Positions 1 to 58,925 of a stretch of DNA of 58,925 bases are shown here, in pieces. The notes under the pieces were generated by a model that ran no database searches, was not told the DNA's origin, and was given only the letters and a program-made list of their open reading frames with translations. This DNA comes from Cyanobium sp. CACIAM 14 (GTDB lineage: Bacteria; Cyanobacteriota; Cyanobacteriia; PCC-6307; Cyanobiaceae), in contig JMRP01000015.1 in the NCBI GenBank assembly GCA_000708525.1, positions 1 to 58,925 of the forward strand, in the 5' to 3' direction. Both the position numbers and the translations under genes were made by a program. Numbering within the stretch: position 1 is the first letter of the stretch; each line of letters begins with the position of its first letter.

Positions 1-77
1 CCGAGTCCACCTCACCCCCAGGTGCCCCGCGTCATGTCCCTTCTCCGCGGGCCAACGTCATTGGTGGAGGACACGAC

Positions 78-317
78 TCAGGGCAGCTGTCCTCTCAGGG
101 CCGGTATCTCGCTGGTGAGGAGCTCCTCCAGCAGGCCCTGGATGTGGTGGAGGTCGTCGCGCAGTCCTCGCGCCAGGTCGCGAAGGGAGTCTTCGCTCTC
201 GTCCTCCAGATCCCTGCTGTCGAAACCCTCGACCCGCTGTTGGGCTGTCGCCCTCCCCTGCTCCAGCCTCTGGACGATCTCCTCAAGGAGGTCCTGGCTC
301 ACGGAAGTTGCTGTCAT
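78..317 (-). CDS. Small helical hypothetical protein (79 aa)
   Basis: I do not recognise the family. The product is a charged, leucine-rich, probably fully helical protein with no signal peptide, membrane segment or cysteine. The stretch LLEEIVQRLEQGRATAQQRV followed by LRDLARGLRDDLHHIQGLLEEL suggests two amphipathic helices, as in small coiled-coil or scaffold-like proteins. I chose the ATG at 317; an upstream in-frame start at 347 would add ten residues of low-complexity sequence. It stands alone at the window edge, upstream of an IS element. It is probably real because the reading frame is compositionally normal for a protein, but no function can be assigned. Confidence 0.5.
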   Translation of the reverse strand: MTATSVSQDLLEEIVQRLEQGRATAQQRVEGFDSRDLEDESEDSLRDLARGLRDDLHHIQGLLEELLTSEIPALRGQLP

Positions 318-552
318 GGCCGGCCGATGAGATGAACCTCCATCCACTGTGCCGCGTCCTGATCTGGCCTCGCGGCAGCCCGCCTACATCGTGACCCGGT
401 GTCCCGCGTCCATTACCGCCTGGGACTGACCTACCAGGGGCAATGAGCCTGCTCCTCTGGGAGGGCGGTGCCGGTGGGGTCAGGGAGGGTGAGCATCAGG
501 GCGGTGCTGGTCTCGCCCTTCACGCCGCCCCGGTCCCTCTCTGCCCAACAGG

Positions 553-576
553 AAGGCGCCCCGTGGGGGGCGCCTT
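553..576. terminator. Strong GC hairpin, terminator-like
   Basis: Perfect 10-bp stem (AAGGCGCCCC / GGGGCGCCTT, 553-562 and 567-576) with a 4-base loop GTGG, followed on the plus strand by TTTG. This is a typical cyanobacterial intrinsic-terminator shape, but the U-tract is short and no gene ends immediately before it. The surrounding stretch 348-1010 shows no convincing coding region on either strand. Confidence 0.5.
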
Positions 577-1040
577 TGCACCGGTTGCGAACCGTCACCT
601 TGGCATCTGGGGCACGATCCGATCGGGTGTCTGTGCTCCACGCATGACCTGTCTTGGGCCTGGCAGGGAAGGGATAGGGATCACGCCTGCGGGAAGAGAG
701 GCTCAAGGCTTGACCTTTCCGGTTGTGATCCCGGCCCGGGTTATGCAGCCCGGGGGTTCAACCAGCGGGAACCAGATTATGGCTCACTTCGGCTACAAGA
801 TGACATTCGCGCCATACCATCGAGAAGACGGTTGCTTTGACGCATCTCGGGCGCACCTCCTCTGTGCGCACCGGCTCGGGTGATCCCTGGCCGGACTCTT
901 TTGGAAGGTGGGGTCCGGGTTGGCTCCCAGGCCTCCCCTCAAGTTCAAGGTACGCCGCTGTCCAGGCAGCAGGAGCTCGCTGGAGTACCTGTTCCCGTAC
1001 CCCCGGTGACTGCCAGGAAAGTTGAAGACCCTACCCGGGG

Positions 1041-2096
1041 TCAGGCGGCCATCAACAACGTAGCTGGATGGACGGCGTGTTCTTGAGGAGGGGGATTGAT
1101 CCAGACCGCTTCCGGCAGACGCCTGCAGCGGGTGCTGCGTTTCCAGAGGCGGGGGTGTCGCTGGCGGGCCTGCTCGTAGACGCGGGCGCGGTGACGGCAG
1201 ACTTCAACGGCCTGACCGCTGTGGCGCTGAGCAGGCGTCACGAACCGGATGGCGCTGTGGCGGTGCCGGTGGTTGTACCACGCCACGAATTCCGCCACCC
1301 AGCGGCAGGCCTCGTCCTGGCTGCGGAAGGGCCGCCGGGGGTAATCCGGCCGGTACTTGACCGTGCGGAACAGTGATTCCGAGTACGGGTTGTCGTTGCT
1401 GACCCGGGGCCTGGAGAAGGATCTGAGGACCCCCAGCTCTTCCAGTCGGGCTTCGAGGGTGGCGGCCCGCATGGCGTTTCCGTTGTCGGCATGGAGGATC
1501 AAGGGCTGTCGCCGACCCTTGCTGATCCGCTCCCGCAGGCACGCGCGGCTGACCAGATCAGCGGCGATCTGTGCGTCTTCCCGCTCGGCCACGTCCCAGG
1601 CCACCACCTTGCGGCTCCAGACATCGATCACCAGGTAGAGGTACAGCCAGACGCCACGGACGCTCGTGGGCAGGTAGGTGATGTCCCAGCTCCACACCTG
1701 ATTCGGGCCTCTGGCCTCCAGCCGTGGCACTGGACGTGGCTCCTGGGGCGGCCGGGCACGGCCACGGCGATGGGCCTGACCATGGGCATGGAGAACGCGG
1801 TAGAAGCTGCGCTCCGAGCCGATATAGAGGCCCCGATCCGCCAGGACCGGCACGATCTGCCCCGGTGGCAGCGCCGCGAACTCGGGCTCGTTGCAGGTGA
1901 GCACGATCCGCTGACGCTCCTCGTCTATGAGGCGGTGAGACACCAGGCGAGGGCTGCCTTTACGGCCGTCCAGGCCGTCCCCATCACCCGCGAACTGACG
2001 CCGCCAGCGCTGCAGCGTGGTGAGCCCCACGCCCAGGAGAGCCGCCACCTCACGGGCCCGTGCACCGGCCGCCACGGTGGCATCGAGGATCTCCAA
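1041..2096 (-). CDS. IS3-family transposase OrfB (DDE integrase domain)
   Basis: Catalytic transposase subunit. It has an N-terminal helix-turn-helix (VAALLGVGLTTLQRWRRQF) and a second winged segment, then an rve-type integrase core with the triad in WDITYLP (Asp), HADNGN (Asp) and NPYSESLFRTVKY (Glu), and a basic C-terminus. The listed start is a TTG, but the frame is open upstream through about 2140 (reading LTSPADRRKALEILDA) and overlaps the end of OrfA. This is as expected if the functional product is an OrfAB fusion made by -1 programmed frameshifting, as in other IS3 elements. The catalytic residues look intact. Confidence 0.85.
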   Translation of the reverse strand: MEILDATVAAGARAREVAALLGVGLTTLQRWRRQFAGDGDGLDGRKGSPRLVSHRLIDEERQRIVLTCNEPEFAALPPGQIVPVLADRGLYIGSERSFYRVLHAHGQAHRRGRARPPQEPRPVPRLEARGPNQVWSWDITYLPTSVRGVWLYLYLVIDVWSRKVVAWDVAEREDAQIAADLVSRACLRERISKGRRQPLILHADNGNAMRAATLEARLEELGVLRSFSRPRVSNDNPYSESLFRTVKYRPDYPRRPFRSQDEACRWVAEFVAWYNHRHRHSAIRFVTPAQRHSGQAVEVCRHRARVYEQARQRHPRLWKRSTRCRRLPEAVWINPPPQEHAVHPATLLMAA

Positions 2097-2122
2097 GGCC
2101 TTGCGGCGATCGGCAGGAGAGG

Positions 2123-2629
2123 TCAGTCCCCCGCGTCCTCGCCCCAGTAGGCCTGGATCTTTTTTGAGGCAATCAGCAGCGCCGCCGCCTCCGCCAGGGC
2201 CTTGTCCTTACGGCGCAACTCCTGCTGCAGCCGCTTGATCTCGCGCTGATCGGCCTGGTGGCGCTTCTCCAGGTCCTTCTGCTCGGCCATCGTCAGCAGC
2301 GGTTGGGCATTGGCATCCTGGGCGGCCTGGCGCCAACGGTCCACCTGCTCGGGGAACAGGCCCCGCTCCCGGCAGTAGGCACCCAGTTCGGTGCTGTTCA
2401 GGCCGGCGGTCTCCAGCACCACCGTGAACTTGTCGGCCGGGCTCCAACCCTCAGGGTCCTTCTGGGTGGCGGGCACCACCTCCCCCTGGAGCCGCCAGGC
2501 CTTCCTCCACTTGTAGAGGGTGATCACGTGGATGCCCAGCTCCTGGGCGATCTCCGCCACGCTCTGGCGGTGGGGAGGCCCCATCCGCCGGCGCACATCA
2601 GCCTAGACGGCCTCGCTGTAAGGACGCAT
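2123..2629 (-). pseudogene. IS3 OrfA (HTH subunit) with an amber codon at codon 9
   Basis: DNA-binding subunit of the IS3 element. It has a helix-turn-helix (SVAEIAQELGIHVITLYKWRKAW), a central domain and a C-terminal leucine-rich coiled coil (KRHQADQREIKRLQQELRRKDKAL), as expected for OrfA. The natural start appears to be the ATG at 2629 (MRPYSEAV), but codon 9 is TAG (2605-2603). The frame then resumes as ADVRRRMGPPHRQS. A GTG at 2596 could restart translation and give 157 aa lacking only the first residues, so the gene may be partly functional. I infer a point nonsense mutation in an otherwise intact frame. Confidence 0.7.
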
Positions 2630-2861
2630 CGATCGGTTCCATCAGGCCCCCTGGTGGTTGAAATGGTCGGGATGGAGAGGCGTCATCATTCCTGGCAGAG
2701 GGGGGGTCCCCGGCCCATTCTGGCCAGATTAGGGTTCTCATTCACTCTGGACCGGTTTCCGGGGTCAAGGCAAGGAACCACTCCAGAACGGATGTAACAG
2801 GAGATACCAAAGCCAAAAGCATCGGCCCGCTAAATTCTCATAGAATATTCAGCATGGATCA

Positions 2862-5800
2862 ATGGTACAAGACTTTGCATCGATTGAAATAAAAAGATCT
2901 GGATTGCCGATCGACGACGGTAGCGCTAGTTTTACTCCAACAGCAGAAGTCAAGACGGCCTCAGGGCTCACATTCACTGTGAATTATGAGCCTATAAAGT
3001 TCAGTTTTCAGCCTGACGGTACAACCAACACATTCTCTTTCGACAAGACGGATGATGGGGTGAGGCTCACTTTTACTACCAGTTACTCAAGATACGGCGA
3101 TGGGAATCTAGACACTACATTTGTTGATTCCTGGTTACTTGAAGGAAGCATCAACCTAACAAGACAGTCGGATGGACTCTACGACAAAGCAATATTCATC
3201 GGCTCAGGTGTTGAACAGGAATATATTACTACTGGTGAGGGCGTTACGAGCAAGGGATCCTTTAACGTTCCAATCGGGTCGCTTCATCCAAGCAGTTACA
3301 ATACCATTTACGAACAGAGTGGTCTCAATCTAGATTTATCATTAGACGAAACTATCGGTCTATCCCCTGACTTTCTTGCTGTCCTTCAAGACCTATGGCG
3401 GCCTTCTTTTGGTTATTTTACACAGCCTCATTACGGCCCATACTACTACTTCTACCCTCGTGTTCTGCAGCCTTCTATTAAGCCGTCACTTTCCATCACT
3501 GCATCCAGTCAAGAGATTGGAGTTGGGCCAGATCACCGCCTTGGGCTGAATATTAAAGCGAATTACAGAACCAGCCCATCAGGAACAATTAGTGTCTTGG
3601 AGGTTCGTGTACCTAGCGGTTTTCAAGTCATCGAATCTACAGGGCTAGGTGTTATTCGTTCAAAAGTGATTGATACAGCCGGCAATGGGGATACCATTCT
3701 TAACTTTGAGACCGGTAATATATCTTCTTCTGGCATTATAAATGGAAACCTCGTTGTTGAAGCCACAGGACGTAGCCAGCCTGCAGACAAGCCTTATGAC
3801 CACCAATGGAACTCATTAATTGCTGGGACTTTAAGATATCAAGATGGTTCGAGCGCTCTTCCACAGAGTGTGGTCACAACCGTATACGTAGACAGCAGCA
3901 AAGGGCTGGCACAGGACTTGGCCAGAGATCTTCGACTGGACTTGAAGAGTTATATTGATCAAGTGAAAAGTCAATCACTTGGTCAAGTGAAGGGAGTGGG
4001 CATGTCAGCATTGCTGCCTAATAAGTATGACATGTTGGGCATCATGATGAATGACTACCGAGACTTCGGTACGGATATAGTGCGACAGCGGGCTGAAGAA
4101 TATGTTGGCGAGATTCAATCGCAATTTAAGCAACCAGCAGAACTTCTCTATCGCTTAATTGAGCAGAATAGCAAATCTTTGGCGTCACTGCTAACTGAAC
4201 GGTTTCGCCAAGCCGCCATGCAGAATCTCCTTCCCGGTCTTTATAAGAACATTGAAGAGTTTCGGCAAACAGCTACAGATCTAGGAATTTCATATAATGA
4301 CGGGGTAATTAGCTACTTAAGCTCAACTGCCATGGGCAACCTTGGTCTTGGAGTTGAAGTTAGGCGTCTTACAGACTTTGCATCAGAACAACTGAAGCGC
4401 ATACGTTCTGGCGACAGCCTATCACTTAGTTCATTTGCTAATGCTGTCATCGGAGACATAACCTATTCTACAGCCTTTTCCAAGTTATTGCCATACGGCA
4501 ACATAGGCTTCGGTGTGAACGCCAATTTTAATAATGGACAACTTTCTGGATCTGTAGAAGTTAATCCCTCACTTTCTATTCCCTTGGCAGGCGGTCGGCT
4601 GCGGCTGAATGTGGGTGGCACGACTGATTATAACTTTAGTCCCAACGCCCCCACTTATAAGTTGAATATCAGCGTGCAGTTGACAGAACCGTTCAAACCC
4701 TTGTATAGCCCGCTGCTTGAGCGTATAGCGCCGCTCAAGTCCGTAGAGGATCCCCTTCTATCATTCAATGCTCTTTCCAATTCTTCTGATATATCAGAAA
4801 CTCGCCAAGCGGTCATCAAGGGGAACGGCGACAGTTCCCAGCCGGTGTTTGATTTGCTCGGGCGGCACCTACTTTTCACTTCGTACGCATCAGATATTAT
4901 CGATGATGACATCAACAATGTGGCCGATGTATTTCTCCTTGATCTTGAATCCAACGCGCTTGAGAATATTAGTATCGGGTTTGGTGGTGCTGCAGCCAAT
5001 GGCGATAGCGAGGGATATGCGGTTAGTCCAGACAGTCAGTATGTAGTATTCTCTTCCATTGCCAACAACTTGATTGAGAATGATCTCAATGATGCTAGAG
5101 ACATCTTTATACGCGACCGTCAAGCCAATACTACACGTAGAGTAAGCTTGTCAGTTGCTGGGAAAGAATCGAACGGAGCGAGTAGCCTAGCTTCTCTCAG
5201 CGCTGATGGCCGATATGTGGTATTTTCATCTGCGGCTTCAAATCTGGTCGAGAACGACACGAATGAAGTCGTTGACGTCTTCGTAAGAGATCTCCAGTCA
5301 GGAACTACTGAGCGGATTAGTGTTGCCAATGATGGTGCCCAGGCAAATGGGGACAGCCTAAGCTCAAGGTCAGCGATCAGCGCTGATGGCCGATATGTAG
5401 TATTCTACTCGTATGCTTCAAATCTAGTCAGTGATGACGGCAACGATGTAGCAGATATCTTTCTCCGCGATCGATTGAAAGGCACGACCAAACGAGTTAA
5501 TATCAATGTCAGTGGGAATGAAGCGGATGACATAAGCTTGGCAGCATCTATTAGTTCCGATGGCCACTACATTCTCTTCTCGTCCCTTGCCTCAAATCTT
5601 GTTGAAGGAGATGCAAATGAAGCCTCTGATGTTTTTCTTGTAGATTTACAGTCTGGCATTATTGAGCGGGTCAGCATACGCAGTGATGGCGCCGAGTCTG
5701 ATGGGAATAGCGATTCATCGTTCATGAGCACGAATGGACGCTTTATCGTCTTTCGGTCTCGCGCATCGAATCTTGGACTAGACAATACTGCTTCAAGGTA

Positions 5801-7373
5801 TAATATTTACCTGCATGATCGACAAACTGGAGAAACGAAGCCAATAAGCGGTATTTCATCAGAGGAGGTCGGTTCTGACTCCAACAACCCTGCAATCAGT
5901 GGCGATGGTCTCTTGGTGGCATTTGATTCTGTGGCAGACAATCTAGACGTAAATGATCGCAATCGAGCTTCTGATATCTTCCTGTATAAGGCTTCGTCTA
6001 ATGAAGGTGAGGCCTCGTTCTCTATCAGCGGGACACCATCAATTGGTCAGATTCTACGCATCATCCTCGAAGATGCCGACCCCGAGGGTGATCCCCCAGC
6101 TGGTTACAGCTACCAATGGCAGTCTTCCGGAAATGGAATCAGTTGGACAGCCATCGATGGAGCCACTGGATCCACATATAGCCTCTCTGATGATAGTGAA
6201 GGCAAGCAGATAAGAGCCATTATCTTATATGTTGATGGGAGAGGGTTCGCCGAAGAGGCCGTTACTTCTCCTGTTAAAGTGTTCCCCAAAAATAACGGTG
6301 AAGCTATTTTTTCTATCGTCTATGCGCCTGGCGTCAAACATATTCTCAATGCCATCCCTGAGGCGGGAGATCCCGATGGGAATCCTGAGACTGGCTACGG
6401 CTATCAGTGGCAGAGCTCCGGCAACGGCAGAGATTGGACGGATATCGATGATGCCACGAATTCTATTTACTCGCTGACTCCTGCCGAGGAAGGCAAGCAA
6501 GTGCGGGTGAAGGTGTCATACATCGATGCGGCAGGCTTCGCAGAACAGGTCTTCTCCAAATCTGTTTCCGTACCGTCTGCCCCTACCTACACAGTTACCT
6601 CTGGTCCAACCAGCCTGTTCGAAGGTGACACGCTTGCAGCCAGCTTGACCACCACGAACGTGGCGGAGGGCACGCGTTTCTATTGGGCCTTCTCCGGCTC
6701 TGATATCACCTCTGGTGATGTCGTGGGTAGTGCTCTCACCGGAGACGGCCAAGTCGGTGCTGATGGCACGCTTAATGTCTTTCTAGGAGTTGCCCGCGAT
6801 AACCTGATCGAAAGCGACGAGCTCATGGAACTGCGGTTCTATGCCGACAGCACCCGCAGCCAACAAGTGGGTGCCACGACCTCTTACATCATCAAGGATG
6901 CCATGGTGGGCAATCCCACCGACAGCAGCGACAGCATAATCGGCACTGCGGCAGCCGACATCCTTCGGGGGGTGCCGACCGACTCCCCTGCCAGTCACAG
7001 GGGTAAAGGCACGGTCGATCTACTGACTGGGAACGGAGGTCCGGATCTGTTCGTGCTCGGGGATGCGCTCGGCCCCTTCTACGACGATGGCAATCCGCTC
7101 AGTCAGGGCCGAGGTGATTTTGCGGTGATCACTGATTTCAGCGTCGGTGATCGCATTCAGTTGCACGGCAGCGCCCAGCAGTATCTGCTCGGTAACGGCA
7201 CTTATCAAAGTAAGATAGGGGTTTTTATCTATGCCCGCAATCCTGAACGGCCCATCTCTAACCGGGTATCGTTCTACGACGAAGCGATCGGTTTTTTGGA
7301 GGGTGCCAACCTCAGCCAGCTCAACCTCAGCAGCACGGATCAATTCCAATACACAGACTTGGCTTTGGCCTAA
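2862..7373 (+). CDS. Large secreted repeat protein: beta-propeller, Ig-like repeats, RTX-like C-terminus
   Basis: 1503 aa, no Sec signal peptide. Residues 1-650 are beta-rich and unassigned. Residues about 655-1045 contain seven TolB/WD40-like blades, each of the form Y-V-V-F-S-S-x-A-S-N-L-x-x-x-D-x-N-x-x-x-D-V-F-x-x-D, i.e. a complete seven-bladed propeller. Two Ig-like repeats follow (YSYQWQSSGNGISWTAIDGA, YGYQWQSSGNGRDWTDIDDA; about 1050-1240), then a Calx-beta-like segment (FEGDTLAASLTTTNVAEGTR). The C-terminal 150 residues are RTX-like (IIGTAAADILRG, GNGGPDLFVLGD, FSVGDRIQLHG), as in cyanobacterial type I-secreted proteins. An extracellular adhesin- or S-layer-like role exported by an ABC/HlyD/TolC system is inferred; no exporter genes are nearby. 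The first three quarters are clearly AT-richer than the flanks and the C-terminal part is GC-rich, suggesting a mosaic origin. Confidence 0.85.
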   Translation: MVQDFASIEIKRSGLPIDDGSASFTPTAEVKTASGLTFTVNYEPIKFSFQPDGTTNTFSFDKTDDGVRLTFTTSYSRYGDGNLDTTFVDSWLLEGSINLTRQSDGLYDKAIFIGSGVEQEYITTGEGVTSKGSFNVPIGSLHPSSYNTIYEQSGLNLDLSLDETIGLSPDFLAVLQDLWRPSFGYFTQPHYGPYYYFYPRVLQPSIKPSLSITASSQEIGVGPDHRLGLNIKANYRTSPSGTISVLEVRVPSGFQVIESTGLGVIRSKVIDTAGNGDTILNFETGNISSSGIINGNLVVEATGRSQPADKPYDHQWNSLIAGTLRYQDGSSALPQSVVTTVYVDSSKGLAQDLARDLRLDLKSYIDQVKSQSLGQVKGVGMSALLPNKYDMLGIMMNDYRDFGTDIVRQRAEEYVGEIQSQFKQPAELLYRLIEQNSKSLASLLTERFRQAAMQNLLPGLYKNIEEFRQTATDLGISYNDGVISYLSSTAMGNLGLGVEVRRLTDFASEQLKRIRSGDSLSLSSFANAVIGDITYSTAFSKLLPYGNIGFGVNANFNNGQLSGSVEVNPSLSIPLAGGRLRLNVGGTTDYNFSPNAPTYKLNISVQLTEPFKPLYSPLLERIAPLKSVEDPLLSFNALSNSSDISETRQAVIKGNGDSSQPVFDLLGRHLLFTSYASDIIDDDINNVADVFLLDLESNALENISIGFGGAAANGDSEGYAVSPDSQYVVFSSIANNLIENDLNDARDIFIRDRQANTTRRVSLSVAGKESNGASSLASLSADGRYVVFSSAASNLVENDTNEVVDVFVRDLQSGTTERISVANDGAQANGDSLSSRSAISADGRYVVFYSYASNLVSDDGNDVADIFLRDRLKGTTKRVNINVSGNEADDISLAASISSDGHYILFSSLASNLVEGDANEASDVFLVDLQSGIIERVSIRSDGAESDGNSDSSFMSTNGRFIVFRSRASNLGLDNTASRYNIYLHDRQTGETKPISGISSEEVGSDSNNPAISGDGLLVAFDSVADNLDVNDRNRASDIFLYKASSNEGEASFSISGTPSIGQILRIILEDADPEGDPPAGYSYQWQSSGNGISWTAIDGATGSTYSLSDDSEGKQIRAIILYVDGRGFAEEAVTSPVKVFPKNNGEAIFSIVYAPGVKHILNAIPEAGDPDGNPETGYGYQWQSSGNGRDWTDIDDATNSIYSLTPAEEGKQVRVKVSYIDAAGFAEQVFSKSVSVPSAPTYTVTSGPTSLFEGDTLAASLTTTNVAEGTRFYWAFSGSDITSGDVVGSALTGDGQVGADGTLNVFLGVARDNLIESDELMELRFYADSTRSQQVGATTSYIIKDAMVGNPTDSSDSIIGTAAADILRGVPTDSPASHRGKGTVDLLTGNGGPDLFVLGDALGPFYDDGNPLSQGRGDFAVITDFSVGDRIQLHGSAQQYLLGNGTYQSKIGVFIYARNPERPISNRVSFYDEAIGFLEGANLSQLNLSSTDQFQYTDLALA

Positions 7374-7448
7374 GTCAGGGCCTTTCCAGGTTACGTTCTG
7401 TCAACCCCACGCCCATCCCATAGGCTCCTCAGCACCTCATTCCCTCCC

Positions 7449-7982
7449 ATGAATCAGCTCTTTCGGTCTTCGGTTCTCCTTGGCACTCTCGTTGCAGGGA
7501 CGACCCTTGGCCCTGTGTTGCCAGCCTCTGCTCTGCAAGTGGTGGTAGGTGGCCAGAGCTTCGAACTCTCGGTGGAAGAGGTGGCTCCGCTTGACCAACC
7601 TGCCTGGTTCGAGAGCCTTGCCAACGGTGGCCGCATGCCTTGGTGGGGATATGAACAGCATGCGGCAAACTTTGCAGAGCAGGCGGGCGCAGCGCTGGGC
7701 TCTCTTGGGCCAGAGCTCCCTTTCTCCGAATTCGGGCCCCTTTTTGCCTTCGGTCTCGATCAGGGAGACGTGCTGAGCGTGTCGCAATTCATTGCGCCAC
7801 CGGCAAATTCCCAGGGCATCTTCCCGACTACTCAGGATCAGGTGTTCCGCTTTGCCGTGGGCAGACCTCTCGGACCCGTTTCATCCGTACCAGGTCCCAT
7901 GCCGATTCTGGGACTGAGCTTGGCCTATGGCTGGTCACGGCGAATGCGTAGGCGTATCCAGTTGACAGCTCAGAAGCCTTGA
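7449..7982 (+). CDS. Secreted protein with PEP-CTERM-like sorting tail (177 aa)
   Basis: A signal peptide is evident at residues 1-29 (SVLLGTLVAGTTLGPVLPASALQ, likely cleavage after ASA). The mature part has no family I recognise. The C-terminus carries VPGPMPILGLSLAYGWSRRMRRRIQ: a proline-rich VPGP motif, a hydrophobic helix and an arginine cluster. This is the cyanobacterial variant of the PEP-CTERM exosortase signal, so the protein is probably membrane-anchored, then cleaved and exported to the cell surface. It lies 75 bp downstream of the large secreted protein gene and may be co-transcribed. The body contains two tryptophan-rich stretches (QPAWFESLANGGRMPWWGYE). Confidence 0.75.
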   Translation: MNQLFRSSVLLGTLVAGTTLGPVLPASALQVVVGGQSFELSVEEVAPLDQPAWFESLANGGRMPWWGYEQHAANFAEQAGAALGSLGPELPFSEFGPLFAFGLDQGDVLSVSQFIAPPANSQGIFPTTQDQVFRFAVGRPLGPVSSVPGPMPILGLSLAYGWSRRMRRRIQLTAQKP

Positions 7983-8453
7983 ACTTCGTTGCTGGTTAGT
8001 TGTGGTTAACACCAGGTTGTTCATACCTGCAGCTGAGCAAGCGGCTACTTGGGGCCTCCTGAAAATCTCACCTCGCGGCTCGGCGACTGAAAGGCCGCAT
8101 TTGGCGCGGCCATCAGCTCAGCAGGTCGCATGACACGGTCTTGATGAAATTAGCCCTGTGGTACTCCTCTCAGAGGCGAAAGTTGCCATCATGAACCAGT
8201 GGAGACCGGCAATACAGACAAAAAGAAGCTCCAGGAGCTTCTCCAGGTTCATCACCAGCAAGTTCATGGCAATCGTGCAGCCTGATGTCAGGGGGAGCTT
8301 TTCACGAATCAGATCGAGGCCAAAACGGCGCTTGCCCTGCCCGAATTTGCCTTCCACACCATTGCGTCTCCGCTGGTCGGCAAGGGCAATCTGCTTCTCT
8401 TCAGCAAGCAGCTCTGAATCCATTTTGGGCCGGCCAAGACGAGGACCGCTAAG

Positions 8454-9499
8454 TGTGTAGTCCCACCAGGTTGTTCAGCTGACGATTGGGTGTGAGGTCG
8501 CCAGGGTCGGGGTGTCACCGCCCGTCCCAAGACCTCACCCCCCATGCATAGCCACCCACTGGCCCGACTGACCCCGCTCAGTCGGGAACGCCTGATTCGT
8601 CGGCACCTGGATGAGGGCCTTCCGCTCAGGACGCTTGCGGCGGAAGCCGGGATCAGCCTTCGCAGCGCCTACAAGTGGCTGGCACGGTTCCGTGCTGGCG
8701 GTGTGACGGCACTGGCGGATCGACGGAGTGTTCGCCGCACCCAGCGGCGGACGCTCGATCCGCAGCAACTGCAGGTGGCCGTCAACCTGCGGCACCAGCG
8801 TTGCACGCTCCGCCGCATCGCCAGGGCCCTCCAGGCTCCCCTTTCGACCGTCGGACGGCTGATGAACGCCCTGGGGCTGGGCCGTCTCAGGAACCTGGAG
8901 CCCAGGACTCCGGTGCGGCGGTATCAGTGGGAACGCCCCGGCGACATGATCCATGTCGACACCAAGCAGTTGGCTCGCTTTGAGCGGGTCGGCCATCGGA
9001 TCACCGGTGACCGTCGTCAGGGCGCCTCCCGAGGCGCCGGCTACGAGAAGGTGCACGTCGCGATCGATGACGCCACCCGCCTGGCCTACGTCGAAGTGCT
9101 CGATGACGAGCAGAAGGCGACGACCATCGGGTTTCTGGCCCGTGCCGTCGGATGGTTCTCGGAGCAGGGGATCACCTGCCGGCGGGTGCTCTCGGACAAT
9201 GGCTCCGCCTACCGTTCTGGTGACTGGCGAAAAGCCTGTCAGGCACTGGATCTGAAACCCATCCGCACCAAGGCGTACACGCCTCAGACCAACGGCAAGG
9301 CGGAACGGTTCATCAAGACGCTTTTGGATGAGTGGGCTTACGTCATCGCCTACCGGACATCCGAGGAACGCAACCGCTGGCTGCCCCGCTACCTGAAGAT
9401 CTATAACGACCACAGATGCCACATGGCTCTCGGTGGCCTCAGCCCTCAGCAGTGCCTCCAGCGGCTGCTGATCGCTGAATGACCTGGTGAGAAAACACA
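8454..9499 (+). mobile_element. IS481-family insertion sequence with terminal repeats and 6-bp target duplication
   Basis: Left end TGTGTAGTCCCACCAGG and right end (complement) TGTGTTTTCTCACCAGG, continuing to TTCAGC; about 21 of 26 terminal positions match. The flanking direct repeat is GCTAAG at 8448-8453 and 9500-9505. Length is 1046 bp with a single transposase gene. Everything needed for mobility appears intact. Confidence 0.92.
8544..9482 (+). CDS. IS481-family transposase (312 aa)
   Basis: Single-ORF transposase. N-terminal helix-turn-helix (LPLRTLAAEAGISLRSAYKW, residues about 30-50) with a second HTH (CTLRRIARALQAPLSTVGRLM). The rve integrase core has DDE residues in MIHVDTKQLAR, RVLSDNGSAYRS and QTNGKAERFIKTLL, and the C-terminal IYNDHRCHMALGGLSPQQ motif is typical of IS481. 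Full length for the family, starting about 90 bp inside the left terminal repeat and ending 17 bp before the right terminus. It probably remains active. Confidence 0.92.
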   Translation: MHSHPLARLTPLSRERLIRRHLDEGLPLRTLAAEAGISLRSAYKWLARFRAGGVTALADRRSVRRTQRRTLDPQQLQVAVNLRHQRCTLRRIARALQAPLSTVGRLMNALGLGRLRNLEPRTPVRRYQWERPGDMIHVDTKQLARFERVGHRITGDRRQGASRGAGYEKVHVAIDDATRLAYVEVLDDEQKATTIGFLARAVGWFSEQGITCRRVLSDNGSAYRSGDWRKACQALDLKPIRTKAYTPQTNGKAERFIKTLLDEWAYVIAYRTSEERNRWLPRYLKIYNDHRCHMALGGLSPQQCLQRLLIAE

Positions 9500-10833
9500 G
9501 CTAAGCCGAATGTGATGCCGCTTGCAGAAGGCACGATTGGACCGTGTGCGGTAGACCTGATCTGCGCAAACAACCTTCGGGAAACAGCCATGACGCCGAC
9601 GATACGCACGCACCTGAACTTTCAGATCATCCCCTTCATTGTAGGGATCCCAGCTCAGCCGATCCAGAAATGCAAAGCCTTCTCCAGTCACCGAGATTGA
9701 GATCTTGGCTCCGAATTCAACTTGATTCCTGGCCTTGCCGCGAACGATCGGCCGAATGTGAGGTTGGGTCAGGCTGACAATTCGATCCTGAATACTTCTG
9801 CTGTCTGAGTGATGCAGGATCCGCTGCTGTCGCACCAGTTCGCTGGCAACCAACAGCTTGCGATACCAATGACGCCCAGCGGCCAGAAGGCATGCCCCGC
9901 AGGCGATGAGGGCGTCGATGCTGGCCAGGTTTCGCCCCAGATGCCCGAGCTGCTGACCGATAGCCTTCCGAATCTTCTCCCGTCTCGGACGCTTCTGTTT
10001 GGCAACAGCCAGGAACTGACGACGAGCCCTGCGCCGGTGGGTTCTGGGCTTATGGCCGTACGCATCACGCACTTGACGATGCAGTTCATCAATCAGCTTC
10101 TCGGTTGTCTCGCGGGCTTCGTTCAGAAGTGACAGATCGGTTGGATATCGAATGTCGCCGGGTACGCATGTGGCATCGATCAGGAGGATTCCTTGGTTGC
10201 TCTTGGCGGCCGCCGCATCTGCGTTGGATGCTTCAGGTGAGGTCGATGCTGACTCGCCACCATCATCAGGATCGTCATGCTCTTCCTGGCACTCCTCGTC
10301 CATTCGCTGCTTTGCGTGCCGGACGATTCGCTCGTTGCAGTCATTGACCACAGCCGCCGGTAGGCGCCTGCGGAAATGCACCATCATGGACGGATCAAAC
10401 GGTGCCTGATACTGGAAAGCCTCCAAGCCAAGGCAGAACTGAAGGTAGGGGTTCTCCTTGATCTGCTCAACCAGTTCTTCATCGGTAATCTGGAGGCGCT
10501 CTTTGATGATCAAGGCCCCCAGCGCCATCCGGAATGGCTTGGCAGGTGCACCAAAGCCTTTGGAAAACTGGGTGGCGTAGTGATGCTCCAACTCATCCCA
10601 GGGGATGAGATCAGCCAGCTTGACCCAGCGGTTTTCTCCAGAGAGTTTGCCGCCAAAGGGAAGGAAGAAATCCTCGAACGAGAGCTGATTGCCATCCTTG
10701 CGGCGATACATGTGGAAAACCCCGGGCAGCTTTTCGGCGCAATCTGGCCGATTCATGCACATTCTATCGCCATGGAAGTGGTCAAAGCCATTGCGCCACA
10801 ATCGATCTGGCTTTCCTCAGCAGGCCCTACTTG

Positions 10834-11251
10834 GCGTGAGCCAGTCGTGGCTGGTCTGGATGTCCGCCGCCGGGAAGACTGCACTTAGCCGCTCCAGCAC
10901 CATGCCCCGCTTCCTCTGGCACCTTGACGATGAGGGCTGGCCCTTCGAAAGGATAGACACCGTGACGGGAGAGCATCGGCCGGTCTTCTGCGGCCGCCCT
11001 GATGAGCTGCTTCCACCGGCTGAAGGTGGACGACCCATCGCCTGCGGATTCCCCAGGCCCTCGGGGGTGGTTTGGGATCCTGGTGGTGGCCTCCAGCTGT
11101 CGGATGGAGATCCTGCTGGGCGGGGGAAGGTCTGAAGGGTCAGGCTCTTGGCAATGGTCAACTCCGTTATGCCGGCTTCGTGCTCGGGGGAGTGGACGAG
11201 GCGGGATCTCCTGAAAGGCGGATCTGGAAGGGGTGGGGCCGTTCTCCGTGG
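10834..11251. other. Accessory stretch without a recognisable gene
   Basis: Open frames exist on both strands but have arginine/proline/glycine-rich, low-information translations with no family resemblance. I see no RNA or repeat here beyond several CTCGGGG-type heptamers (for example 11192). It probably represents decayed element DNA between the IS5-like element and the IS3 remnant. Confidence 0.4.
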
Positions 11252-11260
11252 TTAACCACC
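11249..11260. promoter_or_regulatory. Dispersed palindrome TGGTTAACCACC, copy 1
   Basis: First of four copies in this window of a palindrome with core GTGGTTAACCAC (11248-11259 here). The others are at 20965, 23088 and 23970, with a degenerate copy at 25517. Its two-fold symmetry and length suit a dimeric repressor operator. In this copy the TAA that ends the IS3 OrfA remnant frame falls inside the palindrome. Confidence 0.5.
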
Positions 11261-11503
11261 GAGGCCGGTCCACCCCCGAGGCCGTGAATGGTTGCGCGAT
11301 GGACCTGCGCATTCTTGTCCCGCGTGAGCAGCGGGGATCTTCTGGATCTTCTTGCGGCCACTGATCGACTCTATGGCTACCTTGGCCTTGAACTCGGGGC
11401 TGTGGGTGCGGCGCTTGCTCATCGGTGGGAGCCCCTGGTCAGGGGCGGTGCCCCGCCTCAGAGGTTAACGATGGGACCTGTCCAGAAAAACCAGTCCACC
11501 TCA
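11252..11503 (-). pseudogene. IS3-family remnant: terminus plus 5' end of OrfA
   Basis: The element end TGAGGTGGACTGGTTTTTCT starts at 11503 and abuts the recombinase fragment. A start codon at 11422 opens MSKRRTHSPEFKAKVAIESI, the conserved N-terminus of OrfA of a common IS3 subgroup. After about 34 residues the sequence diverges (expected DHAIHPIQVSQW is absent) and the frame stops at 11252. Only the first part of the element survives. The same terminal sequence recurs at 29014-29039. Confidence 0.65.
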
Positions 11504-11883
11504 AGGTTCGCCTTCACGCCGAATTGACGTAGGGCGAGGTTCACGGTTGAGCGGTGCAGGGGCTTGCGCTGCTCACTGAGGAAGAAGGCCCGCCCCCTGT
11601 CCTTCATGTGCGTGCGCTGCACCAGCCAGGCTTTGATCGCTCGGATTTCGTCCCCACGGAGCGGGTGGGTGTTGGACAGGCCCCCCTTAAGGCGGGCGAC
11701 GTGGAGGATGCGACTTTCGAAGTCCACAAGCTCCAGCACCAGACCGCAGGCCTCGGACACGCGAGGCCCATGACGAAAAATCAACAGAACTAGACAGCGG
11801 TCGCGGATTTCGTTCCGACTGCCCCTGATGGCGTCGAGGAGGTGCTCGAACTCGCAGCCGGAGAGCTATTTTCGGCCATTCAT
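11504..11883 (-). pseudogene. Tyrosine recombinase, truncated and with an early amber codon
   Basis: Starts at an ATG at 11883 (MNGRK) and codon 6 is TAG (11868-11866). It then continues LSGCEFEHLLDAIRGSRNEI and IFRHGPRVSEACGLVLELVD, where RHGPR contains the first catalytic Arg of tyrosine recombinases, through GDEIRAIKAWL and NLALRQFGVKANL. It is then cut at 11503 by the IS3 remnant, so the HxLRH box, the second His and the Tyr nucleophile are missing. This closely resembles the short stand-alone recombinases of cyanobacterial and proteobacterial plasmids. It cannot be active as it stands. Confidence 0.8.
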
Positions 11884-11951
11884 CGTTTTGTCGAGAGTTC
11901 GCCCCTTGCTATGGCCCCAAACCCCTTGCGCTACGGGAGGTGCCTCCAGTG

Positions 11952-11984
11952 ACTATCGACAAAATGTATCCATTTGTCGATAGT
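11952..11984. other. Inverted repeat resembling a tyrosine-recombinase crossover site
   Basis: Arms ACTATCGACAAA (11952-11963) and TTTGTCGATAGT (11973-11984) form a perfect 12-bp inverted repeat around a 9-bp spacer ATGTATCCA. A further related half-arm (TTTTGTCGAGAGTT) lies at 11886-11899. The position, about 70 bp upstream of the start of the broken recombinase, and the arm/spacer geometry fit a XerCD- or plasmid-type recombination core site. An operator for the recombinase gene is the main alternative. Confidence 0.5.
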
Positions 11985-12057
11985 TCATGCACTAGCGAGA
12001 TAAGATTGTACCGATTCTCACAAGTAGAGATGTCCCGTAAATGACGTACTGGCTTGT

Positions 12058-12951
12058 TTACCAGTCGTTCCACAGCCTTACCGCAGCATCTACAAAGGCA
12101 TCGCATTGCACCTGAGTCCAGCAAGTGAGGTGTCCGTCACGGAGCAGGTAATAGTTCTCGTTAGCGCACACGAGGTCTTTCTTTACAGCCTCCTCGCGAT
12201 ACCAATTCAACGTATTGACCACACAGTCCTGGTAGCTGGCAGCAAGCTTTGAGTTTGGTACGTTATAGAGGAGTCCTTCTATAAAGTACGAAGGTGCTGT
12301 GTCGGCTCTGATTAGGCCATCATCAGCCATCCTACTGCGGATGTTCTTAAACACACGAACCATGGGCTTGAGCCACCTTGAGGTATTCTGATGTTTTGAT
12401 GTAAGATTCGCCGAATGCTGTTTTGGATAGTTCGCAATCCGCTCCCCTTTACCGTTCCAGAAACATATTCCTTCAGCGTATTTGGAGTCGTTCGAAGAGG
12501 AGAATTTAAAATAGCGTCGGAACTGTGTAGCCACGATAACGTCGGCTTTTCGACGCGTTCCGGAGGCATCGATGGCAATCGCTTTGTCACCTGTTTTGAC
12601 CGCTGACCCGTATTGGTTTATGAGCACTGTAAGGACATCCCGCTTGAAGTCGACATACGTGTAGGTGGCGTCGCGATACGCCAATCTGTAAACAGCCTTT
12701 TCCTCTTCGTTAAGATATCCAAGGTCGCTATAGAAGCAGTCGTCGAGACGGATAACGATGTCTACATCGCTCTCGGCGTAAATGTTTGTATCATTCCCGT
12801 ACGAGCCTTGTAGGAACACCTTGAAGTTCTTACCGGCATACGGAGTCGTGCTGGCTTCCAATACGTTCTTGATCGTGTTGTAGGTGTTGCTCGACTGGGT
12901 GATTGATCCCTGGTGAGACCATATTTCGAGCTGAGATTCAGGAATTGGCAT
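12058..12951 (-). CDS. CBASS cyclic-oligonucleotide synthase (CD-NTase), 297 aa
   Basis: Nucleotidyltransferase with the CD-NTase signature [21 protein letters not shown] at residues 49-50, metal-binding Asp62 and Asp64, third carboxylate probably Asp137 in [10 protein letters not shown]. The helical C-terminal lobe includes [16 protein letters not shown] and the [13 protein letters not shown] segment typical of this superfamily. The role known for the family is to sense phage infection and make a cyclic di- or trinucleotide second messenger. The adjacent upstream gene (13 bp away) is a patatin-like effector, so the pair forms a minimal type I-like CBASS without Cap2/Cap3 regulators. I cannot name the clade or nucleotide product from sequence alone. 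It is the last gene of a defence operon that starts with hsdR. Confidence 0.87.
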
Positions 12952-12964
12952 CTGTTCTCCTTGA

Positions 12965-13912
12965 CTACATCAAGTAATGACGAAGCGCCTTTTCCCTCAA
13001 CGCGAAAGACTCTCGCCCCCTCTGGAATAAGATGTTCAGTTTCCTGAGGTCATGTTCAAGAAGGTCGGTCGCCATCTCAGGCGTTACGTAGGTGTCGCTG
13101 ATTCGGATTGTAGGTATGTCATGAAACAGGATCTGCCGCAGTTGGTCCATCGACTGCGTGTTGATCTCCAGGGTCTTCTGCAGTAGCTGGACGCTGATGA
13201 GGTACTTCTTAACCAGCCTCATCAACAGGCCAGGCTTAGGGTCAGGGTAGGTACCGACGCCAACGCTCACCAGCCGGATGTCCTTGCGATCACGCTGAAG
13301 CGCTTGAACCGCATCGGCGATCGCGTACAGAGTCGGGTTGTTCGCACAGTACCCGCCGTCGATGAGTTCAATGTCCTCGCCCATCGATGTCTTCACGATT
13401 GTCCGCTCAAAAAAAGGATATGCCGAACAGGATGCCTTAACGGCGTCGGCCATACTAACGCCAAAGCCAGGGACGAACGTGCCAACTCGGCCGTGAGCCT
13501 GTGCAACGCTTCCCTTGAAGATCATCGGGCGCTCAGTCAGCCACTTAACCGTAATGATCCCGATGCCAGTCTTGACATCGCTGAACATAGAATTGCCAAG
13601 CACCTCAGTCGTCAGCTGTTGCAGGGCCGTCGATCTTTCAGATGCATTATTTTTGGACATTACCGTAGGCACGTGCTTGCGATACAGAGCCAGGATGGAG
13701 TCGATTCCATAGCCAAGTCCAATCAGCGACGCGATGATCGCTCCCGTGCTTGTTCCAAAGACGAGATCGAACTTCTGGTGCAAAGGGCACCCGACCATCG
13801 CCTCGATCTCTTTTAATACACCCAAGCTATAGAACCCCTTGGCGCCCCCTCCATCCAGCGTGAGTACACGAAATATTTTTTCTTCGTTTGAGCCGTCCGC
13901 CCCATGACTCAT
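12965..13912 (-). CDS. capV: CBASS effector CapV, patatin-like phospholipase (315 aa)
   Basis: Patatin fold with the glycine-rich oxyanion loop DGGGAKG (residues 20-26), nucleophile elbow GTSTG (Ser55) and catalytic Asp in DGG (Asp185). All three catalytic elements are intact. In CBASS such enzymes are activated by the cyclic nucleotide made by the neighbouring CD-NTase and degrade inner-membrane phospholipids, causing abortive infection. It lacks transmembrane segments, consistent with a soluble enzyme recruited to the membrane. It starts 27 bp after hsdS and ends 13 bp before the CD-NTase, so co-transcription with both is likely. Confidence 0.88.
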
Positions 13913-13939
13913 GTAGACCAGCCTCCTCTCATAACTATA

Positions 13940-15607
13940 TTATACTCGCACTGAAGCCGAAGGCAGGGCTTCATTCAAGACAGCCTCCAGGAAACGGCGG
14001 CTGTACTGATCCGTCTCTGTGATCTGTGCTTCCAGCTGATCGCAGATTGCCATCAGCTCATCCACCTTCGCGACGATGCGGTGCTGCTCTGCAGTAGGGG
14101 GAAGGGGAAACAGATAGGCCTTGAGAGCTACTCCAGTAAAGTGCTTGATTCCTGTTCCAGTGAACTGCTCGGCGAGTCTTCCGTCATCAGAACTTGCGCG
14201 AAGAGCATACACAAAGAAGTTGGGATCGACATACGGTTTAAATCGGACACGGTGTATAGCCTTTTGGAAATAGACACCTTTCATTCGTTCATCCCAGACC
14301 GCTGCACGTCCAGGCTCTCCCCCTTCACAGATCAATACATCGCCACTTCTAAGCTCGAACTCACGGAGCTCACACTCCTCGAAACGCATCTCAAGAAGAT
14401 CAGAAAGATCAAAATCAAACCAGCGTACATTTAGGTTTCGCAAATACGGGTGGGAAACTCCCTTATTCTTAGCCTTGTCGAGCATCTTCCCAAGGCGTGT
14501 GTCCGCTACCGCGCCGACATTTGCCCAGACCCAATTCAGAGGAATAGGGAATTTCCCTACTAGAATAGGCTGAGCGTTATTACGCTTCAACAGCTCCGCC
14601 GCCGGTTCATCACTGGGGTCTTGCGGCACCAGCTTCCCCCGCACGGCGAGATTCAAGATCGACTGGCGAAATTGCTTGATGTGGGCTGCACGGGTCGTGA
14701 TGCGTGGCAGGTTGTTAAAGGTGAAATGGGCATGCTTGCGGAAGGTTTCTTCCTCTTCGGCGGGCTGGCTCAATCCCTGCAAGCTGGCTGCCACCAAGCT
14801 GTCGCGGCATTGCTCGCGCTCCGACTTCGCGGCCTCCAGCTGATCGCAGAGGCTCATCAGCTCATCCACCCTGGCGACAATGCGGTGCTGCTCGGCGAGG
14901 GGGGGGAGGGGGACAAGAAGTTGTGCCACATCGGTCAAGCGGAAGCTATTCTTAATACCCCGCTGAGGTTCGTTGAACTGAGCTTGGGCGAATTGTGAGC
15001 GAAAGAGTTCGGGTAGGTAACGTCCCTGCATTTCCACCATCGGGCGAACCATTGCAGTGTGTTGGTTGATGTAGGCTTCACCGAATCCCTCGGGGATGAG
15101 CCCCAGCATTCCTACGTCGCCAGTAATGGATATCAGGATGTCGCCAGGCTCTAACCGCGTCCGAGTGCCTTCGCCACCCGATGGGGCCTTGACTCGCTGA
15201 ATGTGATCGAGGCGAAGACGATAATGATCCTTGGATAAATTACCCATACGGATGAAGATCGCGCCATCTTTCGAATAATATTTGGCCCAATCGCGCGAGC
15301 CGCTTGTGACGAGCATGGTTAGCGCACCTAGGCGGACCCATTCCCATCCACTCGGCACATCGAATGCTTTATCAGACTCAGATAGCTGTGGGAAAGGCTT
15401 CTCGCGTTTTATCTCCCCCGCCTTCACCATCCGCGCCTTCTCCGCCGCAATCCGCTTCAGCAGCTCCGATGCCGGTTCATCACTGGGGTCTTGCTCCACG
15501 AGCTTCCCTCTCACCGCCAGGTCGAGGATGAAGCGCCTCAGGCGCAGGATGGCGTCTGGCGCTTCGCTGATCCGCTCGAAGTGCTGCAGGAGCTGCTGAA
15601 CGTTCAT
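13940..15607 (-). CDS. hsdS: Type I restriction-modification specificity subunit HsdS (555 aa)
   Basis: Two target-recognition domains with the duplicated type I S architecture. Each half starts with a conserved spacer helix (FILDLAVRGKLVEQDPSDEP in half 1, SILNLAVRGKLVPQDPSDEP in half 2) and ends with a long conserved helix (AEQHRIVARVDELMSLCDQL and AEQHRIVAKVDELMAICDQL). The protein gives the methylase/restriction complex its bipartite DNA target. Its start overlaps the hsdM stop by 4 bp (ATGA), implying translational coupling. A near-identical direct repeat in the DNA of the two halves (around 14610 and 15475) could allow domain exchange. Confidence 0.93.
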   Translation of the reverse strand: MNVQQLLQHFERISEAPDAILRLRRFILDLAVRGKLVEQDPSDEPASELLKRIAAEKARMVKAGEIKREKPFPQLSESDKAFDVPSGWEWVRLGALTMLVTSGSRDWAKYYSKDGAIFIRMGNLSKDHYRLRLDHIQRVKAPSGGEGTRTRLEPGDILISITGDVGMLGLIPEGFGEAYINQHTAMVRPMVEMQGRYLPELFRSQFAQAQFNEPQRGIKNSFRLTDVAQLLVPLPPLAEQHRIVARVDELMSLCDQLEAAKSEREQCRDSLVAASLQGLSQPAEEEETFRKHAHFTFNNLPRITTRAAHIKQFRQSILNLAVRGKLVPQDPSDEPAAELLKRNNAQPILVGKFPIPLNWVWANVGAVADTRLGKMLDKAKNKGVSHPYLRNLNVRWFDFDLSDLLEMRFEECELREFELRSGDVLICEGGEPGRAAVWDERMKGVYFQKAIHRVRFKPYVDPNFFVYALRASSDDGRLAEQFTGTGIKHFTGVALKAYLFPLPPTAEQHRIVAKVDELMAICDQLEAQITETDQYSRRFLEAVLNEALPSASVRV

Positions 15608-17061
15608 CGCAGCAACGCCTCGGCGAGGATGGCCTTGAGCTGATCGCGCAGGCCCGCTGCCTTCTGCTCGCCTTCTTCCAGCTTGGCCAGCAGCTCGGCG
15701 GGGTCGCCGTGGTCATCAGCCACTGTCTGGGGGTTCTTGAAATCGAGGTTGTAGTTGCGGCCCTTGATCGCCTCGATCGTCACATTCCAGGCCTGCTCGG
15801 TCTCCTGTCGGTTCAGGCGCTCGGCTCCGCCCCACCAGTCCACGCAGTCCTGGAAATGCTCCACCCGGATGGGCTTCGTCATGGAGTAGGCCTTCTGGCC
15901 TGGCGGGACTCGGTGCTCGTAGAACCAGATGTCCCTGGTGGGTTCGCCCTTCTCAAAGAACAACAGGTTGGTGCCGACGTTGGCGTAGGGCTTGAAGACC
16001 GAGTTCGGCAGCCGCACGATCGTGTGCAGATTGCACTCCTCCAGCAGCTGCTCCTTGAGGCGGGTCTTGACGCCTTCGCCGAACAGGGAGCCGTCCGGGA
16101 GGACGATCCCGGCACGGCCACCGGACTTGAGCAAGCGGATGAACAGTGCCAGGAACAGATCAGCGGTTTCCTTGGTGCGGAAATGCGCCGGGAAATTGGA
16201 CTCGATCCCGTCTTCTTCGTTGCCGCCGAAGGGCGGGTTGGTGAGGATGATGTCCACCCGATCGGACTGCCCCCAGCTGATGTAGGGCCGGGCCAAGGTG
16301 TTGTCATGCAGCACGAAGCTGGGGTCCTCGATGCCATGCAGCAGCATGTTGGTGACGCACAGCATGTGGGGCAGCGGCTTCTTCTCTACCGCCCGCAGGC
16401 TGGCCTGCATCGCCTGCTCGTCTTCCACCGTTTTGACGTAGTGGGTGCGCATGTGACGCATGGAGCAGGTGAGGAAGCCGCCGGTGCCGCAGGAGGTATC
16501 CATCAGGATTTCGCCTGGCTTTGGATCGATTCGATCGACCATGAAGGCGGTCACACCGCGCGGGGTGTAATACTCGCCTGCATTGCCTGCGCTCTGCAGG
16601 TCGTTGAGCAGCTGTTCGTAGATATCGCCGAAGTGCTTGCGGTCACTGAGGTCATTAAAGTCAACGCTATTGATCTTGTTGACGACCTGCCGCATCAGCT
16701 GGCCGGACTTCATGTAGTTGTAGGCGTCCTCGAAAACGCTGCGCACCATGCGGCAGCGGTTGGCGTTCTTGCCCTTGATCGGCAGCTCCTTGAGGTCTGG
16801 GAACAGCTCATTGTTGATGAATTCCAGAAGCTCCTCGCCGGTGATGCCTTCTGGATCAGCCGCCCACGTGCGCCATTGCAGATAGTCCGGAATCGGTGAG
16901 CGATACCCTTCCTGCATCGCCTCCAGTTCCTGATCCTGATCGTCGATGATCTTGAGGAAGAACATCCAGCACAACTGGGAGAGCCGCTGCGCGTCACCAT
17001 CCACACCGGCATCCTTCCGCATGATGTCCTGGATGGATTTGACCGTGGTTCTCGCTGACAT
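15604..17061 (-). CDS. hsdM: Type I restriction-modification DNA methyltransferase HsdM (485 aa)
   Basis: N6-adenine methyltransferase subunit. An N-terminal helical HsdM domain (residues 1-140) precedes the methylase core with the SAM-binding motif DTSCGTGGF (from Asp188) and catalytic motif IV NPPF (275-278), followed by a C-terminal coiled region (LLAKLEEGEQKAAGLRDQL) that contacts HsdS. It works as M2S1 to methylate the host target and as part of R2M2S1 for restriction. It begins 3 bp after the hsdR stop and overlaps hsdS by 4 bp. Confidence 0.95.
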   Translation of the reverse strand: MSARTTVKSIQDIMRKDAGVDGDAQRLSQLCWMFFLKIIDDQDQELEAMQEGYRSPIPDYLQWRTWAADPEGITGEELLEFINNELFPDLKELPIKGKNANRCRMVRSVFEDAYNYMKSGQLMRQVVNKINSVDFNDLSDRKHFGDIYEQLLNDLQSAGNAGEYYTPRGVTAFMVDRIDPKPGEILMDTSCGTGGFLTCSMRHMRTHYVKTVEDEQAMQASLRAVEKKPLPHMLCVTNMLLHGIEDPSFVLHDNTLARPYISWGQSDRVDIILTNPPFGGNEEDGIESNFPAHFRTKETADLFLALFIRLLKSGGRAGIVLPDGSLFGEGVKTRLKEQLLEECNLHTIVRLPNSVFKPYANVGTNLLFFEKGEPTRDIWFYEHRVPPGQKAYSMTKPIRVEHFQDCVDWWGGAERLNRQETEQAWNVTIEAIKGRNYNLDFKNPQTVADDHGDPAELLAKLEEGEQKAAGLRDQLKAILAEALLR

Positions 17062-17064
17062 GGG

Positions 17065-19521
17065 CTAGGCGGCTTCCTGATAGAGGGCGGCTTGCATTTC
17101 GTGCACAGCATGTTCAAAGCTGGCACGAGAACCGAATTCCTTGATGAGCTGCAAGGGCGTTCCCATCGCACTGAAGGGCGGGACCTTGAGGATTTCTACA
17201 TTATCAAGCCCTCCGACTACACCCTCGTCCTGATACTTGGTGAGCAACGCTTCGAGCACGGCGCGGGCCTGGAGGCCGTACTTGGTGAACACGTCTCGCT
17301 TGCGCACGTTGTTGGCGCGGTCTCGTCGCGTCAGAGGCGGCTGGTCAAAGGCTATATGGCAGATCAGATCAAAGGGATCGAACTCTTTGCCCACCTCCTC
17401 CAGCAGCGGCTCCAGCAGCAGGCCTTCTTCTGCCAGCTCATCGATGATGAGCTCCTTGCGCTCCTCTGACTTCCAACGGCGCAGGAATTGATCGAGGCTT
17501 GTATAGCACTGGCGCACGGTCTTGCGGCTGTAGTCCCGCAGGGACTCCGTCACCAGCTTGCCCTCCTCATCGAGATACTCCACCCGCTCGGTCAGCACCG
17601 CGACAGTTCTGCCTTTGATATAGAACTTGGCCGGGGGCCCGCCGGGGCCAGGCGGAGGCAGGTCGATGATGGGGGGCTGATCCACCACGGTCTCATCGTC
17701 TCCAGGCGATGGTGGGATCGGCTCATCACCTTCCTCAGTCGGCGGCACCTCATCCGGCGGAATCAGCGGATCGTCTTCGCCTGGCTCGTAAATCTGGACT
17801 GGTTCGCCGTCGAAGTCAGGATCAGCAAAGTGATTGGTCGCTTTGCGGAAGTCCACCAGGGTGAAGTAATACTTCTTGCTGTCTTCATGCACCCGGCTGC
17901 CGCGCCCGACGATCTGCTTGAACTCCGTCATCGAGCCGATCTCACGATCGAGCACGATCAGCCGGCAGGTCTGGGCGTCCACTCCGGTCGAGAGCAGCTT
18001 GGAGGTGGTGACGATCACCGGATACTTGGCTTCCGGGTCAATGAAATTGCCCAGCTGGGCCGTGCCCTCAGCGTCATTGCCGGTGATCCGCATGACGTAG
18101 CGCGGATTCTCAGCCATGAGGTCCTGGTTTTCGTTGATCAGGGCCTGGCGCATGCGGGCGGCATGCTCGGTATCCACGCAGAACACGATCGTTTTCTGAA
18201 ACCGATCGCCACTGGCTTTTAGATAGTCTGAAATCCACTTGGCGACACGCCTGGTGCGCTCGTCGATGACAAGATTGCGGTCGAAGTCCTTCTGGTTATA
18301 GATACGGTCTTCGATTTCATAGCCGTTGTCGTCCACTTCGCCCGGCTTGGGCCGGTAGCCTTCCACATCCACGTCCAGATGCACCCGGATCACCTTGTAG
18401 GGAGCCAGAAAGCCGTCGCGGATGCCCTGCTTGAGGGTGTAGGTGTAAACGGGTTCGCCGAAGTAGTGGATATTGGAAACGTATTTGGTTTCCTTCGGCG
18501 TGGCTGTCAGGCCGATATGGGTGGCGGAGGAAAAGTGATCGAGGATTTCCCGCCAGGCGGAATCCTCCGCCGCGCTTCCCCGGTGGCATTCGTCGATCAC
18601 GATCAGATCAAAGAAGCCAGGCGAGAACTCGCGGAACAGCTTCTGCCGCTCTTCTGGTCCCGTGATCGCCTGATAGAGACCCAGATAGATTTCATAAGCG
18701 GTGTCGATCCGGCGCTGCGGGTTGATGGCCGTGGTGATCGCTTCGACTGAGCCGTCGGCCTTCTCGATCGTCTTGGTTCCCGTACTCAACTTGGCCATGG
18801 CAGCGCCAAAGGGGCGGAAATCGTTCACCATCGTCTGGTCGATCAACACGTTGCGATCGGCCAGGAACAGAATGCGTTTCTTCTTCTTGGCTTTCCATAA
18901 GCGCCAGATAATCTGAAACGCGGTGTAAGTCTTGCCTGTTCCCGTCGCCATGACCAGCAGAATGCGGTTCTGCCCCTTGGCAATTGCTTCGACGGTCGCA
19001 TTGATAGCAATTCGCTGATAGTAGCGAGGCTCTTTGTGGCTGCCATCGTCATAAAACGGTTGCAGCACGATCTCTTCCTGCTCTGGGGCTAAGCCCTTCC
19101 ACTGACAGTGCTTGGCCCACAACGAGGCCGGGCTAGGGAAAGCTTCCAGTGCCAATGTGGTTTCCATCTGGGCACTCTGACCCGTACGGTCATGGAACAC
19201 AAACCCGTCGCCATTCGATGAGAAGACAAACGAAATATCCAGAGAGCTGGCATAGTCCATAGCCTGCTGCATGCCGTCGCCGACGGCATGGTTGTTGTCT
19301 TTGGCTTCAATTACGGCAATCGGGAAGTGCTCATAGTAGAGAATATAATCGGCTCGCTTTGCTTTTCCGCGCGTGACTAGTTTTCCGCGCACAATAATGC
19401 GCCCTGCGGTAAACGAAACCTCGCGACGTATCTGCAGTGCTTCATCCCAACCCGCCGCAATAAGGGCAGGCGTTATAAACTTTGCGCAAATATCAGACTC
19501 GCTGAGGGATTTCTTGTTCAT
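17065..19521 (-). CDS. hsdR: Type I restriction endonuclease/translocase HsdR (818 aa)
   Basis: N-terminal PD-(D/E)xK nuclease (ADYILYYEHFPIAVIEAKDN: Asp58, Glu72, Lys74), then an SF2 helicase motor with Walker A MATGTGKT (191-198) and a DECH box (310-313), and the later motifs STGVDAQTCRLIVLDR and QIVGRGSRVHED. A proline/acid-rich linker (PPDEVPPTEEGDEPIPPSPG) separates the motor from a C-terminal EcoEI-type helical domain. Length and motifs are complete, so it should be active. It translocates and cuts DNA lacking HsdM methylation. The upstream neighbour, 11 bp away, is an unrelated hsdR-like remnant, so the promoter probably lies above that. Confidence 0.95.
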   Translation of the reverse strand: MNKKSLSESDICAKFITPALIAAGWDEALQIRREVSFTAGRIIVRGKLVTRGKAKRADYILYYEHFPIAVIEAKDNNHAVGDGMQQAMDYASSLDISFVFSSNGDGFVFHDRTGQSAQMETTLALEAFPSPASLWAKHCQWKGLAPEQEEIVLQPFYDDGSHKEPRYYQRIAINATVEAIAKGQNRILLVMATGTGKTYTAFQIIWRLWKAKKKKRILFLADRNVLIDQTMVNDFRPFGAAMAKLSTGTKTIEKADGSVEAITTAINPQRRIDTAYEIYLGLYQAITGPEERQKLFREFSPGFFDLIVIDECHRGSAAEDSAWREILDHFSSATHIGLTATPKETKYVSNIHYFGEPVYTYTLKQGIRDGFLAPYKVIRVHLDVDVEGYRPKPGEVDDNGYEIEDRIYNQKDFDRNLVIDERTRRVAKWISDYLKASGDRFQKTIVFCVDTEHAARMRQALINENQDLMAENPRYVMRITGNDAEGTAQLGNFIDPEAKYPVIVTTSKLLSTGVDAQTCRLIVLDREIGSMTEFKQIVGRGSRVHEDSKKYYFTLVDFRKATNHFADPDFDGEPVQIYEPGEDDPLIPPDEVPPTEEGDEPIPPSPGDDETVVDQPPIIDLPPPGPGGPPAKFYIKGRTVAVLTERVEYLDEEGKLVTESLRDYSRKTVRQCYTSLDQFLRRWKSEERKELIIDELAEEGLLLEPLLEEVGKEFDPFDLICHIAFDQPPLTRRDRANNVRKRDVFTKYGLQARAVLEALLTKYQDEGVVGGLDNVEILKVPPFSAMGTPLQLIKEFGSRASFEHAVHEMQAALYQEAA

Positions 19522-19532
19522 ATGTCTGGCCG

Positions 19533-20384
19533 CTAATTAACTGCGATTATCTCCACCGTCGGACTTTGCCGATGCTGGTCCAGCAGCTCCAGCTTCATCC
19601 GCATCCGGCTTTGATTGAGCATCGTGACCTCTCCGCCCTTGACCTTGACAGGCGCACCGGTCGAGGCCAACCCTGCCAAGGCCCCGTGGTCCTCTCCGGC
19701 GATCGTCACCCACCGCGCACCCCCCTGGGTGATCAGCCGGTAATCGGTGGAGATGGCGGTGAAGGTCTTGCCGCCACCGGTGGCCATATGGATCAGGGCC
19801 CGATGGCGTCCATCGCGGATGCTGGCCTCCAGTTTCTCAACGGCCCGGATCTGGGAAGGCCACATGTCCGCAGGGTTGAGCTGCTGGTCCAACTGCATGC
19901 GGCCCTTCACCGTTGCCGCTAGTGGTGCGTCAGGCTTCCCCGCCTGGCGAAGCACCTCAGCACGCAGACACTCGCCGAGGGGCTCGGGGCGGTGGGATGT
20001 GAAGACCCGGCGGGCCGTGGGATCGGGATCCAGCCCGTTGGTGAAGTACGTCTCCACCACGCTGCTCTCGTAGAGGAAGGGGAGTGGCTGGATCGGCACC
20101 TGGACGCCCGGGAGGGTTTCGCTGGCGTAGGCCAGGGTCTGCGCCTCCACGCCGCCCAAGGTGGATACCACCTTCTTGGCCTCCACCACCCCTACCAACT
20201 CCTTACCCAGGAAAAGGCCGTAGTCGGCTTCCCCGCTGGCAGTGGGGAGTTCCCGCACGGCCACACCGGAGGCGGCGGTCAGGTTGATGGCGCTGCGGTC
20301 CTGAACCGCCCAGCCAGAGGCTTCCATCAGGCAATCGATGCGCTGGCGCGCCTTGGCTTCGGGTTGGGAGGAAGCGGTGGGCAT
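19533..20384 (-). pseudogene. Second HsdR-like protein, truncated after Walker A (283 aa)
   Basis: Starts at 20384 (MPTASSQPEAKARQ; GGAGGG ribosome-binding site just upstream). It has a type I R-subunit N-terminus with nuclease residues in EADYGLF and GVVEAKK (Asp54, Glu68, Lys70) and Walker A MATGGGKT (200-207). Soon after YRLI the sequence stops resembling a helicase, and about 60 unrelated residues follow (VTIAGEDHGALAGLASTGAP ... MRMKLELLDQHRQ). The motor is therefore missing. I infer a deletion or fusion of a different type I R gene. A run of 12 G (20397-20408) lies about 12 bp above the start. Confidence 0.7.
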
Positions 20385-20396
20385 CCCTCCAGGGCA

Positions 20397-20408
20397 GGGG
20401 GGGGGGGG
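20397..20408. repeat. G12/C12 homopolymer upstream of the hsdR-like remnant
   Basis: Twelve consecutive G on the plus strand, lying in the leader of the minus-strand restriction operon just before its ribosome-binding site. Mononucleotide runs of this length are prone to slippage and, at such positions, can alter promoter spacing or mRNA leader length. Confidence 0.6.
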
Positions 20409-20528
20409 AACAACCGGCACATTGTGAATGGTGCACCCCGTTTTTGCTGGCCCTCCCTGTGCATCGAACTACGGGGCATCCATGAGGCTGGCGGCTTGAC
20501 CTTGCGCTCGGCCTGTTGGCTGAATCGA

Positions 20529-20735
20529 TCAAGGCCACTCCGTTTCATCGCTCTCGGGGGGCAGGGGTCTCCGCTCCAAAGCCATAGCTGAGTTGCCCAG
20601 GCCCGATTGGCTCATGGCGCGATCGATCGCTGCCGCGCTCCTGCCGATGGAGTCAAGCAATGGACCGCTGATGGGAGCCAGCTCGCGGCAGTAGAGGGCG
20701 ATGGTGCTCCAGAAGGTGGGTTCTTTGGAAGTCAT
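20529..20735 (-). CDS. Small hypothetical protein (68 aa)
   Basis: Begins MTSKEPTFWSTIALYCRELAP at the ATG at 20735 and ends ERRPLPPESDETEWP. It is probably soluble and mostly helical with an acidic tail, no cysteine pair or membrane segment, and no family I recognise. A longer frame extends upstream to 20948, but its translation is proline/arginine-rich and unconvincing. Palindrome copy 2 (20965) lies about 230 bp upstream and could be its operator. The interval 20736-21260 otherwise shows no convincing gene. Confidence 0.5.
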   Translation of the reverse strand: MTSKEPTFWSTIALYCRELAPISGPLLDSIGRSAAAIDRAMSQSGLGNSAMALERRPLPPESDETEWP

Positions 20736-20964
20736 GGGAAAGAAGTGATGGGATGGGGTTGCACCGCTGGGGTGCAGGTCATTGGGGGAGGAAGGAGCTC
20801 TCGTGCGTCTCCCTCGATAGGAGGGGGCAGGGGGAATCCCCTGACGTCCCAGCGCCCCAGAGCCTCCGCAGGGGAGACCGTGATCCTTGATGACGGGCTC
20901 GGGGAGATGCGCGTCAGCGCGATGCGGCCTTGGGAGGTCAGCGGCCATTGGGGTCGAGACCTCA

Positions 20965-20978
20965 GGTGGTTAACCACC
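20965..20978. promoter_or_regulatory. Dispersed palindrome GGTGGTTAACCACC, copy 2
   Basis: Perfect 14-bp palindrome centred on GTTAAC in the non-coding interval between the 68-aa gene and the DUF932 gene. Confidence 0.55.
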
Positions 20979-21260
20979 CCGGTGGATCCCCTGCCGGGCT
21001 CGGGGGCCATGGCGCCGACTCGATGGCAGAACTTGTACGGTCCCTGTCCCGCCCGCCGCCAGAGAGCCCCGGAGAGGGCGGAGAACGCAGGGCAGCCATG
21101 GCAGCATCGAGGGGCACCGGCGGTTCTCACAGCGCCTCTGGTGTGGACAAGGCGGGCAAGGAGGTCAGAGCCCTTGCCCTTTTCCTTGGCTGGCTTGGCC
21201 CCTCCCCTTGCCGTAGACCACCCGGGGGGCAACCTCTGTGCAAGCGGCCGCAGGCCGGCC

Positions 21261-22277
21261 TCAGCTGCGTGTGGCCGCCAGCGCCAGCTCATGGGCCTGG
21301 GTGAGGGTGGCGGCGGCCTTGCCGAACCAGAGGCCCTCCAGCCGCTGGCGGGCCGCCTCGATCGGATCCTTGGAGCGGCCGGCGTCGTGGGAGAGGTGTT
21401 CGGTCACCGCCTGATAGGCCCCCCACATCGAGCCCTGCACTCCGGGGATGTCGCTGCCGATGGCCTGGCCGTCGAACTTGGCTGCCAAGCTCTCCCAGGC
21501 GGGCAGATCCTCCAGCCTGCGGGATCGGCTTGTGGAGGTATCGCCGCGGCGGTCGTTGATGCTCCCCCGCAGCTGATCAGCGAAGAGCGTCTCCACGTAG
21601 CGGCGGAACTGGGCGGTGGTGCAGGGGGTGGCGGCCATGGCGCGGAGTTCCGCCAATCCACCAGTGAAGCGCTGGCGCTGCAGATCGATGAGCTCCGGCA
21701 GACGGCTGATCAGGGCGTTGGCATTCCGTGTGTGGCGGATGCGGCAGCCCTGCTGGCGGCGGCTTCTGGCGAAGGCCAGCCCGAGGGCAGCGGAGAGGGT
21801 GTTCTGGCAGACCACCCGGATGGGGGAGAAGAAGACCGAGAAGGCGATGGTGCCGTCATGGCTGGTGCAGCCCACCAGGTACTGGTTCACCGGATCACCG
21901 GGGAGCACCTCCCCTTCTGCCTGGCGGATGCGAGCGGTGAAGGTCACCTTGCGGCCGCCGGCCAGGACGCAGACTGCATCCATCTGGGCATCGCTGTGGA
22001 GGGCCTCGGCGACACGGATCAGCTGCTCGTTCTGCACCACTTCATAGGTGGCGTTCATCACCGAGAGGGTGGCACCGGTGTCGGTGCGGGTGATGGCCTG
22101 GTAGCCACTGATGGGCTGCATGTCGGCGTCATAGACCGGTCGGCTGGCGATCTGGAAATCGGCAGCAGCGAGGCGGAAGGCCTCGCGGGCCGGCAGGGTG
22201 CCATCGAGGACCAGGCCGAGCCGGTGCCAGGCGGGCTGGTTGTGGAAGAAGACACCGGAGTGGAAGTCGTGGGACAT
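21261..22277 (-). CDS. DUF932 (plasmid/phage-type) protein, 338 aa
   Basis: Starts at the ATG at 22277 (MSHDFHSGVFFHNQPAWHRL). The pattern PAWHRLGLVLDGTL ... ISGYQAITRTDTGATLSVMNATYEVVQNEQLI ... VVCQNTLSAAL is characteristic of DUF932, a family found on plasmids, phages and integrative elements, often near single-strand DNA-binding proteins. Its biochemical role is not established. The upstream ORF extension to 22370 is Pro/Arg-rich and is rejected. It is the last gene of a minus-strand operon that includes an SSB-like protein, which points to DNA replication, repair or conjugation functions. Confidence 0.8.
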   Translation of the reverse strand: MSHDFHSGVFFHNQPAWHRLGLVLDGTLPAREAFRLAAADFQIASRPVYDADMQPISGYQAITRTDTGATLSVMNATYEVVQNEQLIRVAEALHSDAQMDAVCVLAGGRKVTFTARIRQAEGEVLPGDPVNQYLVGCTSHDGTIAFSVFFSPIRVVCQNTLSAALGLAFARSRRQQGCRIRHTRNANALISRLPELIDLQRQRFTGGLAELRAMAATPCTTAQFRRYVETLFADQLRGSINDRRGDTSTSRSRRLEDLPAWESLAAKFDGQAIGSDIPGVQGSMWGAYQAVTEHLSHDAGRSKDPIEAARQRLEGLWFGKAAATLTQAHELALAATRS

Positions 22278-22391
22278 GGGTACACAGCTGCGGCCGATGG
22301 GCCGCCAGAGAGGACAGGAGAAAGCCGGCCTCGGGGGGGAGACCGGCGAGCGCTGGGGCGGGGCTTCCACCCGCCCGCCCGGTTCAACGGA

Positions 22392-22694
22392 TCAGCTGGC
22401 AGGTGCTTTGGGGGAGAGGTGAATGCGGTCCGCCACCAGGCGCACGCCGCAGTGGTTGCCGCACAGTCGCCCCGAGGCCGAAAGGCGCATGCCGGGGGAG
22501 GCGTTGTCGCTCAGCTCTTGGGCCTGCCTGCCCCAGACCTCCACCAGGAGGGAGAAGCCGCCGGCCGATTCCCCCTCCCAGCGTGGGGTGACGCCTGCGA
22601 TCAGGAGGAGGACCTCCGCGCGGATCGCCCCGCCATCGAAGAACGTCAGCTGCACCGGAAGCGGCGTCGTGCCGCTCAGGACGGTGACGTTCAT
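22392..22694 (-). CDS. SSB-like OB-fold protein (100 aa)
   Basis: The sequence MNVTVLSGTTPLPVQLTFFD with SLLVEVWGRQAQELSDNASPG and GMRLSASGRLC resembles the single-stranded DNA-binding OB-fold: the 'VEVWGRQA' strand and the 'G..v.v.G.l' strand. It lacks the glycine-rich linker and acidic C-terminal tip of housekeeping SSB, as in short plasmid versions. Its start overlaps the preceding gene by 4 bp (ATGA), so the two are translationally coupled. Likely role: ssDNA binding during replication or transfer of this element. Confidence 0.65.
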   Translation of the reverse strand: MNVTVLSGTTPLPVQLTFFDGGAIRAEVLLLIAGVTPRWEGESAGGFSLLVEVWGRQAQELSDNASPGMRLSASGRLCGNHCGVRLVADRIHLSPKAPAS

Positions 22695-23041
22695 GGCCGC
22701 TGGGCCCCGTTGGGGCAGAGGGAAGGGGAATCGAGCCCAGCGAAGAGGTCGTCGAGGTCGCTGATGCTGGGCGCCGGCACGCTCACTGGATCGAGGGTGC
22801 CTGCCGGGCGGTTCATGTCGGCCTCGGGGGTGGTATGACCGCCGCTGACGTCCTCGGGGGGGTGGCACAGCTCCAGCTGGAGGGCATGGAGCTCGCCGTT
22901 GCGGTGCCAGGCCATCTGACGGCCCATGCTCTGCAGGAACAGCAGCCCACAGAGGATGTCGACGTCCTGGTGGAGCAGGACGATGGGAGGAAGGAAGGAA
23001 CCATCGGGCTTGCGGATGGTGATCTGACTGCGGAAATGCAT
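22691..23041 (-). CDS. Hypothetical protein (116 aa), translationally coupled to the SSB-like gene
   Basis: Begins MHFRSQITIRKPDGSFLPPI. The first half looks like a beta-alpha domain (VDILCGLLFLQSMGRQMAWH), and the tail is acidic (ISDLDDLFAGLDSPSLCP). I do not recognise the family. The 4-bp overlap with the following start and good codon composition support expression. Palindrome copy 3 lies 47 bp upstream of its start, so the last three genes of the set may have their own regulated promoter. Confidence 0.6.
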   Translation of the reverse strand: MHFRSQITIRKPDGSFLPPIVLLHQDVDILCGLLFLQSMGRQMAWHRNGELHALQLELCHPPEDVSGGHTTPEADMNRPAGTLDPVSVPAPSISDLDDLFAGLDSPSLCPNGAQRP

Positions 23042-23087
23042 GAAAAAGCCTGCGCAGCAGGCGGTGAAGGGATTGGGAGTGGAGAGC

Positions 23088-23101
23088 GGTGGTTAACCAC
23101 C
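23088..23101. promoter_or_regulatory. Dispersed palindrome GGTGGTTAACCACC, copy 3
   Basis: Perfect 14-bp palindrome in the 75-bp gap between the 79-aa gene and the 116-aa gene, 47 bp upstream of the latter's start. This is the only sizeable gap in the operon, which supports an operator or promoter role. Confidence 0.6.
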
Positions 23102-23116
23102 TACGGGTCTTGCCCC

Positions 23117-23356
23117 CTATGGGGTGGGGGTGTTCTCGGTCTCGGGGAAGCAGAAGCGAAGGGCCTCGGCGGCGTCCTCGAAGGCGGGGGAGACATCCAG
23201 CCAGGGGGAGCGGATGCGGGCAAAGGCTCCGGGGGGGAAGTAGCGCGAGAGGCTGCTGTAGGAAGCCCCCCGCAGGCGATCGACCGGCAGCACCAGGGCT
23301 GCGGTGGCAATGCCGCTGCGGGCACAGCGGAAGCGCACCTTGCAGTAGCCGCTCAT
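23117..23356 (-). CDS. Hypothetical protein (79 aa)
   Basis: Begins MSGYCKVRFRCARSGIATAA at 23356, overlapping the stop of the upstream gene by 4 bp. It contains LSRYFPPGAFARIRSPWLD and an acidic segment EDAAEALRFCFPETE. No known family is recognised; it has two early cysteines but no clear metal motif. Coupled position in the minus-strand operon supports a real gene. Confidence 0.55.
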   Translation of the reverse strand: MSGYCKVRFRCARSGIATAALVLPVDRLRGASYSSLSRYFPPGAFARIRSPWLDVSPAFEDAAEALRFCFPETENTPTP

Positions 23357-23733
23357 GGCTGCACCTGCGGAGCGCAAGCCCCTGCCGGCTGTGCCGGCGC
23401 CGCCGGGTGGAGACGGAAGCTGTAGATCGTGCAGTCGGTGGCGCCGCAGAAGCCTGAGGCGTCGTGGGACGCCGTGTAGCCGTACTCCTCGTCGGCATCG
23501 ACGCAGCTGGCGTGCCCGCCAGCGAAGGTCTGCTGCCACCAGGCATCGGCGGCGGCGATCTCGGCCTCATCGAGACCGGAGGGGTCGTCGTGCAGGAAGT
23601 AGCAGGCCCAGTGGGTGGGCAGCAGGTAATAGAGCAGGGACGGCGAGCGGTCTTCCCTCTCCTCGCGGGTCAGGAAGACGGGCTCGGGGGGGCACAGGGG
23701 TGGATCCGGCAGGTGGAAGCGAGTGGTTGGCAT
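23353..23733 (-). CDS. Acidic hypothetical protein (126 aa), first gene of the operon
   Basis: Starts at the ATG at 23733 (MPTTRFHLPDPPLCPPEPVF). It contains HWACYFLHDDPSGLDEAEIA followed by ADAWWQQTFAG, a pattern I associate only loosely with small phage/plasmid proteins of the 'DDPSGL' type. Its C-terminal half is Ala/Pro-rich. It begins 27 bp after an intrinsic terminator that follows the tRNA-like RNA, so its expression may depend on read-through of that terminator or on a promoter hidden in the structured region. Confidence 0.6.
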   Translation of the reverse strand: MPTTRFHLPDPPLCPPEPVFLTREEREDRSPSLLYYLLPTHWACYFLHDDPSGLDEAEIAAADAWWQQTFAGGHASCVDADEEYGYTASHDASGFCGATDCTIYSFRLHPAAPAQPAGACAPQVQP

Positions 23734-23759
23734 GGGGTTCACAGCATCAGAGGGACAAC

Positions 23760-23779
23760 AAAAAAGCCCCGCACGGGGC
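23760..23779 (-). terminator. Intrinsic terminator after the tRNA-like RNA
   Basis: On the minus strand GCCCC-GTGC-GGGGC is followed by six T. The hairpin (23766-23779) plus U-tract (23760-23765) is a textbook Rho-independent terminator, placed 8 bases after the tRNA-like 3' end and 27 bp before the start of the 126-aa gene. Confidence 0.85.
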
Positions 23780-23787
23780 GGGGCGAA

Positions 23788-23885
23788 CCAATCCAGGCGG
23801 ACTTGAACCGCCATACAGCGAGGAGCTCACCGGTAGGGGCACTGGAGAGCGCTCGCTGCGCCTTGCCTGCGATGCAGGTGGATTG
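23788..23885 (-). ncRNA. tRNA-like RNA with an enlarged anticodon arm
   Basis: The 3' half is a textbook tRNA: T stem GGCGG/CCGCC enclosing the T loop TTCAAGT, then acceptor strand TGGATTG and discriminator G. The matching 5' acceptor strand CAATCCA is present (23885-23879), and one further C:G pair is possible. AAGGCGCAGC and GCTGTAT match the D/anticodon-stem junctions of bacterial tRNA-Ser. However, the anticodon helix CAGCGAG/CTCGCTG closes a loop of about 30 nt (with an inner GCTC/GAGC helix) instead of 7, there is no variable arm, and position 33 U cannot be placed. CCA is not encoded. It could be an aberrant or suppressor tRNA, a tRNA mimic, or a structured leader of the downstream operon. 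A dedicated terminator follows. Confidence 0.6.
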
Positions 23886-23969
23886 GGGGTTGGATGGTGT
23901 TTGTCGGGTGTTCTTGCCCTTCTTGTCAGTCCCATCCGGGGACTGGAAGCCGGAATTGCACCGCATCCC

Positions 23970-23981
23970 TGGTTAACCACC
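23970..23981. promoter_or_regulatory. Dispersed palindrome TGGTTAACCACC, copy 4
   Basis: Copy lying 84 bp upstream (in the minus-strand sense) of the tRNA-like RNA, a plausible promoter/operator position for that transcript. Confidence 0.5.
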
Positions 23982-25040
23982 ATCTGTAGAGATGGAGAGA
24001 GGGATGGAGATCGTGCTCGATCTCGCTGCGACGTCTACACCGAGCCCCAATGGGCAGTGGAAGGGCGTAGCGCGTCAGGGCCGCAAGGCCCCGCAGGAGG
24101 AAGACTTAGCGTCTATTGATACTGTCCTGCGCATCTATGGGCGCCTGTTGTGTGTTGGCGCAACGCTGGGGAGACTCAGCCACGGGAAGCCTGTTGACCC
24201 GCACCACAGGTGCGCACCGGCTCGATCCGTCCTCGGGCGACAGCCGCCCTCGTTCTCCCGCGAAACCCCTCGGTCGTTTGGTCGTGTGAGCATCTCTACC
24301 GGCCCGCTTGGCCTGCGCAGGACGGACTGGATACCGCCTGGCGTCTCACATGCACCTACCGGTTGACGGCACCACAGCGCCTGAGCTGGGAGTCCGTACG
24401 ACCTCGGGGGAGCGTTTCTATGTGTTGTCGCAGCACGATCTGCCGCTAGCCATTGTGCATAGGCGGGATGCGCATGTAGCGCTGTTGAGTTGAAAGGGGA
24501 TTAGGCTTATCGGCTCTAACCATCAAGGCTGTGAGCCTGGCCGGTGAGGGTGAGCGACTGCGGCGCAGTCCTGTCTCATCGGTTGAGCTCAACCTAAGGG
24601 CATGGCTGCGGAGAAGTCAAGCAATTCGGCGGAACTCATCGATCGCATTTCTGGCGATCATCAGGGTGATCGAGAGGCCACAGGTAGAGGGTCTGGATAT
24701 ATCTATCTCCAAGAAAATGTATATTTGTGAGGCAACAGAGCAAGGGCAGTGCAGAGCGTCAGCAGAGCAGGAGAACTCCGAGCATGGCTGCCGGCGTGGT
24801 GCATGGCGCTCTCGGGGGAGCAGCCGCAAGGTATGGGCTCGGGGATTGAGGGCGACATGGCACCCTTGAGAGCCCCATTCCGATTGGGCAAGCTCTGCGG
24901 GGTGTCAGGGGCGTCCGTGCGTAGAGGGCAGACCAGCCGGTCCAGGGCACCCCAAAGGGTCCAGCAGGAGCGAAGGATGCTGCCTGCACAGAGAACAGAT
25001 CCTGCAGAGGCTGTGAGGGGTGGCCTGATAGCAAGGACGC
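23982..25040. other. Intergenic stretch without a convincing gene
   Basis: No reading frame here has a convincing protein composition. The best candidate is a 61-codon plus-strand frame (24308-24493, ending SQHDLPLAIVHRRDAHVALL), which may be the tail of a decayed gene. Several CTCGGGG heptamers occur (24404, 24814, 24838). It separates divergent transcription units: the minus-strand SSB/DUF932 operon and the plus-strand replication genes. Confidence 0.4.
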
Positions 25041-25062
25041 GAGTTGATCAGCAATCCTTATG

Positions 25063-25112
25063 TCGGTAGTTTCCGGAATTCGTCGGAAATGCATGTCCGA
25101 AAACTACCGACA
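25063..25112. repeat. Nested inverted repeats (possible origin or recombination site)
   Basis: An outer inverted repeat ATGTCGGTAGTTT ... AAAACTACCGACAT encloses an inner pair TTTCCG/CGGAAA separated by an 8-bp spacer GAATTCGT. The ACTACCGACAT arm resembles the ACTATCGACAA arm of the crossover-like site at 11952, but with opposite polarity. It lies in AT-richer sequence about 420 bp before the regulator/primase genes. It could be a protein-binding site for recombination or replication initiation, or a remnant IS end. Confidence 0.45.
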
Positions 25113-25516
25113 TTTTCCGTTTCTGTTGATGGGCATCAGCAATCTACTGCGGCACCATCGATGGGCGCACTCGGGGAATCGGCATGCGTGAACTGGTGTC
25201 CCCTGAAGGGCCAGGGTCAGGTTACGTGCAGCCTGAAGCATGGCAACGAATAGGGCGACGCAAGATACAGCACTCCAGATGGTTTGATGTAGAGACAAAG
25301 AGCAGAAGACTTCTCCCTGGGCGAGAGAAGCACAGCAATCACTACCACTGCGTGTAGAGATGGCTCTGGGAACTACATGCATTCGGTGGTGCTTGTAGAC
25401 AAGCAGGGAGCAGCCGACTCAGAGATGGGCCCAGATCAATAGTTAGACATCGAAGTTATCTCTACAGAACCAGAATCGTCATTCTGTAATGCACTCACAC
25501 CCGTGGGTAGCTTGGC
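25113..25516. other. Leader region before the replication genes, no gene seen
   Basis: About 400 bp with only short frames of poor composition. It probably contains the promoter of the RHH/primase unit, but I cannot point to a clear -35/-10 pair. Confidence 0.4.
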
Positions 25517-25528
25517 TTGTTAACCAGC
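25517..25528. promoter_or_regulatory. Degenerate palindrome copy at the RHH gene start (TTGTTAACCAGC)
   Basis: Matches the dispersed TGGTTAACCACC palindrome at 10 of 12 positions and ends 7 bp before the ATG of the ribbon-helix-helix gene, in the position of an autoregulatory operator. Confidence 0.4.
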
Positions 25529-25535
25529 TAGCACG

Positions 25536-25787
25536 ATGAATCCCGCTCCTTTGATCCTCAGCCAGGCCATCGATCGCCGGTCGTCCTACCTCACCGCCTG
25601 CGGCAGGCGTCCCATCCTCGGAGTACGTATGGGCCAATCAGAAATGATGGAACTGGAGCAGCTCTGTGCCGACCTGGGCTGTACCAAGTCATCGCTGGCC
25701 AGGAATCTGATCTGCTTTGGTCTTAGGAACAAGGCGGTGCTGCTGTCTAGCGATAGCTCAGAGGTTATAGCCACACCGAATGTCTGA
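25536..25787 (+). CDS. Ribbon-helix-helix-like DNA-binding protein (83 aa)
   Basis: The core RRPILGVRMGQSEMMELEQL with CADLGCTKSSLARNLICFGL reads as the beta-strand/helix/helix of Arc/CopG-type regulators ('i.vrm...e...l...a...g.skS.l.R..i..gl'). Such proteins commonly repress plasmid replication genes. It sits 35 bp upstream of the primase-helicase gene in the same direction, so it is a candidate copy-number regulator or auxiliary origin-binding protein, and possibly the protein that reads the dispersed palindrome. The N-terminal 28 residues are extra to the fold. Confidence 0.65.
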   Translation: MNPAPLILSQAIDRRSSYLTACGRRPILGVRMGQSEMMELEQLCADLGCTKSSLARNLICFGLRNKAVLLSSDSSEVIATPNV

Positions 25788-25822
25788 TCCAAAACACCTG
25801 TACACCCAATAACCCACAAGCC

Positions 25823-28800
25823 ATGGCGACTACACCAACCGGCGATTCCTCCAAAGAACGGCCAGAGGATTCCTCAGTTCAAGGAACTCCTGCAGAACAC
25901 AATGGCGAGGCTTCTGTCGAGAAAGCGAGGCTTCCTGTAGAGAAGAACAACCCGAGTACACCAGAGAAGCCGAAGCCTCAGACCACAGAGGCAGCGAAGT
26001 CGGAGGTCAAGAAGTTGCCGGAGAACTGGCGGCAGATGCGGGCCATTGATTTTGCGGAGCAGAAGCTGTTCCCGAAGGAGTGGTCGTATCTGGGTGTGAG
26101 GGGGAAGGATGCGTTCAAGAAGAACTGGCAGAAGGAGAAGAAGAGGCTGGTCGATGCGGTATGTGATGTCAGGACGTATAGAAGGGCCACCGGGTTGGGG
26201 GTGGTGACGGGGACGCTCTCGGGGGGATTGGTGGCGATTGATATTGATGGGCCTGAGGCAGAATTCATGTATGAGGCTTTGGCCACAGGACAGCGGATTG
26301 TTGGCTCTAAGTACCCGAAAGAGTGGTATGAGCCGTATGGGAAGGAGAAGACGATGGCCTGGACGTCGGGGAAAGAGGGGCGCAGGCAGATCTTATACAG
26401 AATTCCCGAGGGGTTGGTGAATGCATTGAAGGGGATCAAGACGCTGACGTGTACGAAGATTGGGATGTTTTTCCGTCCGGATGAACGAATTGATGAGACT
26501 TGGAAGATGGTACATGAGCTCGTCATAAGGTATGACGAATGCATGAGTGTGCTGCCGGGGAGTATTCATCCGGAGACGAAGAAGCGGTATCAGTGGTTGA
26601 GCTACAACGGCGGGATGCCGGCGGAGGCGCCGAAGTGGCTGATCGATGTGATGCTGGAGAAGGCGAAGCCTCAGGTCTCGGGGGCGTTCCTGGACAAGGA
26701 GGATCTCGATGATCTCAGGCATGAGACGCATCAGTGTCAGGTGCCGCCGAAGCAGATTCGGGGGTGGTTTTTCTCGGACAAGGTGCAGAGCCTGCTGAGG
26801 CCCAGGCTGGAGGAGTTGATCTTCAAGCATCCGGAGTTTGACAAGGCTCCGTGGGTTGATGGCAGTGGGGATACTCCGCAGAGGCAGAATGGATGTCCGT
26901 GGCATGAGAGTAGTTCACGCACGGCGTTTCAGTATTCACCGGAGAGCGGGAAGTGGTACTGCCATGCCTGCAAGGTAGGCGGAGACGTACTGGACTTTGT
27001 CCATAAGATCCGCACGGATGATATGAACGCGGATCAGCCAGATCCGCTTTCTTTGGAGACGTATGTCTCGGAGATTGCTCCGCAACTGGGGTTCACCTAT
27101 CCGGATGATCTGCTGCCGACGAGCAAGACAACGGCGGTGCCGAGATTGGAGATGAGCTCCAGGGAGTTCCTGGATCGATGCAGGAAGATCATCGCGGATA
27201 CGACGAACCCGGCAGAGCAGTCGCTGCAACTGGAGGCGTTCGCGCAGCAGACGGTCTGGTGGCGGCAGACGCCTGCTCAGATCCGGGAGCGGGTGGCTCG
27301 GGATGATGAGTTCCAGAGGAACAAGAACGGGACGCTGCTGCGGTCGAAGACGTGGATGAGCGAGGCCGCCCCCGAGGAGTATCTCATCCCCGGCTTCCTC
27401 AGGCGGCCCAGCCAGGTGCTTCTCCACGCTCGGGGAGGCGTGGGGAAGACGGACACAGCCCTGGCCTTGGCCAAGGCTATTGGCAGGGGTGAGGTGTTGA
27501 ACATTCGGGGCCTCGATGTGCAGTGCCAGAAGGGGAATGTGCTTTGGATCTCGGGGGATCAGTCGGAGACCAGGCTTGCACTACAACTGCTGAAGCACGA
27601 TATTAATCCTTCGCAGGCGGATGATTGGTTCCATCTGGTGACTGAGTGGAAGATCGATCTTCCTAGTGTATTCACGGATCTGATAAAGCAGGTGAAACCT
27701 GCGCTTGTAGTCATCGACAGCTTGAGTGCAGTCTCGGACATTGGAGATGTCAGTGAGAATGAAGGTGCTTATGCGGCACCTCTATATTCCATGGCACGTA
27801 GGAATGGAGCGGAGAGTGCTCCAGGTGGATTTCCAAGTTGCGCTATAGTCTGGATTCACCACAACACGAAGAGCGGGGACAGTTTTAGAGGTACAGACCG
27901 GATTTTGAATGCAGTCGATGAGTCGTGGGAACTGTTTCAGCCGGATGAGCAGCAGGAGGAGGAGTTCGGGCCGAACGCCAGGGTGCTGAAGATCGGGAAG
28001 AGCCGCTACGACCGCTCAGGGGACCGCCTGCTGGTCGAGAGGGACCACAACCTCACCTACACCCTCAGGGACCTCACGCCGACGCTATGGAGGCAGGGGA
28101 GGCTGCGGAACGGGGATCTGGACCCCTCAGGGGTCGTGCTGGAGGTGCTGAGGGGCGCTGAGGAGGGGTGGCTGACCCTGGATCAGGTCCGGGATGGGGT
28201 GAAGGAGTACGTGCTCGGGGAAGGCAGGGATCGCTTCCCGAAGCGGACGGCGGTCTTCAAGTACCTGCAGGTCTGGGTGACGGATGGGCTGGTCGAGGCC
28301 GAGGAGGTGAAGTCCTCGGGGAGAGGCCGTCCGTCCAAGCGGTATCGCCTCGCGCGTGTGGAGAGAGAGAAAGATTGTGAATTAATTGATTGGGACAACC
28401 GAGACTCATGGCCCCGAGCGCTTTCTGAATTTATTCGCGACACCATGAGACCGGCGAATAAATTCCAGAACGAGCCCAGCGTGAATAAAAAGACCGGCGT
28501 CGAACCGGGGGGTGCCCCCGAGGGCGGGGGGAATTTATTCACGGAAGGGGCCGCCGGGAATTTATTCACGGTGCGTGAACAAAATACGGTCGCTGAAAAC
28601 CCTTGCGAGACAACGGTCCCCGAGGACGCTGGGAATTTATTCACGGAGTCTCCCGGTCTTCACGCGCGTGAGGAGGCCGATTCAGGGGATAAGCAGGACT
28701 TATGCCCAGAGGAGGGATCGATAGGGGAGGCCCCCGAGGGCGAGGAGGGGGTCATTTCAAATGAGGGTCCCATCGAGTCTCAGGTGGGCTCGGGGGAGGA

Positions 28801-28840
28801 CTGGGACACCTGGGAGGCCTTCGATGCGATGTTCGACTGA
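25823..28840 (+). CDS. Replication protein: Prim-Pol, zinc motif and RepA-like helicase (1005 aa)
   Basis: Disordered charged N-terminus (1-60). A bifunctional primase/polymerase-like domain (about 65-300) has GLGVVTGTLSGGLVAIDIDG, with IDID as the likely metal site. A CHC2-like zinc motif follows (CPWH ... WYCHACKVGGDVLDFV, about 358-395). A RecA-fold RepA-type helicase has Walker A GGVGKT (about 540), Walker B LVVIDSLS (about 634) and WIHHNTKSGDSFRGT. A winged-helix segment (GVVLEVLRGAEEGWLTLDQV ... GLVEAEEV) resembles DNA-binding tails of satellite/plasmid initiators. The last 140 residues are low complexity with three NLFT repeats. The architecture is that of stand-alone replication proteins of phage satellites (P4 alpha-like) and plasmids: origin recognition, unwinding and priming in one polypeptide. 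Iterons overlap its 3' end. Confidence 0.85.
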   Translation: MATTPTGDSSKERPEDSSVQGTPAEHNGEASVEKARLPVEKNNPSTPEKPKPQTTEAAKSEVKKLPENWRQMRAIDFAEQKLFPKEWSYLGVRGKDAFKKNWQKEKKRLVDAVCDVRTYRRATGLGVVTGTLSGGLVAIDIDGPEAEFMYEALATGQRIVGSKYPKEWYEPYGKEKTMAWTSGKEGRRQILYRIPEGLVNALKGIKTLTCTKIGMFFRPDERIDETWKMVHELVIRYDECMSVLPGSIHPETKKRYQWLSYNGGMPAEAPKWLIDVMLEKAKPQVSGAFLDKEDLDDLRHETHQCQVPPKQIRGWFFSDKVQSLLRPRLEELIFKHPEFDKAPWVDGSGDTPQRQNGCPWHESSSRTAFQYSPESGKWYCHACKVGGDVLDFVHKIRTDDMNADQPDPLSLETYVSEIAPQLGFTYPDDLLPTSKTTAVPRLEMSSREFLDRCRKIIADTTNPAEQSLQLEAFAQQTVWWRQTPAQIRERVARDDEFQRNKNGTLLRSKTWMSEAAPEEYLIPGFLRRPSQVLLHARGGVGKTDTALALAKAIGRGEVLNIRGLDVQCQKGNVLWISGDQSETRLALQLLKHDINPSQADDWFHLVTEWKIDLPSVFTDLIKQVKPALVVIDSLSAVSDIGDVSENEGAYAAPLYSMARRNGAESAPGGFPSCAIVWIHHNTKSGDSFRGTDRILNAVDESWELFQPDEQQEEEFGPNARVLKIGKSRYDRSGDRLLVERDHNLTYTLRDLTPTLWRQGRLRNGDLDPSGVVLEVLRGAEEGWLTLDQVRDGVKEYVLGEGRDRFPKRTAVFKYLQVWVTDGLVEAEEVKSSGRGRPSKRYRLARVEREKDCELIDWDNRDSWPRALSEFIRDTMRPANKFQNEPSVNKKTGVEPGGAPEGGGNLFTEGAAGNLFTVREQNTVAENPCETTVPEDAGNLFTESPGLHAREEADSGDKQDLCPEEGSIGEAPEGEEGVISNEGPIESQVGSGEDWDTWEAFDAMFD
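28426..28646 (+). repeat. Iteron-like repeats inside the 3' end of the primase-helicase gene
   Basis: GGGAATTTATTCACGG occurs three times exactly (28529-28544, 28556-28571, 28631-28646). Related copies are GAATTTATTCGCG (28426-28439) and, inverted, CGAATAAATTCC (28452-28466), CGTGAATAAAAA (28480-28491) and CGTGAACAAAAT (28574-28585). The core TTATTCACG differs by one base from the DnaA box TTATTCACA. Repeats occur on both strands at irregular spacing and encode the NLFT peptides. Likely the origin or initiator-binding region of this element. Confidence 0.7.
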
Positions 28841-29121
28841 CCGGTTAGTGAATGGGTTGCGCTGCTGGGTCGGGGCATTCATGCGTGGAAATAGCTCCGG
28901 AGCTTCTCCAAGGGAGGTGAGGAATGGCGCTGCCGTTCTTGGCTGCCAGCCAGATGGTGGCCCGCAGACGGATCCTGCGGAATCTGCCCAGCCTCAGGTG
29001 GCAATCATGTGGGTTGTCCAGAAAGCCAAGGCCACCTCAGTCCTGCCGCAGCTCTTTCCAGTCGGACCTCAGAAACCGGCCAGTCGTTGTATTGTCGATT
29101 CCAACGACTCATTAGGAGCTC
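28841..29121. other. Spacer with an IS3 terminal remnant (29014-29039)
   Basis: The sequence TGTCCAGAAAGCCAAGGCCA to CCTCA at 29039 matches the IS3 terminus at 11479-11503 (TGTCCAGAAAAACCAGTCCA to CCTCA). No IS coding sequence accompanies it. The rest of the interval shows nothing recognisable. Confidence 0.5.
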
Positions 29122-29844
29122 ATGAGAAAGAGAATTGCAGTTCTGACTATTCTGACAACTGTACTTGCGGTTCTTGTTGCAATGTTTGGGGTAAATAAGA
29201 TTCGTGATGTGACCTCAACCCCACCGCCGTCTTTTGAGCCTCTGCTTAAGCCTATAACTGTGCCTACGCCATCTATGTCTAGGCCTCTGCCACGCCTAGG
29301 TGCTGTGGACGAGATAGTGAATAATCTTGAGTGGGGAAACATTGCATTTGATGCACCCAAGAAAATGAAATATAGAGATACAAAAGTCATCGAGTTACTT
29401 CTGTCGCCAACCAAATCCATCCAAGAGCTTCAATCCTCTTTGAAGTCTCATGAGCAAGTTGAGACGGCACGGATACAGATATCCAATCGAATGGAGGCAG
29501 GCCTTTTGGGACAAGGCTTTAAGATTGAGGCATTAGTTCCGGAAGAACAGGCCGTTTCCAGGGGCAAAGCAACGCAGTGGAAATGGGAAGTTACTCCGAC
29601 AGAAGGCGGGATCAAGAGCCTGCATCTTACACTGTCAGCCATTATCAATGTTTCGGGTCAAGATATACCGTATGTAATACGAACATATGATAAGACAATT
29701 AAAGTGGAGATTTCCCCAGGTCAGCGTATCTCAACGTTTCTTGCGGGTAATTGGCAATGGTTATGGGCAAGTATTCTTGTGCCCCTATCTCCCTTCCTTT
29801 GGAAATGGTACCAAAGAAGCAAGGGCAAAGAAACAGACGCCTAA
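29122..29844 (+). CDS. Membrane protein with two TM segments and a central beta-rich domain (240 aa)
   Basis: N-terminal TM helix (residues 5-24, AVLTILTTVLAVLVAMFGVN), then NKIRDVTSTPPPSFEP and a proline-rich linker, a soluble domain (about 75-205, including QISNRMEAGLLGQGFKIEAL and TQWKWEVTPTEGGIKSLHLT), and a second TM near the C-terminus (WQWLWASILVPLSPFLWKWY) with a basic tail. The soluble domain resembles a beta-sandwich seen in some bacterial signalling or conflict proteins, but I cannot name it with confidence. The motif FGVNKIRDVTSTP is nearly identical to FGINKIREVTSSP in the 87-aa protein at 43586. AT-richer than its surroundings; probably imported cargo of the element. Confidence 0.7.
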   Translation: MRKRIAVLTILTTVLAVLVAMFGVNKIRDVTSTPPPSFEPLLKPITVPTPSMSRPLPRLGAVDEIVNNLEWGNIAFDAPKKMKYRDTKVIELLLSPTKSIQELQSSLKSHEQVETARIQISNRMEAGLLGQGFKIEALVPEEQAVSRGKATQWKWEVTPTEGGIKSLHLTLSAIINVSGQDIPYVIRTYDKTIKVEISPGQRISTFLAGNWQWLWASILVPLSPFLWKWYQRSKGKETDA

Positions 29845-29957
29845 GGAAACTGTGGAAAAGCCGGCGCACTCACGGGAAAATGATCCTGTGATCGTAGGTA
29901 CTCATTGGGTTCATGGGCGGCAAGCAGCTCAGTTGTTGAGATTACGAGCAGTGCATA

Positions 29958-30687
29958 GCAATGAACCACACGAGGCTCGAACGACTTCTTGCTGAGATGG
30001 AGGCAGTTGCGCCCTAGAAGGCCCTGATCGATTTGATCGAGCTCCACTACCCCAAGACCAGCTCCATGGGCGGTCGGCCCGCCTATCCGCTGGCCACAAT
30101 GCTGCGAATTCACCTGATGCAGCAGTGGTACGACCTGAGCGATCCAGTGATGGATGGAAGATGCCCTGATCGAGGTGCCGACGATGCGCCGCTTCGCTGG
30201 CATCAACATGGACAGCGATCGGATCCTTGATGAGACCACGATTCTCGCGTTTCGGCACCTGCTGTAGAAGCACGACCTCGGCGAGCAGATGACCGCTTCC
30301 TAGAAGACTTGGCCGATGAGACGGTGAAGTGCCACCTCAAGGCCTACGACATGACGATGAAGCAGGGCGCAATCAGCCACGCGACCTAGCTTGCGGCTCT
30401 CAGTTCCACCGAGAACGAGAAGAGGGAGAGGGATCCGGATATGTACTAGACCATGAGGGGGCGACCAGTAGTGCCGCGGGATGACGCTCCATATCGGTGT
30501 GGACACGGACTCAAGCCTGATCCACTCAATGGAAACCCCCGCCTCCTACGTGCATGACCTCACCCCAGCAGTCGACCCCCTTCATGGTGATGAGACGGTC
30601 GTCTACTCCGTCGCGGGGTACCAGGGCGTCGAGAATCGCACAGAAAAGAAGGGCAAGGGCCCCCGTCCAGCCCACCAAGCGCCCTGA
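29958..30687 (+). pseudogene. Decayed IS5-family transposase
   Basis: Recognisable IS5 segments in order: RLERLLAEMEAV, KALIDLIELHYPKTSSMGGR, YPLATMLRIHLMQQWYDLSD, then (after a 4-bp GATG duplication near 30150) EDALIEVPTMRRFAGINMDS and LDETTILAFRHLL, AYDMTMKQGAIS, and finally HIGVDTDSSLIHSMETPASY and HGDETVVYSVAGYQGVE. At least four in-frame stops interrupt it, all TAG. Further frameshifts separate the blocks. Clearly non-functional. The sequence beyond, to 30965, shows no gene. Confidence 0.8.
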
Positions 30688-30965
30688 GCCTGCGATGCAA
30701 CTTCAGAGGCTTGCGGAGACCAGCCACAGCGTTGAGTTGAGCGGATGGCCGGCGCTGGCTGCACCTACGGGAGAACGAAAGCTCGACTCGCTGGGGTCAT
30801 CCTTTTTCGCCCCCTCCAGCGGCGCTCGTCACCGCAGCAGCGATCCCTCCAAACCCAACAGGCTCCCCGTGGAGCGCCTTCAGGGAGTTCAGGGTGATCG
30901 AGTGCTGGCTCCGCTCACGGGCATGGAGAGTGCCAGTATTCTTATGAGCACATCCGTAATTATGC

Positions 30966-31217
30966 CTACTCTAGGTCGTAGATCTCGGGGAGAGCGCGTG
31001 TACGTGCGCGAAGTGTTTCTTCGACGGCAGCGAAATCCCACAGCAATGGGGGCTTAGGGCCTGTCCCCTTTGTAATGTAGTGATCGCCGGGGAGAAGTAT
31101 GCGCTGCTTCCTAAGCTGACGGACTGTGGTGTGGCTTAGGCGCAAGAGTCGGTACAACTCATTACTGGTGATCCATCGCGGGGAATCTGGCGCGGCAGGT
31201 GAGCGGTTGGTGGTCAT
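30966..31217 (-). CDS. Excisionase-like small HTH protein (83 aa)
   Basis: Begins MTTNRSPAAPDSPRWITSNE at 31217. The central RWITSNELYRLLRLSHTTVR, followed by a basic QLRKQRILLPGDHYITKGTG and LWDFAAVEETL, has the winged-helix layout of excisionases/MerR-like recombination directionality factors. It is immediately downstream of the integrase on the same strand (240 bp), the standard neighbourhood for a directionality factor. The short basic C-terminal half would be the wing. No catalytic residues are expected. Confidence 0.65.
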   Translation of the reverse strand: MTTNRSPAAPDSPRWITSNELYRLLRLSHTTVRQLRKQRILLPGDHYITKGTGPKPPLLWDFAAVEETLRARTRALPEIYDLE

Positions 31218-31455
31218 TAGAGCGCAATGCAGAGCCACAATCCCGGATGGGCTTGTGGAGTGGAAAGGTTCGCTCTGCGTATGCGTTATGCCGCTGCTTC
31301 AAGATGCAGCGTCCCGTCTTACACGGAACTAATAGGCTTGCCGCCATCACCATCACACCTTCTTGAAGTATTGCGACGATGGGGTTCCCGCTGGGCGATC
31401 CACGGTACTTGAAAAGATTTTAGAGGATCATCGCAAGAATGACAACCCTTGCGTC

Positions 31456-32667
31456 TCACCCTACAAGGTGATCGAAGTGGGTGGCGACAGCCTCGGCATC
31501 CTGCCACTCCGAATATGAGCGCAGGTGAGATTCAAGACTGTGACCGCAGGCAGCAGCAAGGACTTTTGGGGGGATTCCACGAAGTTGGCCGCGCTTGACG
31601 TAGCTGTGGCGCAGCGAGTACACCACCAACTCGTCACCTCGTTGGGCAACTTCAGTACGCAGCTGCTTCCAGATCAGCCGACGTTTCAAGAAAGTGTTTA
31701 AAGCATCACCGGCTTTGCCGGGGGCGCCGAGTGGTGGAAGGGTCTCACCCGAAGCGAAGCGGGCCTGAAGTTGCCAGTCTATTGGCCCGTCTGGCCCATG
31801 AATTAGCAAGGGGTGGAGTTGACGAGGGCGAGTGTGACCGCCTCCACTAGCCTTGGAATAGAGAGACCACAATTGGCCTTGGCGCAGAGAGAGATTAGCC
31901 AAATCAGCAGGGCGCAGGCCGTAAACAGCCATCAGCTCTAGACCAAAGCGCCAGCGAGGATCATCAATGCCACCGATCAAACGTAGAATCTCAGGGTCAC
32001 TGAGTGGGTAGCCGATTCGTTTGGAAGCACGGCTCATACCAACAATCGCCACAGTGTCAGCAGGTGGAAGCCAGGCACCACGTCGAAATCCATGTCTTTC
32101 AACTGCAAAGAGAAGTAGCTGGCAAGTGTTCTGCACCGCAATCTGTCTTGATCGACTGCCAGGCTGCCAATGGCTACAGAGTGCCTCCAGCAGGGCCCTA
32201 GCGTCCGTTGGTGGTTTTGGACCCTGCATCAGGCTCTGCAAACGGTCAAAATGCGGTTCATACGTAGAGGTCCAAGTAGTCTTCTTGATCGGTACTTTGC
32301 CGTGGTTGAGTTTGTGCTGGTAAAACTGCTGGACCAACACGCCCCAATCCTCTTGATGGTGGGAGCTGGATCCTTCGATTTCAGTCGACGCAGCCTGCAA
32401 GGTACGACCACCAGCAAGCATCGAGGCGCGTATCCTCTTCACCCGCTCATAGATGTTGGCACGCTCGCTTGCCGCCCACCGATAAGGCAGTCGGACAATC
32501 TGGGCTGACTGGCCCCTCGGTCGAAACTGGAGGTAGGTCATCCCCGACGGCAAGCCTCCTATAAACCAGCCGGTCTCAGGCTTGCCATCAGCCCCGATGA
32601 ACAGCGCCTTCACCTCCTGGCGAAGGAATTGGACCCATGGCTCCTGGGTGGTTGCCGATCGCTTCAT
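31456..32667 (-). CDS. Tyrosine-type integrase of the island (403 aa)
   Basis: Phage/island integrase. N-terminal arm-binding-like region (GGLPSGMTYLQFRPRGQSAQ), core-binding helices, then the catalytic domain with Arg in AVYGLRPADLANL, HxxR-type box VYSLRHSYVKRG, the second histidine in GHSLESHLRSYSEW and the tyrosine in the same segment. All elements look intact. I chose the ATG at 32667 (MKRSATTQEPW); a GTG at 32763 would add 32 residues. It ends the element next to the tRNA-Pro half-site, which is presumably its substrate, with the putative excisionase downstream. Confidence 0.85.
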   Translation of the reverse strand: MKRSATTQEPWVQFLRQEVKALFIGADGKPETGWFIGGLPSGMTYLQFRPRGQSAQIVRLPYRWAASERANIYERVKRIRASMLAGGRTLQAASTEIEGSSSHHQEDWGVLVQQFYQHKLNHGKVPIKKTTWTSTYEPHFDRLQSLMQGPKPPTDARALLEALCSHWQPGSRSRQIAVQNTCQLLLFAVERHGFRRGAWLPPADTVAIVGMSRASKRIGYPLSDPEILRLIGGIDDPRWRFGLELMAVYGLRPADLANLSLRQGQLWSLYSKASGGGHTRPRQLHPLLIHGPDGPIDWQLQARFASGETLPPLGAPGKAGDALNTFLKRRLIWKQLRTEVAQRGDELVVYSLRHSYVKRGQLRGIPPKVLAAACGHSLESHLRSYSEWQDAEAVATHFDHLVG

Positions 32668-32820
32668 GGGATACAGGTCGTGCTGGTTGATAAACCATTG
32701 ATAAATGGGCTTCAAGAGGTCGAAACGCCTCGATCTCTTTCGACCTGCGATGGGCAAGAGCACAGTCTACGACAAGGTTTAGCGCGATTGACACAGGGGT
32801 CTTCACTTACAGTACCAACC

Positions 32821-32864
32821 GCTTTGGGAGCACTAGGTCGCAGGTTCGAATCCTGTCGCCCCGA
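32821..32864 (+). other. attR: 3' half of tRNA-Pro(UGG)
   Basis: GCTTTGGGAGCA carries the anticodon loop with UGG, followed by the variable loop, T arm GCAGG-TTCGAAT-CCTGT and acceptor strand CGCCCCG plus discriminator A, ending at 32864. No 5' half precedes it, so it is not a functional tRNA. This is the expected product of integration into a tRNA-Pro gene and marks the right border of the element. The upstream anticodon-stem bases do not pair well, which also argues against a complete tRNA. Confidence 0.85.
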
Positions 32865-33326
32865 CTGACTTCTCAGGGATTGGCGGCGGCAAACGTACGA
32901 CGGTGGTACGACAACGGCAGAATTCCCCCCGGTCGTGAATCTGTGGTCTCTGGGCGCTGCCAGGAAGTTCCGGGCAGCGGCTGCACTGAACCATTTGCTG
33001 CATTCCGCCGTGAACTCCCACCAACGAAGGCAGGAAGAAAAGCCTCGGGGGCGCTAACTGTCCGTCTTGATGATGTTCCTGCCACCGTTCAGGCAGGCTT
33101 GGTGGGACCGCCTCAAGCAGGCTTCGTTACCTACGTCCCTGCCAGAAACGATGAAGCCCCTGCTGTCCCTCAGGCGGCCATGACGTCCGCACCTGTCCAC
33201 ACGCATGGGTCCCAGGGCGATGGCGGATTGATCCAGACCCCCGAGGCAGACAGCCAGAAGCCCTGTAACCAAGCACCAAGGAGGAGACAACCTCGAAAAT
33301 CATTCCAACACCAGCAGAACCAAGCT
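32865..33326. other. Interval downstream of the attachment site, no supported gene
   Basis: The first stretch outside the inferred element. One plus-strand frame of 150 codons (32880-33332) is open, but its composition is unconvincing and it has no recognisable domain. Confidence 0.4.
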
Positions 33327-34790
33327 CTATGACAATTTCAGTGTGGGCAGACCGTAGAGATCTCGTGGCAGATCAACACTCCATCCATTCATCGTAGCAA
33401 TAGCACTGATAATCCCGGAAGAGCCCCAATTCCATGAGGATTCACCGAGACCACTCCATACTCCCCCAGATCGATGAATGTACCAGGAAAGACCGCTGGA
33501 GCTGGTCACGGCAACAGATTGCAGCCAATCCTGGGCCTCCCTGGAAGCGGCTAGGTAGCAGGAAGCATTTGCAGATCTAAGCTTCGACAAGTCAAAAAGA
33601 AACACTCCAATACCAGCAACCCCCAGATCAAGCGATGTGTAAACATCATCTTTCCCCACATAAGCATTCCAATAACCACCTTTTTCGGGCGAGAGAGAGG
33701 CTGAAGGCTTGAGCTCCTGGCTCAACAGCCAGTCCCCTGCCCCATAGGCATAACCGAGATGCGTAGGGTCACCTGTTGCAAAGAATCTTTGCAATTCAGC
33801 CCACCCAATTCCTGCGGCACCTTCAGCCATCTCAGTCGATAGCACCTTGTTACCGTTCACACCTTCGCTCACATGCCAGGCCAAACCATTTCGCTGTGGA
33901 ACCGCGACCGATTCGACCCAGTTCATCACTTTATTGGCGTCGTTGAGCCATTGACCGGCATAAGCCGACAACCCATCAGAAGGGGATTTATGATTGTAAT
34001 AGAGATTGTAAAAGACGCAGGCTACACCTGCTGCCCCTGCATAAAGGCCAGTGTTGTACACGGCCCGTCCACCAACCTTTTCAGGAACCGCCCCAGAAGA
34101 GGTGATCTGATTTTCAAGAAACCTCGATCCCGCGACGACGTATTGCTGCCAAGGGGTTTTCCAGCTGGCATCAAACGAGGATATGGAATTGCCAAGCCGA
34201 TCAATTTCGTAGATGATTCCGGCCTGACCAGAGCCCACCCCTGTATAGACGGGTGTTGAAGCATTGCTGGGATCTCTCCATTTCCAGTAACACTGCTGAG
34301 TGATGGTGGAACCTTTGGGTGCTTGAGCTTGTCCCATGAGCCAATCCATTCCTCTTTCAGCGCTTTTGAGGTATTCGGCAGGCTTTGTGGCCGTCAAACA
34401 CTCGGCAGGGAGCCCAGTCACCACGTCTCGCTGGTAGACATTCAGAAAGAAGTCACTGATGCCTGCAGCGCCATCATCCAGTGAGGTAAATCCATAGCTG
34501 GCAGGACCAGTCGAGTCGTAGTAGTCAGGCCATCGCCCACTGTTGGCCGGAGTTTGGGTTCCAAGCAGAAAATCGGCGGCCTGGTTGGCTGCATGCAGAT
34601 AAGCTGGATTCTTTGTCACATCGTAAGCGCTTAGGAAGCCCATCCCCACACCTGCTGTACCGACATCACGGTCAAGCTGATCATGGGGAGATTGAATAAC
34701 ACTTTGCCACGCCCATCCTGTCACTCCTGGGATCGAACTATGTTGACCAATCAAATAGTTGGCGGCACCGGACAAGGCTGCAAGATCCAT
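33327..34790 (-). CDS. LanC-like alpha/alpha-toroid protein without zinc ligands (487 aa)
   Basis: Seven repeats end in a small-residue turn: DVGTAGVGMGFL, DGAAGISDFFL, GSGQAGIIYEI, YAGAAGVACVFYN, EGAAGIGWAEL, LGVAGIGVFLF and GSSGIISAI. This spacing is the signature of a helical toroid as in lanthionine cyclases and GH-type six-hairpin enzymes. The WC..G and CHG zinc motifs of LanC are absent, so cyclase activity is unlikely; a polysaccharide-active or substrate-binding role is an alternative. There is no signal peptide. It stands alone just outside the tRNA border, and its lower GC than the genes to its right could mean an earlier acquisition. Confidence 0.65.
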   Translation of the reverse strand: MDLAALSGAANYLIGQHSSIPGVTGWAWQSVIQSPHDQLDRDVGTAGVGMGFLSAYDVTKNPAYLHAANQAADFLLGTQTPANSGRWPDYYDSTGPASYGFTSLDDGAAGISDFFLNVYQRDVVTGLPAECLTATKPAEYLKSAERGMDWLMGQAQAPKGSTITQQCYWKWRDPSNASTPVYTGVGSGQAGIIYEIDRLGNSISSFDASWKTPWQQYVVAGSRFLENQITSSGAVPEKVGGRAVYNTGLYAGAAGVACVFYNLYYNHKSPSDGLSAYAGQWLNDANKVMNWVESVAVPQRNGLAWHVSEGVNGNKVLSTEMAEGAAGIGWAELQRFFATGDPTHLGYAYGAGDWLLSQELKPSASLSPEKGGYWNAYVGKDDVYTSLDLGVAGIGVFLFDLSKLRSANASCYLAASREAQDWLQSVAVTSSSGLSWYIHRSGGVWSGLGESSWNWGSSGIISAIATMNGWSVDLPRDLYGLPTLKLS

Positions 34791-35027
34791 AGTTCACTCC
34801 CTAGCCCTTCTTAGGCTACGCCTGGCCCAAGTCCCGTAGGGATGAGGGTTGAGGTCGTTGAAAGTCCTGAAGCACCTGCAGGTGGTATGGACCCGCCGAC
34901 ATCAGGGAGGCCATGGCGCTGAACTGTGCCGTTGCTTCTGGGTCCGTCGGACCTGGTGACGACAGCGGCTCGATCTGGGGGGGGACCGGCCCGATCCGCT
35001 CCTGATCAGCTCCGCATGCGCTGCGGA

Positions 35028-35888
35028 TCAGCACTGGATCGAGGGCAGATACACGCCCGGAGGTTCGGCGTACTCGCCGTGGGACATGTAGGAGAGCTGC
35101 TTGAGGGTGCGGTGGCCGGCCTCCAGGGCCCGGCGGAACAGGCCCGGATGCTGCAGGGGGCAGAGGAACACGGCCAGGTGGGCCGGCACATGCCTGGCGC
35201 TGTGGGCGATCAGGGCCAGCAGATCGTCCTCCGTTTCCGCCGCGGCATGGCCGAACAGGGAGACGATCCGATAGCCCACCATCCGCCCCTGGCGCGCACG
35301 CACGAATCCGGGAATCCCTCCCGCCAGCAGCCGCTCGGCGTCGCCGGCGCGGGAGAAGCCGCAGGCCGCCTCGCTCAGAGCTCGCACGCCGTCCAGGTCA
35401 GCGGCGCTGAGCGGACGGATGGAAGGATCATCGGCGTCCGCCGGAACGGGCTGCATCGCGGCCGCCGTGCCCCGCCAGGTGAATCCGAGCCGGGTGTAAA
35501 GCGAAAGGGAGGTGCTGTTGATGGCCTCCTGGAACAGTCGGGTGGCGCGGATGCCCCGGCGCTCCGTCTCCTCGAGCACCCAGGCCATCAGCTGGCGGCC
35601 GATCCCCCTGGATTGAACCTCGGGATCCACGGTGATCGGCCCCACCCCTGCCACCGGATCGGCATGCAGCAGGAAGTTGGACCCCACGGCACGACCGTCG
35701 AGGAGCGCCACGACGCCGGTGTAGTCGGACCGGCCGGCGACGTGGGAGAGGATCATCTCGGCGGTGGCGACATCCGGAATGTCCCGGGGCACACGATGGC
35801 GGTCCTGGAGGCTCGCGAAGGCCCCATGGCAGATCCGGGCCAGCTCGGGAACGTGGTGGGGCTGCAGCGGGACCAGCTCGAGAGCCAT
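35028..35888 (-). CDS. GNAT-family N-acetyltransferase, tandem domains (286 aa)
   Basis: Starts at the ATG at 35888 (MALELVPLQPHHVPELARIC). The first GNAT domain includes ITVDPEVQSRGIGRQLMAWV, the acetyl-CoA-binding Q/R-x-x-G-x-G/A loop, followed by INSTSLSLYTRLGF. The second half (SIRPLSAADLDGVRALSEAA...) is a degenerate GNAT-like domain. The substrate cannot be deduced. An upstream in-frame extension into the RND gene is spurious. Confidence 0.85.
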   Translation of the reverse strand: MALELVPLQPHHVPELARICHGAFASLQDRHRVPRDIPDVATAEMILSHVAGRSDYTGVVALLDGRAVGSNFLLHADPVAGVGPITVDPEVQSRGIGRQLMAWVLEETERRGIRATRLFQEAINSTSLSLYTRLGFTWRGTAAAMQPVPADADDPSIRPLSAADLDGVRALSEAACGFSRAGDAERLLAGGIPGFVRARQGRMVGYRIVSLFGHAAAETEDDLLALIAHSARHVPAHLAVFLCPLQHPGLFRRALEAGHRTLKQLSYMSHGEYAEPPGVYLPSIQC

Positions 35889-35928
35889 GGGATGGATCGC
35901 TCCTGAGGCGTCCATCCTGCCTGGCCCG

Positions 35929-38900
35929 TCAGAGGTTCCCGGGTGCGACTCTGGCCTTCCCACGCCCGAGCCAGCCCTTGAGCTCCACGAAGAAGACCGG
36001 CACCACGAACAGCGACAGGACGGTGGCCACGGCCAGGCCCCCGAACACCACCGTGCCAAGGGAGATCTGGCTGCGGGCACCGGCGCCGCTCGAGAACACC
36101 AGCGGCAGGAATCCCAGCAGCGAAGCGATGGCGGTCATCAGGATCGGCCGCAGCCTGGATCGGGCCGATTCCCGGGCGGCCTCGAGAACGGCGAGACCCG
36201 CGGCCATGCGCTGATTGGCCAGATCCACGATCAGGATCCCGTTCTTGGCCGCCAGCCCGATCAGCATCACCAGACCCACCTGGGCATAGACGTTCAGCAC
36301 CTCCCCGCGCAGGCTCAGGAACAGCAGGCCCCCCAGCATGGCGGTGGGGACGGTCATCAGCACGATCAGGGGATCGCTGACGCTCTCGTACTGCGCCGCC
36401 AGCACCAGGTACACCACCAGGATCCCCAGGGCGAAGATCGCCGCCGCGATGGAGCCGGCCTTGATCTCCTCGCGGGAGATGCCGGTCCAGTCGTAGCCGA
36501 GGCCATTGATCTGCAACCCGCGGAAGAGGCGCTGCATGGCCTGGATCGCATCACCCGAGCTGCGGCCCCTGGCGGCGGCGCCCTCGATCTTGATCGAGCG
36601 GTAGAGGTTGTAGTGGGGGATCACGGCGGGACCGGTGGTGGACTCCAGCCGGAAGAACTCCGAGAGCACGATCGGCTTGCCGGACCGGTTCTTCACGTAC
36701 ATGGAGGCCAGCCGGGAGGGGGTGGCGCGGAATCCCTGGTCCGCCTGCACATAGACGCGTCGGACCTTGCCGGACTGGAAGGTGTCGTTCACGTAGCTGC
36801 CGCCCATCGTGACGCTGAAGGCCTTCATGGCGTCGCCGAAGTCCACGTCCAGGGCCGCCATGCGGTCGCGATCCACCCGGATCCGCAGCTTCGGGGACTC
36901 GGCCGAGAACTGGGTGTAGGCCACACTGAAGGCCGGATCGGCGTTGGCCTTGCCGATCAGCTCCCCGGCCGCCCCTGCCAGCGCGGGCAGATCCAGCGCG
37001 CCGCCGCTCTTGTCCAGCAACTGGAACTCGAATCCCCCCGAGTTGCCGTAGCCGCGGATCGGCGGCGGCTCGATGACGATCATGCGGGCGTCCTCGATCG
37101 CCGCCAGCTTGCCGTTCAGCCGGCCCACCACCGCCGCCGCGCTCTGGTCCGCCCGCCGTCGCTCCGCCCAGGGCTTGAGCCCGAAGAAGAAGAAGCCCCG
37201 GTTGGGGGTGTTTCCGTCGAAGCCGGCGCCGCTGAACAGGGCCGCCGTGGCGATCTCCGGCTCGCTGCGCAGGATCTCCGCCACTCGGCGGTTGATCCGC
37301 TTGGTGTTCTCCAGCGACGTGCCCTCCGGCGCCTGCAGGATGCCGAGGGCATAGCCCTGATCCTCCACCGGAACGAACCCGGTGGGAACCGTGGTGAAGG
37401 CCACGCCCGTGAGCACGATCCCCCCGGCCAGCAGGGCCATCACGAGCCGCCGGTGGCCGAGCACCCAGTCGAGCCCGCCGTGATAACGGGCTTCCATCGC
37501 GGTGTAGAGGAGATTGAAGCGCTGGAAGATCTCCGGGGTGAACCAGCTCACCAGCAGGCCCAGGCCCGTGCACAGGGCCACGCTGAGGGGATGGTCGAGA
37601 CCGCCGGTGAGGACGCCGGCAAGGGCGCCGGCGGCCGCCAGGGGGGCCAGCAGGGGCTTGCCGCTCAGCCTGCCGAGGGCCAGGCCCAGCAGCGATCCGC
37701 CCACCAGGCCCCCGAGGATGAGGGGCACGCCACCGCCGCTGAGCAGCACCCCGAAGAGGAAGCCCAGGGTGGTGCCGCCGATGGCGTAGCTGACGCGGCT
37801 GGGGGCGATGTCCTCCCGGTCCAGCAGCAGGGCCGAGAGCATCGGCGAGAAGGTGAGGGCGTTGAAGGTGGAGATCGCGATCGCCGCCATGATCGTGACG
37901 CCGAACTGCTTGTAGATCGTTCCGGTCGCGCCGGGGAAGAACAGCACAGGCACGAACACGGCGATCAGCACCAGCGACGTGGCGAGGATCGCGCCGAACA
38001 GTTCGTCCATGGCGGCGCGGGCGGCCGCGAGGGCCCCGAGACCGGAGCGCTTCTTGCTCACCGTGTCCTCGATCACCACGATGGCGTCATCCACCACCAG
38101 GCCGGTCGCCAGCACCAGCCCGAACAGGGTCAGCTGGTTCAGTGAGGCGCCGACCAGCTTGGCCACGGCGAAGGTGCCGATCAGCGACACGGGAATGGCG
38201 ATCGTGGGCACCAGCGTCGCCTTCCAGTCCTGCAGGAACAGGAACAGGATCAGCACCACCAGCACGATGGCGTCCCGCAGGGCGGACTCCACCCCTTCGA
38301 TCGAGGCGTCGATGAAGTCGCTGTTGTCGTAGACCTTCTCCACCTTCACGCCCACCGGCAGGGTGGCGGCGAAGCTGTCGAGCACCTTCTTGACGCCGGT
38401 GGAGACCTCCAGGGCGTTGCTGCCGCTGAGCTGATACACCGCCATCCCCACCGAGGGAACGCCGTTGAGGTCGGTGCTGCTGACGTCGTAGCTCTCACCG
38501 CCGAGTGTGACCCGGCCCACGTCCTTGAGGCGCACCAGACCACCGCTGGGGGTCCGGCGCACGATCAGGTTCTCGAAGTCCGCCAGGGAATTGAGCCGAC
38601 CCTGCAGCTCGACGCTGAAGGTGTATTGCTGCTCGGCACCGGCCGGGGAACCGCCGATCTGGCCGGCCGGCACCAGCCGATTCTGGCTGGTCAGGGCCTC
38701 CACCACGTCGCTCGCCGTGAGGCCGTTCACGGCAAGGCTGACGGGGTTGAGCCAGAGGCGGATGGCGAGCTTGCGGTTGCCGAAGTAGGTCACGTCGCCC
38801 ACCCCCTCCACCCGCTTGATCTCGTCGGTGAGGCCCTGATCCAGCAGACCGCTGATGGTCTCGACGCTGTAGGGATTCGTGGGGTCGAAGCTGCCGAAGA

Positions 38901-39327
38901 TGTAGACGAGCAGGATCGAGGTGGAGGCCTTGTTCACCGTCACCCCGGACTGGCGCACCTCCTCCGGGAGCTGGGGTTCGGCCAGACCCACCCGGTTCTG
39001 GACGTTCACCTGGTTGATGTTCTTGTCGCTGCCGCTGGCGAAGGCCACCGTGATCGAACTGGTGCCGTCCGAGGCGCTGCTGGAGGTGATGTATTCCATC
39101 CCCTCCACACCGTTGATCTGCTGCTCCAGCACGGAGGTGACGCCCTGCTCCACGCTGATCGCATCGGCACCGGTGTAGCGGGCCGAGACGCGGACGGTGG
39201 GCGGAGCGATGTCCGGCAGATTCTCCACGGGCAGCAGCGGGATCGAGATCAGACCGGCGATCACGATCAGCAGGCTGCAGACGGCCGTGAGCACCGGTCG
39301 CCGGATGAACTGGTTCGAGAGCGACAT
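35929..39327 (-). CDS. RND-type (AcrB/HAE1-like) efflux permease (1132 aa)
   Basis: Inner-membrane proton antiporter. N-terminal TM (FIRRPVLTAVCSLLIVIAGL), porter repeats, the TM4 DD pair in GLVLATGLVVDDAIVVIEDT, and the second repeat with GLAAKNGILIVDLANQRMAA. It is longer than the usual 1030-1050 residues because an extra glycine/leucine-rich hydrophobic segment (about 510-610: LLSGGGVPLILGGLVGGSLL...) is inserted before the second repeat, predicting additional TM helices. It follows the adaptor gene by 13 bp. No outer-membrane channel gene is adjacent, so a TolC partner must be elsewhere. Substrates are unknown; multidrug export is inferred. Confidence 0.95.
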   Translation of the reverse strand: MSLSNQFIRRPVLTAVCSLLIVIAGLISIPLLPVENLPDIAPPTVRVSARYTGADAISVEQGVTSVLEQQINGVEGMEYITSSSASDGTSSITVAFASGSDKNINQVNVQNRVGLAEPQLPEEVRQSGVTVNKASTSILLVYIFGSFDPTNPYSVETISGLLDQGLTDEIKRVEGVGDVTYFGNRKLAIRLWLNPVSLAVNGLTASDVVEALTSQNRLVPAGQIGGSPAGAEQQYTFSVELQGRLNSLADFENLIVRRTPSGGLVRLKDVGRVTLGGESYDVSSTDLNGVPSVGMAVYQLSGSNALEVSTGVKKVLDSFAATLPVGVKVEKVYDNSDFIDASIEGVESALRDAIVLVVLILFLFLQDWKATLVPTIAIPVSLIGTFAVAKLVGASLNQLTLFGLVLATGLVVDDAIVVIEDTVSKKRSGLGALAAARAAMDELFGAILATSLVLIAVFVPVLFFPGATGTIYKQFGVTIMAAIAISTFNALTFSPMLSALLLDREDIAPSRVSYAIGGTTLGFLFGVLLSGGGVPLILGGLVGGSLLGLALGRLSGKPLLAPLAAAGALAGVLTGGLDHPLSVALCTGLGLLVSWFTPEIFQRFNLLYTAMEARYHGGLDWVLGHRRLVMALLAGGIVLTGVAFTTVPTGFVPVEDQGYALGILQAPEGTSLENTKRINRRVAEILRSEPEIATAALFSGAGFDGNTPNRGFFFFGLKPWAERRRADQSAAAVVGRLNGKLAAIEDARMIVIEPPPIRGYGNSGGFEFQLLDKSGGALDLPALAGAAGELIGKANADPAFSVAYTQFSAESPKLRIRVDRDRMAALDVDFGDAMKAFSVTMGGSYVNDTFQSGKVRRVYVQADQGFRATPSRLASMYVKNRSGKPIVLSEFFRLESTTGPAVIPHYNLYRSIKIEGAAARGRSSGDAIQAMQRLFRGLQINGLGYDWTGISREEIKAGSIAAAIFALGILVVYLVLAAQYESVSDPLIVLMTVPTAMLGGLLFLSLRGEVLNVYAQVGLVMLIGLAAKNGILIVDLANQRMAAGLAVLEAARESARSRLRPILMTAIASLLGFLPLVFSSGAGARSQISLGTVVFGGLAVATVLSLFVVPVFFVELKGWLGRGKARVAPGNL

Positions 39328-39340
39328 GGGGAGAGGCGGG

Positions 39341-40468
39341 TCAGGGCCGGGGCTGGATCGGCAGCCCGTGGCGGAGGTTGATCAGGTTCGAGGTGATCAC
39401 GGCCTCTCCGGTGCTGAGACCTCTCAGAACCGGAAAGTGGTTGTTCTGCAGCGCACCGAGCAGCACCGGCCGCTGCAGGGCCACCCGGGTGGTGGGGGGC
39501 AGCTTGGCGAGGGAGGCCAGGTCGGCCCGGTCGGGATTGGCGCGCAGCTTGGCGAGGCTTCCGGGGATGAACACGAAGCTCTGGCCGGCGACCTGCTGCA
39601 CGGCCTTGAAGGGCACCGCCAGCTGCCGGTTCTGCTCCAGGATCAGCTGGGTGCGGACCTTGAGACCACTGCGCAGACGACCACCCTGGTTGTCGAATTC
39701 GGCCTTGGCCAGCAGTGACTGGCCGCCGTCGCTGACCACCGGATCGATGGACTGCACCCTGCCGGTGGCCAGCAGACGGTCGCTGGCGGGATCGCTGATG
39801 CGCACGGTCTGGCCGATCCGCACCCGCTCGGCGTAGAGGGTGGGCACCTCCACCCTGACCATCAGCCGGTCGTTGCGGACCAGCTTGGTGAAAGGATCCC
39901 CGCTGCTGATCACGTCACCCTCCTTCACCTGCAGGTCGGCGACCATCCCGCTGATCGGGGCGCGCAGGTTGCGGTAGCGGCGGTCGGCCTCGCTGGCCGC
40001 CAGCGCCTCCCGGGAGGCGATCGCCGCCTGGCGGTACTGGTCGAGCTGGAAGGGACTGGCGGCCCCCTGCCGGACCAGCAAGGCATAACGCTCGTAGTTG
40101 AGCTGATCGGTGCGGGCCTTGGCGCGCAGGCCGATCACGTCGGCCTTCTGCTGGTCCTGATCCAGCACCAGCAGCAGATCCCCCTTGCGGACCCGGCTGC
40201 CCTGCTGCACGAAGACCCTCTCGATCCTGCCGTCCACCCGGGCGGAGAGCTGAACCAGATCGAGGGCCTCGAGGCTGCTCACCGTGTCGACGGTGGTGCT
40301 GAAGTCGGCGGGGCGAACCGGCTCTGTCCTCACCGGCAGCGGACCGCCCCGAGGACGGCCGGAGGAAGCGGCACAACCCGCGAGGGAGAGCGCCAGCAGG
40401 CCGGCCGCCAGAGGCAGAGAGCACGGGCGCAGTGCCGGGACGCGCACGGGGGCGGCACGTGACGGCAT
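39341..40468 (-). CDS. RND efflux periplasmic adaptor lipoprotein (375 aa)
   Basis: Starts at 40468 (MPSRAAPVRVPALRPCSLPL) with a lipoprotein signal ending LALSLAGC, so it is probably acylated and anchored in the inner membrane. It has the split lipoyl/barrel-sandwich layout (VQLSARVDGRIERVFVQQGS and LRAPISGMVADLQVKEGDVI), an unusually short helical hairpin, and a beta-barrel/MP domain. It connects the downstream permease to an outer-membrane channel. First gene of the two-gene efflux operon. Confidence 0.9.
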   Translation of the reverse strand: MPSRAAPVRVPALRPCSLPLAAGLLALSLAGCAASSGRPRGGPLPVRTEPVRPADFSTTVDTVSSLEALDLVQLSARVDGRIERVFVQQGSRVRKGDLLLVLDQDQQKADVIGLRAKARTDQLNYERYALLVRQGAASPFQLDQYRQAAIASREALAASEADRRYRNLRAPISGMVADLQVKEGDVISSGDPFTKLVRNDRLMVRVEVPTLYAERVRIGQTVRISDPASDRLLATGRVQSIDPVVSDGGQSLLAKAEFDNQGGRLRSGLKVRTQLILEQNRQLAVPFKAVQQVAGQSFVFIPGSLAKLRANPDRADLASLAKLPPTTRVALQRPVLLGALQNNHFPVLRGLSTGEAVITSNLINLRHGLPIQPRP

Positions 40469-40565
40469 GGAGAGTGAGTGCTTACTTGCCGCCAATCCTG
40501 GCGCATCGTCACCCTCCCCCGCCGGCGCTGCGCAGCCGATCCGTCCTGGCCGGGCGATCCCCCGT

Positions 40566-41333
40566 TCAGGCCGCCGTGCGGCTGAGCACCTCGTGCGTGG
40601 CCGAGATCCAGGCGCCGCTGGCGTCGTAGCGGCGGATCAGACGCTCCATCCGGCCGGGGGCCGGCAGCCAGCCGCCCTCCAGCACGAACGCCTCCCGGTG
40701 GCTCACCCGCTGAGGCAGCCGGCAGAAGCCGCCGTCGGGGAGGAGCCGCAGCCCCTCGATCTCGGCGGCGCCAAGGTCCCATCGGCTCTCGGCCAGCTCC
40801 GGCTCGGGCCAGTCGGCGCTGATGGTGGCCGCCTGGCCGCTCCAGGCACCGACCAGCTGCTCCGCGCTGGCGGGGGGACGTTCGGCCGCGCCGCTGCCGG
40901 CGCGGAACTCGCGGATCAGCACCAGCTGATCGAACGTGCCGTCGTCCTTGTAGAGCTGCACGAGACGGTGGCGGCGGTCGGTGCCGATGAAGCCGAACTC
41001 GCCGCCGAAGGCCGTGTTCGGCGCCACCTGCAGGGATCCCTTGCTGAACGCCCCCGAGGCGAAGAACACCACCTGCCGGCCCAGGCTGCGGTACTCCTGC
41101 TCGATGGCACGGCTCGGCGCGCCCGCAGCCTCGGCTGGACCGCCGCCGGCGGCCATCGCCGTTCCCGCCGGCCAGCGGCGCAGCGTGAAGCGCACCAGCC
41201 GGTCGTCGTCCTCGCCGGCCAGGGTGAGCACCGACGGGGTGCTCTCCAGCTGGGTGCCATCGGCGGCGATGCCGGTGAAGGAACCGCGCCACTCCCCGAG
41301 GTTGCGCAGGAAGTTCTGCCACTGGCTGGCCAT
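40566..41333 (-). CDS. DUF3598-family protein (255 aa)
   Basis: Starts MASQWQNFLRNLGEWRGSFT at 41333. The opening 'W..fl.nlG.W.GsFt' and the paired beta-barrel pattern (LQVAPNTAFGGEFGFIGTDR, WISATHEVLSR) are those of the cyanobacterial/plastid DUF3598 calycin-like family, whose function is not established. It is cytoplasmic as read (no signal). The longer frame to 41372 only adds a Pro-rich tail. Divergent from the hydrolase gene at 41451. Confidence 0.75.
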   Translation of the reverse strand: MASQWQNFLRNLGEWRGSFTGIAADGTQLESTPSVLTLAGEDDDRLVRFTLRRWPAGTAMAAGGGPAEAAGAPSRAIEQEYRSLGRQVVFFASGAFSKGSLQVAPNTAFGGEFGFIGTDRRHRLVQLYKDDGTFDQLVLIREFRAGSGAAERPPASAEQLVGAWSGQAATISADWPEPELAESRWDLGAAEIEGLRLLPDGGFCRLPQRVSHREAFVLEGGWLPAPGRMERLIRRYDASGAWISATHEVLSRTAA

Positions 41334-41450
41334 CGGCGGGGGGCGGGGCGACGAAAGGGTAGGCAGCGCCACGGTTCCGCCGCGTCAGCCCTGCAGGCGG
41401 CGTCAGCCGTGTCTGCCGTGCACCCCGGAGGCTTCGCCAGGATCAGGCCC

Positions 41451-42119
41451 ATGACACCTGCACACCCTCCCCTTGCGCCGCGGTTGGTCGATGGGGCCGC
41501 CGACGCGCCGGCCGCCGTGCTGCTGGCCCATGGGGCCGGTGCCCCCATGGACAGCCCCTTCATGACAACGATCGCCGGCGGACTGGCCGAGCGGGGCTGG
41601 CGGGTGGTCCGCTTCGAGTTTCCCTACATGGCCCGCCAGCGCAGCACGGGCCGCCGCCATGGACCGGATCGGCTGCCGGTGCTGCAGGAGGCGTTCCGCG
41701 AACAGGTGCGGCTGGAGCGCGCGAAGCGGCCGGAACGGCCGCTGAGCCTCGCCGGCAAATCGATGGGTGGCCGGGTGGCGAGCCTGCTGGTGGATGAACT
41801 CGCCGCCAGCGAAGGCGTGCGCGGCTGCCTCTGCCTGGGCTACCCGTTCCACCCACCCGGCAAGCCGTTGCAGCTGCGCACCGACCATCTGGCCACCCTG
41901 CAGTCCCCCACTCTGATCCTGCAGGGAGAGAGGGACGCTTTCGGCCGCAGGGAGGAGGTGGCGAGCTACGCGCTGTCGCCGCAGGTGCAGGTGCTGTGGA
42001 TCCCCAGCGGGGACCACAGCTTCCGGCCCACCCGCCGTTCCGGACGCAGCGAGGCGGAGAACTGGGCCCTTGCGGTCGCGATGAGCGATTCGTTTCTCCG
42101 GCAGCTGCTGAGCTGCTGA
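41451..42119 (+). CDS. Alpha/beta hydrolase, KANL3/Tex30-like (222 aa)
   Basis: Begins MTPAHPPLAPRLVDGAADAP. HGAGAPMDSPFM supplies the oxyanion region, SLAGKSMGGRVASLL the nucleophile elbow GKSMG, GERDAFG the acid and GDHSF the histidine. This arrangement is typical of the small dienelactone-hydrolase-like family that includes Tex30; the substrate is unknown. Length is normal. Confidence 0.88.
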   Translation: MTPAHPPLAPRLVDGAADAPAAVLLAHGAGAPMDSPFMTTIAGGLAERGWRVVRFEFPYMARQRSTGRRHGPDRLPVLQEAFREQVRLERAKRPERPLSLAGKSMGGRVASLLVDELAASEGVRGCLCLGYPFHPPGKPLQLRTDHLATLQSPTLILQGERDAFGRREEVASYALSPQVQVLWIPSGDHSFRPTRRSGRSEAENWALAVAMSDSFLRQLLSC

Positions 42120-42213
42120 GCCCGGCCGTGCGGGCGGCTCCGCCGCCAGGCGCAGGACCAGGCTGGCGGCGGCCCCAGGTTCCTAGCGTTGCGGAGGAAC
42201 CGCTTTCCCGGCC

Positions 42214-43083
42214 ATGGCCCGAGCGTCCCTCAGGCTGGCGGCCAACACCCCCGGCCCCTTCTACGTCGATTCGAGCTGCATCGACTGCGGCACCTGCTGG
42301 CAGTGGGACCCGGACCACTTCGCCCCCACCGGGAGCACCTCCCACGTCCACCGTCAGCCCCGGGGCGAGCCGGAGACGCGCCAGGCCCTGCTGGCCCTGC
42401 AGGCCTGCCCGGTGGCGGCGATCGGCGCCCCGGCCGACGTGATGCGCGCCACACCGGCCGACGGCTTCCCGGCCCTGCTCACCCGCCACCCCGCCGGGGA
42501 CGTGCACTACTGCGGCTGGGCCTCCAGGAAGAGCTTCGGAGCCAGCAGCTACCTGGTGGTGCGGCCCGCCGGCAATGTGCTGATCGACAGCCCCCGCTAC
42601 AACGGGGCCCTGGCCCGCCGCTTCGAGGCCCTGGGCGGACTGGCGGCGATCGTGCTCAGCCATCGCGATGACGTGGCCGACCAGGAGCGCTGGGCCGCCC
42701 ACTTCGGCTGCCCCCGCTGGATCCATGCGGCCGATGCCGATGCCGCCCCGGGGGCCGAGCACCTCGTGCAGGGGGATGGGGACGTGACCCTCGACGCAGA
42801 CCTGCGGCTGATTCCCACCCCCGGCCACACCGCCGGCTCGCTGGTCGCCCTGCTGGGCGGGCAGATCCTCTTCTCAGGGGATCACCTCTGGTGGAGCGAG
42901 GCGGAGCAGGCGGTGGTGGCCTCACGCCGCTACTGCTGGTGGGACTGGCCGAGCCAGGTCGCCTCGGTGGAGAAGCTCCGCGACCTGGACGTGCGCTGGC
43001 TGCTGCCCGGCCATGGCGACCGGCACACCTTCAGCGCCGGCGAATGGGGCCGGCAGATCGATCGGACCCTGGCCAGGGTGTGA
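42214..43083 (+). CDS. Ferredoxin/metallo-beta-lactamase fusion protein (289 aa)
   Basis: The N-terminal 4Fe-4S domain has the cluster motif CIDCGTC followed by ACPVAAIG (residues about 22-70). It is fused to a metallo-beta-lactamase fold (about 95-285) with LSHRDDVAD, PTPGHTAGS, GDHLWW and GHGDRHTF as metal-ligand motifs; the first is HRDD-type rather than canonical HxHxDH. Such fusions occur in cyanobacteria and plants and suggest redox-linked hydrolysis of a thioester or similar substrate, but the reaction is unknown. Stand-alone gene. Confidence 0.88.
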   Translation: MARASLRLAANTPGPFYVDSSCIDCGTCWQWDPDHFAPTGSTSHVHRQPRGEPETRQALLALQACPVAAIGAPADVMRATPADGFPALLTRHPAGDVHYCGWASRKSFGASSYLVVRPAGNVLIDSPRYNGALARRFEALGGLAAIVLSHRDDVADQERWAAHFGCPRWIHAADADAAPGAEHLVQGDGDVTLDADLRLIPTPGHTAGSLVALLGGQILFSGDHLWWSEAEQAVVASRRYCWWDWPSQVASVEKLRDLDVRWLLPGHGDRHTFSAGEWGRQIDRTLARV

Positions 43084-43240
43084 GTCGAGGCGAAGGGGTT
43101 CGCAGCGCGGAAATGCACTGGAACTGTCCATCTTTCTCGCCCATCGGCATTAAGAAATATTCGCCCCGCTTGCGGCCGTCTCTCCAGATCGCCAAGCTCA
43201 TAGTGTTGGATGATTCCCAATAATCAGACAGGCACAGTTA

Positions 43241-43274
43241 CAGTTGTTGCACAGTTGCAGTTGTTGCACAGTTG
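43241..43274. repeat. Two tandem copies of a 17-bp repeat in a 500-bp intergenic region
   Basis: CAGTTGTTGCACAGTTG is repeated perfectly at 43241-43257 and 43258-43274, with partial copies on both sides (CACAGTTA before, TTGCAG after). It lies in the gene-free interval 43084-43585, upstream of the three-gene membrane-protein set. A variable-number repeat or a tandem protein-binding site is possible. Confidence 0.7.
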
Positions 43275-43585
43275 TTGCAGTCTCTACTGGAGCTCCATGA
43301 AGCCACAGCGGCTGGCGCCTGGTTCACGCGTAAATAGACTCAGGACTGTTCATCCGCGCCTCTCACACTCCCCATCCAGGAGGGAGATGTCCGGGCAGGA
43401 GCCTCAAGGCCGGTGTTCCGAGCGTTCCTGATTCAAGCCATCGTTCACCCAGCACGAATCACGCCAACCTGAATCAACGCCCCACGCGTTGCCCCCAGCA
43501 CTGGTCGACGCACACCTCGGCCCCGAGGCCGTCGCGTTCCTCCCAGCCCCAGCTCAGGGATGGAGGAGATCCACAGGAGCCCCCC

Positions 43586-43849
43586 ATGACAGACGCAGAA
43601 CCCAGGGACAAGGACAGCAGCGAGGCAGAGTCCATCCGGCAGCAGATCGGCTCTGCCGGTCGTGATGCGATGCAGGTAGGCAGGGATTACGTCTCCCATT
43701 CGCAGAACAGGACCAAAATCTCGGTTTTCATCACGGCCCTGCTGGTGCTCGGGGGCATGGCAGCGGCTTTTGGCATCAACAAGATCCGCGAAGTGACCAG
43801 CAGCCCGAAGCCTGAGCCGACCCAACCCTCCGTGATCAACAAGAAATAG
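43586..43849 (+). CDS. Small AGRD-motif membrane protein (87 aa)
   Basis: The N-terminus is charged and carries two GRD repeats (SAGRDAMQVGRDYVSHSQ), followed by one TM helix (ISVFITALLVLGGMAAAFGI) and NKIREVTSSPKPEPTQPSVI. GRD motifs of this type precede membrane or oligomerisation modules in many cyanobacterial and conflict-related proteins, but no biochemical role is known. The GRD motif recurs in the next gene (43889), and the FGINKIREVTSSP anchor recurs in the island protein at 29122. First of three plus-strand genes. Confidence 0.65.
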   Translation: MTDAEPRDKDSSEAESIRQQIGSAGRDAMQVGRDYVSHSQNRTKISVFITALLVLGGMAAAFGINKIREVTSSPKPEPTQPSVINKK

Positions 43850-43888
43850 CCAAGTACACGCATCCTTGATTCCCACTCCCGGAAAACC

Positions 43889-44620
43889 ATGGCTGAGAAT
43901 TCGGATCACTCGGTGGTGTCTCAGAACGCGACCGCCGGCCGGGACATCATCCAGGCGGGACGGGATTACATCCAGTACATCCAGTACAACATGCGCCAGG
44001 GGAGATGGGGTGTCGTCGTATCCAATCTGGGATTCGTGCTGTTCGTCCTGTTGCTTCTGTGCAGTGGTCTCTACGGCTTTGCCAGGAACATCTCCTACCT
44101 GTTCGGGAACGAAGTCAACGCACGGGAACTCTGCGCCGGGGTCTCGCGAGGGATCGACTCGCTGAACAAGCGCATCGAGGAGAAAGGGGGGATCCCCGGC
44201 TCCCCTGGCAGAGGCATTTCGAGCCTCTCCGGCGTGGAGGGGAACAAGCTCCTCGTGGTCTACGACACGGGCGAGAGGAAGGTCGTCGACATCACCGTTC
44301 CGAAAGGCGATCCCGGCCCGAAGGGAGATCAGGGTCCAAGGGGTGAGGCGGGTCCCGCAGGACCCGCCGGGGCTGTGGGCCCCGCGGGACCGGCAGGCCC
44401 TCAGGGGCCGAAGGGTGAGAAGGGGGAGGTCGGGGCCACCGGGCCACCGGGACCAGCCGGCCCAGCCGGCCCGCAGGGTCCTCCGGGGGAGCAGGGTCCA
44501 CGGGGATTCAACGGTCGCGAGGGCCCCATGGGTCCCGTGGGACCGCAGGGACCGCAGGGTCCTGCCGGTGTCACCCTGCGGGTGCCCTTGCCCGCGGGGC
44601 AGGGAAACATGCTCCGCTGA
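43889..44620 (+). CDS. Collagen-like membrane protein with AGRD motif (243 aa)
   Basis: Order: [20 protein letters not shown] (about 16-36), TM helix ([20 protein letters not shown]), a short soluble domain (residues about 65-130), then about 30 Gly-X-Y triplets rich in Pro, Lys, Glu and Ala ([20 protein letters not shown]...), ending [11 protein letters not shown]. Bacterial collagen-like stretches form triple helices, so a membrane-anchored trimer with a rod outside the cell is inferred. Topology is not certain. The GXY tract is long but uninterrupted, and it ends shortly before the stop. Confidence 0.85.
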
Positions 44621-44623
44621 CCC

Positions 44624-44902
44624 GTGCACCCCGTGCTTCCCGACCCGAAGCCACAGCGTGGCTCCTCCTGGGCCCTGGGCTCGCTGGCACTGGGGGCTCT
44701 GGCCACGGGCGCCATCGCCGTCGGTGCCGTTGCCATCGGTGCGATGGCGATCCGTCGTCTGAGCGTCGGCCGCGCCAGGGTTCGACGGCTCGAAATCGAT
44801 GAACTGGTGGTGGGCAGGCTGAGGGTGATCGAGGACCCCCACTTCCCACCTCCCCCCTCGCAGCGAGCGGGAGAAGGAGGAGTGAACCCGCTGCCACCGT
44901 GA
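44624..44902 (+). CDS. Pentad-repeat hydrophobic protein (92 aa)
   Basis: Begins 3 bp after the collagen-like gene and reads [20 protein letters not shown] followed by a strict five-residue periodicity: [48 protein letters not shown]. The first pentads are purely hydrophobic and small, and the later ones carry charged side chains every five residues. A right-handed beta-helix/pentapeptide-like fold or a membrane-embedded repeat is inferred; I know of no assigned function. Tight spacing implies co-expression with the two upstream genes. Confidence 0.65.
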
Positions 44903-45040
44903 TGGCGGCGGGCAGTCACTGACGTTAGGGGAAAGCTTGTGATCGGAATCTGTGATCTAGCTTCCTGACGACCATTCCTTCCCCCTCGCCGAGGCTCTGA
45001 TGGCGAGGATCATTCCCGAGCGCATGACGGTCGAGAGGGC

Positions 45041-45298
45041 ATGACGGCCGAGATCGAAGGTGATTTCGTCGTCTTCCTGATCGGGATGCGCATCAACAAG
45101 ATCTGGAAGGTGCATCGGTGGCTGCCGGTCTTCCAGGCCATGCCGCGGATGATCAGGGAACTGCAGGCCGACCTTGACAAGCTGCGGGCGGGGGACGCTG
45201 CGTCGATCTACAGCGGCATGCCACCCTTCGGCCTGGGGACGGTGGGCCGGCTCGTCCCCGCCGGACGCGGATCGGCCAGCCTTAGCATCGGCCTCTGA
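45041..45298 (+). pseudogene. DUF4188-like gene with 5' duplication and internal deletion (85 aa)
   Basis: [20 protein letters not shown] and [18 protein letters not shown] match the N-terminal half of DUF4188 proteins, and [20 protein letters not shown] matches the far C-terminus. The middle (about 60 residues) is missing. Upstream, an ATG at 45000 reads [14 protein letters not shown] and stops: the normal start [15 protein letters not shown] is broken by a 17-bp imperfect duplication (45024-45040 against 45041-45057). The residual frame may still be translated but is unlikely to be functional. Confidence 0.6.
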
Positions 45299-45312
45299 CT
45301 GACTTCCAAGGC

Positions 45313-46728
45313 ATGACGGCCTCGCCGGGCTTCCAGGTGCTCGAGGAAGGCAGTCTCCCTCCCCCCGGCACCGTCCTGCCGCCACGCCGGCCCCATTGGT
45401 GGGACACCTTCGCCTTCATGGCCGATCCGGACCACTTCTGTCTGGACAACCTGAAGACCTGGGGCCCCATCTTCCGCACCGGCGTGTTCGGGGGCACCAC
45501 CGTCTTCCTGGCTGAACCGGAGGCCGTGAAGATGGCCTTCAACGGCGACAACGCCTACACGGAGCTGGCGCTGTTCGCCACCACGAACGCGATGTTCGGG
45601 GAGTACAGCCTGTTCCAGCGGCCGGACCTGCACCGGGCCCGCAAGGCGGCCCTCACCCCGGCCTTCACCGGAGCGATGCTGGCGGGCTACGTCCCGCGCC
45701 TGCAACGGGTGGTCGCCGGCCATCTCGCCACCTGGGCATCCCGGGGCGAGATCCCTCTGCAGCCCTCGGTGGAAGCGCTGTCGTTCGATCTGCTGGTGCC
45801 GCTGCTGCTGGGGGTACCGATCGATGCCGGAGAGGCGTGCCTTCAGGGCCTGCCGATCCCTTCGACAGCGGAGCTGAGTCGGCTCTACAGAACCTTCTTC
45901 GACGGCTTCTTCGGCCTGGTCCGCCTGGAGGGTCCCCTCACCGCCTACGGGCGGGGCATGCAGGCGCGCCGGCGCCTCACCGCCTTCATGGCGGCAGTGA
46001 TCGAGCGCCGCCGCGGCGGGCCGCTGCCGGAGCCCCCGGAGGATTTTCTCGGGATGATGCTGCTGGCTCAGAGGGCCGAACCCGATGGCCTCTTCAGCGA
46101 TGCGCTGATCGCCAATCAGTGCCTGCTGCAGCTCTGGGGCGCCCACTACGAGATCACCGGCCTGCTGGCCTCCTGGATGGTGCAGATCGGCCGCCACCCG
46201 GCCGTGCGTCAGCGGCTGGAGCAGGAGCTGGCCGCGGAGGTCCACGGGCCCCTCGAGGCCCTGCGCCTGGAGGATCTGCGCCGGCTGGCCTACCTCGAGG
46301 CCACCATCAACGAGACCCTACGCACCCTGCCGCCGTCCTCCACCGCCACGCGCCGGCTGACGCGCTCGGTACTGATCGACGGCATGCTCCTGCAGAAGGG
46401 CTGGAAGCTGATCGCCGAGCCGCGGATGGTGCATGGCTGGGAGCGCCACTACCCGGAACCCGGCCGTTTCGATCCCGAGCGCTTCCTCGGGAATGCCAGC
46501 GAGGAGCGCCGCTATGCCTTCATCCCCTTCGGTGGCGGAGTGCATGCCTGCCTGGGGGCCCAGCTGGCCATGACCATCACCCGCGTGTTCGCCCTCCATG
46601 CCCTGGAGGCCGGAAGGTGGGAAGGGCTGGGAGAGCCCCGCTTCGATCAGTTCCCGCTGCGGATGCTGAAGCCCGATCACCGTCTGCGTCTGGAACCTCG
46701 CCTCCCGGCGGCTCAGACCGCCGGCTGA
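45313..46728 (+). CDS. Cytochrome P450 (471 aa)
   Basis: Complete P450 with ExxR in ETLRTL, the PERF-like segment FDPERFLG and the heme-binding loop FIPFGGGVHACLGAQLA (Cys413 as thiolate ligand). The I-helix reads LQLWGAHYEITGLL, so the usual A-G-x-D/E-T oxygen-activation motif is altered: the acid is kept but the adjacent Thr is Ile, followed by Thr. No N-terminal membrane anchor. The fold resembles cyanobacterial CYP120-type enzymes; the substrate is unknown and a redox partner is not encoded nearby. Confidence 0.93.
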   Translation: MTASPGFQVLEEGSLPPPGTVLPPRRPHWWDTFAFMADPDHFCLDNLKTWGPIFRTGVFGGTTVFLAEPEAVKMAFNGDNAYTELALFATTNAMFGEYSLFQRPDLHRARKAALTPAFTGAMLAGYVPRLQRVVAGHLATWASRGEIPLQPSVEALSFDLLVPLLLGVPIDAGEACLQGLPIPSTAELSRLYRTFFDGFFGLVRLEGPLTAYGRGMQARRRLTAFMAAVIERRRGGPLPEPPEDFLGMMLLAQRAEPDGLFSDALIANQCLLQLWGAHYEITGLLASWMVQIGRHPAVRQRLEQELAAEVHGPLEALRLEDLRRLAYLEATINETLRTLPPSSTATRRLTRSVLIDGMLLQKGWKLIAEPRMVHGWERHYPEPGRFDPERFLGNASEERRYAFIPFGGGVHACLGAQLAMTITRVFALHALEAGRWEGLGEPRFDQFPLRMLKPDHRLRLEPRLPAAQTAG

Positions 46729-46800
46729 GTCAGCGCCGATGGCATGGCGGCCGGAGCCGCGGAGCCCATCCCGATCTCGGTCGCGTCGCGCCCCTGGGTC

Positions 46801-47061
46801 TCAGTTGACGTAGAGGCGCCGGGCGGTCTCGAGGGTGGCCAGGAGCTCCTCGTCGCCGAGGACGAGAGCCTCTGGCCAGAGCGGCGCCAGCCAGCGGCGG
46901 AAGCGGGCCGGATCCGGGGCGGAACCATCGTCGGTCTGAAGATCGCTGAAGAAGGCCTCCTGAGCCGCCAGCACCCTGAACTTGAGGAACTCCAGCAACC
47001 GGGCCCGGAGTCTCATCGTCTGCGGTGCCATCCCGATGCCGTCGAATCCGCGGCTGAGCAT
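46801..47061 (-). CDS. Hypothetical helical protein (86 aa)
   Basis: Starts MLSRGFDGIGMAPQTMRLRA at 47061 (a second Met at codon 11 is possible). It continues LLEFLKFRVLAAQEAFFSDL and ends DEELLATLETARRLYVN. It is probably a soluble helical protein, family not recognised. Upstream, the frame opens into a Gly-rich region that I reject. It converges on the P450 gene and is divergent from the hydrolase at 47195. Confidence 0.5.
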   Translation of the reverse strand: MLSRGFDGIGMAPQTMRLRARLLEFLKFRVLAAQEAFFSDLQTDDGSAPDPARFRRWLAPLWPEALVLGDEELLATLETARRLYVN

Positions 47062-47194
47062 GGTGGCGCCTCGGCACGCCGGGCCATCGTCGTCATCAAG
47101 CTTGTGGACAGGATGGTTCCGAACCCTCCAGCCCCCATGCACAGGGGCGCCGCCCCCGCCTCGGCACAATCGTCGTCAATGCGATGACCAATCG

Positions 47195-48709
47195 ATGAAC
47201 AGCGGATATCGCCGCAGCGGCCTGCTGCTGATCGCCCTGCTGGGTGCCCTGATCGCCTCGGCTCCGGCAAGGGCGCTGGAGGAGTTGGTGGTCGATGTCC
47301 CCCTCCTCGAGACGAAGTTCAGGATTCGCCTCAGCGAGTTGCAGTCCCGCGATGCCCTGCGCCGGGGCAACAGCGACCTCGCCGAACTGGACCGGGCCAC
47401 CAACGGCGCCGCCGGTCGCCAGCTGCTCGACCTGGTGCAGCAGCCCGTCCCCATCAGCCTGAAGCAGGTGGCCGAAGGCTCGGTGGGGTCGCCGCTGGTG
47501 GAGCAGGCCATGCTCGTGCTCTCCACGCTCGGCACGGTGGAGGGACGCCAGCCCGACCTCAGCGGCCGCACCCTGAAGGAAGCCCTGCTCCGGGCCTCCG
47601 CCAAGGGGGAGCCCACCCTGCTGAGCCTGATGCAGGCCATCCCCGGCGAGCGGATGACCCTCAACCTCGGTCGAGCCCGTCTGATCGCCGGGCGGATGGC
47701 CCGGCAGAGGCGGCAGGCCGAAGCGCTGCTCGCCAGCACCGCCCCCGCCCCCGTCGCTTCCGGCCCGAAGAGCGGGCCCTCCAGGGCAGTGAACCGGCGG
47801 ACGCTGAGCCTGAAGGTTCCCCATCGTGACCAGCCACTGGAGGTGATGGTCATCGAACCGGCCTCCGGTGCCAACGGGCGGCTGGTGCTGATCTCCCACG
47901 GCCTCTGGGACACGCCCAGAAGTTTCGAAGGCTGGGGCACCCTGCTGGCCGCGCGGGGCTACACCGTGCTTCTGCCCCGCCACCCCGGCAGTGACAGCAG
48001 CCAGCAGCAGGCGGTCCTGAACGGCCAGGCCCCTCCGCCGGGGCCGGAGGAACTGGTTCGGCGCCCCAGGGATCTGAGTGCCGTGCTCGATGCGGCGGCC
48101 GATGGCCGGCTGGCCTTCGGCGCACCGGTCGATGCCCGCCGCGCCGTGGTGCTGGGCCATTCCTGGGGGGCCACCACGGCGCTGCAGCTGGCTGGGGTCC
48201 GACCGAGCGATGGCCACCTGCGTCAACGCTGCGGGGATGTGGACGACCCGGAACGGAACCTCAGCTGGACGTTGCAGTGCAGCTGGCTGGAGGCCGTGCC
48301 CAAGGCCGCCCTGCGGGATCCCCGCGTGATCGCGGTGGGGGCCGTCAGCCCGCCGGCGTCGCTGCTGTTCCCCCGTGGATCGGGCAGCGATCTGAGCGGT
48401 CGGGTGCTGGTGGTGAGCGGCAGCCGCGACTGGGTCGTGCCTCCCGATCCCGAGGCCGTGGCGCCGATGCGCTGGGGGAAGCGCCAGGGCAACCAGCTGG
48501 TGCTGGTCCAGGACGGTGATCACTTCAACCTGCGTCCCGGTGACAGTGCCGATGGCGGGGTTCTCGGCCCGCTGCTGCTCTCCTGGACCGATGCCGCCTT
48601 TGCCGCCGGAGATGCCGTCAGGCCGAGGAGCGGGGCGGCCCCCCTGCTGACCCGAGGGGCCTGGGGAAGCCAGCAGCTGCCACTGGCCGACGTGACCCCC
48701 GCCCTCTGA
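47195..48709 (+). CDS. Exported alpha/beta hydrolase with DUF1400-type N-terminus (504 aa)
   Basis: The signal peptide (SGLLLIALLGALIASAPARA) suggests periplasmic location. The N-terminal domain (LEELVVDVPLLETKFRIRLS ... GRTLKEALLRA) is the helical DUF1400 module found almost only in cyanobacteria. It is followed by an alpha/beta hydrolase with HGLWDTPRSF (oxyanion), GHSWGATTALQL (nucleophile Ser), SGSRDWVVPP (acid) and DGDHFNL (His). Related plant-like platelet-activating-factor acetylhydrolase/lipase activities are known for similar folds; the substrate here is unknown. Confidence 0.88.
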   Translation: MNSGYRRSGLLLIALLGALIASAPARALEELVVDVPLLETKFRIRLSELQSRDALRRGNSDLAELDRATNGAAGRQLLDLVQQPVPISLKQVAEGSVGSPLVEQAMLVLSTLGTVEGRQPDLSGRTLKEALLRASAKGEPTLLSLMQAIPGERMTLNLGRARLIAGRMARQRRQAEALLASTAPAPVASGPKSGPSRAVNRRTLSLKVPHRDQPLEVMVIEPASGANGRLVLISHGLWDTPRSFEGWGTLLAARGYTVLLPRHPGSDSSQQQAVLNGQAPPPGPEELVRRPRDLSAVLDAAADGRLAFGAPVDARRAVVLGHSWGATTALQLAGVRPSDGHLRQRCGDVDDPERNLSWTLQCSWLEAVPKAALRDPRVIAVGAVSPPASLLFPRGSGSDLSGRVLVVSGSRDWVVPPDPEAVAPMRWGKRQGNQLVLVQDGDHFNLRPGDSADGGVLGPLLLSWTDAAFAAGDAVRPRSGAAPLLTRGAWGSQQLPLADVTPAL

Positions 48710-48913
48710 GAGCCTCCCGAGCCTGGCCTCAGCCGCCGGGGCGGGGGCCATCGACGCAATGGCTGTCAGCAAAGGCGCCAGCAGCAGAAGCCCGCCATGG
48801 ATGAGGCTCCTGATGAGGGGGCGCGGCAGACCCTCCGGATCGGGTGAGAGCCCACGGATCCGCCGGGAGGGCAGGGTGGGTTCTGAATCCCCTTGCCGCG
48901 ACGAGTGCTCCCC

Positions 48914-50014
48914 ATGCGCGTCCTTCCCTGCGTCCTGCTGGTCAGCCTGGTGGCGTCCCCCCTGCTGGTGCGGCTCGGGCGCCGTCCCGCTGGCGCCAGT
49001 CACTCCAGCGGCAGTCCCGGCACTCCCGCCCGCATCGCCGCCAGTCCATCCCCGGTGGACCCTGCCGGTGACCGGCCCCAGCCTGCGGCGGCCGCCGCCC
49101 GCACCTACCCGCGGCTGCCCGCGGATCCGGCTGCGATCGCCGACCAGCTGGCCCGACTGGAGGAGGAACTGCGCTCCGAAGCCACACCGTCGACGCTGCT
49201 GCCCGATCTCGGGCATCGCCAGCAGGTGATCTACCGGCGGCTGGCCGCCGATCCGGGCCTGGCCGCACGGGTGCGGGGCTTCCTCCCACCCCGCTGGCAG
49301 GGTGTGCTGGACCTTCACCTGGCGGCTCGCCGGGAGTTTCTGGCGATGCACCGCGGCTCCAGGCCCGCCTCCGTCGTTCCCGCCTGGCGCATCATCCCCC
49401 CCGAGCCTGCCGACCGACTGCTCCGCTACTACCGGGAGGCGTCAGCAGCCACCGGCATTCCCTGGGAGGTGCTGGCCGCCGTGAATCTGGTGGAGACGGG
49501 GATGGGCCGCATCGATGGCGTCTCCATGGCGGATGCCCGCGGCCCGATGCAGTTCCTGCCCAGCACCTGGGCCGAGCCGGGCATCGGCGAAGGCGACATC
49601 CGCGACCCCCAGGCGGCGATCCACGCCGCCGCCCGCTATCTGGTGCGCCGGGGTGGTCTGAAGGACATCCGCAGGGGGCTCTGGGGCTACAACAACAGCG
49701 ATCACTACGCAAGAGCCGTGCTGCTCTACGCCCGGCTGCTCCGCCAGGATCCCCTGGCGTTCACGGGCCTGTACCACTGGGAGATCCACTACGTCTCCAG
49801 CGCCGGCGACCTCTGGCTGCCGGTGGGATACAACCAGCCCAAACCCCTCCCCGTCGCCGTCTACCTGAGGCGTTTTCCCGCTTCCGCGCCCCCGCCGCCG
49901 GAGGCTCCTGGCGGCGGCGCCAGACCGCTCAGTTCGAAATCCGATCCGCTGCAGTCGCTCCCCGCCGCCGTCACTCGAGACCGCGGCCCAGCAGCACGTC
50001 CCTCGCCGCATTGA
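48914..50014 (+). CDS. Exported lytic transglycosylase-like protein (366 aa)
   Basis: Starts at the ATG at 48914 (MRVLPCVLLVSLVASPLLVR, signal sequence); a TTG 21 bp upstream is possible. The SLT domain contains IPWEVLAAVNLVETGMGRID with the catalytic Glu, ARGPMQFLPSTW and IHAAARYLVRRGG, the conserved motifs of soluble lytic transglycosylases that cleave peptidoglycan to anhydromuropeptides. The C-terminal part is proline-rich. Likely periplasmic, acting in cell-wall turnover. Confidence 0.85.
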   Translation: MRVLPCVLLVSLVASPLLVRLGRRPAGASHSSGSPGTPARIAASPSPVDPAGDRPQPAAAAARTYPRLPADPAAIADQLARLEEELRSEATPSTLLPDLGHRQQVIYRRLAADPGLAARVRGFLPPRWQGVLDLHLAARREFLAMHRGSRPASVVPAWRIIPPEPADRLLRYYREASAATGIPWEVLAAVNLVETGMGRIDGVSMADARGPMQFLPSTWAEPGIGEGDIRDPQAAIHAAARYLVRRGGLKDIRRGLWGYNNSDHYARAVLLYARLLRQDPLAFTGLYHWEIHYVSSAGDLWLPVGYNQPKPLPVAVYLRRFPASAPPPPEAPGGGARPLSSKSDPLQSLPAAVTRDRGPAARPSPH

Positions 50015-50408
50015 CGGCCTGCATCGTGGCGTGGCGGCCGCCCCGATCGGGATGATGCTCCGCTGCGGCCCGCTTCCAGGCCGCAGAGACGTCCGATTCG
50101 CGCAGCCGACCCGCCAGGGGAAGGCCCAGACGGGATCGGGCCTCGATGGAATCCAGCCCTGGACTCCGGCCGAGCGGACCGTGATCGGCGGCCGAAAGGC
50201 CCGTGCCCTTCCTGCGGCGCCCTCTGACTCCGCTGGGGCGGCGGTGGTCGGTGGAGCCAGGCGAACCGGACCTGCTACCGAAGCCGCGGCCCGCCGAATT
50301 CCTCTGCGCCTCGGAGCGGCCCTCTCCGGCCCCGACGGAGAGGAGGGACAGCAGCGACGGGAGCGTCTCAGGCAGGGTCAGGGGAGGCTCCTGCAGGGAA
50401 GCGGCCAT
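49971..50408 (-). CDS. J-domain (DnaJ-like) protein (145 aa)
   Basis: The C-terminal half is a J domain: LRESDVSAAWKRAAAEHHPD followed by RGGRHATMQAVNAARDVLLG, with the HPD tripeptide that stimulates Hsp70 ATPase. The N-terminal 70 residues are low-complexity (Gly/Ser/Arg-rich). It overlaps the transglycosylase gene tail-to-tail by 44 bp. Likely a specialised DnaK co-chaperone. Confidence 0.75.
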   Translation of the reverse strand: MAASLQEPPLTLPETLPSLLSLLSVGAGEGRSEAQRNSAGRGFGSRSGSPGSTDHRRPSGVRGRRRKGTGLSAADHGPLGRSPGLDSIEARSRLGLPLAGRLRESDVSAAWKRAAAEHHPDRGGRHATMQAVNAARDVLLGRGLE

Positions 50409-50457
50409 GGTGTCAGGGGGCCGGTGTCGCCCAAGGCTCTGCCAGCCGGTGGGGACT

Positions 50458-50670
50458 TCAGGCAGAGGCCTCGAGGCTGGGGGCCAACTCGATCTCCAGA
50501 TCCGCCAGCAGATCGGCCGCGAGCTGATCGCTGCCGTCGGGGCCGACCTCGGTGGCCACAGGAACGCTCATGGCCTCGGGCGCCTGGCCATGGCCGGCGG
50601 CCATCGCCGGGGCGAGGAAGGCCAGGACAAGACCCGCCATCAGAGCGAAGAAAAAGGAGAGGGCTCGCAT
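50458..50670 (-). CDS. Small secreted protein (70 aa)
   Basis: Starts MRALSFFFALMAGLVLAFLA at 50670 with a clear signal peptide (cleavage near PAMAAG), leaving about 45 mature residues rich in Asp, Glu and Ala. No family recognised. The upstream extension of the frame is Gly/Pro-rich and rejected. Confidence 0.55.
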   Translation of the reverse strand: MRALSFFFALMAGLVLAFLAPAMAAGHGQAPEAMSVPVATEVGPDGSDQLAADLLADLEIELAPSLEASA

Positions 50671-50746
50671 CGGCCACGGAAGAGGAATGACCACCGTCCT
50701 AACACCGCTGCCCTCGGGCGCCCAGCCTCCCGGGGAGAATGGCTGC

Positions 50747-51208
50747 ATGGTCACGGCCGTCTCCACTCCCCCTCCTCCGCCCTCCGGAGCCATCGCCTAT
50801 GCGGGATTCTGGATCCGCACGGCCGCCTCCCTGATCGATTCGGTGCTGCTCCTGATCGTCACCGCCCCCTTTCCGCTGCTGCTCTACGTTCTCCCCAGCG
50901 ACTCTGCGGTGCTGCTGGTCAGCTCCCTGTTCTCCGCGCTGATCGTGATCCTCTTCTGGCGCTGGAAGCAGGGCACTCCCGGCAAGCTGATGTTCCGGCT
51001 GCGGATCGTGGATGCCCGCTCCGGCGGCGAGCCTTCCCTGCGGCAGTGGATCCTGCGCTACCTGGGCTATTTCCTGTCCTCGCTGCCTCTGCTGCTGGGC
51101 TTTTTCTGGATCGCCTGGGATCCCCGTCGCCAGGGCTGGCACGACAAGCTGGCCGGCACGGTGGTGATCCGCCCCCCTTCGCCTGGAAGCACCGGCGTTC
51201 CCTCCTAG
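50747..51208 (+). CDS. RDD-family membrane protein (153 aa)
   Basis: GAIAYAGFWIRTAASLIDSV carries the R..D signature of RDD proteins, with three or four predicted TM helices and the characteristic WRWKQGTPGKLMFRLRIVDA segment. Function is unknown for most members; transport of small solutes or ions has been suggested for some. Start at 50747 (MVTAVSTPPPPPSG). Confidence 0.85.
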   Translation: MVTAVSTPPPPPSGAIAYAGFWIRTAASLIDSVLLLIVTAPFPLLLYVLPSDSAVLLVSSLFSALIVILFWRWKQGTPGKLMFRLRIVDARSGGEPSLRQWILRYLGYFLSSLPLLLGFFWIAWDPRRQGWHDKLAGTVVIRPPSPGSTGVPS

Positions 51209-51265
51209 GACGCCAGCCGGGAATCCTGTTCCTGGACCCCTGCAGCCACTGCTCTCCTGCCGGCC

Positions 51266-51997
51266 ATGACCGCTCCTTCCCGTGATTCCCTGGTCGAGGC
51301 GATCGCCGCCCGCCGGGCCCAGGACCCCCTGGTAGGCGCCAAGATCGGCGCAGGGGAGATCCTCCGCCGGCTTCTGGAGGCCATGGCGACTTCCAGGGGA
51401 GTGCATGTCGAGTCGCTCCTGGCAGTGTGCGGCGCCCTGGCGGGTCAGGCCTGCCAGGCCTCTCTGCTCGCCCGTGCCAGGGCAACGGGGCACACGGAGC
51501 CCCCGGGACTGCATCGGGTCGACACCCGGGACGGGAGCTCCTTCCTGGTCGGAGATCCGCTGCTCCAGGGGCTGTTCAACGATTCCCACGCCCTCTGGAG
51601 TCTGGCCGCCGCCGCTGCCCAGCAGGCCGGGTGCACCGACCTGCCGGATCCCGCGGCCCTGTGGCGTCAGGGGATGGACAGCATGGGCCGGGAGGATTTC
51701 GGCGTGCCCCAGGTGCCCGCCGCACACCAGCCCTCGCCCGATTCCCTGCAGTCGCTGCCGAGCCTCTGGCCGGCCCTGCTGCCGCTGGCCCAGCGGCTCT
51801 GCCCTGACCCGGTGGAGTGGCCGGTCCTGTTCGGCCTCCTGGTCCAGAAGGCCATCACCATGGGGCGGGAGGTGATCGATCCCTGCCTGGCCCTGCGCAT
51901 CGTCATGGATACCGCCGTCGCCAGCGCCATGAAGGTGGTGCCCGGCACTCTCGAGCCCCCCTCCCCGGCCGGCGGGGCCACTTCAGGCCAGGGCTGA
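51266..51997 (+). CDS. Conserved hypothetical protein (243 aa)
   Basis: Begins MTAPSRDSLVEAIAARRAQD. Ala/Leu-rich and probably helical, with VESLLAVCGALAGQACQASL and WPVLFGLLVQKAITMGREVI, which could form a helical bundle. No signal peptide; three cysteines at dispersed positions. I do not recognise the family. Confidence 0.65.
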   Translation: MTAPSRDSLVEAIAARRAQDPLVGAKIGAGEILRRLLEAMATSRGVHVESLLAVCGALAGQACQASLLARARATGHTEPPGLHRVDTRDGSSFLVGDPLLQGLFNDSHALWSLAAAAAQQAGCTDLPDPAALWRQGMDSMGREDFGVPQVPAAHQPSPDSLQSLPSLWPALLPLAQRLCPDPVEWPVLFGLLVQKAITMGREVIDPCLALRIVMDTAVASAMKVVPGTLEPPSPAGGATSGQG

Positions 51998-52099
51998 TCC
52001 GCCAGCACCGATTGCGCTGGATCACACTCTGCCGACAGCGGCTTGGCAGCGCCGCACCGGGACGTTACCAAGGCCCGCACGGCCCCTCGCTGCAGGCGG

Positions 52100-52768
52100 A
52101 TGCCCTCCCGACACCGACGGTTGCTGTCCGTGCTGGCGCTGTCCTGGCTGCTGCCGATGCCCCTGCTGGCCATGGGGGATCCCCCGCCCCGGCCTCTGGA
52201 GGTTCCCCTGGAGGTGCCGGTGGGGGACCTGGGAAGGAACGACCGCCTGCCGGAGTCGCTCGGCGCCCGCTACCGGCGGGCGGAGGCGAGGGGGGCGCCG
52301 GCGATCCAGGCGGGAGCGCTGAGCTTTCCCCTGGCGCTGCGGCCCAGTGAGGAAGCGCCCTTCGGCTGGCGGCTGAACGACTCCCGCAGCGGCTGGCGGA
52401 TGCATACCGGCCTTGATCTGATCGTCCCGGAAGGCACGCCCGTGCTCGCCGCACTGCCGGGCACCGTGCGGCTGGTGGATGAGGTGGCCGGCTATGGGCT
52501 GGTCGTTGTCATCGACCACGGCCTGGGCTGGCAGAGCCTCTACGCCCATCTGTCGGAGGTGGCCGTCCTGCCGGGGGAGACCGTCGCCGCGGGTCAGCCC
52601 ATCGCCCGGGTGGGCAGCAGCGGATCGGCCAGTACGGCCCATCTCCACTTCGAGTGGCGTCAGTTGCGGCAGGGGCGCCTGGTGGCCGTGGATCCTTCGC
52701 CGTTGCTGCAGCCGGCCGCAGCGTCTCCATCGGTGGCCGGCCGGCCGCCCCTGCCGGCCCTGCCCTGA
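52100..52768 (+). CDS. M23-family (LytM-type) metallopeptidase (222 aa)
   Basis: Signal peptide (LLSVLALSWLLPMPLLAMG), then a compact M23 domain with zinc ligands in HTGLD (His102, Asp106) and HLHFE (His181, His183). Periplasmic or outer-membrane endopeptidase or amidase activator acting on cell-wall peptide bridges. Stand-alone; its 3' end overlaps the DCC gene tail-to-tail. Confidence 0.9.
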   Translation: MPSRHRRLLSVLALSWLLPMPLLAMGDPPPRPLEVPLEVPVGDLGRNDRLPESLGARYRRAEARGAPAIQAGALSFPLALRPSEEAPFGWRLNDSRSGWRMHTGLDLIVPEGTPVLAALPGTVRLVDEVAGYGLVVVIDHGLGWQSLYAHLSEVAVLPGETVAAGQPIARVGSSGSASTAHLHFEWRQLRQGRLVAVDPSPLLQPAAASPSVAGRPPLPALP

Positions 52769-53337
52769 CGCCGGCCCGCGTCCGGATCCACCGGCAATCC
52801 ACTGAGCGCCAGGGCCGCCCGGCGGGCCGCCAGCAGCAGGGGATAGAGCCGCTCGCTGCGGGTGGGAGCCGCGAACAGGGGGACCAGCAGCTGCAGCAGG
52901 GGGTCGCTGGGGCGGAGCAGCCCGCAGAGCCTCCGCACGGCGGCGGCACCATGCCAGGCCCGCTCCCCGTGCAGCAGCACCGCCCCTTCGGCCAGGGGCA
53001 GCCCCCGCTGCTGCAGCCGCTTTCGCAGGGGGCCATCGGCGCGCCCATCGACGATGCGCAGACCGGGCAGGCCTCCGCGCGTTTCGCTGCTGAGGGCGAA
53101 GTGGCGGCAGAACGGGCAGCCGCCGTCGTAGACGAGCAGCCATTCCGCCTGCGCCGGATCCTGCGCCGGATCCTTCTCCGGTGCTTTCTGCGGATCGGTC
53201 GCCAGATCGGCCTCCGGATCGCTTCCCTGCGTGTCGGCGGGGCCTTCCTGTGCGGTGGTAGCTGGGAGGGAGGGCACGGCGGGGCGGGGAGAGGCCTTTC
53301 GGTGCAGGGCCTGGCTGATTCTGGATCGGAAGCCCAC
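52660..53337 (-). CDS. DCC-family thiol-disulfide oxidoreductase-like protein
   Basis: EWLLVYDGGCPFCRHFALSS is the DUF393/DCC signature with CPFC as the redox pair, followed by GLPGLRIVDGRA and a helical region (LLLAARRAALALSGLPVDPD). The start is uncertain: a GTG at 53337 gives 225 aa, and the open frame continues to 53751 into the opposite gene. A low-complexity linker rich in DP/DPAQ (QKAPEKDPAQDPAQAEW) precedes the domain. The last 109 bp overlap the M23 gene convergently. Likely a thioredoxin-fold protein with unknown partner. Confidence 0.7.
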   Translation of the reverse strand: MGFRSRISQALHRKASPRPAVPSLPATTAQEGPADTQGSDPEADLATDPQKAPEKDPAQDPAQAEWLLVYDGGCPFCRHFALSSETRGGLPGLRIVDGRADGPLRKRLQQRGLPLAEGAVLLHGERAWHGAAAVRRLCGLLRPSDPLLQLLVPLFAAPTRSERLYPLLLAARRAALALSGLPVDPDAGRRQGRAGRGGRPATDGDAAAGCSNGEGSTATRRPCRN

Positions 53338-53508
53338 TCCAGCGTGCGCCGGATCGTCGTGAGCCCCCTGCCTGTGAGCCAGCGCGCTGCCAGAGGAGCC
53401 ATGGGCGCCTGTTTCGGCAAGTCCTGACAGCGGGGCGGGTTCTGTGATTCTCGGTACCTTTCGATCGGTCGGAGCCGCTAGATCTTCTGGCACCGATTGA
53501 GCGCCAAG

Positions 53509-53811
53509 ATGCTTACACCAACCACCCGTCTGCGCCTGCAGGAGATCATCCGCAGGATTGCCGATTCCGATCCCGTCAGTCTTCAGGAGCGCATCTATCT
53601 GCAGAAGTTCGCCGACCGCGATGCCAGCGTCTGGAGCTGGCTCCGCCGGGCCCAGCGCCAGCAGCGTCTGGGGAACCCCCAGTCGGGCCTGGATCAGTTC
53701 CTGGCGGCGATGGACCTGGGAGAGCCGGAAGGGGATGGGGGCTTCGACCACCGTCGGGACGACCTGGGAGACTGGTTCTCAGGGGCTCCCGACTGGCTGA
53801 GGCGGAGCTGA
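53509..53811 (+). CDS. Conserved hypothetical protein (100 aa)
   Basis: Starts MLTPTTRLRLQEIIRRIADS. Helical N-terminal domain with basic patches (LRRAQRQQRLGNPQSGLDQF) and an acidic, tryptophan-containing tail (LGDWFSGAPDWLRRS). I have the impression it is widespread in picocyanobacteria but cannot name its family. Its open frame on the opposite strand is spurious. Confidence 0.6.
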   Translation: MLTPTTRLRLQEIIRRIADSDPVSLQERIYLQKFADRDASVWSWLRRAQRQQRLGNPQSGLDQFLAAMDLGEPEGDGGFDHRRDDLGDWFSGAPDWLRRS

Positions 53812-53918
53812 GCCGCGAAGCGCTGGGTACAACCACTCATCCAGGAGGGTTCGTCGCATCGGCAACCGACGGGGAAGGCCCGCCTGCGGCTGGATGGCAC
53901 GGTCGGCAACGTCGTGCC

Positions 53919-54236
53919 ATGGATCCGCTGATGTGCAGCTATCGCAACTGTTCGGCACGCATGGTCATCGTGCGCTGCTGCGGGCCGGGAGGCTTCTTCC
54001 TCGAGCGGGTGGTCTTCCCCTTCGAGCTGCTCACCTTCCAGTGCCCCCCCTCCAGCGACGTGGAGATCTGGGCCAGGGAATCCGCGGCTGTCGTGCGCAC
54101 CGAGCAGCTGCCGGCCGCTGCCCTGGCGATGCAGGAGAGTGAGGCGGCGCCCCGTCCCGCATGGCTGCCCCAGACACCGATCCGAGCCGTGGGAGTGAAG
54201 GGGAATGCCAGTTCGGTCTGCCTGCAACGCGCCTGA
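53919..54236 (+). CDS. DUF1830-family protein (105 aa)
   Basis: MDPLMCSYRNCSARMVIVRC then FFLERVVFPFELLTFQCPPS and SDVEIW match the cyanobacterial DUF1830 family ('C.Y.N.t...qi.R......FERVVFP....F.a...a.LEI'). Function unknown. The ORF overlaps the start of the deacetylase gene by 76 bp, so either the deacetylase starts later or the two are coupled. Confidence 0.75.
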   Translation: MDPLMCSYRNCSARMVIVRCCGPGGFFLERVVFPFELLTFQCPPSSDVEIWARESAAVVRTEQLPAAALAMQESEAAPRPAWLPQTPIRAVGVKGNASSVCLQRA

Positions 54237-55213
54237 CGCCATCCCTGCCCACCGGCATCGTCTGCAGCCGGGCCTACAGGGATCACGCCACAGGTGCCGG
54301 GCACCCCGAGCGTCCCGAGCGTGTCGAGGCCGTGATCGCGGGCCTGGAGCGGGCCGGTCTGCTGCGGGACTGCCGGCTGATCCCTCCCCGTCCCGCCAGC
54401 GACGCCGAACTGCTTCGCTGCCACACGCCGCTCTATCTGCAGCGGGTTCAGGAGGACCAGAGGGCAGGGCTGGCCCAGCTCTCGACCGGTGACACCGCCA
54501 TCGGGCCCCATTCCGAGCGCACCGCGCGACTGGCCGCGGGCGGCGTGCTGGCGGCGGTGGACGCCGTGATGGCCGGCCGGGTCCGCAACGCCTTCGCCGT
54601 CGTGCGGCCACCGGGCCACCACGCCGGCGTCAGCCGGGGCATGGGCTTCTGCCTCTACAACAACGTGGCCATCGCCGCCCGTCATCTCCAGGCGGTCCAT
54701 GGCATCGAGAGGGTGCTGATCGCCGACTGGGACGTGCACCATGGAAACGGCACCCAGGAGATCTTCTGGACCGACCCCTCGGTTCTCTTCCTGAGCAGCC
54801 ACCAGGCCCCGCTCTACCCAGGCACCGGGTCCAGGCGGGAACGGGGTGCGGGGGCCGGTGAGGGCTTCACCTGCAACTGCCCCCTGCCGGCGGGCACCTC
54901 AGGGCGGGAGCTGCTGGCGGCCTGGCGGGAGGACCTGCTGCCACAGGCCGCTGCCTTCGCCCCCGACGTCGTGCTGGTCTCGGCGGGCTTCGACTCCCGC
55001 GCCGGGGATCCGCTGGGAGATTTCAGGCTCGAGGATGGGGACTTCGCCGCCCTCACGGAGCTGCTGCTCGCGATCGCGGCGGACCATGCCCGGGGGCGCC
55101 TGGTCTCCACCCTGGAGGGGGGCTACGACCTGGCCGGCGTGGCGTCGGCCGCCACTGCCCATGTCGCCGCCCTGATGGGCCGGACGCAGGAGGACAGGAG
55201 CCTGCGGGCCTAG
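54161..55213 (+). CDS. Histone-deacetylase-like (class II/AphA-type) amidohydrolase (350 aa)
   Basis: Full HDAC/acetoin-utilisation fold: HPERPERVEAVI near the start, PPGHHA, the zinc site DWDVHHGNG and LVSAGFDSRAGDPLG, and LEGGYDL. Zn-dependent deacetylation of an acetylated lysine or polyamine is expected. The start may be at 54161 or further downstream because the first 76 bp overlap the DUF1830 gene. FeoA follows 18 bp downstream. Confidence 0.9.
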   Translation: MAAPDTDPSRGSEGECQFGLPATRLTPSLPTGIVCSRAYRDHATGAGHPERPERVEAVIAGLERAGLLRDCRLIPPRPASDAELLRCHTPLYLQRVQEDQRAGLAQLSTGDTAIGPHSERTARLAAGGVLAAVDAVMAGRVRNAFAVVRPPGHHAGVSRGMGFCLYNNVAIAARHLQAVHGIERVLIADWDVHHGNGTQEIFWTDPSVLFLSSHQAPLYPGTGSRRERGAGAGEGFTCNCPLPAGTSGRELLAAWREDLLPQAAAFAPDVVLVSAGFDSRAGDPLGDFRLEDGDFAALTELLLAIAADHARGRLVSTLEGGYDLAGVASAATAHVAALMGRTQEDRSLRA

Positions 55214-55231
55214 AATCCGACTGGATGAGCC

Positions 55232-55468
55232 ATGACGGAAATGCCGCTGAGCGAGGCCCCGGAAGGTCGCAGGGTCACTCTCGTCAACCTTCCCGCCGAC
55301 GGTCCCCTCCGCGATCGCCTCAGGGCCATGGGCATTCGCCCCGGCGCCACTCTGGAGGTGCTGCGTAGGGGCAGCCCCGGAGGCATCCTGCACCTCTCCT
55401 GCGGTGTGCTCGAGTTCATGCTGCGGCGCGATCAGGCCGCCCAGATGGCGGTCAGCTGCCGAGACTGA
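55232..55468 (+). CDS. feoA: Ferrous iron transport accessory protein FeoA (78 aa)
   Basis: Small SH3-like protein with VTLVNLPADGPLRDRLRAMG followed by IRPGATLEVLRRGSPGG, the FeoA pattern, and a C-terminal strand VLEFMLRRDQAAQM. Supports FeoB activity. It is convergent with feoB (12 bp between stop codons), which is unusual because feoA and feoB are normally co-directional. Confidence 0.92.
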   Translation: MTEMPLSEAPEGRRVTLVNLPADGPLRDRLRAMGIRPGATLEVLRRGSPGGILHLSCGVLEFMLRRDQAAQMAVSCRD

Positions 55469-55480
55469 TGCCCTCGGGCC

Positions 55481-57442
55481 TCAGTGAGCCTGGAGCCATT
55501 GGCCGCTCTGGAAGACCACAAGCGCAACCAGCCAGGCCAGGATGAGCGACCAGAGCACGGAGCGAAGAGCGAAGACCCTGCTGCGGGATTCCCTCAGCTG
55601 GGCGGCAACGGTGGCCAGACAGGGCGTGTAGAGCAGCGTGAAGGCCATGAAGCTGATGGCCTGGGCGGGGCTGATCGCGGACTGCAGCACAGTGCCGAGT
55701 CCGGCTTCGCTGGTGCGGTAGATCACCGCCATGGCCCCCAGAAGGATCTCCTTGGCGATGAAGCCGAAGAAGAGGGCCACGGTGAGGGACGGATCCATGC
55801 CGATCGGCGTGAAGATCGGCGCGAACAGGTGCCCGATGCCATCGGCCAGGCTGCCGTGGCCGTTCTGGGCGGCGCCGGCGGGCAGGTTGGTGAGCAGCCA
55901 GATGGCGGAGGCCCCCACGACGATGAACCCCCGGGTGGTGACCATGAAGTTGCCCATCTCCGTCCAGGCGCGGCGCATGACCGTGGCGAGGCTGGGCTGG
56001 CGGTAAGGGGGGAGTTCGAGAACGAAGGCCTCCCGGCTCCGCCAGACGTGCTTGAAGATCAGACCGGTCACGATCGCCGCCCCGAAACTCAGCAGGTAGA
56101 ACCCGAACACCACCAGCCCGGGGGCCCACCATGGTCTGGGGAAGAACACCCCTGCCATGAACAGGAAGACCGTGAGCCTCGCCTGGCAGAGGGCGAAGGG
56201 AATCACCATCATCGTCAGCAGGCGTTGGGCGGGATCCCGGATCACCCGGGTGCCGATGATCGAGGGGACGTTGCAGCCGAACCCCATCACCTGCAGCACG
56301 AAGGACCTCCCGTCCAGCCCCAGCCAGTGCATGAAGCCGTCCATCAGGAAGGCCGCCCGGGGAAGGTAGCCGGAGTCTTCCACCACGGCCATCACCAGGT
56401 AGAAGAGAAAGATGATCGGCAGGAAACTGCTGACCGTGGTCACCCCCAGCCACACCCCGTCCACCAGGAAGTTCCGGAGGAACACCGGCGTGCCGACCGC
56501 TGCCAGACCCGGAGTCAGCAGGTGGTTCTGGATCCAGTCGAAGCCCTGCCCGAGCAGCTCCTGCAGGGGGCTGCCGATGCTGAAGATCAGCTGGAACATC
56601 ACCAGCACGATCGCCAGGAAGGCCACGAGCCCCACCAGCGGATGAAGCAGCACCCTGTCCACCCGGCGGGTGCCTCTCTTGTCGAGCTGCGCCGGAGTCT
56701 CGACGCAGCGATGCACCAGCCGGTCGAGGTGCTCCTCGAGCGCTTCCTCGGGCACCGGCCGGGCGAGGCTCCCGCCGCGGTGGATCCGTTGCTTCAGCTG
56801 AAGGATGCCCTGGTTGCGGCGGGCACTGATGGGCACCACCGGCACGCCCAGGTGCTCCTCGAGAGCTCCTGCATCGATGCGGAGGCCGAAACGGCGTGCC
56901 TCGTCGCTCATGTTGAGGGCCACCACCTGGGGCACTCCCAGCCGGGCGATCTGGAAGACCAGGCGCAGCTGGCTGCCGACCTGGCTGGCGTTCAGCACCA
57001 CCAGGGCCAGGTCGGGGGGGGTCTGCCGCAGGAAGCGCTGGACGATCGCCTCGTCTTCGCTGCTGCCGGAGAGATCGTGGATGCCGGGCAGGTCGACGAG
57101 CTGGAACGGCTGCCCCTGGGGACCGGGAGGAAGGGGACCCCGCAGCAGATCCACCGTCAGTCCAGGCCAGTTGGCGATCTGGGCCTGGCCACCGGTGAGG
57201 CGGTTGTAGAGGGTGGATTTGCCGGTGTTGGGCATCCCCAGCAGGGCCACCGTGAACGTGCCGGGCTCTGCGGAGGCCGGGCCAGTGCCGGTGCCGGGAT
57301 GGCAGCCGACGCGGGCAGCGACTGGGGAGGACCGGCGCGATGCAGCCAAGGCGGTGGGTGCGGTGGGTGGGGGGGGGGGGGCGTCACTCCCCTCTCTAGC
57401 GGCTCCACCGGGCTGAGTGGATTCCCCCCGTGGCCATGGCAT
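55481..57442 (-). CDS. feoB: Ferrous iron transporter FeoB (653 aa), with a homopolymer in the 5' coding region
   Basis: G-protein-coupled membrane transporter. The start chosen at 57442 (MPWPRGESTQPGGAAREGSD) gives a Pro/Ala-rich lead of about 65 residues, then the G1 motif GMPNTGKST, G3 LVDLPGIHDL and G4 LNMS, followed by the Gate/FeoB membrane domains (SFLPIIFLFYLVMAVVEDSG, GFGCNVPSIIGTRVI). A 13-base run of C (57369-57381 as G on the plus strand) encodes PPPPP near residue 22, where slippage would shift the frame. Alternative starts downstream of the run (GTG codons before VALLGMPN) would avoid this. Imports Fe2+. Confidence 0.9.
   Translation of the reverse strand: MPWPRGESTQPGGAAREGSDAPPPPPTAPTALAASRRSSPVAARVGCHPGTGTGPASAEPGTFTVALLGMPNTGKSTLYNRLTGGQAQIANWPGLTVDLLRGPLPPGPQGQPFQLVDLPGIHDLSGSSEDEAIVQRFLRQTPPDLALVVLNASQVGSQLRLVFQIARLGVPQVVALNMSDEARRFGLRIDAGALEEHLGVPVVPISARRNQGILQLKQRIHRGGSLARPVPEEALEEHLDRLVHRCVETPAQLDKRGTRRVDRVLLHPLVGLVAFLAIVLVMFQLIFSIGSPLQELLGQGFDWIQNHLLTPGLAAVGTPVFLRNFLVDGVWLGVTTVSSFLPIIFLFYLVMAVVEDSGYLPRAAFLMDGFMHWLGLDGRSFVLQVMGFGCNVPSIIGTRVIRDPAQRLLTMMVIPFALCQARLTVFLFMAGVFFPRPWWAPGLVVFGFYLLSFGAAIVTGLIFKHVWRSREAFVLELPPYRQPSLATVMRRAWTEMGNFMVTTRGFIVVGASAIWLLTNLPAGAAQNGHGSLADGIGHLFAPIFTPIGMDPSLTVALFFGFIAKEILLGAMAVIYRTSEAGLGTVLQSAISPAQAISFMAFTLLYTPCLATVAAQLRESRSRVFALRSVLWSLILAWLVALVVFQSGQWLQAH
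57369..57381. repeat. G13/C13 homopolymer near the start of feoB
   Basis: Thirteen consecutive G on the plus strand, read as proline codons in feoB if translation starts at 57442. Runs of this length mutate readily, so the count should be confirmed before the FeoB N-terminus is trusted. Confidence 0.7.
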
Positions 57443-57501
57443 GTGACGGATGGCACGGGTCAGCGCAACCAGAGGCACACAACTGGCAAGCCCCGCGCCC
57501 T

Positions 57502-57954
57502 TCACGGGACGCGGTCGGGCCGCGCTTCCCGCCACCAGAGCCATCCCTCCCGGTTGATCAGCAAGCCGATCAGAACCAGGACCACCATCAACGCGATCTG
57601 GTCGGCCCTGGAATCGGGCACCAGGATGTCCGCCGCCAGGTGCGGCAGGTTGGTGACGGTGTAGACGACGCTGAGCCAGAAGTGTGCGACCCGCCAGCGG
57701 CGCCAGCGACGGGGATGGCCCGGATCGCTGGCGGCATAGGCGATCAGCACGAACGCCGCCAGGGGCAGCAGGAAGTAGATCAGCATCGCCACGAACAGCA
57801 GCGGGAGACGGGCCGTGGCGACGTGGCCCTCGATCTCCGGTGAGACCCCATGAAAAAGGGGCATCAGCCCCAGCTCGACGTGGAAGAGCATCGCCAGCAG
57901 CCAGGCGATCCAGAGGCTGCGCAGCCGCAGGGCATGGTCGATGGCGCCGGCCAT
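57502..57954 (-). CDS. Four-TM membrane protein (150 aa)
   Basis: Starts MAGAIDHALRLRSLWIAWLL at 57954. Hydrophobic segments WIAWLLAMLFHVELGLMPLF, LPLLFVAMLIYFLLPLAAFV, AHFWLSVVYTVTNLPHLAAD and QIALMVVLVLIGLLINREGW suggest four helices. I do not recognise the family. It lies just upstream of feoB on the same strand (gap about 60 bp) and could be co-transcribed; a link to iron uptake is speculative. Confidence 0.6.
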   Translation of the reverse strand: MAGAIDHALRLRSLWIAWLLAMLFHVELGLMPLFHGVSPEIEGHVATARLPLLFVAMLIYFLLPLAAFVLIAYAASDPGHPRRWRRWRVAHFWLSVVYTVTNLPHLAADILVPDSRADQIALMVVLVLIGLLINREGWLWWREARPDRVP

Positions 57955-58084
57955 GGAGGACCTCCCGGACCCCTCGACTCTGGGACAGGCCCGGTGGCAC
58001 GGGAAGGAGGGGACGGACTTCGTTGTGGAGTCCCTCCTAACGTGGACCCCTCGGGGACGGTGCCCTCCCCAACGTGTCCTGAGC

Positions 58085-58681
58085 ATGACCTTTTCCACTT
58101 CGTCCCTCTCCAGCGCCACCTCCGACGGAGCCGTGGCCACCGGACCCGCCGGCAGGGCCATGGCCCAGCCCATGGACGCTGCCCTGCTGGAGGGGCTCCA
58201 GGAGCATCTCGCCCTGGAGCGGAAGGCCAGTGCCGCCTACTGGGCCATGGCCATCTGGTTCGCCGAACGGGAACTGAGCGGGTTTGCCACCTATCTGCGG
58301 AAGGAATCCCATGGCGAGCAGCACCACGCCGGGCTGGTCGCCGACTACCTGATCGCCCGGGGCCAGACGGTGGCGCTGGGGGCCCTGCCCGCGCCTCGTC
58401 AGCAGTGGCGTGATGCCGAGGAAATCCTGGCGGAAGCCTTCCGCATGGAGGCGGATGTCACCACGTCCCTGCAGCTGCTGTATGCCATGGCGGAGCGGGC
58501 CGGTGACGTGCGCACCACCGTGTTTCTCGATCCGATGGTGCAGGCCCAGATCGAGGCCGAGAACGTCACGGCCCATCTGCTCGGCCGGGTGCGCTTCGGA
58601 CGCCAGGAGCCGGCCGCCATGCTGCTGATCGATGGGGAGCTGCTGAAGGCGGGGCAGGCGGAGCCGGCCACGGTGGCCTGA
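58085..58681 (+). CDS. Ferritin-like (non-heme ferritin) protein (198 aa)
   Basis: Four-helix ferritin fold. LLEGLQEHLALERKASAAYW carries the first Glu ligand; KESHGEQHHAGLVADYLIAR has the ExxH ligands; EAFRMEADVTTSLQLLYAMA and AQIEAENVTAHLL supply later ligands. The N-terminal 25 residues are Ser/Thr/Ala-rich. Oxidises and stores Fe2+. Its position beside feoA/feoB and divergent from them suggests shared control by iron, but no Fur box is evident. Confidence 0.9.
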   Translation: MTFSTSSLSSATSDGAVATGPAGRAMAQPMDAALLEGLQEHLALERKASAAYWAMAIWFAERELSGFATYLRKESHGEQHHAGLVADYLIARGQTVALGALPAPRQQWRDAEEILAEAFRMEADVTTSLQLLYAMAERAGDVRTTVFLDPMVQAQIEAENVTAHLLGRVRFGRQEPAAMLLIDGELLKAGQAEPATVA

Positions 58682-58720
58682 CCCACGGGCGACAGGCGAT
58701 CCCCGGGACGCCGCTGCCGC

Positions 58721-58925
58721 TCAGGCCGCCGCCAGCGGTGCCGACTCCACCAGCTCGGGAGCCAGCCGCAGGCCGGTGTCACCGCTGGGGGTCTCCAGCA
58801 GCTGGGCGGCCCGGATGCGGGAGATCAGCCGGGTGGTGGTGACCCGGGTGGTGCCGATCAGCTCACCGATCCGCTCGTGGGTGAGGCGGAAGGGCAGGTC
58901 GCACCAGGAGCCGCAGCGGCGCCCG
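58721..58925 (-). CDS. Crp/Fnr-family transcriptional regulator, C-terminal part
   Basis: The frame from the window edge to the TGA at 58723-58721 reads GRRCGSWCDLPFRLTHERIG then ELIGTTRVTTTRLISRIRAA and a short C-terminal tail. LTHERIGELIGTTRVTTTRL is the winged-HTH recognition motif of Crp/Fnr regulators. The cAMP-type ligand domain lies outside the window. It converges on the ferritin gene. Confidence 0.8.
   Translation of the reverse strand, partial: GRRCGSWCDLPFRLTHERIGELIGTTRVTTTRLISRIRAAQLLETPSGDTGLRLAPELVESAPLAAA

Follow-up and report, generated by a model that had tools for sequence, protein, structure and literature searches.

In classical iteron plasmids, the iterons are direct repeats of one and the same orientation. 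In phage lambda, the repeats of ori lie inside the O gene and are bound by the initiator O, and ectopic copies arrest the phage (PMC4488673, PMC3985674; these papers, like those that follow, are cited from excerpts). PICI/SaPI elements carry an integrase, an excisionase and a primase/helicase-type rep gene, with the origin immediately 3′ of rep (PMC6092414). pRN1 needs an inverted-repeat stem-loop 3′ of its Prim-Pol gene, and among relatives the sequence of this region varies while its layout stays (PMC4234260). In the IncU plasmid RA3, oriV maps to the 3′ end of repB (PMC9455977). In PLE satellites, the initiator domain of RepA and its cognate iterons are swapped together, the phage nuclease Odn being the proposed driver (PMC8263062, PMC7145576). 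Among the literature matches listed, mostly from outside the subscription journals, no paper dealt with origins of the rep family considered here.

We analyse a cluster of short repeats in the 3′ end of a rep gene of Cyanobium sp. CACIAM 14, within a window of 58,925 nucleotides (the whole stretch of DNA analysed; contig JMRP01000015.1). As in lambda O/ori, the repeats are nested in the coding sequence of a putative initiator. Lambda O, however, is no primase-helicase and relies on P to bring in the helicase, whereas the window protein has Prim-Pol, zinc finger and AAA_25 domains; the lambda origin, with its four 19-bp iterons and A-T rich stretch, is situated in the middle of the gene, whereas the window sites are inverted and occupy the 3′ tail, behind the putative reading domain. 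Like PICI/SaPI, the locus has an integrase and a primase/helicase-type rep; a further small gene is weakly excisionase-like, and a tRNA fragment was recognized by eye. PICI/SaPI elements are also characterised by phage-dependent induction and packaging. PICI origins differ in that two iteron sets flank an AT-rich region, while the cyanobacterial family has arrays of six to eight sites in alternating orientation, which lack a clear AT-rich core and for the most part fall within coding sequence. ORF904 of pRN1 is also a Prim-Pol protein with a winged helix, but pRN1 combines an SF3 helicase with one large stem-loop, and the window a RepA-like RecA-fold helicase with several short inverted sites. 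In pRN1-type replicons a small repressor gene immediately precedes the Prim-Pol gene; the window has at that place a small ORF (25536-25787) to which neither Pfam nor PHROG gave a match. RA3 resembles the window gene in having its oriV at the 3′ end of the initiator gene; its initiator and repeats are different, and the excerpt of the RA3 paper describes no wing-linked exchange of specificity (PMC9455977). RepA of PLE is a RepA_N initiator without primase or helicase, and its origin is separate and noncoding. Unlike the iterons of classical plasmids, the window sites lie on both strands in a fixed order.

The cluster is best read as an intragenic origin that would work like lambda O/ori, PICI rep-ori and pRN1. 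We consider it likely that an integrative phage-related element has here its replication origin, or the initiator-binding part of one, and that the winged helix encoded by the same gene reads it. Two things appear new: a cassette that joins wing and origin, with its code, and the orphan arrays described below.

A repeat cluster inside the 3′ end of a rep gene

The best PDB fold match of the 1005-aa protein is the RepA helicase of RSF1010 (1nlf, E 8e-11), and its AAA_25 helicase domain has an RSF1010 RepA-like fold, not that of an SF3 helicase. The AlphaFold model, built on a 54-row alignment, has a mean pLDDT of 76, with block values of about 76-94 in the winged-helix stretch. The modelled winged helix (residues 768-843) consists of helices 768-778, 786-799 and 808-820 and strands 824-829 and 838-843. 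Behind it the tail is predicted to be disordered (residues 849-863 and 875-995 below pLDDT 50), and the repeats are the DNA of that tail.

Seven clear sites and a weak one, on both strands, lie at 28375-28646 inside the gene (Table 1). The first-pass annotation had counted three exact 16-mers and four variants on both strands near the gene end, which is confirmed; the weak site is a fifth variant outside the range that it had described. Variants were accepted with up to two mismatches in an 11-base core, within a 400-base unit. At up to 3 mismatches, GGGAATTTATTCACGG has 5 matches in the window against 0.20 expected and a maximum of 2 in 100 shuffles, one of the five lying outside the cluster (15229-15244, 3 mismatches). 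In the whole assembly (3.2 Mb, 71 contigs, 96.6% complete), the 15-mer GGAATTTATTCACGG has 4 matches at up to 2 mismatches, all of them in this cluster. The copies translate, as had been noted, into an NLFT-repeat tail, and the three exact ones share one frame.

Table 1. Repeat sites, their gene, neighbouring features and orphan arrays (window positions unless a locus is named)
Feature	Position	Strand	Basis
Small ORF directly upstream of rep, ribbon-helix-helix-like by eye	25536-25787	+	ORF list; no Pfam or PHROG match
Replication protein gene, 1005 aa: Prim-Pol, CHC2 zinc finger, AAA_25, C-terminal winged helix, disordered tail	25823-28840	+	ORF, Pfam, AlphaFold, PDB fold search
Winged-helix codons, residues 768-843; recognition helix 808-820, wing 824-843	28124-28351	+	AlphaFold; wing/motif covariation in relatives
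Weak site ATCAATTAATTCACAA, slot -11R	28375-28390	-	11-base core, at most 2 mismatches
Conserved scaffold encoding DWDNRDSWP, anchor for aligning 13 units	28388-28413	+	Pattern search
Variant site CTGAATTTATTCGCGA, slot 40F	28425-28440	+	11-base core, at most 2 mismatches
Variant site TGGAATTTATTCGCCG, slot 66R	28452-28467	-	Window motif search and unit alignment
Variant site GTCTTTTTATTCACGC, slot 93R	28479-28494	-	11-base core, at most 2 mismatches
Exact site GGGAATTTATTCACGG	28529-28544	+	Window motif search and unit alignment
Exact site GGGAATTTATTCACGG	28556-28571	+	Window motif search and unit alignment
Variant site CGTATTTTGTTCACGC	28573-28588	-	11-base core, at most 2 mismatches
Exact site GGGAATTTATTCACGG	28631-28646	+	Window motif search and unit alignment
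Excisionase-like small HTH gene, weak	30966-31238	-	PHROG 66, E 5.9e-4
Integrase	31456-32763	-	PHROG 1, E 5.2e-9
tRNA 3′-end fragment (T-arm and acceptor, by eye), likely attachment-site remnant	32836-32866	+	Sequence reading
Orphan-unit arrays, in two genomes of the window's genus	L029 9200-12950 (6 units); L027 11700-16350 (5 units)

Genomic context

At up to 2 mismatches the tRNA fragment is unique in the assembly, and the window contains no whole tRNA. Between rep and the integrase (29841-30506), open frames look by eye like remains of an IS5-type transposase, and a DUF932-type gene (PHROG 1221) lies upstream of rep both in the window (21261-22370) and in locus L030 (4135-5241).

Elsewhere, the rep gene is found beside a terminase-small-subunit-like gene (E 8e-9) and an integrase (L030), with type I restriction genes, an integrase and tRNA-Pro in Vulcanococcus limneticus (L067), and, on a virus contig (L089), with a KilA-N gene, DNA polymerase A, an integrase and a gene matching head/tail proteins; L027 carries an integrase and tRNA-Pro. 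From this gene content, the module is common to temperate phages and integrative elements, and the integrative elements that carry it may be satellites. In L067, the HsdR- and HsdM-like genes (437-7460) near rep are possible element cargo. In L089, the KilA-N gene (12848-13705) lies directly 3′ of rep and its sites and weakly matches the BstA replication-inhibitor family.

Conserved slots and changing motifs in the genus

Of 42 genomes in the genus, 13, among them the window's own, matched at E 0.001, several only weakly. In the closest full gene, G005 (58%), repeats of GGTTGTTTCACGG occupy the corresponding position, again on both strands. On the conserved anchor we aligned 13 units, namely those of the window and of the G005 full gene, six from an array in G005 and five from an array in G002. 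A pattern for this scaffold (at most 3 mismatches) was found in 3 of the 42 genomes; a stricter exact pattern, which misses even the window and G002, was found in 1 of 400 family genomes.

In the 13 units the sites lie near slots 40F, 66R, 93R, 132F, 159F, 175R and 225F, with shifts of up to about 20 bases in some, and each unit has 4 to 8 sites (11-mer, at most 2 mismatches). The motif itself belongs to the unit: in a matrix of motifs by units (at most 1 mismatch) the own-unit counts are 4-7, and the off-diagonal cells are 0 save 8 of 156. These eight correspond to motifs one base apart (G005.1 with G002.3 and G002.4, G005.3 with G005.5, G005.4 with G002.5), and in such pairs the base is altered in most copies together. 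Slots and orientations thus persist among relatives, and the sequence changes together within most copies of a unit, which is what the first-pass annotation had wanted an alignment to decide.

Between units G005.5 and G005.6, identity is 94% on the left of the sites but 56% over the sites themselves. Over the 78 unit pairs, mean identity is 64% on the left, 51% across the sites and 56% on the right, the site region being the least alike in 48 of the 78. One part of the earlier interpretation does not survive this comparison: the core TTATTCACG is one base off what we take to be the DnaA-box consensus, so that the resemblance itself stands, but none of the motifs of the other 12 units looks like that box, and we rejected a DnaA-box origin.

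Phage and element loci in the family

A search with a four-row alignment found matches at E 1e-60 in 11 of 400 family genomes, including the window's own; on contigs, the alignment search gave 9 genome loci and the best 80 of 84 virus-contig loci, where scans with the single protein had found no matches in either genome or viral contigs. Weak matches to the protein also came from 20 plasmid records. In phage S-CBS4 (28% over the helicase), inspection of 1.1 kb by eye revealed no cluster of this kind.

Of 101 loci, the 91 with the stop codon of the gene were kept and the 10 lacking it left out; the 91, in which some contigs are represented twice, collapse into 53 clusters at 95%. The set of 52 proteins consists of 51 clusters, L118 and L130 being left out for want of a fixed motif, and of L153, added though 95% like L127 because its motif differs. 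In 12 loci (L033, L063, L067, L071, L079, L108, L118, L119, L126, L130, L139, L152), the automatic 10-mer search picked GC-rich coding words, and for several of these the motif was set by hand.

In the 52 loci, the own 11-base motif (at most 1 mismatch) has 286 matches between -750 and +320 relative to the stop codon (55.6 kb) and 9 in the remaining 806 kb, where about 13 would be expected by chance at even base composition; since the motif was defined from the cluster, the informative part is its scarcity elsewhere. In a frequent layout, R F R F R F, successive gaps measure about 42, 31, 38, 31 and 42 (e.g. L032, L080, L127, L128, L132), and a second group has gaps of 53, 25, 17, 116 and further. 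The 52 proteins show 28 left and 10 right motif halves, the right one often being GGACA. The cluster centre lies upstream of the stop codon in 49 of the 52 loci and downstream of it in L032, L034 and L108.

Wing residues follow the motif

Three proteins of 974 aa (L127, L149, L153) provide a nearly isogenic comparison. Of the 47 aligned positions at which they differ, 36 fall in the repeat-encoded tail, one is residue 104, and the other ten are among the 12 positions 777-788, which align with the wing (alignment and AlphaFold). Their motifs are TGAACGGACA in L127 and mainly GCAAAGGACA in L149 and L153. At the DNA level, L127 and L153 have a mean identity of 0.988 early in the gene and of 0.97-1.0 in the downstream windows, but only 0.47-0.87 in the stretch from -644 to -344 relative to the stop codon. 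The pairs L131/L141, L117/L126 and L142/L128 also drop in that region, some over longer stretches, as does L082/L088 on a less similar background. L127 and L128 have nearly identical genes and one motif, yet differ from -344 to -116 in the distal tail; a second exchange point therefore seems to lie there.

A partial-Mantel covariation analysis over all 52 proteins was not specific to the wing and gave high columns all over the protein because the clades differ; we therefore analysed 18 proteins of one clade. Their three motif classes were defined after inspection of the alignment, with L119 and L126 assigned by eye. Wing residue 785 is R in 7 of the 8 proteins with TGAAC (N in the other one), D in all 7 with GCAA and K in all 3 with CGAT. 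Its adjusted mutual information with the motif class is 0.908, as against 0.656 for the highest column in 300 label shuffles. Leaving out the repeat-encoded tail, the eight best of 477 variable columns all fall within 778-789, and the mean over 775-795 is 0.223 versus -0.046 elsewhere, the largest wing mean in the 300 shuffles being 0.085. Outside wing and tail, the closest relative belongs to another motif class for 16 of the 18 proteins, for 11 of them by more than 3 points. Ancestry alone is therefore insufficient to account for the match between wing and motif.

As far as the sequences tell, wing and repeat array are exchanged together, as a single cassette. The C-terminal winged helix of the same protein is the most likely reader of the sites; the first-pass annotation had proposed such self-targeting, and the tracking of the motif by wing residues in relatives makes it very probable. 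Within the domain, the recognition helix most likely contacts the more constant half of the site and the wing the variable half.

Orphan units

Tandem copies of the rep 3′ end follow truncated rep genes in two genomes, with six units in G005 and five in G002 and with differing motifs. Unit G005.1 is still the tail of a truncated rep gene, and the G002 array is interrupted by an insertion that looks transposase-like by eye. Ten of the 11 orphan units have 5-8 recognisable sites and one has 4, versus 8 in the window unit, although the open codons upstream number only 14-134 in ten of them and 272 in G005.1, against 877 in the window.

In viral contigs, the forward..reverse motif pairs of G005.1, G005.3 and G005.5 had no matches. 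For the motif pair of the window, the sole match there (L157) is a palindromic contig end (4553-4638), probably an assembly artefact, and was set aside. So was the sole match for the pair of the G005 full gene (L158), a phage gene without similarity to the rep protein. This unrelated gene (1687-2700) starts with a helix-turn-helix, immediately followed within the coding sequence by inverted repeats GGTTGTTTCACCGA, which may represent a nested origin arisen by convergence.

Discussion

The repeats reported by the first-pass annotation are confirmed, and its interpretation, a probable origin inside the 3′ end of the gene, is partly supported. We infer the following course of events. Copies of the protein would bind the 7-8 inverted sites via recognition helix and wing and assemble there; the assembled protein would open the DNA and initiate synthesis, using the helicase and primase that it carries itself. 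One homologous exchange would move a matched wing and set of sites, because the wing codons adjoin the sites, and we propose that origin specificity could therefore be changed in one step. Such a change would avoid cross-talk, incompatibility or origin-directed attack.

A rather unlikely alternative is that the protein does bind the sites, but for copy control, incompatibility or autoregulation, with replication starting elsewhere in the element. P4 crr and the control iterons of plasmids are models for such a role. Covariation indeed bears on recognition and not on firing, and base composition shows neither a skew switch nor a clear AT-rich region: GC skew keeps its sign across the cluster (means of 0.117 left and 0.084 right at 7 kb, 24 loci; 0.118 and 0.103 at 4 kb, 36 loci) and gives no support for a bidirectional origin, and GC content only dips to 0.527. 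Against a control role, own-motif matches elsewhere in the loci are at chance level, so that no second set of sites is seen, and a helicase-primase with a binding domain is a typical initiator. Moreover, the origins of PICI and pRN1 occupy this very place, according to the excerpts available (PMC6092414, PMC4234260).

Alternatively, a folded single strand could be the functional form, either RNA or DNA as proposed for the pRN1 stem-loop, the copies on both strands being hairpin arms. The inverted copies of the window do fold, as RNA, better than shuffled sequences (z -3.18), 1 of 200 of which folded equally well, and the essential stem-loop 3′ of the pRN1 Prim-Pol gene is described in the excerpted paper as varying in sequence while keeping its fold (PMC4234260). 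Yet such a score is expected of any inverted repeats. Separate hairpins need no common sequence, whereas all 7-8 copies have one, including pairs on the same strand, which argues for a common reader; and the wing residues track the motif. We regard this possibility as improbable.

The same tracking bears on a role for another DNA-binding protein in packaging (pac/cos), partition or repression, for which one could invoke the terminase-small-subunit-like gene of some relatives (L030) or the small ORF upstream of rep in the window. The motif follows the rep protein's own wing where the rest of that protein is nearly unchanged, and both swap together, which makes it very improbable that the sites belong to such a protein. 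Finally, conservation of the repeats as an NLFT peptide, which the three exact copies in one frame of the window gene might suggest, is rejected with near certainty, being contradicted by the relatives: both strands are used, from which the first-pass annotation had argued that DNA rather than protein is conserved, the tail is predicted to be disordered, other peptides occur in its place, and the cluster lies 3′ of the stop codon in 3 of 52 loci and its sites are kept in units cut off from the gene.

If the cluster is indeed an origin read by its own winged helix, it offers a natural, sequence-readable link between the wing residues of an initiator and its origin, and the near-isogenic natural pairs make the wing code testable with few proteins. 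It would also suggest a possible reason for placing an origin at the 3′ end of the initiator gene, key and lock being exchanged in one crossover. Temperate cyanophages and integrative elements would then be joined in one diversifying system of replication specificity.

The orphan units may have been left by successive recombination as fossils, or they may act as decoys or as donors for switching. They raise the question whether rival origins are kept as decoys by cells or satellites, in the way that cloned lambda origins are described to act in the excerpted paper (PMC4488673). It is a speculative idea, to which we give little weight, that the arrays form a heritable store of rival origins, serving as decoys that titrate the matching initiator of a phage or satellite or as donors for a switch of specificity. 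If true, such a store would amount to an origin-based immune memory.
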